DNA of 27,614 nt from an uncultured Lachnospiraceae bacterium. GTDB taxonomy: Bacteria > Bacillota > Clostridia > Lachnospirales > Lachnospiraceae. Of the stretch, positions 1 through 27,614 are shown in pieces (within the stretch, counting starts at the first letter, position 1; each line of letters starts with the position of its first letter). The position numbers were made by a program, and so were the translations under genes. The stretch covers positions 1-27,614 of the forward strand of contig CADCOL010000054.1 in assembly GCA_902803015.1 (NCBI GenBank), given 5' to 3'. The notes under the pieces were generated by a model, which saw nothing but the letters and a program-made list of their open reading frames with translations, did not search any database and had not been told where the DNA came from.

Positions 1-795
1 TTACAGAGTGTTTCGGTTGTACCGGTCGGATTATCCAAATACCGCGAGGGTCTGTATCCTTTGGAACCGTTCAATAAAGAGGATGCACTCGAAGTCATTG
101 AAATGATTGAGCGCTGGCAGAATAAGGCTTTTAAGAAATACGGCACGCATTTTGTGCATGCTTCGGATGAATGGTATCTGCTTGCAGGTCTCCCCCTGCC
201 GGAAGAAGAGCGCTATGACGGGTATCTCCAGTTTGAAAACGGTGTCGGCATGGTTCGAAGCTTTATTGTTGAATTTGAAGATCTTTTCCGTGAAAAATAC
301 GGCGAGGAAGCTGAGTTTCCCGAGGTTTTCGGAAGAGAAGAGGAAGAGGGGATATCGGCGTCGGACGATACTGTGACGGAAACGGAAAGTGCTGACGGAG
401 CTTCAGCCGTTCAATTTAATTCGGACCCTGAAACCGTGATCAGCTTCGCCACAGGCCGCCTCTTCGGGCCGATTCTGAAAGCCTGCTGCGACAATTTAGA
501 ACGTGTTTATCCGAATATAAAGATCCATGTCTATGAAATACGCAATGATTTCTTCGGCGAAATGATCACGGTTGCCGGCTTAATTACCGGCACGGATCTG
601 ATTGCACAACTGAAAGATAAAGAAATCGGCGAGACGCTGATTTTACCCGATACAATGTTCCGTTTTCAGGAGGATATTCTGCTTGATGACGTGCGTGTGA
701 CAGAGGTTGAATCGGCTTTACATTGCCGGGTGGATATAGTAAAATCTAATGGTATGGATTTAATTGATATTGTGAGTAAGTATGCCGAAAAATAA
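1..795 (+). CDS. DUF512-family protein, C-terminal part (5' end outside window)
   Basis: The frame is open from base 1 to the stop at 793-795, so the true start lies upstream. An internal ATG or TTG near 61 is not a credible start, because the residues before it (VVPVGLSKYREGLYP) already belong to the family. The opening VVPVGLSKYREG segment and the later ITVAGLITGTDL and DDVRVTEVE segments are typical of the DUF512 proteins (PDZ-like N-terminus, radical-SAM-like middle, DUF512 C-terminus) that precede der in many Clostridia. The biochemical role of the family is not established. About 90 residues into the visible part there is an acidic, Ser/Thr-rich linker (EEEEGISASDDTVTETES) that looks like a family-variable insertion. 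Der follows after 34 bases, suggesting one transcript. The family assignment is firm; the function is unknown. Confidence 0.85.
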   Translation, partial: LQSVSVVPVGLSKYREGLYPLEPFNKEDALEVIEMIERWQNKAFKKYGTHFVHASDEWYLLAGLPLPEEERYDGYLQFENGVGMVRSFIVEFEDLFREKYGEEAEFPEVFGREEEEGISASDDTVTETESADGASAVQFNSDPETVISFATGRLFGPILKACCDNLERVYPNIKIHVYEIRNDFFGEMITVAGLITGTDLIAQLKDKEIGETLILPDTMFRFQEDILLDDVRVTEVESALHCRVDIVKSNGMDLIDIVSKYAEK

Positions 796-809
796 GCCTT
801 TTTTCGGCA
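783..809 (+). other. Perfect 10-bp inverted repeat around the DUF512 stop codon
   Basis: TGCCGAAAAA (783-792) is exactly complementary to TTTTTCGGCA (800-809), with a 7-base loop. The loop begins with the TAA stop of the upstream gene. In RNA this would form a stable hairpin between the DUF512 gene and der. No U-run follows the stem, so it is not a standard intrinsic terminator; it could tune readthrough, RNA processing or stability. The repeat is seen directly; any function is inferred. Confidence 0.5.
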
Positions 810-829
810 AAACCGGGTGAGTTGGATTT

Positions 830-2164
830 ATGAGCAGGAAAAGAAAACCGATCGTCGCCGTTGTGGGTCGTCCCAACGTAGGGAAATCCACACTTTTTAA
901 TGTGCTTGCCGGCGAGAGGATCGCTATTGTAAAAGATACGCCCGGCATTACCAGGGACCGTATCTACGCGGACGTGGAATGGTTAAACCATAAATTCACG
1001 TTGATTGATACGGGCGGTATTGAGCCGGATTCCAAAGATATTATTTTATCCCAGATGCGTGAGCAGGCGGAAATAGCCATTGCTTCCGCAGATGTGATTA
1101 TTTTTCTCGTGGATGTGAAACAGGGACTTGTGGATGCGGATCTGCACGTTGCAAATATGCTTCGTCGCAGTCAGAAACCCATTGTTCTTGCTGTAAATAA
1201 AGTGGACAATCCCGCTAAAACCGAGGCGGATGTCTACGAATTCTATAATCTCGGAATCGGCGAACCGTATTCGATTTCCGCAGCAAACCGTCTGGGACTC
1301 GGCGAAATGCTGGATGCGGTCATCGAACAGTTCCCGGAAGGTCTGGATGACGAGGAAGAGGACGACCGTCCCCGCGTGGCAATTGTCGGAAAACCGAATG
1401 TCGGCAAATCGTCCATCATCAATAAGCTGATCGGAGAGAACCGCGTGATTGTTTCGGATATCGCAGGTACGACGCGTGATGCGATCGATACCTACGTAAC
1501 GTACAACAAGAAACAGTACGTTTTAATCGATACGGCCGGCCTTCGCAGAAAGAGTAAAATCAAAGAAGAACTGGAACATTACATGATTGTTCGTACGGTT
1601 TCCGCGGTGGAACGTGCGGATGTTGTGGTTCTGGTAATCGATGCGGCGGAAGGCGTGACCGAACAGGATGCCAAAATCGCCGGCGTGGCACATGAACGCG
1701 GCAAAGGCATGATTATAGCGGTCAACAAGTGGGATGCCGTCGAAAAAGACGACAAAACCATGAATGCATTCGTGAAAAAAGTCCGCGATACATTATCCTT
1801 CATGCCGTATGCGGAGATTCTCTTTGTTTCCGCAAAGACCGGACAGCGTCTGCCGAAGCTCTTTGAAACCATCGACATGGTAATGGAGAATACTTCCTTA
1901 CGTGTGCAGACCGGTGTTTTAAACGAGATTATGGCGGAAGCTGTGGCAATGCAGCAGCCGCCGACCGATAAAGGAAAGAGACTGCGTTTGTTCTACATTA
2001 CGCAGGTGAGCGTAAAACCGCCCACATTTGTGATTTTTGTCAATTACAAGGAATTGATGCATTTTTCATATACCAGATATATTGAGAATCGAATTCGCGA
2101 TGCGTTTGGATTTAAGGGAACACCCTTACATTTCATCATTCGTGAAAGAAAGGAAAATGACTGA
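830..2164 (+). CDS. der: Ribosome biogenesis GTPase Der (EngA)
   Basis: Der is a double GTPase that binds the 50S subunit late in assembly and is essential in most bacteria. The 444-residue length is normal. The first G domain has GRPNVGKS (13-20), DTGG (60-63) and NKVD (123-126). An acidic linker (DDEEEDD, about 173-179) joins it to the second G domain, with GKPNVGKS (187-194), DTAG (234-237) and NKWD (299-302). The last 90 or so residues match the KH-like domain. The two nucleotide-binding sites look intact. The ATG at 830 is preceded by a weak GGGTGAG-type ribosome-binding site. It begins a tight run with plsY (3-base gap) and gpsA, an order common in Clostridia. Confidence 0.97.
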
Positions 2165-2167
2165 TTC

Positions 2168-3034
2168 ATGTTCCGCTTGTGGTGTATTCTGATCGGTTAT
2201 GCCTGTGGACTTGTTTCGACCGCTTATATCGTCGGAAAAGTGCACGGAATCGATATACGCGAACACGGATCCGGTAATGCGGGAACCACGAATACGCTTC
2301 GTGTTCTCGGCCGCCGTGCCGGCGCCATAGTTCTGGCGGGAGACGTATGCAAATGCCTCCTGGCGGTTTTTGTATGCTTTTTAATCTTCCACAATATGGA
2401 AGGATATGACAGTTATAAATATCTGATTCGAATCTATGCTTCCGCAGGTACCATTCTGGGGCATAATTATCCTTTTTACTTAAAATTCAGAGGCGGAAAG
2501 GGCATGGCATGCTTTGTCGGCATGGCCATTGCTTTCCTGTATTTTCCGATTTATCCGGGACAGATTATTCTGTTCTTTGCGATATTTTTCCTGACACATT
2601 ACGTGTCTTTGGGAAGTATTTTCTTCGGACTCGGATTCTTTGCTCAGGTTGTGATTTTCGGTACATTCGGTTTCTTCGGATTAAGTCCTGCCTGCCTGAT
2701 TGAATTGTATTCGCTGGTCGGAGCGCTGGCATTATTAATGATTTTCCAGCATCGAAAGAATATTGTGAATTTGATTAACCGTACGGAAAAGAAGACCTTC
2801 CTCGGAAAGAAACGCGAGCGACCCGAGATATATGATGAGGTCGAAGAAGGGAACGATAACGAATCCGATGATGATAACGAAGACGCAGATGATACTGAAG
2901 AAGCAGATGATTCTGCAGAATCGAAAGAAAAAGTTTCAGAGGGCCTGACGGAAGAAAAGACATTAAAATTATCAGAGGAAGAACTCGAAGAGATAAAAGA
3001 AAAAACTTCATCGAAAGAGGAGGAATTAAAATGA
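2168..3034 (+). CDS. plsY: Glycerol-3-phosphate acyltransferase PlsY with acidic C-terminal tail
   Basis: PlsY is an integral membrane enzyme that transfers an acyl group from acyl-phosphate to glycerol-3-phosphate, the first step of phosphatidic acid synthesis. Residues 1-210 form the usual enzyme with several hydrophobic segments. The family motifs are GSGNAGTTNTLR (34-45), GHNYPFYLKFRGGKG (98-112) and the HRKNIVNLINR region (195-205). At 288 residues it is about 80 longer than ordinary PlsY. The excess is a cytoplasmic-looking tail (about 213-288) made almost only of Asp, Glu, Ser and Lys, probably disordered. The tail codons also carry the ribosome-binding site for gpsA, whose ATG overlaps the stop (ATGA). 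The next enzyme in the pathway context, GpsA, makes its substrate. Confidence 0.95.
   Translation: MFRLWCILIGYACGLVSTAYIVGKVHGIDIREHGSGNAGTTNTLRVLGRRAGAIVLAGDVCKCLLAVFVCFLIFHNMEGYDSYKYLIRIYASAGTILGHNYPFYLKFRGGKGMACFVGMAIAFLYFPIYPGQIILFFAIFFLTHYVSLGSIFFGLGFFAQVVIFGTFGFFGLSPACLIELYSLVGALALLMIFQHRKNIVNLINRTEKKTFLGKKRERPEIYDEVEEGNDNESDDDNEDADDTEEADDSAESKEKVSEGLTEEKTLKLSEEELEEIKEKTSSKEEELK
3014..3023 (+). promoter_or_regulatory. Ribosome-binding site of gpsA inside the plsY acidic tail
   Basis: AAAGAGGAGG lies 7 bases before the gpsA ATG (3031). In the plsY frame it is read as Lys-Glu-Glu plus the start of another Glu codon, so the acidic tail and a near-perfect Shine-Dalgarno sequence are the same bases. 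With the ATGA overlap this suggests translational coupling. Confidence 0.8.
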
Positions 3035-4038
3035 AAACTGCTGTAATCGGTGCGGGAAGCTGGGGAATCGCCCTTGCAAAACTGCTTCATACAAACGGAC
3101 ATCAGGTTGCGGTATGGTCTGCGCTGGCGGATGAAATCGCAATGTTAAACGAAAACCACGAGCATGTGGATAAATTAAAAGGCGTAAAACTGCCGGAAGA
3201 CATGATTTTTACAACCGATCTCGCAGGTGCCGTAAAGGATGCCGAGATTCTGGTGATGGCGGTTCCGTCCGTATTCGTTCGTTCTTCGGCAAAACAGTTA
3301 AAGGAATTCTACAAACCCGGTCAGATTATCGTAAACGTGGCAAAGGGTATCGAAGAATCCACACTGTTTACGATGACACAGATTATCGAGGATGAAATCC
3401 CGGGTTCCACGGTTGCGGTATTATCCGGACCTTCCCATGCGGAAGAAGTTGGACGCGGAATTCCGACTACAATCGTAGTTGGTGCAAAGAAGCGAGAAGT
3501 TGCGGAAAAAGTTCAGGAAGTCTTCATGAGCCCTGTTTTCCGTGTTTATACATCACCCGATGTTCTCGGAATTGAAATCGGTGCAGCGTTGAAAAACGTT
3601 GTGGCTCTTGCTGCCGGTGTTGCGGACGGTCTCGGATACGGAGACAACACGAAGGCTGCTTTAATCACCAGAGGTATGGCGGAAATATCCAGACTCGGTG
3701 TTGCGATGGGCGGGAAAAGCGAAACATTTTACGGTCTTTCCGGTATCGGTGACTTAATCGTTACCTGCGCAAGTATGCATTCAAGAAACCGCAGGGCCGG
3801 AATCTTAATCGGTAAAGGTTATACCGCAAAAGAAGCCATGGATGAAGTAAAAATGGTTGTCGAAGGTGTGTATTCCGCAAAAGCGGCAAAGAAGCTTTCC
3901 GAAAAATATGAAATCGAAATGCCGATTGTCAATATCGTCAACGAAGTTCTGTTTGAAGAACGTCCCGCGGCAGACTGCTTAAAAGATCTGATGCTTCGTG
4001 ACAAGAAGACCGAAATCGATGTGGAGAAGTGGCAATGA
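3031..4038 (+). CDS. gpsA: NAD(P)-dependent glycerol-3-phosphate dehydrogenase
   Basis: GpsA reduces dihydroxyacetone phosphate to sn-glycerol-3-phosphate in the cytoplasm, supplying the backbone for phospholipids. The 335-residue length is normal. The N-terminal Rossmann motif is GAGSWG (7-12). Downstream are NVAKGIE with Lys105, SGPSHAEEV (132-140), and the catalytic Lys188 in ALKNVVALAAG, followed by the GYGDNTKAALITRG substrate-site segment (202-215). All key residues appear present. The ATG overlaps the plsY stop, and a strong AGGAGG site lies 7 bases upstream. It makes the substrate of the PlsY encoded just before, so the pair forms a small phospholipid-initiation unit. Confidence 0.97.
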   Translation: MKTAVIGAGSWGIALAKLLHTNGHQVAVWSALADEIAMLNENHEHVDKLKGVKLPEDMIFTTDLAGAVKDAEILVMAVPSVFVRSSAKQLKEFYKPGQIIVNVAKGIEESTLFTMTQIIEDEIPGSTVAVLSGPSHAEEVGRGIPTTIVVGAKKREVAEKVQEVFMSPVFRVYTSPDVLGIEIGAALKNVVALAAGVADGLGYGDNTKAALITRGMAEISRLGVAMGGKSETFYGLSGIGDLIVTCASMHSRNRRAGILIGKGYTAKEAMDEVKMVVEGVYSAKAAKKLSEKYEIEMPIVNIVNEVLFEERPAADCLKDLMLRDKKTEIDVEKWQ

Positions 4039-4283
4039 GATCCATGGATTTTAAAATGGAGCGCGAAAACCTCGTACAGGTCGGTGATGTGGTAAAAGTG
4101 ACCGAGGGTGTGCTTCCGAGCGAATATTATTACACGATTGAGCCGGCGGTTGCCATGAGCGCGAACTATCCTTATTACGCAAGACTGAAGAGCAAGGAAG
4201 GCGTGGTAAAGGCAATCAATAAAACTCCACGCGGATTCTTTGTAAACTGCGAATTCGACGAGGACGAACCGGAGAAACGATAG
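4035..4283 (+). CDS. Small protein of unknown function (82 aa) after gpsA
   Basis: I do not recognise this family. The ATG at 4035 overlaps the gpsA stop as ATGA and is preferred over the in-frame GTG at 4029. The 82-residue product has no membrane segment or signal peptide. Its sequence alternates short hydrophobic stretches with glycines and charged turns (VQVGDVVKVTEG; EGVVKAINKTPRGFFVNCEF), which suggests a small beta-barrel of the SH3/KOW kind, although no diagnostic motif is visible. A Tyr-rich centre (SEYYYTIEPA, YPYYARL) and an acidic end (DEDEPEKR) complete it. The stop is 3 bases before the next ATG, so it is very likely co-translated with gpsA and the nucleotidase. It looks like a real gene by position and coupling. 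Confidence 0.75.
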   Translation: MRSMDFKMERENLVQVGDVVKVTEGVLPSEYYYTIEPAVAMSANYPYYARLKSKEGVVKAINKTPRGFFVNCEFDEDEPEKR

Positions 4284-4286
4284 AAA

Positions 4287-4982
4287 ATGGCCAAGTATAA
4301 ATATCTTTTATTCGATACGGACCGTACATTGCTGGATTTTACAAAAGCACAGAGGGCGGCGATCGAAAAAGCACTGACCAAATACGGATTTAAGGTGGAC
4401 GATGAAGTACAGGATTTTTACACTTCCTGGAATGAATCCTTATGGCGCCGTCTGGAAAAACGTGAAATCACACATGACGATCTGGTAAAGATGCGTTTTG
4501 TGGTAATGTGTTCGAGATACGGGGTCCCGTATCCCGGATACGGAAAAATCGAATCCGATTACATCATCGCTCTTTCCGAAGGACATGACCTGCTGCCGGG
4601 CGCTTTGGAAACCATTCAGGCTTTGAAAGAGGAGTATCGTTTATACATCGTTACAAACGGTATTCCGATGGTTCAGGAACGCAGACTGAAAGAATCCGGA
4701 CTGATTGAATACGTGGAAGATGCATTCATTTCCGAAGCAATCGGATTTAACAAACCGGATATCCGTTATTTTGAGGAAGTATACAAAAGGCTCGGCGAGC
4801 CGCCGAAGGAAGAAATCCTGATCATCGGAGACAGCATGAGCGCCGACATTAAAGGCGGCGTGGATTTCGGAGTGGATACGATGCTTATATCGGAACATGC
4901 GCCGGAAGGATTTGACTTTTCGCCTACATATGTAGTTGATAATATTTCAAAAGTTGAAGAGTATCTAAAAAAGTTAGAATAG
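4287..4982 (+). CDS. YjjG-type HAD-superfamily nucleotidase
   Basis: This is a HAD phosphatase of the YjjG branch, which removes phosphate from non-canonical or pyrimidine 5'-nucleoside monophosphates (house-cleaning or salvage). The 231-residue length fits. Motif I is DTDRT (10-14), with Asp10 as nucleophile and Asp12 as acid/base. Motif II is the Thr/Asn pair in IVTNG (121-125), motif III is Lys156 in GFNKPD, and motif IV is IGDSMSADIKGG (180-191). The segment between motifs I and II has the helical cap expected for this class. It sits directly before purine nucleoside phosphorylase and cytidine deaminase, so nucleotide salvage is a sensible role. Substrate preference cannot be read from the sequence; it could act more broadly on sugar phosphates. 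Confidence 0.85.
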   Translation: MAKYKYLLFDTDRTLLDFTKAQRAAIEKALTKYGFKVDDEVQDFYTSWNESLWRRLEKREITHDDLVKMRFVVMCSRYGVPYPGYGKIESDYIIALSEGHDLLPGALETIQALKEEYRLYIVTNGIPMVQERRLKESGLIEYVEDAFISEAIGFNKPDIRYFEEVYKRLGEPPKEEILIIGDSMSADIKGGVDFGVDTMLISEHAPEGFDFSPTYVVDNISKVEEYLKKLE

Positions 4983-4986
4983 ATGT

Positions 4987-5004
4987 ACCGGATGGGGGTC
5001 CGGT
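4987..5004 (+). other. Short hairpin in the leader of the purine nucleoside phosphorylase gene
   Basis: ACCGGA (4987-4992) pairs exactly with TCCGGT (4999-5004) around a TGGGGG loop. It lies in the 45-base gap after the nucleotidase stop and ends 12 bases before the GGAGG ribosome-binding site of the next gene. No U-run follows, so it is not a terminator. A role in RNA stability or translation is possible but speculative. Confidence 0.35.
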
Positions 5005-5027
5005 TCATCGGAAACGGAGGGTTACAT

Positions 5028-5861
5028 ATGAACGCACAGTATGAAAAATTATTAAAATGCCTGGCATGCGTCAGACAGAAGACGGATTTTATCCCGAAAG
5101 TAGCACTGGTATTGGGCTCCGGACTCGGAGACTTTGCAAAAGGAATCAATGTGGAATGTGTGGTTCCGTATACCGAAATCGAAGATTTCCCGGTTTCTAC
5201 CGTTTCCGGACATGAAGGAAACTATATCTTCGGAACCCTCGGCGACGTGCCGATTGTCTGCATGCAGGGACGCGTGCATTATTACGAAGGATACTCCGTT
5301 TCGGATGCGGTTTTGCCAATCCGTCTGATGGGCTTAATGGGAGCAAAAATCCTGTTTCTTACAAATGCATCGGGTGGAATCAACGATTCCTTCTCGGCAG
5401 GCGATTTTATGATGATTACCGATCATATTTCGAGTTTTGCGCCGAATCCTTTAATCGGTGCAAATATTGACGAACTCGGAGTTCGTTTCCCGGATATGTC
5501 GCATGTATATAATCCCGAACTTTGTGCAATCATTGAAGAAACCGCAAAAGAATGCGGAATTTCTTTACAGAAAGGTGTTTATGTTCAGACGACCGGACCG
5601 TCCTTTGAATCTCCCGCGGAGATTCAGATGTTCAAAAAACTCGGAGCGGATGCGGTCGGTATGTCCACCGTGATTGAAGCAATTGCCGCAAATCACATGG
5701 GCATGAAAATTTGCGGAATCTCCTGCGTTTGCAACCTTGCAGCCGGAATTTCACCGACTCCTCTGACACACGAAGAAGTGAAGGAAGCGGCAAATAAAGC
5801 GGCACCGAATTTCAAGAAGCTTGTAACCGAAAGCATTATACGCATGGGGAAAGAAGCATGA
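5028..5861 (+). CDS. punA: Purine nucleoside phosphorylase, trimeric PNP-I type
   Basis: The enzyme splits inosine or guanosine with phosphate to give the base and ribose-1-phosphate. The start chosen is ATG 5028, which has GGAGGG a few bases upstream and the proper family N-terminus. An in-frame ATG at 4983 would add 15 residues with no family similarity and no ribosome-binding site. The product is 277 residues, normal for the trimeric class. Motifs are VLGSGLGDFA (phosphate loop), SGHEGN, QGRVHYYEGY, TNASGGI, TTGPSFESPAEI, GMSTVIEA and CVCNLAAG. The Asn in CVCNLAAG corresponds to the residue that gives 6-oxopurine preference in this class. Its stop overlaps the ATG of cytidine deaminase (ATGA). 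Confidence 0.93.
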   Translation: MNAQYEKLLKCLACVRQKTDFIPKVALVLGSGLGDFAKGINVECVVPYTEIEDFPVSTVSGHEGNYIFGTLGDVPIVCMQGRVHYYEGYSVSDAVLPIRLMGLMGAKILFLTNASGGINDSFSAGDFMMITDHISSFAPNPLIGANIDELGVRFPDMSHVYNPELCAIIEETAKECGISLQKGVYVQTTGPSFESPAEIQMFKKLGADAVGMSTVIEAIAANHMGMKICGISCVCNLAAGISPTPLTHEEVKEAANKAAPNFKKLVTESIIRMGKEA

Positions 5862-6268
5862 AAAAAGATGAACTGATTCGTCTGGCGTTAAAAGCAAGAG
5901 AGAATTCCTATTGTCCGTATTCCTCCTATGCGGTCGGTGCGGCGGTGGAATGTGAAGACGGTACGATTTATACCGGTTGCAATATCGAGAATGCATCCTA
6001 CGGCGCAACCGTTTGCGCGGAGCGTACGGCGATTTTTAAAGCCGTAAGCGAAGGAAAGAAAGAAATCAAAGCGATTGCCATTGCAGGTGGAAAAAGAGGA
6101 GAAGAACCGGACGGATATGCGTTCCCCTGCGGAATGTGCAGGCAGGTCCTGAACGAATTTGCCATGGGCGATGCGCCGGTAATCGTTGCCAAATCGCAGG
6201 AAGATTACAAAGAGTATGCATTAAAAGACCTGCTGCCCGAAGCATTCGGGCCGAATAATCTTGCGTAG
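5858..6268 (+). CDS. cdd: Cytidine deaminase
   Basis: The enzyme deaminates cytidine and deoxycytidine to uridine and deoxyuridine, using one zinc per subunit. The 136-residue length is typical of the small homotetrameric type. The zinc site is complete: Cys53 and Glu55 in TVCAERTA, and Cys91 and Cys94 in PCGMCRQV. The nucleoside-binding segment NIENASYG (42-49) is also present. The ATG overlaps the stop of the preceding phosphorylase gene, so the two are translationally coupled. With the nucleotidase before them they form a three-gene salvage unit covering nucleotide, purine nucleoside and pyrimidine nucleoside steps. A 30-base gap separates it from the MutS-like gene. Confidence 0.95.
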   Translation: MKKDELIRLALKARENSYCPYSSYAVGAAVECEDGTIYTGCNIENASYGATVCAERTAIFKAVSEGKKEIKAIAIAGGKRGEEPDGYAFPCGMCRQVLNEFAMGDAPVIVAKSQEDYKEYALKDLLPEAFGPNNLA

Positions 6269-6298
6269 TTTCGCCTGAATGAACAAAAGTGAAGTGAT

Positions 6299-7969
6299 AT
6301 GGATAAACTGATTGTTGTTTTAACCATACTGGCCATTTTAGTTGGAATGCTCTTAATCGGCCATTTGATGGAACGAAACAAGGAAAAGAATTTCAGAAAG
6401 CGTTTAAACAGGGAGTTTTCCAAACCGATGGACCGCTCTTACAGTAATGAACGCATGAAAACCGCCAGGGGATATTACGAACATCATTGTGACGATGTGT
6501 TTTCGATTGATGATATTACCTGGAATGATCTGGGACTGGATTCTTTTTATCAAAAATACAACCATTCTTATTCGTCGGTCGGTGATGAGTATCTGTATTA
6601 CAGATTGCGCGTTCCGATGATTCGTGAGAATTCCGAAGACCGGGAAATGATTGAACGGGAAGCGGAGACCTTTGCAAACAATCCGAAGCTTCGCGAAGAT
6701 TATCAGGTTTTGATGGCAACGCTCGGACGAAGCGGAAAGTATTCGCTTTATACTTATCTTGAGTTTTTGGGCGATGTAAAGCCGGATATTGCAATTCTGA
6801 CCATTCTGGACTGGCTGGTATACATCTGTTTTATCGGACTGATGTTTTTTGCATTTTATCCGGGACTTATGCTTACCATCGGATGGATTATCGTAAATGT
6901 TGCGGCATATTTATTCCGAAAAAAGAAGATTGAGCCTTATTTTGTAAGCTTTGAGTACATTCTTCGCCTGTTAAAATCGGCAAACAAAACAATCCGCCTT
7001 TTGCCGGATTCCTTAAAAGAGGAGACCGAAACATTAAAGAAGGCAAAGGGCAAATTGAGCCGGATTTCCACGGGAAATCTTGTGTTCTTACAGTCCGATA
7101 CCTCCTCGGCGGTCGGGGATCTCGGAAACGGACTGATGAACTTTATAAAAATGTTCTTCCACATTGATCTGTTTATTTTCTATCGCATGAAAAAGCAGGT
7201 AGAACAGAACAGGGATGCGGTGGATACGATTTTTGAAACACTCGGAAGACTTGATTATGCGGTAAACATTGCTTCTTACAGAAGTACGCTTCCGTATTTC
7301 ACAAAACCGGAATTTAACGATTCCTGTGAGATTAAGATTCAGGATGCGGTACATCCTTTGCTTTTAAACGTCGGAATCGAGAACTCCGTTCATGCTTCAA
7401 AGGGTATTCTTTTAACCGGTTCGAATGCATCGGGTAAATCCACATTCCTTCGAATGATCGGAATCAATGCGCTTCTGGCACAAAGCATGTATACGGTTTA
7501 TGCAAAAGAGTATCGTGCGGGATATTTCCGGATTTATTCCTCGATGTCCTTAAAAGACAGCCTGGAATCCGGAGAAAGCTATTATATGGCGGAAATCCGT
7601 TCCATTAAACGAATTCTTGATGCATTAAGCGATACTTCCACCAATGTGCTTTGTTTTGTGGATGAAGTGCTTCGCGGTACCAATACGAAAGAACGAATCG
7701 CAGCCGGTGCGGAAATCATGAGATCGGCGCAGACCGGTCACAGCCTGTGTTTTGCGGCTACGCACGATATTGAACTGGCACATATGCTTCCTCCGCAGTT
7801 TGAAAACTATCATTTTGAGGAAGAGATTCAGGAAGACGACATTCACTTCCCGTATCGCTTAAAAGAAGGCTATGCGACTTCGCGTAATGCAATTGCGCTG
7901 CTTCGGATTATGGGATATCCGCAGGAGATTACCGACAGGGCAAGCGAATATGTGCAAAGCAACAGCTAA
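6299..7969 (+). CDS. Membrane-anchored MutS-type ATPase (not a mismatch-repair MutS)
   Basis: The C-terminal half is a MutS domain V ATPase: Walker A GSNASGKS (374-381), a signature-like SLKDSLESGESYYMAE (417-432), Walker B VLCFVDE (450-456) with RGTNTKERIAAG after it, and the switch histidine His489 in ATHD. The preceding helical lever region (about 215-345) is shorter than in MutS. The mismatch-binding N-terminal domains are missing. Instead there is an N-terminal hydrophobic segment (4-23) and a second membrane region (about 165-206) that probably crosses twice. At 556 residues it fits the poorly studied MutS-related proteins of Firmicutes and Bacteroidetes. The membrane location argues against replication-coupled repair; its substrate is unknown. 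RNase HI follows after 11 bases. Confidence 0.85.
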   Translation: MDKLIVVLTILAILVGMLLIGHLMERNKEKNFRKRLNREFSKPMDRSYSNERMKTARGYYEHHCDDVFSIDDITWNDLGLDSFYQKYNHSYSSVGDEYLYYRLRVPMIRENSEDREMIEREAETFANNPKLREDYQVLMATLGRSGKYSLYTYLEFLGDVKPDIAILTILDWLVYICFIGLMFFAFYPGLMLTIGWIIVNVAAYLFRKKKIEPYFVSFEYILRLLKSANKTIRLLPDSLKEETETLKKAKGKLSRISTGNLVFLQSDTSSAVGDLGNGLMNFIKMFFHIDLFIFYRMKKQVEQNRDAVDTIFETLGRLDYAVNIASYRSTLPYFTKPEFNDSCEIKIQDAVHPLLLNVGIENSVHASKGILLTGSNASGKSTFLRMIGINALLAQSMYTVYAKEYRAGYFRIYSSMSLKDSLESGESYYMAEIRSIKRILDALSDTSTNVLCFVDEVLRGTNTKERIAAGAEIMRSAQTGHSLCFAATHDIELAHMLPPQFENYHFEEEIQEDDIHFPYRLKEGYATSRNAIALLRIMGYPQEITDRASEYVQSNS

Positions 7970-7980
7970 ATGGTGATGAG

Positions 7981-8499
7981 ATGAATAAAGTTTATTTATA
8001 CAGTGACGGTTCGGCGCGCGGAAACCCGGGGCCGGGCGGATACGGAACGGTTTTAAAATTTTGGGACGGCAACGGTGAACTTCATGTAAAGGAAATGTCG
8101 CAGGGATATAAACTTACGACAAATAACCGCATGGAACTCCTCGGAGTCATTACCGGACTTGAGGCTTTGAAATATCCCTGTGACGTAAAAGTGATTTCGG
8201 ATTCCAAATATGTTGTGGATGCTTTTAACAATCACTGGGTTGATTACTGGGTAACGCATAATTTCCGCAAATCGGATAAAAAGCCTGTGAAGAACCGTGA
8301 TTTATGGGAACGTCTGCTTGAGGCCGCAAAACCGCATCAGCTGACATTTGAATGGGTGAAAGGGCATGTCGGACATCCCGAGAACGAAAGATGCGATGAG
8401 CTGGCAACGACTGCTGCCGACGGTAACAATCTCGAGGATGATAAAGGATTTACGCCGGATGAGGCGGATAATCCGGATCAGATGAAACTGGATGTCTGA
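7981..8499 (+). CDS. rnhA: Ribonuclease HI
   Basis: RNase HI cuts the RNA strand of RNA-DNA hybrids, removing R-loops and primers. The 172-residue protein has the full core: Asp9 in YSDGSARGNPGPGG, Glu52 in NNRMELLG, Asp74 in VISDSKYV, and His129 and Asp139 in KGHVGHPENERCDELA. The basic handle region (WVTHNFRKSDKKPVKNRDLW) is present. This makes it a standard E. coli-type HI enzyme without the N-terminal hybrid-binding domain found in many Firmicute RNases. About 25 extra acidic residues follow the core (LEDDKGFTPDEADNPD). A GGTGATGAG sequence just before the ATG serves as ribosome-binding site, and the gap to the MutS-like gene is 11 bases. Confidence 0.96.
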   Translation: MNKVYLYSDGSARGNPGPGGYGTVLKFWDGNGELHVKEMSQGYKLTTNNRMELLGVITGLEALKYPCDVKVISDSKYVVDAFNNHWVDYWVTHNFRKSDKKPVKNRDLWERLLEAAKPHQLTFEWVKGHVGHPENERCDELATTAADGNNLEDDKGFTPDEADNPDQMKLDV

Positions 8500-8503
8500 A
8501 ACA

Positions 8504-8541
8504 CTTTATTGTTATAAAGAATTAAGTTATATGTTATAAAG
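8504..8541 (+). repeat. Hairpin and 9-bp direct repeat upstream of a small membrane protein gene
   Basis: CTTTAT-TGTT-ATAAAG (8504-8519) is a perfect AT-rich stem-loop just after rnhA. The sequence GTTATAAAG occurs at 8511-8519 and again at 8533-8541, 22 bases apart, or about two helix turns. The pair could be an operator or part of a promoter for the gene at 8565, but I cannot find a well-spaced -35/-10 pair. The stem has no G/C-rich base and no long U-run, so it is a poor terminator. Confidence 0.35.
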
Positions 8542-8564
8542 GGGAAATACAGGAGGAACGAAAC

Positions 8565-8771
8565 ATGGTTTCACACGGAATTACTTTTTTGGCGGCTTTA
8601 ATATCATTTATTCTTGTGTTTTTTGTGTTTATTGCTGCCGTTGTAGTTGCTGTCATTATCGGTGTCAATGTAGGAAAAGCCAGAGCAAAGAAAAAGGCCG
8701 AGAATGATGTTTTTGCCGGAGCGGATGAGTATTCGGACGGCGCATCCGACGACACGCCGATTGAGTTTTAA
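8565..8771 (+). CDS. Small single-span membrane protein, unknown function (68 aa)
   Basis: I do not recognise a family. The ATG at 8565 has a perfect AGGAGG at 8551-8556, better than most genes nearby, which supports real translation. Residues 7-36 are strongly hydrophobic (Ile, Val, Phe, Ala), enough for one membrane helix. A basic segment follows (GKARAKKKAEND), which by the positive-inside rule places the C-terminus in the cytoplasm. The remaining residues are acidic and Ser/Gly-rich (DEYSDGASDDT), probably unstructured. It is separated from rnhA by 65 bases containing direct repeats and from dut by 72 bases, so it may be its own small transcription unit. It could be a small membrane regulator or scaffold; the sequence does not say which. 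Confidence 0.7.
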   Translation: MVSHGITFLAALISFILVFFVFIAAVVVAVIIGVNVGKARAKKKAENDVFAGADEYSDGASDDTPIEF

Positions 8772-8843
8772 ACCGGATTTACTTTTTTTGGCAGTTTAAG
8801 TTGGTTTAAGGTTTATTTGTCATGATTGATATAACAGGGCAGT

Positions 8844-9284
8844 ATGGATAATTTGCAGATTCAAATCAAATATAAGGACAATACCGTCGAGGAACTTTGT
8901 TATGTGGACGGTAAGTCGGACTGGATTGATTTAAGAAGCTTTGAGGATGTGGATTTTAAAACCGGGGAATACAAACTGATTCCTTTGGGCGTTGCCATGA
9001 AGCTTCCGGAAGGATACGAAGCTCATGTGGTGCCGCGTTCTTCCACATACAAGAACTACGGATTAATGCAGACCAATCATATGGGCGTGATTGATTCGTC
9101 CTATTGCGGCGATGAGGACTGGTGGTATGTTCCAATGTATGCGACAAGGGACTGTACGGTGCATAAGAATGACAGAATCTGTCAGTTTCGCATCATGCAA
9201 AACCAGCCGAAGATTGATTTTATCAGGACAGAACATTTGGGAGAGCAAAACCGCGGCGGTTTCGGCTCGACCGGGATTCAATAA
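8844..9284 (+). CDS. dut: dUTP diphosphatase (trimeric dUTPase family)
   Basis: The enzyme hydrolyses dUTP to dUMP and pyrophosphate, keeping uracil out of DNA and supplying the thymidylate precursor. The five family motifs are recognisable in 146 residues: WIDLRS (27-32) for motif 1, PRSST (64-68) for motif 2, [10 protein letters not shown] (81-90) with the catalytic Asp84 for motif 3, RICQF (111-115) for motif 4, and the P-loop-like RGGFGSTG (137-144) for motif 5. Motif 3 continues as EDWW rather than the more usual GEI/V, so this is a divergent branch of the kind seen in Clostridia and phages. AGGG lies 4 bases before the ATG. It is functionally linked to the deaminase gene upstream through dU nucleotide metabolism. 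Confidence 0.9.
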
Positions 9285-9305
9285 GTACTTAAGAGGTGAA
9301 AAGAA

Positions 9306-10403
9306 ATGATTAAAGTTACGAATCTCTGTAAAATGTACGGGAACAATGTAGCTTTGGACAATGTTTCTTTCGAAGTGGAAGAGGGGCATATTTACGGCCT
9401 TTTGGGACCGAACGGTGCCGGTAAATCCACGACCATGAACATTGTAACCGGTTATATTGCACCCAGCAGCGGAGAAGTGTCCGTGAACGGACATATTCTC
9501 GGACAGGAAACTTTGGAAGCAAAGAAGTGCATCGGGTATCTTCCCGAGATTCCGCCTTTGTATCCGGATATGTATGTCCGTGAATACTTAAAATTCATTT
9601 GCGGCTTAAAACATGTTGCCAAAGAAGACCGCGAAAAAGAAGTGGAAGATGCGATTGAAAAGACCGGTCTGACATCTGTCAGCGACCGTTTAATCCGCAA
9701 TCTTTCCAAAGGCTACAAACAGCGTGTCGGCATTGCACAGGCCATTATCGGAAATCCAGATATTATTATTCTGGATGAGCCGACCGTTGGTCTTGATCCG
9801 CAGCAGATTATCGAAATCCGTGAACTGATTCGATCCTTAAAAGATAAACATACCGTAATCTTAAGTTCGCATATTCTTTCCGAAATTGCGGCTGTTTGCG
9901 ATGATGTTCTGATGATTGCACACGGAAGAGTGGTTGCAATGGATACCACGGATCATCTTGTTTCCGCGAACGAACATGCGGCACGTACCTTTGAAATTAC
10001 AGTCAAGGGCGATAAAGACAAAGTTGAGGAAGTGCTTTCCAAGCTTGAGGATATTGTTAAGAACTTAAGCTTTGTTTCCGAAAAGGACGGAAAAGTAATC
10101 TTTACGTTTGAAACCGAACGTACCGATGATATCCGCGAGGATGTTTCTTTTGCATTGTCCGATGCAAGGCTCCTTGTTCTTTCCATGAACGAAGAGAAGA
10201 AATCCTTAGAGGATACTTATCTTGCCATCATGAAAGATTCCGACGAAAAGTACGAAGAAGAACTTCGTCTTGCCGAGGAAGAGGACGAAGAAGACGATGA
10301 TGGAGATGAGGACGAAGACGAGGAAAAGGACGAAGAAGATGACGAGGACGAAGATGATTCCGAAGCTGACGACGAGTCCGATGAAGAGAAGGAGGAAGAG
10401 TAA
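9306..10403 (+). CDS. ABC transporter ATP-binding protein, GldA-like, with acidic tail
   Basis: This is the nucleotide-binding subunit of an ABC-2 exporter. It has Walker A GPNGAGKST (34-42), signature LSKGYKQR (133-140), Walker B IIILDEPT (153-160) with the D-loop VGLDP, and switch His189 in LSSHIL. The order and the EIPPLYPDMYVREYL segment match GldA/NatA-type subunits. Residues from about 314 to 365 form an extreme Asp/Glu tail (runs such as EEDEEDDDGDEDEDEE), absent from ordinary members; total length is 365 residues rather than the usual 240-320. The last codons of the tail contain AAGGAGG, the ribosome-binding site of the permease gene that starts 2 bases after the stop. AGAGGTG precedes its own ATG. 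Substrate unknown. Confidence 0.92.
   Translation: MIKVTNLCKMYGNNVALDNVSFEVEEGHIYGLLGPNGAGKSTTMNIVTGYIAPSSGEVSVNGHILGQETLEAKKCIGYLPEIPPLYPDMYVREYLKFICGLKHVAKEDREKEVEDAIEKTGLTSVSDRLIRNLSKGYKQRVGIAQAIIGNPDIIILDEPTVGLDPQQIIEIRELIRSLKDKHTVILSSHILSEIAAVCDDVLMIAHGRVVAMDTTDHLVSANEHAARTFEITVKGDKDKVEEVLSKLEDIVKNLSFVSEKDGKVIFTFETERTDDIREDVSFALSDARLLVLSMNEEKKSLEDTYLAIMKDSDEKYEEELRLAEEEDEEDDDGDEDEDEEKDEEDDEDEDDSEADDESDEEKEEE
10389..10395 (+). promoter_or_regulatory. Ribosome-binding site of the GldF/GldG-type gene inside the ABC ATPase acidic tail
   Basis: AAGGAGG lies 10 bases before the ATG at 10406 and is read as Lys/Glu codons at the end of the ATPase acidic tail. The arrangement is the same as for plsY-gpsA. 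Confidence 0.75.
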
Positions 10404-10405
10404 AG

Positions 10406-12520
10406 ATGCTTACGATTTATTTAAAGGAGCTTCGCAGCAATTTTAAATCCTTCTTCGGATGGCTGTTTCTGGCAGTATATACTTTCTTTTGCTCCTTATA
10501 CTTTGTAATTTACAATATTATGAACGGAAGTCCGTATCTTTCATCTACGGTATCTTCCCTTGTAGTAATTCTGATGTTTGTATTTCCTCTTCTGACCATG
10601 AGAATTCTTGCGGAAGAGAAAAAATTAAAGACCGATCAGCTTCTTTTGACATCACCGATTAAGATTTCGTCGATTATTATCGGCAAATTCTTATCTCTTG
10701 TTACCATGATGTTAATCGCATCATTGGTATTGCTTGTCGGACTTTTGATTATGTCGTTCTACGGAACGATTCCGGTTGCGGAAAACCTTCTTGCAATCCT
10801 TGCGCTGATTTTACTCGGCTCCATGTTTGCGGCAATCGGTCTGTTCTTATCATCCGTAACGGAGCATCAGTTTGTGGCGGCGATTCTTACGTACGGCGCA
10901 TTTATCTTTATCATGCTGATTCCTTCCGCTTTGCAGATTTTCTTTGCATCGAACAAAGTGGTTTCAACGATTGCCAAGGCGATTGATTTCCTTGCACCGT
11001 TTGACAAGCTTTTAACCGGTATGATCAATGCGGCGGATATTTTCCGTATTCTTTCGATTATTGCAGTGTTCCTGCTTCTTGCGGCAAGAGTATTCGGAAA
11101 GAGTTCCCTGCAGCTTGCGCTTGTGGGCCCGAAGAAATTCTGGCTTTCTTCCATTGGACTTCTTGCAATTGTTGTAGCAATCATCGGCGCGAATATCGGT
11201 GCAAATTATATCCCGGTAAAATACATTCAGTACGATGCCACCAAGACAGGATATTATACATTAACCAAGGAAACCAAAGAACTTTTGAAGAATCTTGATG
11301 AGGATGTTACGATTAACGTTCTGACCGATAAGAATCTTGCGGATAATGCACTGAATCTTTATCTGGAACAGTATGAAGCGGCATCTCCTCATGTAAAAGT
11401 AAAATACCGTTCTAACAAAACGGAACCGAATTTCTATATGGCTTATACCGACACGGCTCCCTCTTCGGGAAGTGTGATTATCACAAAGGGCGAGAAGAGC
11501 AGAATCGTGGATGCCGGAAATTATTACATCCAGGAAATCAACTATCAGACCTATTCCTACGAAACCACGGGTGTGGATATCGAAGGACAGATTACTGCCG
11601 CAATCGGCGCATTAATGGACGGAACGGAGTATAAGGTTTACTTTATCGAAGGTCATAACGAACTTGCGCCTACGGATGCAATGATTGACCGTATGCAGAA
11701 AGCCGGATTCTCTTATGAAACCATTAATCTTATGACTCTGGATGCGGTACCGGAAGATGCGAGCGCTGTTGTCGTTAACGGCCCGAATTCCGATTTTTCA
11801 CAGGATGATGTGAAGAAGATTCAGGCATACATCGACAAGGGCGGAGCAGGATTCTTCCTTGCCGCAGCTCCGGTTCTGGAGACCAAGAATTATAACGGAC
11901 TTCTTTCTTCCTACGGCGCAACCATCGTGGAAGGAACCGTATACGAAAAGAATGTAAATTACAATTTCCAGGGTGAAGGCTTCTATCTGGTATACCTTCC
12001 CGTGGCACATTCGATTACGAACAAGAATTATTCCGGCAGACGTCCGAGTCTTCTCGTGGAAGGCATGGGCTTCATCCTTCCGGAAGAAGAGGACGTAAAC
12101 TTAATCTGCGAGCCTTTATTCAATTCTTCCGACACGGCAGTTGCTTACAAAACGAACGATCAGGGTGAAGTCATGACCGAGGAAGATGTTGAGGAAGGCC
12201 CCTTCACAATGGGATTCTACGCGGAAAAAATAACGGATGATGCAGTCGGAAGAGTAACCATCATCGGATCCCCGTTATTCCTGTACGATGTATTCGATGC
12301 AGCTACCGCAAATGCAAACAGCGATATCTTTATCGGAGCATTAAAATACAGCTGCAACATGAATCTTACGGCAACCGTTCCCGAGAAGAGTTATGAACTT
12401 CCGAGCCTCTTTGTATCACAGGGCGTTGCGCTTTTGTATGCGGCATTGCTTGTAATCATTCTGCCTCTTGCGGAAATCATTGCAGGTATCGTAATTGTAA
12501 TCTTAAGAAGACGAAAATAA
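10406..12520 (+). CDS. Fused ABC-2 permease and GldG-like extracytoplasmic domain
   Basis: The first 240 or so residues are an ABC-2 permease with about six hydrophobic segments. They include the GldF-type loop RILAEEKKLKTDQLLLTSPI (66-85), which lies between membrane spans and contacts the ATPase. A further span (about 246-268) leads to a roughly 400-residue domain outside the membrane that matches GldG/ABC-auxiliary proteins (YYTLTKETKELLKNLDEDVTINV; VYFIEGHNE; VVVNGPNSDFSQDD). A last hydrophobic segment (about 675-699) and the tail RRRK anchor the C-terminus. In Bacteroidetes GldF and GldG are separate and linked to gliding; in non-gliding Firmicutes the fused form is an exporter of unknown substrate. 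No DUF4340 gene, a frequent partner, follows here. Confidence 0.88.
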   Translation: MLTIYLKELRSNFKSFFGWLFLAVYTFFCSLYFVIYNIMNGSPYLSSTVSSLVVILMFVFPLLTMRILAEEKKLKTDQLLLTSPIKISSIIIGKFLSLVTMMLIASLVLLVGLLIMSFYGTIPVAENLLAILALILLGSMFAAIGLFLSSVTEHQFVAAILTYGAFIFIMLIPSALQIFFASNKVVSTIAKAIDFLAPFDKLLTGMINAADIFRILSIIAVFLLLAARVFGKSSLQLALVGPKKFWLSSIGLLAIVVAIIGANIGANYIPVKYIQYDATKTGYYTLTKETKELLKNLDEDVTINVLTDKNLADNALNLYLEQYEAASPHVKVKYRSNKTEPNFYMAYTDTAPSSGSVIITKGEKSRIVDAGNYYIQEINYQTYSYETTGVDIEGQITAAIGALMDGTEYKVYFIEGHNELAPTDAMIDRMQKAGFSYETINLMTLDAVPEDASAVVVNGPNSDFSQDDVKKIQAYIDKGGAGFFLAAAPVLETKNYNGLLSSYGATIVEGTVYEKNVNYNFQGEGFYLVYLPVAHSITNKNYSGRRPSLLVEGMGFILPEEEDVNLICEPLFNSSDTAVAYKTNDQGEVMTEEDVEEGPFTMGFYAEKITDDAVGRVTIIGSPLFLYDVFDAATANANSDIFIGALKYSCNMNLTATVPEKSYELPSLFVSQGVALLYAALLVIILPLAEIIAGIVIVILRRRK

Positions 12521-12544
12521 GTAAAAAGAATCGAGGACAATCAC

Positions 12545-14017
12545 ATGTCAAAAATCAGAACAAGATTTGCTCCTTCCCCCACGGGAAGAATGCATGTCGG
12601 AAATTTAAGAACCGCTTTGTATGCCTATCTGATTGCAAAGCATGAAGGCGGCGATTATATCCTTCGAATCGAGGATACCGACCAGGAACGTTATGTGGAA
12701 GGTGCCGTGGATATTATCTACAGAACACTTGCCAAAACCGGTCTGGTTCACGACGAAGGTCCGGATAAGGACAAGGGTGTTGGTCCCTATGTTCAGTCCG
12801 AACGCCAGAAGAGCGGCATCTACATGACTTATGCAAAGATGCTTGTGGACAAGGGAGAAGCATATTACTGTTTCTGCGATAAAGAAAGACTTGCCACTTT
12901 AAACAAAACCATCACGCTCGAGGACGGCAGCACCAAGGAAATCAATGTATATGACAAGCATTGTCTGCATTTGTCCAAAGAAGAAGTGGAAGCGAATCTT
13001 GCAGCCGGTAAGCCTTTCGTTATTCGTCAGAACAATCCGACCGAAGGAACCACAACCTTCCATGATGAGATTTACGGTGACATTACCGTTAATAACGATG
13101 AACTGGACGATATGATTCTGATCAAGTCCGACGGATACCCGACCTATAATTTTGCAAACGTTGTGGACGACCATTTGATGGGGATTACGCATGTCGTAAG
13201 AGGAAATGAATACCTGTCTTCCTCACCGAAATACAATCGTCTGTACGATGCATTCGGCTGGGAAGTTCCGGTATATGTTCATTGCCCGTTGATTACCGAT
13301 GAGAATCACCAGAAACTTTCCAAGCGTTGCGGTCATTCTTCCTACGAGGATCTGCTGGAACAGGGCTTTGTGAACGAAGCAATCGTAAACTTTGTGGCAC
13401 TTCTCGGATGGAGTCCTTCGGATAACGAGGAGATCAAATCCCTGCCGCAGTTGATCGAAGCATTCGATTATCATCACATCAACAAATCGCCGGCGGTATT
13501 TGATTATACCAAGTTAAAATGGATGAACGGCGAATACTTAAAAGCCATGGATTTTGACAGATTTTATGAAATGGCCGAGCCGTATTTAAAAGAGGTCATC
13601 AAAAGAGATCTTGATTTAAAGAAAATCGCGGCAATGGTAAAGACCAGAATCGAAATCCTGCCGGATATTAAAGATTTAATTGATTTCTTCGAAGAAGTTC
13701 CCGAGTACGACAGTGAAATGTACGTACACAAAAAGATGAAAACAACGAAGGAATCGTCCTTACAGGTATTAAAAGAAATCCGTCCGGTTCTGGCGGAATT
13801 CGACAATTATACAAACGATGCGTTATACGAACTCTTAACGAAGTTTGCGGCCGAAAAAGAGTATAAAAACGGTGCGGTATTATGGCCCGTTCGTACGGCT
13901 CTTTCCGGCAAGCCGATGACTCCCTGCGGAGCAACCGAGCTTTTGGAAGTTCTCGGAAAGGAAGAGTCCTTATCCAGAATCGATAAGGCAATCGAAAAAT
14001 TATCGAGTGAAGGCTGA
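12545..14017 (+). CDS. gltX: Glutamyl-tRNA synthetase
   Basis: The class I synthetase attaches glutamate to tRNA-Glu, and in many Firmicutes also to tRNA-Gln for later amidation. Length is 490 residues. The HIGH motif reads HVGN (17-20) within [19 protein letters not shown]. The KMSKS motif reads KLSKR (257-261), usual for this family. A zinc-type site Cys109-x-Cys111 with Cys140-x-His142 appears intact in the insertion domain. The catalytic segment [10 protein letters not shown] (41-50) and the anticodon-binding C-terminal half are present. A GAGGAC sequence precedes the ATG at 12545. There is no room upstream (24 bases) for a T-box leader, so its expression follows the ABC genes or an internal promoter I cannot see. 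The end overlaps the helicase gene by 11 bases. Confidence 0.96.
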
Positions 14018-15431
14018 TGAACATCAGCTCGCCGCGATACATCACGGGACCGGACCGGCACTTGTTACCGCCGGTCCCGGAAGCGGCAAAACCTTCGTAC
14101 TTACGCATCGTATTCAGTATCTGATTGATCATCTCGGGGTTTCACCCGAACAAATCCTTGTTTTGACATTTTCAAAGAAAGCAGCCGCCGAAATGGAAGA
14201 GCGGTTTGGTATATTGTGCCCGAAAGTAGGAAAAAGCGTTACATTTGGGACGTTTCATTCGGTGGCGTACCGGATTCTGGGCAGATTTGACCGTTCCGGA
14301 TTCAGAATGCTTACGGATGAAGAGCGAATCCAATTTATGTTCGAAACTCTCGAAAAGATTGTAAAAAGTGCTGATTTAGGTTACTTGTTAAATACACCCG
14401 AATTTGCGGAAGAAATTTTAAGGGAACTGTCCATATGTAAAGCGAAAGGACTGCCGATTGAAGCATATTCTTCGGATATTATTCCGAAAGAAGTATTCAT
14501 ACGGATCATAAAGCATTATGAAACATTTAAGAATAACCGAAAAGGGATGGATTACGAAGATTTATTGATTCGCGCCAGAGATTTGCTGTTAAACTCGAAA
14601 GAAGTTTTAAATCATTTGCAGAACCGATATCGATTTTTGCTGATTGACGAGTTTCAGGATATCAATCAGATTCAGTACGAGATTTGTTATATGATTGCGG
14701 ACTTACACCGGAATATTTTTGCGGTCGGTGACGACGATCAGGCGATTTATGCGTTTCGCGGGTCAAATCCGGCTTTTATGAAGAGATTTTTACTGGATTA
14801 TAAGGACTGTAAAAGATTTGAACTGAATATGAATTACAGAAGCCGAAGAGAGATTGTTGAAATCGCAGGAAGGCTGATTGCAAAAAATAAGAACAGGATT
14901 ACGAAGCAGATAAAATGTAATGAGCCGGTTTTGCCAACAAACCGCGGTACTGTAACAAGAAACGTTTTCCCGACCAAAAGAGCCCAGTATGAAGAAATCA
15001 TCAGCCTGATATCGGAGTCCGGGCCAAAAACGAATAAAACACCGGTCAAAACGGACAGCATCTGTATTCTTTGCCGTACAAATGAGTTTCCGGCATCTTT
15101 ATTGCGTGCTCTGGAGGATTCAACCCTAAAAGATACCTCCGACAATGTGCAAATCATGACCATGCATGCCTCGAAAGGGCTGGAATTCGATACCGTGATT
15201 CTGCCGGATTTAAACGAAGGAAATGTCCCGAGTCCGCACAGTTCACATACTGCGGAGGAAATCGAAGAGGAGAGAAGGCTTCTTTATGTGGCTATGACGC
15301 GTGCAAAGAAGCATTTATACCTGTTTTCGGTCAAAAATAAAACGGAACGGATAGCTCCGTCCCGTTTCTTAAAAGATTGTCGTCTGAAGTTTTCGGATCT
15401 TCGAAGATTTATTCTGCATCGTCATCGATGA
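14007..15431 (+). CDS. Compact UvrD/Rep-type superfamily 1 helicase
   Basis: All SF1A helicase motifs are present: Walker A AGPGSGKT (22-29), Ia [13 protein letters not shown] (51-63), Ib GTFHS (81-85), [10 protein letters not shown] (211-218), [16 protein letters not shown] (240-252), IV NMNYRS (274-279), [13 protein letters not shown] (383-394) and [19 protein letters not shown] (423-439). The protein has only 474 residues, against about 700 in UvrD, PcrA or Rep. The loss lies between motifs IV and V, about 105 residues here and far longer in PcrA, so most of the mobile 2B subdomain is missing. The start is a GTG inside the last codons of gltX, giving an 11-base overlap. Probably a 3'-5' DNA translocase; the repair or recombination role is undetermined. 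Confidence 0.88.
15331..15367 (-). terminator. Intrinsic terminator of the DUF1292 gene, inside the helicase reading frame
   Basis: On the minus strand a 12-pair stem (bases 15367-15356 with 15351-15340), closed by a four-base GCTA loop, contains a single G-U wobble. It is followed directly by TATTTTTGA, so the U-run continues from the end of the stem. It lies 42 bases past the DUF1292 stop. On the plus strand the wobble becomes an A-C mismatch and no U-run follows, so termination is predicted only leftward. Confidence 0.75.
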
Positions 15432-15741
15432 TTTCGTCAAATTCCTGCGTATCGAGGAATTCTTCGAATGCATCGGAGACTGCTTCGTAAACATCATCGT
15501 CGTCGATGAATTTTAATTCCGGTTCAGCACTTTCATTGTCCGGATCTTCCACGTATTCATAGAACCATACCTCGCCGAATGCCTCATCTTCCTCATCCAG
15601 CATGGGAAGAAGAGCGATATAATCCTTTTCGTTTACGGTAAGAATCGTGATAATCGCACAATTGACGCTGCTTCCGTCTTCCAATTCAAGTTCAACGGTA
15701 ATATCTTCTTCGTTTTCCAGTAATTCTTCGTCGTTTGCCAT
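15409..15741 (-). CDS. DUF1292 family protein
   Basis: This is the only minus-strand gene in the window. The 110-residue acidic protein matches the DUF1292 family, small cytoplasmic proteins widespread in Firmicutes and of unknown function. The family hallmarks are a beta-rich core starting ITVELELEDGSSVNC, then DYIALLPM and EVWFYEY, and an acidic C-terminus. More than a quarter of its residues are Asp or Glu. The ATG at 15741 has a G-rich ribosome-binding site (GGGGG at about 15753-15757 on the plus-strand numbering). A well-spaced promoter lies 34 bases further upstream and a terminator lies downstream, so it is a complete single-gene unit. Its 3' end overlaps the helicase gene by 23 bases, tail to tail. 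Confidence 0.88.
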   Translation of the reverse strand: MANDEELLENEEDITVELELEDGSSVNCAIITILTVNEKDYIALLPMLDEEDEAFGEVWFYEYVEDPDNESAEPELKFIDDDDVYEAVSDAFEEFLDTQEFDEIIDDDAE

Positions 15742-15774
15742 ACATCCAATCCCCCAAAGGTATTATTTTGTATT

Positions 15775-15803
15775 ATTTTACCAATTTCGCCGATAAATTG
15801 CAA
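15775..15803 (-). promoter_or_regulatory. Sigma-A-type promoter of the DUF1292 gene
   Basis: Read on the minus strand: TTGCAA (15803-15798), a 17-base spacer, then TAAAAT (15780-15775). Both hexamers match four or five of six consensus bases. The start of transcription would fall near 15768, leaving a leader of about 27 bases before the ATG at 15741. Confidence 0.7.
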
Positions 15804-15840
15804 TCTTAGATTCTGTTGGGTTTTTTCGTGCTACTTTACA

Positions 15841-15869
15841 TTGAATGTGCTGATGAAATGTGGTAAAAT
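15841..15869 (+). promoter_or_regulatory. Sigma-A-type promoter of the GH13-like gene
   Basis: TTGAAT (15841-15846), a 17-base spacer and TAAAAT (15864-15869) lie 45 bases before the ATG at 15915. The two divergent promoters have their -35 boxes 37 bases apart, so a regulator bound between them could affect both genes, though I see no clear operator there. Confidence 0.7.
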
Positions 15870-15914
15870 TGTTAAGCTGATTATTTTGGCATATTATGGG
15901 CAAAAGGATAAAAG

Positions 15915-17777
15915 ATGGGCGATTTTAAAGTAAAAAAAGGGAATACGTTTCCTCTCGGTGTCTCGCTTACAAGCGACGGCGCTCAGTTTTCCATGGTTAA
16001 TACCACGGAGGAAGAGGGCGGAATTGTCCTGATTTCCAAAGCCAATCCGAGAATCCGTAACCGGATACCGTTTCCGAAATGCGGCAGAATGGGAAATATT
16101 TCTTCCATGATTGTGGAAGGAATCTCTTTTGATGACTGGGCATACAAATTTTACGAGGGTGATTCGGAATATGTGGATCCGTACTCGTTAAAAATCCTCG
16201 GAAACGAGAAATTCGGCGTAAAGAACGACGAAGAATACGATTTGTTCTCCGATTACGATTCCGAAGAATTCGACTGGGGAAACGACAGAGTCCTTTGTAC
16301 GCCTTTCTCCGAAAGCATTCTTTACCTTTTGCACGTGCGTGGATTTACAGGGCATTCTTCTTCGAAAGTGAAGCATCCCGGCACATTTGCGGGTATTGCG
16401 GAGAAAATCCCTTACCTGAAGGAACTCGGCATTACCGGCCTTGAGATTTTGCCCTGCTATGAATTCGAAGAATACAGAAAACCCGAGACGGTGAAAAAGT
16501 CTGCGGACTATGATTATAAATCCGATCCTTTCGGCAAAAAAGTGAATTTCTGGGGATTCCAGAAAGGATATTATTTTGCACCGAAGGCTTCGTATGCGGC
16601 ATCCGGCAATCCCTGCACAGAAATGAAAGAACTTGTCAAAAGTCTTCATGAGGCGGGAATCGAAGTGATTATGCAGCTTTATTTCCCGGATGATACGAAG
16701 GGCGGAATGATTCAGGATGTCATTCGTCACTGGGTAATGCGTTACCATATCGACGGATTCCATTTAAAAGGCAATAAGATTCCGATTACGCTCCTTGCAA
16801 CGGACCCGCTTCTTGCCAATACAAAACTGTTTTACGACTATATTCCGGATTCGGAAATTTATGCAATGAACGCAAAGCCGAAATACAAGAATCTTTGTGT
16901 TTATTCGGACGAATACATGTACCAGATGCGCAAGTTCTTAAAAGGCGATGCGGATATGCTGCAGGAGTTCGTAAGACTGGAGAAACGCATTCCGGAGCGT
17001 ACCGGAACCGTGAACTTTATCACGAGTTATTACGGATTTACGTTAAACGACCTTTATTCGTATGATACAAAGCATAACGAGGCAAACGGCGAAGAAAACC
17101 GCGACGGCTGCAATTCCAATTATTCCTGGAACTGCGGCGCGGAAGGCAAAACCAAGAAAAAGACGATTCTTGCCCTTCGTGAACGTATGGTAAAGAATGC
17201 TCTCGTTACTTTGCTTTTAAGTGCGGGAACACCGATTATCACCGCCGGCGACGAGTTCCTGAATTCACAGAACGGAAACAACAATGCGTACTGTCAGGAT
17301 AACGAAGTCGGATACGTAAACTGGAATACGACGAAGAGTGCACTGGAGATTCTTGATTTTACAAAAGAACTGATTGCATTCCGTAAGGCGAAGACCTTCC
17401 TGCAGTTAAAGGAAGAGCTTACGATGCTTGATCATGTAAGCTGTGGCTTCCCGGATCTTTCCTTCCATCAGGAAGAAGCGTGGAAAATCGATTTATCCGG
17501 CGATAAGCGTCATATCGGAATGATGTTTACGGAACTTACACAGGCGAAGAAAGAAAAAGAAACGGCTTTAACGGTCGGAACCAGATGTACAAAACTTTAC
17601 TATGTTGCTCTTAACATGCACTGGGAAGAGAAAGTTTTCTCCATGCCGAATCTGATTAAGAAAGCCAAATGGAATCTGCTTCTGACGACCGGAGACGAAG
17701 GAAAGAAGGAAGAGGCGGATGGCCAGATCCATCTGACGGTTCCCGGACGAACGATTGTGATTTACGAAGCAAAGTAG
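15915..17777 (+). CDS. GlgX/isoamylase-like GH13 protein with degenerate active site
   Basis: The 620-residue protein follows the glycogen-debranching/isoamylase layout: an N-terminal beta domain (about 1-125), a barrel beginning at LHVRGFTGH (139-147), and a C-terminal beta domain. Several stretches are well conserved: GTFAGIAEKIPYLKELGIT, KHNEANGEENRDG (386-398) and QNGNNNAYCQDNE (452-464). The catalytic motifs are not. Region I reads VIMQLYFP (251-258) where VILDVVYNH is usual. Region II reads DGFHLKGN (280-287) where DGFRFDLA is usual, so the Arg and the Asp nucleophile are His283 and Lys285. Region III has YDY (307-309) where AEP is usual. Region IV reads TSYYGF (370-375) where CHDGF is usual. 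The family is clear, but hydrolysis is unlikely; glucan binding or regulation is more plausible. Confidence 0.88.
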   Translation: MGDFKVKKGNTFPLGVSLTSDGAQFSMVNTTEEEGGIVLISKANPRIRNRIPFPKCGRMGNISSMIVEGISFDDWAYKFYEGDSEYVDPYSLKILGNEKFGVKNDEEYDLFSDYDSEEFDWGNDRVLCTPFSESILYLLHVRGFTGHSSSKVKHPGTFAGIAEKIPYLKELGITGLEILPCYEFEEYRKPETVKKSADYDYKSDPFGKKVNFWGFQKGYYFAPKASYAASGNPCTEMKELVKSLHEAGIEVIMQLYFPDDTKGGMIQDVIRHWVMRYHIDGFHLKGNKIPITLLATDPLLANTKLFYDYIPDSEIYAMNAKPKYKNLCVYSDEYMYQMRKFLKGDADMLQEFVRLEKRIPERTGTVNFITSYYGFTLNDLYSYDTKHNEANGEENRDGCNSNYSWNCGAEGKTKKKTILALRERMVKNALVTLLLSAGTPIITAGDEFLNSQNGNNNAYCQDNEVGYVNWNTTKSALEILDFTKELIAFRKAKTFLQLKEELTMLDHVSCGFPDLSFHQEEAWKIDLSGDKRHIGMMFTELTQAKKEKETALTVGTRCTKLYYVALNMHWEEKVFSMPNLIKKAKWNLLLTTGDEGKKEEADGQIHLTVPGRTIVIYEAK

Positions 17778-17804
17778 CGGTTATTAAACAAAAACTGCTT
17801 ATAA

Positions 17805-17821
17805 CAATCATATGATGATTG
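17805..17821 (+). repeat. Inverted repeat upstream of trpS
   Basis: CAATCAT (17805-17811) and ATGATTG (17815-17821) form a perfect 7-bp inverted repeat with a 3-base centre, in the 75-base gap between the GH13-like gene and trpS. No U-run follows. It could be a protein-binding operator or a small hairpin. The gap is too short for a T-box riboswitch and no trp-type leader peptide is visible. Confidence 0.4.
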
Positions 17822-17852
17822 CCATAAATTTAATGAAAGTGAGATTAGTACC

Positions 17853-18857
17853 ATGATGAACGACAAAAAGATTCTGTTTTCCGGAATGCAGGCAACCGGC
17901 TCCTTAACGCTCGGAAATTATCTCGGAGCATTGAAGAACTGGTTAAACCTTTGCGACGATTACGAGTGCTTTTACTCGGTAGTAGATCTTCATTCCATTA
18001 CGGTTCGACAGGACCCGGCAGAACTTCGAAAGAAAGCAAGAAATCTTTTAATGCTTTATATTGCGGCAGGTCTGGATCCCGAAAAGAACTGCATTTATTA
18101 TCAGTCCCATGTCAGCGGACATGCGGAACTTGCATGGATTCTCAACTGCTTTACCTATATGGGCGAATTAAACCGCATGACGCAGTTTAAGGATAAATCC
18201 GCAAAGCATGCGGACAATATCAATGCGGGACTCTTTACGTATCCCGTACTGATGGCATCGGATATTTTACTTTATCAGACGGATGTGGTTCCGGTCGGAA
18301 AAGACCAGCTTCAGCATCTGGAACTGACCAGAGACATAGCGATTCGTTTCAATTCCATTTACGGTGACGTATTTACCGTACCCGAACCGTATCTCGGAAA
18401 AGCCGGAGCGAAAATCATGTCCTTACAGGATCCGACCAAGAAAATGTCCAAATCCGACGAGAACCCGAATGCGAGCATTTACTTAACGGATGACCGTGAT
18501 ACCGTAATTCGCAAATTCAAACGTGCGGTAACCGATTCCGAAGCAAGAATTCATTACTGTGAAGAACAGCCCGGTGTATCCAACCTGATTGAAATTTACG
18601 GTGCGGTTACCGGAAAGACCTTTGAAGAAGTCGAAAAAGAATTCGAAGGCAAGGGTTACGGTGATTTTAAACTTGCCGTAGGCGAGGCGGTAGCAGACCT
18701 CTTAACACCGCTTCAGACAAGATTTAACGAGCTTTCTCAGGATAAGGCTTATATCGATAAGATTATCAAAGAAAACGGCGAAAAAGCGGATTATTATGCA
18801 ACCAAGACGCTTCGCAAGGTACAGAAGAAAGTCGGCTTCCCCGAGAGAATCCGCTGA
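17853..18857 (+). CDS. trpS: Tryptophanyl-tRNA synthetase
   Basis: The class I synthetase charges tRNA-Trp as a homodimer. The 334-residue length is standard. The HIGH-equivalent is TLGN (19-22) in FSGMQATGSLTLGNYLGAL, and the KMSKS loop is exact (197-201, KKMSKSDENP). The Trp/ATP pocket segments YQTDVVPVGKDQLQHLELTRD (about 141-161) are conserved. Two ATG codons open the frame (17853 and 17856); either is possible and the difference is one Met. The upstream ribosome-binding site is weak (GTGAGA). It sits between the GH13-like gene and the A-T-R gene, with a 47-base gap downstream. No functional link to either neighbour is apparent. Confidence 0.96.
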   Translation: MMNDKKILFSGMQATGSLTLGNYLGALKNWLNLCDDYECFYSVVDLHSITVRQDPAELRKKARNLLMLYIAAGLDPEKNCIYYQSHVSGHAELAWILNCFTYMGELNRMTQFKDKSAKHADNINAGLFTYPVLMASDILLYQTDVVPVGKDQLQHLELTRDIAIRFNSIYGDVFTVPEPYLGKAGAKIMSLQDPTKKMSKSDENPNASIYLTDDRDTVIRKFKRAVTDSEARIHYCEEQPGVSNLIEIYGAVTGKTFEEVEKEFEGKGYGDFKLAVGEAVADLLTPLQTRFNELSQDKAYIDKIIKENGEKADYYATKTLRKVQKKVGFPERIR

Positions 18858-18904
18858 GTCGTATCGTTTTTTCAACCCGAATAAATTCGTTAAAAGGGGC
18901 ATTT

Positions 18905-21856
18905 ATGAATAAGATGCTTGCGGACTTGCAGGAGTTCGTATTCGAAATCAATAAAAACTACCGTGACAAAACGGCCTATCGTTATATCGAGAACGATCGC
19001 ATTGTCGATAAAAGTTTCGCTGATTTAACGAGGGATTGTTTTGCTGTGGCAACTTGGCTGAAAAACTACGGATTAAAAGGGGATAAGGTCGCCATTATCG
19101 GCGGAACTTCGTATCCCTGGATCGTTACGTTTTTGGCGTCAGCCATCGGCGGAAACGTTGTCATTCCGATTGATAAAATGCTTCCGGAAGAAGAGATTCT
19201 TCACCTTTTAAAAGAAGGCGAAGCGCGCGTTGTTTTCGTATCCGAAGAATTCGAACCGTGGATGAAAGACATTCGCGAAACAATCGGAGAACAGGGCGAT
19301 GTATACAGTTTTTCCGGTACGACTTACCGCGAAATGCTGCGTACGGAACGTGAGAAGATTCCCAAAGTAAAGCCCGAAGATCCCTGCCTTTTGCTGTTTA
19401 CATCCGGTACAACCGGAACCGGAAAAGGTGTATTGATTTCCCATAAAAACATCGTGGCAAACATTAACGAGATTTACCGCATGGATTATGGCAGGGAAGT
19501 GGCCGGAGATCCCGTGGTAATGAGTGTTCTGCCGATTTATCATACATTTGAATTAACCGTCGGTAACCTGGGTATTCTTTATACCGGTACCACAATCTGT
19601 ATCAACGACAAGCTTGAAAATGTCGTAGAAAATTTAAAGCGTTTTAAACCTTCCGTAATGGTAGTGGTTCCCGCAATTGCGGAACTGATTTACAAAAAAA
19701 TCATGGAAGCCACCAAAACGCCGAAGAACAAACGTAAAGTCAAATTCGCAAAAAGAATGGACAATACGCTTGGTAAAATCAACATTGATGCCAGAAGATC
19801 TTTATATAAACCGATTTATGAGGCGTTCGGAGGAAATCTTACTACAATTGTAGTCGGAGGAAGTGCGCTTCGCCCCGAAATCGCGAAGACGCTCGATGAA
19901 TTCGGATTCCATATCTATCAGGGATACGGCATGACCGAATGCGCGCCCTTGATTGCGGCCAATTATCCCGGCAATGACAGAATCGGGTCGGTCGGAAAAC
20001 CGGTTTCCTACATGAATGTGAAAATCGTCAACGAAGAAATCCTTCTTCGCGGCGACGGCGTCATGCTTTCTTACTACAATAATCCGGAAGAGAACAAGAA
20101 TGAGTTTGCAGGCGGGTGGTTCCGGACCGGAGACCTCGGTTATATCGATAACGAAGGTTATTTATACATTACCGGACGTGCCAAGAACTTAATCATTCTC
20201 GATAACGGTAAGAATATTTATCCGGAAGAGATTGAGGGTTATCTTTTGAAAATTCCCGGCGTAAAAGATGCGTTTGTTTATGAGGACGTTGGTAAAATCT
20301 CCGCACTGATTGTTCCGGAATCCATGAAGGAAGCAACCATCCGCGAGATTAAAAGCGGAATTCGCGAACTGAATGACAAAGTTCCCGCATACAAGCGTGT
20401 GGTAGGCCTTTCTTTCCGCCCTTCGGATCTTCCGAAAACCACGACCTTAAAGACAAAACGAAATGAAGTCTTAAAGTGGATTAAAGAAAAGAACGAGGAA
20501 AAGAAAGCGGAATACATTGCACCGACAACGGCAGAGCAGAAGCGCCTTGTGGTTGCCATGGAGCAGGTCCTTCATGTGACGAAAATCGGAATTAAGGACG
20601 ATTTCTTCGAACGCGGCGGCGATTCCATGTCCGCACTCGAATTTGCCACGATTATCGGCGTTCAGGCGCAGGATATCTACGAATATCCCACGGTTGAACT
20701 GTTGGAAGAAATGATTCTGAACAGTCAGTCCGTCGAGAATACCGAAGAGACGAAAGTCGACGTAAACGAACTGATTCGTCACAACAACGATTTAATCGTA
20801 AGCACGGAACCGCAATGTGTATTGCTGACCGGTGCGACCGGATTCCTGGGTGCACATATTTTAAGAGAACTTTTACAGAAAAATCTCAAGGTGGTATGTC
20901 TTGTAAGAAACGTGGATAAACTGCGTCCCACCTTACGTGCTTATTTCCCGAAAGAGTACGAATCGTTTTCTTATAAAACCGTGAAGGGAGACATTGAACT
21001 TCCGAGATTCGGACTCAGTGATACGGAATACGAGGTTTTGTGCAACAGAGTGGACATGGTATTCCATGTGGCAGCCAATGTGCATCATGCCGGACATTAT
21101 GAGGATTTTGAACGCTCGAATGTTTTGGGAACACAGCATGTCATCGATTTTTGCGTGGATGCGAATGCAGTGCTGCAGCATACTTCCACGGCAAGTGTCA
21201 GCGGCTCGGGTACGGTGGAAATTAAAAATGCCGATGCCAAATTCGATGAATTCACTCTGGATATCGGACAGAAATATACCCAGAATGTGTATATTCATTC
21301 CAAATACAAATCCGAAGAACGTGTTCTTCTTGCAAGAGAGAACGGACTTCGGGCGAATATTTTCCGTATCGGCAATCTTACCTGGCGTATTTCGGACGGT
21401 AAATTCCAGATCAATGCGGATGATAACGGCTTCCTCGAGAGATTAAAAGGTATTCTGAAGGTTCGTTTGTATTCGAATGAAATTGCGGATTATCCGATTG
21501 ATTTTACACCGGTGGATGAATGCGCGAAAGCATATGTTTTACTGGCTTTGAACCACCATGTGAATAATATTTACAACCTTTACAATCCGAATATTTACAA
21601 TATCGAACAGCTTAGCAAGAAGTTTATGCTTCATGCAAAACGTGTGCCGAGAGAATTGTTTGAAAAGAGTCTGCGCGAGCAGATTCATGATAAGAGCGTT
21701 ATGGTTTTATCCTTCTATAACGCGATTGCGTCCTCATCGAAGAATATTCCGATGAGTAACGAATATACAAACGCAGAACTGAACAAACTCGGTTTTAAAT
21801 GGAGTAAAATCGGGCTTTCCTACCTTCGTTTTGTAAAAGGATTTATCAAACTTTAA
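18905..21856 (+). CDS. Adenylation-carrier-reductase (A-T-R) enzyme, carboxylic-acid-reductase-like
   Basis: Three domains are visible in 983 residues. The adenylation domain (about 1-530) has LLFTSGTTGTGKGV (163-176), YGMTECAP (341-348), GWFRTGDLGY (404-413) and GKNIYPEEIE (435-444), and most resembles long-chain acyl-CoA synthetases. A carrier domain (about 542-605) has the phosphopantetheine site DDFFERGGDSMSAL, with Ser574. A thioester-reductase domain (about 636-983) has the NAD(P)H motif GATGFLG (643-649) and the YxxxK pair Tyr796/Lys800. This layout matches carboxylic acid reductases and Lys2: activate an acid as adenylate, load it on the arm, release it reductively as aldehyde or alcohol. 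No condensation domain is present. The fatty-acid-like A domain suggests a lipid substrate. AAAGGGG precedes the ATG. Confidence 0.87.
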   Translation: MNKMLADLQEFVFEINKNYRDKTAYRYIENDRIVDKSFADLTRDCFAVATWLKNYGLKGDKVAIIGGTSYPWIVTFLASAIGGNVVIPIDKMLPEEEILHLLKEGEARVVFVSEEFEPWMKDIRETIGEQGDVYSFSGTTYREMLRTEREKIPKVKPEDPCLLLFTSGTTGTGKGVLISHKNIVANINEIYRMDYGREVAGDPVVMSVLPIYHTFELTVGNLGILYTGTTICINDKLENVVENLKRFKPSVMVVVPAIAELIYKKIMEATKTPKNKRKVKFAKRMDNTLGKINIDARRSLYKPIYEAFGGNLTTIVVGGSALRPEIAKTLDEFGFHIYQGYGMTECAPLIAANYPGNDRIGSVGKPVSYMNVKIVNEEILLRGDGVMLSYYNNPEENKNEFAGGWFRTGDLGYIDNEGYLYITGRAKNLIILDNGKNIYPEEIEGYLLKIPGVKDAFVYEDVGKISALIVPESMKEATIREIKSGIRELNDKVPAYKRVVGLSFRPSDLPKTTTLKTKRNEVLKWIKEKNEEKKAEYIAPTTAEQKRLVVAMEQVLHVTKIGIKDDFFERGGDSMSALEFATIIGVQAQDIYEYPTVELLEEMILNSQSVENTEETKVDVNELIRHNNDLIVSTEPQCVLLTGATGFLGAHILRELLQKNLKVVCLVRNVDKLRPTLRAYFPKEYESFSYKTVKGDIELPRFGLSDTEYEVLCNRVDMVFHVAANVHHAGHYEDFERSNVLGTQHVIDFCVDANAVLQHTSTASVSGSGTVEIKNADAKFDEFTLDIGQKYTQNVYIHSKYKSEERVLLARENGLRANIFRIGNLTWRISDGKFQINADDNGFLERLKGILKVRLYSNEIADYPIDFTPVDECAKAYVLLALNHHVNNIYNLYNPNIYNIEQLSKKFMLHAKRVPRELFEKSLREQIHDKSVMVLSFYNAIASSSKNIPMSNEYTNAELNKLGFKWSKIGLSYLRFVKGFIKL

Positions 21857-21883
21857 AAATCATCTGAAAGGCTGCAAAACAGC

Positions 21884-24850
21884 ATGAGAATCGGTATTGA
21901 TGTCGGCTCCACCACCATTAAATGCGTGGTTCTGGACGAGAACAATCAAATCATTCATAACAGTTATGAGCGTCATTTTGCCATGATTACCGAAAAGACC
22001 AGGGAAGTCATGGAAGGGCTTATTGAGAAATTCGACATTCAGGAACCTGTGTATCTGTCGATTTCCGGATCCGCCGGAATGGGACTTGCGCAGAATGCCG
22101 GAATTCCTTTTATTCAGGAAGTGTATGCAACCAAAGTGGCGGTGGCAAACCGTCTTCCCGAAACGGACTGTGTCATCGAACTCGGTGGCGAGGATGCCAA
22201 GATTCTTTTCTTAAAAGGCAATCTGGAAGTCCGTATGAACGGTACCTGCGCAGGCGGTACCGGTGCTTTTGCCGACCAGATGGCATCTTTGATGAATATC
22301 ACCGGAGATGACATGAACGATCTGGCCGAAAAATCGGATAAAATCTATTCCATCGCATCCCGTTGCGGCGTTTTTGCAAAGACAGACATTCAGCCGCTTT
22401 TGAATCAGGGCGCGAGAAAAGAAGATATTTCCGCAAGTATTTTCAAGGCTATCGTAAACCAGACCATTACAGGTCTTGCACAGGGACACCCGATTGAAGG
22501 CAATATCGTATATCTGGGCGGACCTTTGACCTTTATGTCCTATCTTCGCAAGAGCTTCGACGAAGCTTTGCATTTAAAGGGAACCTTACCGCAGGATTCC
22601 CTTCTTTTTGTGGCTTTGGGTGCCGCATATTACGCAACCGAACCGGTGGATTTAAAAGAAGCGGTAAAGGTAATCGGACAGAAGAAGGAATTCTCTGCGG
22701 AATCCGCGCTGGATCCTCTGTTTAAAGATAAAGCCGAATATGATGCGTTTCTGGAACGCCACAGCAAAGCAACGGTTGTAAAAAGAGAAGATTTTAACCC
22801 CGAAAGCGGAGAGGAAGTCTTCCTCGGAATCGACTCCGGTTCCACCACTTTAAAGCTTGTTCTGATTGACCGGGAAGGCCGGATTTGCTATTCGCGTTAT
22901 ACATCAAACGGCGGACGTCCGATTGACGTTGTCGTGGAACTTTTAAAAGAAATGTACGAGAAGTATCCTTCGTTAAAGGTAACGCGTGCGGCGGTTACCG
23001 GTTACGGCGAGGAAATGATGAAATCCGCGCTCGGCATTGACTTGGGAATCGTGGAAACGGTTGCCCATTTTACGGCTGCAAAGTTTTTCCTTCCCGATGT
23101 GGAATTTATTATCGACATCGGCGGACAGGACATGAAATGCTTTAAAATCCGAAACGGCGCGATTGACAATATTTTCTTAAACGAAGCGTGTTCCTCGGGT
23201 TGCGGATCTTTTTTACAGACTTTTGCACAGTCATTGGGATATCCGATTGACGAATTCGCAAAAATCGGTCTGTTCGGTAAATCTCCCGTGGATCTGGGTT
23301 CAAGATGTACCGTATTCATGAATTCTTCGGTAAAGCAGGCGCAGAAGGAAGGCGTATCCGTGGAAGATATTTCCGCAGGCCTTTCCTACAGTGTTGTTAA
23401 GAATGCGCTTTACAAGGTTATTCGTGTGCATACCGCAAAGGAACTCGGCGAACGAATCGTGGTTCAGGGCGGAACCTTCTTAAACGACGCAGTTTTGCGT
23501 GCATTTGAAAAAGAGCTCGGTGTAAATGTTATCCGTCCCGATATCGCAGGTATGATGGGCGCATACGGCGCAGCGCTCTATGCAAAAGACAGCAAAGTCA
23601 GTGCGGAAGAAAGCGCAAGCCTGATTACCAAAGAAGAGCTGGATGCGTTTACGTATGAAACCAAGAGCATTAACTGTAACGGTTGCAACAATCATTGCAA
23701 TTTAACGGTCAATACATTCCCCGGCGGACGCAAATTTATCGGCGGAAACAAGTGCGAAAAGCCGGTTACGAAGAAATCGGCGGACAATTCGCTGAATCTG
23801 TATGAATATAAAATCCAGTATTTTAAGGATTTACTGGGGAATGCAGCCAATAAGGCCGATGTGCAAAGCACCTGTTCGTCATCAAAGAAGACCGTCGGTC
23901 TTCCTTTGGCGCTCAACATGTACGAGATGTTCCCGTTCTGGCATGCGCTGTTTACGAATCTCGGTTATGAAGTAAAGATTTCCGGTTTCTCAAACCGTGC
24001 GATGTATATCAAAGGACAGGGCACCATCCCTTCGGATACGGTATGTTTCCCGGCTAAAATGGTTCACGGGCACATCATGCAGCTGATCGAAGAGGAAGTG
24101 GATTATATTTTCTTCCCCTGCCTGACGTTTAATTTTAACGAAAAGCGCGGTGAGAACCATTATAACTGTGCGGTAATCGCAGGTTATCCCGAGGTAATCA
24201 AAGTAAATATCCGTGATTTCGGCAAATCCAAATATGTCTGTGAATATTTAGGACCGCATAATCCGGCGCATTTTGAAAAATGCATGTATGACCTGATTAA
24301 CAAAGAATTCGAGCCGGCTTCCAGGAAGGAAGTAAGCAAAGCAGTGGAAGCGGCGTATGTGGCTTACGATAAATACATGAAAGCGGTTGCAAATAAAGCG
24401 GATGAAATTATCGAATCCGCCAGAGAACAGGGCAAGAAGATTGTCTGCCTTGCAGGAAGACCGTATCATACGGATCCGGAGATTAACCATGGAATTCATA
24501 AACTGGTTGCGGAACTCGGATTTGCCGTTGTAAGCGAAGATTCCATCAGCTTAAAGATGAAGAACTTAAAACTGAATCTTCGGAATCAGTGGACCTATCA
24601 TGCGAGACTGTTCTCGGCGGCCGGATATATCACAACTCAGCCGGATATGTATCTGGTACATCTGGTTTCCTTCGGCTGCGGCCTGGATGCAATTACGACC
24701 GATGAGGTTCGCAGCATCCTCGAATCCGAAGGACATCTGTATACGCAGATTAAAATCGATGAGGTTACCAACCTCGGTGCGGTTAAAATCCGCTTAAGAA
24801 GTCTTCTTGCCGCGATCAAACAGGCGGAAGACGCAAAAAACAATCAGTAG
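21884..24850 (+). CDS. Double 2-hydroxyacyl-CoA-dehydratase activase with DUF2229 (PlsA-like)
   Basis: Two BadF/BcrA-type ATPase modules are fused. The first (about 1-255) has GIDVGSTTIK (4-13) and cysteines Cys122 (NGTCAGGTGAF) and Cys161 (SRCGVFAKTD). The second (about 312-570) has GIDSGSTTLK (315-324), Cys436/Cys440 (NEACSSGCGSF) and Cys475 (SRCTVFMNS). In the HgdC dimer the equivalent cysteines hold one shared [4Fe-4S] cluster, so the tandem copy could build it within one chain. A cysteine knuckle (Cys598, Cys601, Cys605, with Cys624) follows, then a DUF2229 domain (about 670-890) with more cysteines (TVCFPAK, FFPCLTF). The layout matches PlsA of the clostridial plasmalogen operon. Related proteins of about 1400 residues include the next gene's product in the same chain. 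Strictly anaerobic chemistry is expected. Confidence 0.85.
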   Translation: MRIGIDVGSTTIKCVVLDENNQIIHNSYERHFAMITEKTREVMEGLIEKFDIQEPVYLSISGSAGMGLAQNAGIPFIQEVYATKVAVANRLPETDCVIELGGEDAKILFLKGNLEVRMNGTCAGGTGAFADQMASLMNITGDDMNDLAEKSDKIYSIASRCGVFAKTDIQPLLNQGARKEDISASIFKAIVNQTITGLAQGHPIEGNIVYLGGPLTFMSYLRKSFDEALHLKGTLPQDSLLFVALGAAYYATEPVDLKEAVKVIGQKKEFSAESALDPLFKDKAEYDAFLERHSKATVVKREDFNPESGEEVFLGIDSGSTTLKLVLIDREGRICYSRYTSNGGRPIDVVVELLKEMYEKYPSLKVTRAAVTGYGEEMMKSALGIDLGIVETVAHFTAAKFFLPDVEFIIDIGGQDMKCFKIRNGAIDNIFLNEACSSGCGSFLQTFAQSLGYPIDEFAKIGLFGKSPVDLGSRCTVFMNSSVKQAQKEGVSVEDISAGLSYSVVKNALYKVIRVHTAKELGERIVVQGGTFLNDAVLRAFEKELGVNVIRPDIAGMMGAYGAALYAKDSKVSAEESASLITKEELDAFTYETKSINCNGCNNHCNLTVNTFPGGRKFIGGNKCEKPVTKKSADNSLNLYEYKIQYFKDLLGNAANKADVQSTCSSSKKTVGLPLALNMYEMFPFWHALFTNLGYEVKISGFSNRAMYIKGQGTIPSDTVCFPAKMVHGHIMQLIEEEVDYIFFPCLTFNFNEKRGENHYNCAVIAGYPEVIKVNIRDFGKSKYVCEYLGPHNPAHFEKCMYDLINKEFEPASRKEVSKAVEAAYVAYDKYMKAVANKADEIIESAREQGKKIVCLAGRPYHTDPEINHGIHKLVAELGFAVVSEDSISLKMKNLKLNLRNQWTYHARLFSAAGYITTQPDMYLVHLVSFGCGLDAITTDEVRSILESEGHLYTQIKIDEVTNLGAVKIRLRSLLAAIKQAEDAKNNQ

Positions 24851-24874
24851 ATTTAAGAAACGCAAAGGATAGTT

Positions 24875-26158
24875 ATGGAAAGCGTTACTCTGAAACAATA
24901 CAAAAAAAGAGTTGAATACAGCCTGAAAATGAAACGGGAGAAATATACCATTCTGATTCCGGAAATGGCGCCGCTTCATTTTCGCTTAATCAAGCCGATT
25001 CTCGCACGCGACGGATATAATACCGCATTGATGGGCGATGAAGGGCCGGAAGTACTTAAAAAAGGCCTGCAGTACGTTCATAACGATATCTGTTATCCCT
25101 GCCTTTTGATTACCGGTCAGATGCTGACCGCAATGGAAAGCGGCAAATACGACCCGAACAAGGTTGCCATGATGATTACCCAGTCGGGCGGCGGATGCAG
25201 GGATTCAAACTATATCAACCTGATGCGCAAGGCATTTGAAAAGGCCGGATATCCGAATGTGCCGTTTATTTCCGCAAATACCTGGTTTATGGAGTATAAC
25301 AGCGGCGTTCTGATGCGATTTTCCACACTGTTTATGGCAGTGGCCGGAATGGTTTACGGCGATTTTCTTATGATTCTCGGCAATCAGGTTCGTCCGTATG
25401 AGAATCACAAGGGTGATACCGATGCGCTGATTGACTCCTGGATCAATAAGCTGATTGACCAGTTTGAACACGGCAGAGGATATACCAGGAAAGCCATGCG
25501 AAAGAACCTGCATGCGATGGGAGAGGATTTTACAAAGATCGAAAAGACTTTGACTCCCAAGGTCAAGGTGGCAATCGTCGGGGAATTGTTCCTAAAATAT
25601 TCGATTCCCGGTAACAATCACTTAGAAGAGTTCCTTGTATCGCAGGATTGCGAATACTACATGCCGAGTATGCTCGGCTTCGGTGTATACAAAACCAACG
25701 GCGCTTTGGAAGAGTTAAAGAAATTCGGCGGAAAGCCGCTTAAACATCTTACGATGGAAATCGCCATGAAATGGTACTTCGGAATCGAAGACCTTCTGAT
25801 TTCCGCCATAGAAGAATTTCCGGAGTTTACCGCACCGGAGCGTGTCCGCGATCTGATGAAGCGTTCCGAAGGCATTCTCGATATCGCAAACAGCATGGGA
25901 GAGGGCTGGTATGTAGCAGCCGAAATCCTGGAATTTGCGGAACACGGTTATGAAAACATTGTCTGCGTGCAGCCGTTCGGATGTCTGCCCTGTCATGTGG
26001 CCGTAAAAGGCGTACTGAACAAAGTTCGTCAAATCAATCCGAAGGTTAATGCGGTTGATATCGAATACGATCCCGGTGCGACAAAAGTAAACCAGGAAAA
26101 CCGTATAAAACTGATGCTTGCCGTGGCCAAGGAAAACCTTGAAAACGAAAATCGTTAA
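24875..26158 (+). CDS. 2-hydroxyacyl-CoA dehydratase-like Fe-S subunit (PlsR-like)
   Basis: The 427-residue protein matches the dehydratase D-component family. Conserved cysteine sites are NDICYPCLLITGQ (Cys73, Cys76), QSGGGCRDSNY (Cys108) and VQPFGCLPCHVAVKG (Cys370, Cys373), which would hold an iron-sulfur cluster. It starts 24 bases after the double activase gene with an AAGGAT-type ribosome-binding site. Together the two proteins (988 and 427 residues) add up to the about 1400-residue single-chain homologues of other bacteria, so they are almost certainly partners. In Clostridium perfringens a pair of this kind (PlsA/PlsR) is needed for plasmalogen formation, converting an ester to a vinyl-ether lipid. 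That role here is inferred from domain layout. A conventional hydroxyacyl-CoA dehydratase is less likely because the second dehydratase subunit is absent. Confidence 0.83.
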   Translation: MESVTLKQYKKRVEYSLKMKREKYTILIPEMAPLHFRLIKPILARDGYNTALMGDEGPEVLKKGLQYVHNDICYPCLLITGQMLTAMESGKYDPNKVAMMITQSGGGCRDSNYINLMRKAFEKAGYPNVPFISANTWFMEYNSGVLMRFSTLFMAVAGMVYGDFLMILGNQVRPYENHKGDTDALIDSWINKLIDQFEHGRGYTRKAMRKNLHAMGEDFTKIEKTLTPKVKVAIVGELFLKYSIPGNNHLEEFLVSQDCEYYMPSMLGFGVYKTNGALEELKKFGGKPLKHLTMEIAMKWYFGIEDLLISAIEEFPEFTAPERVRDLMKRSEGILDIANSMGEGWYVAAEILEFAEHGYENIVCVQPFGCLPCHVAVKGVLNKVRQINPKVNAVDIEYDPGATKVNQENRIKLMLAVAKENLENENR

Positions 26159-26185
26159 ATATAGGGCATTAAAGCCTTGAAATCA

Positions 26186-26214
26186 TTGACAGTTTATAGG
26201 TTATTTTTTATAAT
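26186..26214 (+). promoter_or_regulatory. Perfect consensus sigma-A promoter of the kinase gene
   Basis: TTGACA (26186-26191), a 17-base spacer and TATAAT (26209-26214) match the consensus at all 12 positions. Transcription would start near 26221, giving a leader of about 65 bases before the kinase ATG. The promoter begins 27 bases after the preceding stop, and I see no convincing terminator between the two genes. Confidence 0.88.
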
Positions 26215-26286
26215 TATTCTGTGTGTTTTTGTGTGTAAAATCCATATTTTGCACAAATCATCATAAAACATTTTGTGGAGGAGAAT

Positions 26287-27614
26287 ATGGGGGAATTGAA
26301 TGAAAAATATCCTCTGGCGTTGCCTGTTGGAACAGTTCTTGCCGGACAGTATGTAATTCAGAAGGTTCTGGGCCAGGGCGGCTTCGGAATCACTTATGCT
26401 GCAGTGGACCATAAGGACGGAAGAAAAGTTGCCGTAAAGGAATTCTTCCCGGACAGCATGGCAACCAGAACAAATGCCACAACGGTTACTCCTTTCTCGG
26501 GAGAACGCGGCGATTCTTACCAATACGGTAAAACCTGCTTCCTGAAAGAAGCGGAGACTCTGGCACAGTTTATCGGAAACGAAAACATCGTGCGCATTCA
26601 CAGCTATTTCGAAGAATACGGAACGGCCTATTTCGTAATGGACTTCGTGGAAGGAACTTCCTTTGACCAGTACATTCGCGAACGCGGCGGAAGGATTTCC
26701 TTTGAAGATGCAAAGAAAATTCTGGTTCCCATCATGGACGCACTTGCTGTAGTTCACAGCAAGGGCATTATTCACCGTGATGTAACACCGGATAATATTT
26801 ATATTACAAAAGAGGGCGTTGTAAAACTTCTTGACTTCGGTGCCGCAAGATATTCCCTCGGTGATAAGAGCCGAAGCCTTGACGTTGTATTAAAGCACGG
26901 TTTTGCTCCGAAGGAGCAGTACACCCGTCACGGCAAACAGGGCCCTTACACGGACGTTTATGCACTCGGTGCAACCTTCTATTATGCCATGACCGGAAAG
27001 CGTCCGCCCGATTCCGTAGAACGTCTGGATGAAGACGATCTCGTTCCTCCCAGCGCGCTCGGCGTATCGATTGATGCCGCATCGGAAGATGCAATTCTGA
27101 AGGCATTGGCTGTTCAGGCATCCGATCGTTATCAGAACATGAATCAGTTTAAACAGGGATTACTCGGTGCATCCGGCGCTGTCGGTGCAACCGTAGCCGG
27201 AGCAGCGGTAGCGGGAGCAGCTGCAGCCGCAGCGGCAACACCTGTTCAGCAGACATATTTTACGGCTCCTGCAGCGACTCCTGTCGCACCCGCAGCTCCT
27301 GTAGCACCCGCGCAGCCTGTTGGAGCAACAGCAGCAGCACCTGTAGCGCCTGCACAGCCTGTCGGAGCGACCACTGCCGCAGCTGCACAGCCCGTAATGC
27401 CGAGCCGGCAGATTACGCCGTCTCAGCAAATTACTCCTTCACAGCAGATTGCGCCGTCTCAGCAGATTACGCCGTCTCAGCAGATTACGCCGAGCCAGCA
27501 GATTCCGGCATCCGGATCCGCACCCGTAGGTCAGACCGTGGCAAGTTCCGCAGCAGCTCCTTACGGTGCAACACAGGGAGTACAGCCTTCCGCATCCGCT
27601 CAGCCTGAAAAGAA
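26287..27614 (+). CDS. Serine/threonine protein kinase, 3' end outside window
   Basis: The frame opens at ATG 26287 behind GGAGGAG and runs 442 codons to the window edge without a stop. The kinase domain (about 20-293) is complete: Gly-rich loop LGQGGFGITY (28-37), Lys51 in VAVKEFFP, HRDVTPDN (163-170) with Asp165, DFG (183-185), and the activation segment end FAPKEQY (206-212). GGFGITY plus KEFFP marks the bacterial subfamily often fused to sensor or effector domains. After residue 293 the chain becomes Ala/Pro/Val-rich, with an Ala-rich stretch (about 298-316) that may be a linker or possibly a weak membrane segment, then PVAPAQPVGAT repeats and six PSQQIT repeats. What follows the linker is not in the window. 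Signalling target unknown. Confidence 0.92.
   Translation, partial: MGELNEKYPLALPVGTVLAGQYVIQKVLGQGGFGITYAAVDHKDGRKVAVKEFFPDSMATRTNATTVTPFSGERGDSYQYGKTCFLKEAETLAQFIGNENIVRIHSYFEEYGTAYFVMDFVEGTSFDQYIRERGGRISFEDAKKILVPIMDALAVVHSKGIIHRDVTPDNIYITKEGVVKLLDFGAARYSLGDKSRSLDVVLKHGFAPKEQYTRHGKQGPYTDVYALGATFYYAMTGKRPPDSVERLDEDDLVPPSALGVSIDAASEDAILKALAVQASDRYQNMNQFKQGLLGASGAVGATVAGAAVAGAAAAAAATPVQQTYFTAPAATPVAPAAPVAPAQPVGATAAAPVAPAQPVGATTAAAAQPVMPSRQITPSQQITPSQQIAPSQQITPSQQITPSQQIPASGSAPVGQTVASSAAAPYGATQGVQPSASAQPEK
27400..27507 (+). repeat. Six tandem 18-bp repeats encoding PSQQIT
   Basis: Six in-frame copies of an 18-base unit (type copy CCGTCTCAGCAGATTACG) encode Pro-Ser-Gln-Gln-Ile-Thr with minor changes (Arg for Gln in copy 1, Ala for Thr in copy 3, Pro for Thr in copy 6). 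Copies 4 and 5 are identical at the DNA level while copies 2 and 3 differ by silent changes, so both recent duplication and selection on the peptide are plausible. The array lies in the kinase linker and is a candidate for length variation between strains. Confidence 0.88.

Follow-up and report, generated by a model that had tools for sequence, protein, structure and literature searches.

A conserved three-gene unit of gut bacteria links a putative fatty-acyl reductase to a diverged PlsA-PlsR pair

What does a carboxyl-reducing enzyme do beside two proteins that resemble a plasmalogen synthase? This question is raised by a locus of an uncultured Lachnospiraceae bacterium, from which a DNA stretch of 27,614 nucleotides (the window) was analysed. 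Three genes follow each other on the forward strand with intergenic gaps of 27 and 24 bases. The first (18905..21856) encodes ATR, a 983 aa adenylation - carrier - thioester reductase protein. It is followed by the genes for PlsA* (21884..24850; 988 aa), a double activase with a DUF2229 domain (Act1-Act2-Red1), and PlsR* (Red2; 24875..26158; 427 aa), a protein of the HAD/BCR fold. The pair is designated PlsAR* below. An earlier note on this DNA had described the same layout and proposed an aldehyde/alkenyl lipid operon. The layout including the 27-base gap was confirmed, and no promoter-like or terminator-like sites were found when the gaps between the trio genes were scanned, which agrees with the common transcription envisaged in the note. 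The preceding gene trpS (17853..18857, forward strand) ends 47 bases upstream of ATR. It is outside the conserved module; of the 36 trio loci whose upstream gene is known, 6 share it.

The ATR-PlsA*-PlsR* trio is conserved as a unit in many genomes and in different contexts. It occurs in numerous gut bacteria, several of which come from herbivores; locus L020, for instance, belongs to the isolate Lachnospiraceae AB2028. In the locus set, for which the best 80 out of 306 confirmed stretches were kept, PlsA directly follows ATR in 37 of the 43 related loci that extend far enough downstream (median gap 27 bases; the near-copy loci L022 and L023 are both counted). PlsR then follows in all 33 loci whose contig extends that far, including L027, whose contig-terminal PlsR fragment of 46 residues was detected at a lower threshold. 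Thus, the genes stay together beyond this genome, a point that the note had asked to have checked. Among the 46 loci L018-L063, several end at a contig edge; L063 comprises the ligase part of ATR only, and L062 has a trio-type ATR without a PlsA or PlsR partner. Apart from the trio, no gene family is present in more than 8 of 47 loci. The upstream genes fall into 21 clusters over 36 loci, a generous figure that includes singletons and a few small frames. Four clusters recur: near-relative groups have a common upstream context, with 7 loci for cluster 4, 6 for trpS and 3 for each of two others. With flanks that vary to this extent, synteny inertia was ruled out as the cause of the adjacency. 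A tblastn search of the available flanks of 34 stand-alone-ligase loci (L064-L097) revealed no relative of PlsA, PlsR, alcohol dehydrogenase or the R domain, and thus, as far as these flanks extend, no sign of an older association of such ligases with PlsA.

The gene trees of the trio largely agree. For 29 loci, the ATR and PlsA trees share 10 supported splits and have no conflicts, and the ATR-PlsA distances correlate with r = 0.85, a value reached by none of 2000 permutations. Between the ATR and PlsR trees of the same 29 loci, three pairs of supported splits conflict. The ATR tree comprises 45 rows; the omitted loci include L015, L016 and L023.

ATR is composed of an adenylation domain of the fatty-acyl ligase type (18950..20470, residues 16-522), a phosphopantetheine carrier domain (20543..20716, residues 547-604) and a thioester reductase domain, NAD_binding_4 (20825..21532, residues 641-876), all encoded on the forward strand. 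The best 120 relatives listed out of thousands, its own sequence excluded, are 59-85% identical. In 30 aligned relatives, Ser574, the expected phosphopantetheine attachment site, is invariant, and so are Tyr796 and Lys800 of the R domain as well as L209-P-I and H213-T-F-E-L-T218 of the A domain. Amino-acid A domains are expected to have Asp at the A4 position.

Could ATR be an NRPS-like amino-acid reductase that came to lie beside PlsAR* by historical accident? The A-T-R layout would fit, the best solved matches of full-length ATR are NRPS modules, and the R domain matches best, by sequence, the reductase domain of the NRPS AusA (6vtj). However, ATR scores 271 bits against PRK06187 (long-chain fatty-acyl ligase; cut-off 476) and 132.2 bits against TIGR01733 (amino-acid adenylation; cut-off 317.4). 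Both values are below the respective cut-offs, and by this comparison an amino-acid A domain was ruled out. In addition, the A domain searched alone best fits acyl- and aryl-CoA ligases and luciferases, and a linkage kept in most loci despite varied flanks speaks against an accident. This explanation is therefore very improbable, and the acyl-activating A domain anticipated in the earlier note has held up. Judged from these matches, the substrate of ATR is most likely a fatty acid. The predicted ATR model has a mean pLDDT of 69.7 and a pTM of 0.48, and a fold search with it returns NRPS modules, acyl-CoA and aryl-CoA ligases alike. At this mean pLDDT the A-domain pocket is unreadable, so that any chain length is a guess.

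PlsA* contains two BcrAD_BadFG (activase) stretches followed by DUF2229 (23891..24547, forward strand, residues 670-888), a layout shared by the listed Listeria protein. It retains all 13 cysteines that are invariant in the comparison set, whose PlsA references are the Listeria, Fusobacterium, Acetoanaerobium, Collinsella, Haliovirga and Subdoligranulum records of a plasmid collection. PlsR, directly after PlsA at this locus, retains C73, C108 and C370. Its fold is that of the 2-hydroxyacyl-CoA dehydratase / benzoyl-CoA reductase superfamily (HAD/BCR), whose enzymes of solved structure use CoA thioesters (closest folds 3o3n, 8s02 and 9gai); a sequence search for solved relatives of PlsR* yielded none at E <= 1.

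Besides the retained cysteines, PlsR* displays three characteristic residues (all on the forward strand). At residue 110 (25202..25204), two residues past Cys108, all 118 linked-type proteins have Asp, whereas 156 of the 158 others have Ala. At residue 373 (25991..25993), three residues past Cys370, the linked-type proteins have Cys (112) or Ser (6) and all 158 others Asn. Residue 259 (25649..25651) is Cys in PlsR* and mostly Ala in other PlsR proteins. The counts cover 118 and 119 of the best 120 proteins listed out of thousands (>400 aa) plus 39 tree rows, with linked-type defined by 67-99% identity to PlsR* of this locus and not by gene linkage. The linked PlsA and PlsR proteins each form one clade with supports of 100. 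The PlsR stem is long: 0.79 versus 0.28 for PlsA in quick trees (69 rows; 84 of 90 loci full length; partial C78 added back, a number of near copies and some of the fused proteins omitted) and 0.97 versus 0.31 in careful trees (47 rows, of which the Haliovirga row is very long). In 32 of 41 genomes with the linked pair, another PlsA copy with lower similarity to PlsA* is encoded elsewhere; it lies outside the linked clade and presumably performs ordinary plasmalogen synthesis. In the other nine, where no further copy was seen, the bins are perhaps incomplete or the copy is truly absent. By its sequence, PlsAR* appears to be a diverged, dedicated paralogue and not an ordinary-looking plasmalogen synthase, and the fixed changes beside the PlsR* cysteines argue for a reaction or substrate that differs from plasmalogen synthesis. 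The lipid operon proposed in the note is partly supported, namely as a conserved unit with an acyl-type A domain, but not in its view of the pair itself as the vinyl-ether-forming enzyme. None of the three outcomes named there as refuting it was obtained, the A-domain pocket being unreadable.

A hint at the product of ATR comes from five related genomes in which ATR adjoins an iron alcohol dehydrogenase instead of PlsA, an arrangement that suggests an aldehyde as the ATR product. Of 47 genomes, precisely these five contain a close relative of the dehydrogenase (53-57% identity to the query); in the other 42 there is none. At one such locus, L049 from a Bacteroidota bin, ATR branches within the trio-type ATRs. 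These data suggest that PlsAR* and the alcohol dehydrogenase are alternative partners of ATR, and their mutual exclusiveness points to a shared intermediate.

Taken together, we tentatively favour, at a probability a little short of even, a module in which ATR converts a fatty acid to a fatty aldehyde and a derived PlsA-PlsR pair makes a vinyl- or alkyl-ether lipid. As its domains suggest, ATR would use ATP to activate a free carboxylic acid, in the most likely case a fatty acid, and load it onto its own phosphopantetheine carrier, and the NAD(P)H-dependent R domain would free the acyl group as an aldehyde. PlsAR*, probably an ATP-driven iron-sulphur reductase or dehydratase acting at the same carboxyl/aldehyde level, would take this aldehyde, or work alongside ATR on the same acyl chains, and yield a vinyl- or alkyl-ether lipid. 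We infer the substrate of ATR, the product of the pair and the coupling between them; the competence of all three proteins as enzymes is backed by the kept carrier Ser, the R-domain Tyr/Lys and the cysteines. Several points count against the proposal, among them that the described PlsA-PlsR reduces an ester of a finished phospholipid and hence needs no free aldehyde, and that the three-gene module comprises no acyltransferase. The fixed changes beside the PlsR* cysteines, the nine genomes without a further PlsA copy, the conflicts between the ATR and PlsR trees, the partnerless ATR of L062 and the missing fatty alcohol product of ElbD (see below) weigh on the same side. A bolder version, possible though on balance doubtful, holds that PlsAR* represents an ATP-driven radical iron-sulphur enzyme of a new kind, re-tooled near the cluster (Asp110, Cys259, Cys373), that takes the aldehyde or the carrier-bound acyl group of ATR. 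If true, gut anaerobes would have a new route from free fatty acid via aldehyde to an ether or other reduced lipid, and the relatives with alcohol dehydrogenase in the PlsAR* slot would make fatty alcohols instead.

Two other explanations were weighed. PlsAR* might be a substrate-shifted HAD-type enzyme acting on an acyl group thioester-bound to the ATR carrier, e.g. by dehydration or one-electron reduction, after which the R domain would free a small unsaturated or reduced aldehyde. This would be a natural-product line and not membrane lipid synthesis. The CoA thioester substrates of the HAD/BCR enzymes, the long PlsR stem and the fixed changes beside the cysteines fit it, and the carrier domain of ATR lets one expect a bound intermediate. 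On the other hand, the full-length matches are PlsA-PlsR-type proteins, with CoA-ester dehydratases outside the tree, the ATR family also occurs with alcohol dehydrogenase, and the scarcity of further shared gene families means that no transporter or tailoring gene is widely shared. We consider this explanation unlikely. Rather improbable, too, is that the trio provides a second ether-lipid synthase (either plasmalogen or Ger type) under common regulation with a separate enzyme that forms fatty aldehydes or alcohols, the two having no common intermediate. The retained domain order and invariant cysteines of PlsA-PlsR would be accounted for; moreover, some Bacillota have more than one PlsA-like protein, and PlsA and Ger are so far inseparable by sequence, as stated in PMC13274423. 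Nevertheless, linkage kept amid changing flanks together with co-inheritance suggests a closer tie, and the mutually exclusive dehydrogenase partner again points to a shared intermediate.

The favoured module, aldehyde formation by ATR coupled to PlsAR*, points to an undescribed way to aldehyde- or ether-type lipids. In the open-access literature, no paper was found that combines plasmalogen with thioester reductase or thioester reductase with Lachnospiraceae. According to the literature, the gene-level basis of anaerobic vinyl- and alkyl-ether lipids is recent; PlsA-PlsR dates from 2021. If correct, the proposal adds an entry of free fatty acids into ether lipids for gut anaerobes. A discrete conserved module, clade-specific residues by the cysteines and the PlsAR*/alcohol dehydrogenase swap also render the PlsA/Ger question testable.

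Among known systems, the closest to PlsAR* is the plasmalogen synthase PlsA-PlsR, encoded by CPE1195/1194 in Clostridium perfringens and by a single fused gene in facultative anaerobes, e.g. Enterococcus faecalis. PlsAR* shares its two-gene order, the Act1-Act2-Red1 plus Red2 arrangement and the invariant cysteines, but differs by its separate clade with a long PlsR stem, by Asp110 and Cys373 next to retained cysteines, where the synthase has Ala and Asn, and by being tied to ATR, usually in addition to another PlsA copy. Its identities of 47% (PlsA) and 32% (PlsR) refer to the fused Listeria protein and are not directly comparable with the 48-55% (PlsA) and 41-42% (PlsR) that PMC12838417 gives for accepted orthologues versus C. 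perfringens. The glycerol ester reductase Ger from Thermotogota and Desulfatibacillum, compared by description only, is a PlsA-like protein that has two activase domains like PlsA*, works at the ester-to-ether step and gives an alkyl ether; unlike in the module, the passages on Ger name no ATR partner (PMC13274423). ATR resembles carboxylic acid reductase (CAR) in its A-T-R order and expected acid-to-aldehyde chemistry. With 147.5 bits versus a cut-off of 1300 for NF041592 it is not a CAR family member, though it may work like one. By domain description, ATR is also similar to Myxococcus xanthus ElbD, which has ligase, carrier and reductase-like domains. In contrast to ATR, in which Pfam detects no acyltransferase domain at E <= 0.001, ElbD has a FAR1-like domain at its N-terminus as well as an acyltransferase-like domain, and it belongs to an aerobic pathway in which CarF forms the vinyl bond, whereas ATR is linked to PlsAR*. 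ElbD, tied to aldehyde formation and to both vinyl and alkyl ether lipids, serves as a precedent for the favoured module: The passages on elbD report that its disruption strongly reduces myxobacterial ether lipids, that the mutants lack the i15:0 aldehyde and that no fatty alcohol product of the reductase domain was detected (PMC9131029). The module also bears on a second precedent, the old report, as quoted in PMC9702350, that bacterial plasmalogen formation uses aldehydes and not alcohols.

The trio consists of ATR, a 983 aa adenylation-carrier-thioester reductase protein (window 18905..21856, +), a PlsA-like protein (21884..24850) and a PlsR-like protein (24875..26158). Species genomes were scanned using 30 aligned ATR proteins as query, and the best 80 of 306 confirmed stretches were kept. 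Among these, 46 loci (L018-L063) were taken as ATR relatives, yielding 47 loci with the window. In the other 34 kept stretches the ligase part alone matched, and no relative of the thioester reductase domain was found nearby. In 37 of the 43 loci with at least 200 bases past the ATR stop, PlsA is the next gene, on the same strand (median gap 27 bases). The six exceptions are L049, L051, L052, L053, L054 and L062; L051 is a rearranged contig end where the PlsA start is still present. PlsR follows PlsA at all 33 loci that reach that far; four contigs stop within PlsA. The genes upstream of the trio fall into 21 clusters across 36 loci, and no non-trio gene family occurs at more than 8 of 47 loci. 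The three-gene unit suggested in the earlier note is, with this gene order amid varied flanks, borne out as conserved.

For 29 trio loci, the ATR, PlsA and PlsR phylogenies are largely congruent. For every gene pair, the distance correlation is 0.85, and 0 of 2000 permutations were as high. Ten supported splits are common to the ATR and PlsA trees, and none conflict. The ATR and PlsR trees have 9 in common and three conflicting pairs; for PlsA and PlsR the figures are 12 and one.

According to record titles, the majority of the 46 loci belong to Lachnospiraceae or unplaced Clostridia, a minority to Oscillospiraceae, Ruminococcus and Clostridium (few) and Paludibacteraceae (one). A herbivore host or organ is named in the titles of 21, and ten further loci carry RUG or RUI codes, which we take to denote rumen bins. 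In the window's family, the trio is uncommon: ATR was found at E <= 1e-100 in three of 150 evenly drawn genomes, the window's own included (at most five candidates scored in each). A PlsA relative is present in 147 of 150 family genomes from an even draw, in most listed rows as a single fused frame of ~1,420 residues.

Judged by its sequence, the pair in the trio is a dedicated, altered PlsA-PlsR paralogue. Linked PlsA and linked PlsR proteins are each monophyletic (support 100 in the quick and 100/100 in the careful trees). In the tree drawing, the linked clade is placed with split pairs (Subdoligranulum, Fusobacterium, contig C78 of the window's genome and others), and the fused proteins, both those of Listeria, Acetoanaerobium and Collinsella and the common family ones, are found on another side; the trees contain several long rows, so that the deeper branching order is unsure. 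In the quick trees, the stem of the linked clade measures 0.79 changes per site for PlsR versus 0.28 for PlsA (careful trees: 0.97 and 0.31). The corresponding values are 0.43 and 0.36 for the second split copies and 0.14 and 0.09 for the fused family clade. As the linked stem is far longer in PlsR than in PlsA, change was concentrated in PlsR at the origin of this clade.

PlsR residues were compared in 118 linked-type, 119 split and 39 other proteins, all of which retain C73, C108 and C370. Two altered positions lie beside these cysteines: residue 110 is Asp in 118/118 linked-type proteins but Ala in 156/158 others, and residue 373 is Cys (112) or Ser (6) but Asn in 158/158 others. Residue 259 is Cys in 118/118 versus 3/158, and residues 104, 131 and 257 differ as well. 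Linked PlsA retains all 13 cysteines invariant in the comparison set. Its 13 clade-specific positions in ~1,000 columns are mostly conservative; three lie at most three residues from cysteines 721 and 762. From family membership and conservation, the conserved PlsA/PlsR cysteines are predicted to be iron-sulphur cluster ligands.

Trio genomes frequently encode further PlsA copies. On C78 of the window's genome, a second PlsA-PlsR pair (L017, 3116-5206, minus strand) is truncated by the contig end inside PlsA. It shares 49% identity over 259 aligned residues with the window's PlsA and 39% with its PlsR, and adjoins diaminopimelate-decarboxylase-like and dioxygenase-like genes, both named by eye. 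Subtracting five genomes with a dehydrogenase partner and that of L062 from the 46 searched leaves 40 other genomes with trio-type ATR. A further PlsA relative (41-55% identity) is present in 31 of these (32 of 41 with the window), and the search found none in G154, G159, G162, G166, G168, G182, G187, G191 and G193. Every further copy fetched falls outside the linked clade. One extra copy, L184 (G170:C94), is a distant fused relative with 41% identity that clusters with a Haliovirga protein and is possibly another type of ether-lipid enzyme.

Five ATR genes adjoin an iron-containing alcohol dehydrogenase, located 5' on the same strand in L052, L053, L054 and L063 and 3' on the opposite strand in L049, a Bacteroidota bin. 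Pfam assigns Fe-ADH and ADH_Fe_C in L053 and L049, and the other three cluster with these. Across 47 genomes, the L054 dehydrogenase finds 53-57% identity (itself 100%) in just these five; all remaining matches are at most 42%. The PlsA relatives in these five genomes are solely fused (42-49% identity). In a midpoint-rooted tree, four of the five dehydrogenase-linked ATRs form an outer branch, and the L049 ATR is nested among trio-type ATRs next to L043. Therefore, provided that the Bacteroidota bin is not mixed, an ATR of the trio type seems to have acquired the dehydrogenase as its partner in another phylum; either a mixed bin or horizontal transfer would fit the look of the locus. Nearby are a ParA-like gene and a Cas9-like frame, both named by eye (ATR with dehydrogenase and these neighbours: L049 9974-14168 and 21218-22922). 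The L062 ATR (9989-13555) has neither partner and is directly followed by a DUF6935 protein. Because a dehydrogenase adjoins a thioester reductase, ATR would most simply release an aldehyde.

Immediately after plsR, a 12-of-12 sigma-70 promoter match (26186-26214) likely marks the operon end. It precedes a Ser/Thr kinase gene (26275-27612) that extends beyond the window. Phospholipid genes for a PlsY-type glycerol-3-phosphate acyltransferase and a glycerol-3-phosphate dehydrogenase are found ~15 kb 5' of the trio (2168-4038). Two plasmid-labelled records, L103 (NZ_CP030101.1, 2.9 Mb) and L102 (NZ_CP154629.1, 2.6 Mb), look like chromosomes, which calls for caution with counts of plasmid matches.

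The component parts of the trio are of known kinds. In the open-access literature searched, no published description of the unit, the dedicated altered paralogue or the partner exchange was found. Gene order, domains, retained catalytic residues, linkage, the clade with its specific residues and the exclusive partners were established directly. In the proposed mechanism, ATR would convert a free fatty acid to an aldehyde. The linked pair would be an ATP-driven Fe-S reductase or dehydratase acting at the oxidation level of this product, and both together might yield a vinyl- or alkyl-ether lipid.

Related systems are known. The elbD product is reported to have ligase, carrier and reductase-like domains, elbD disruption strongly reduces myxobacterial ether lipids with i15:0 aldehyde missing, and fatty alcohols from the ElbD reductase domain were undetected (PMC9131029). 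Bacterial plasmalogen precursors are reported to include long-chain aldehydes but not alcohols (PMC9702350). PlsA-PlsR is reported to turn the ester bond at sn-1 of a diacyl lipid into a vinyl ether (PMC8788747 and PMC9131029). The aldehyde/alkenyl lipid pathway suggested earlier is partly supported; a plain plasmalogen synthase is disfavoured by the altered paralogue with its changes beside the PlsR cysteines. A bolder reading is that the linked pair might be a re-tooled radical Fe-S enzyme consuming the product of ATR. Two points count against a simple plasmalogen role for the trio: PlsA-PlsR does not require an aldehyde, and the linked PlsR is altered beside the cysteines.
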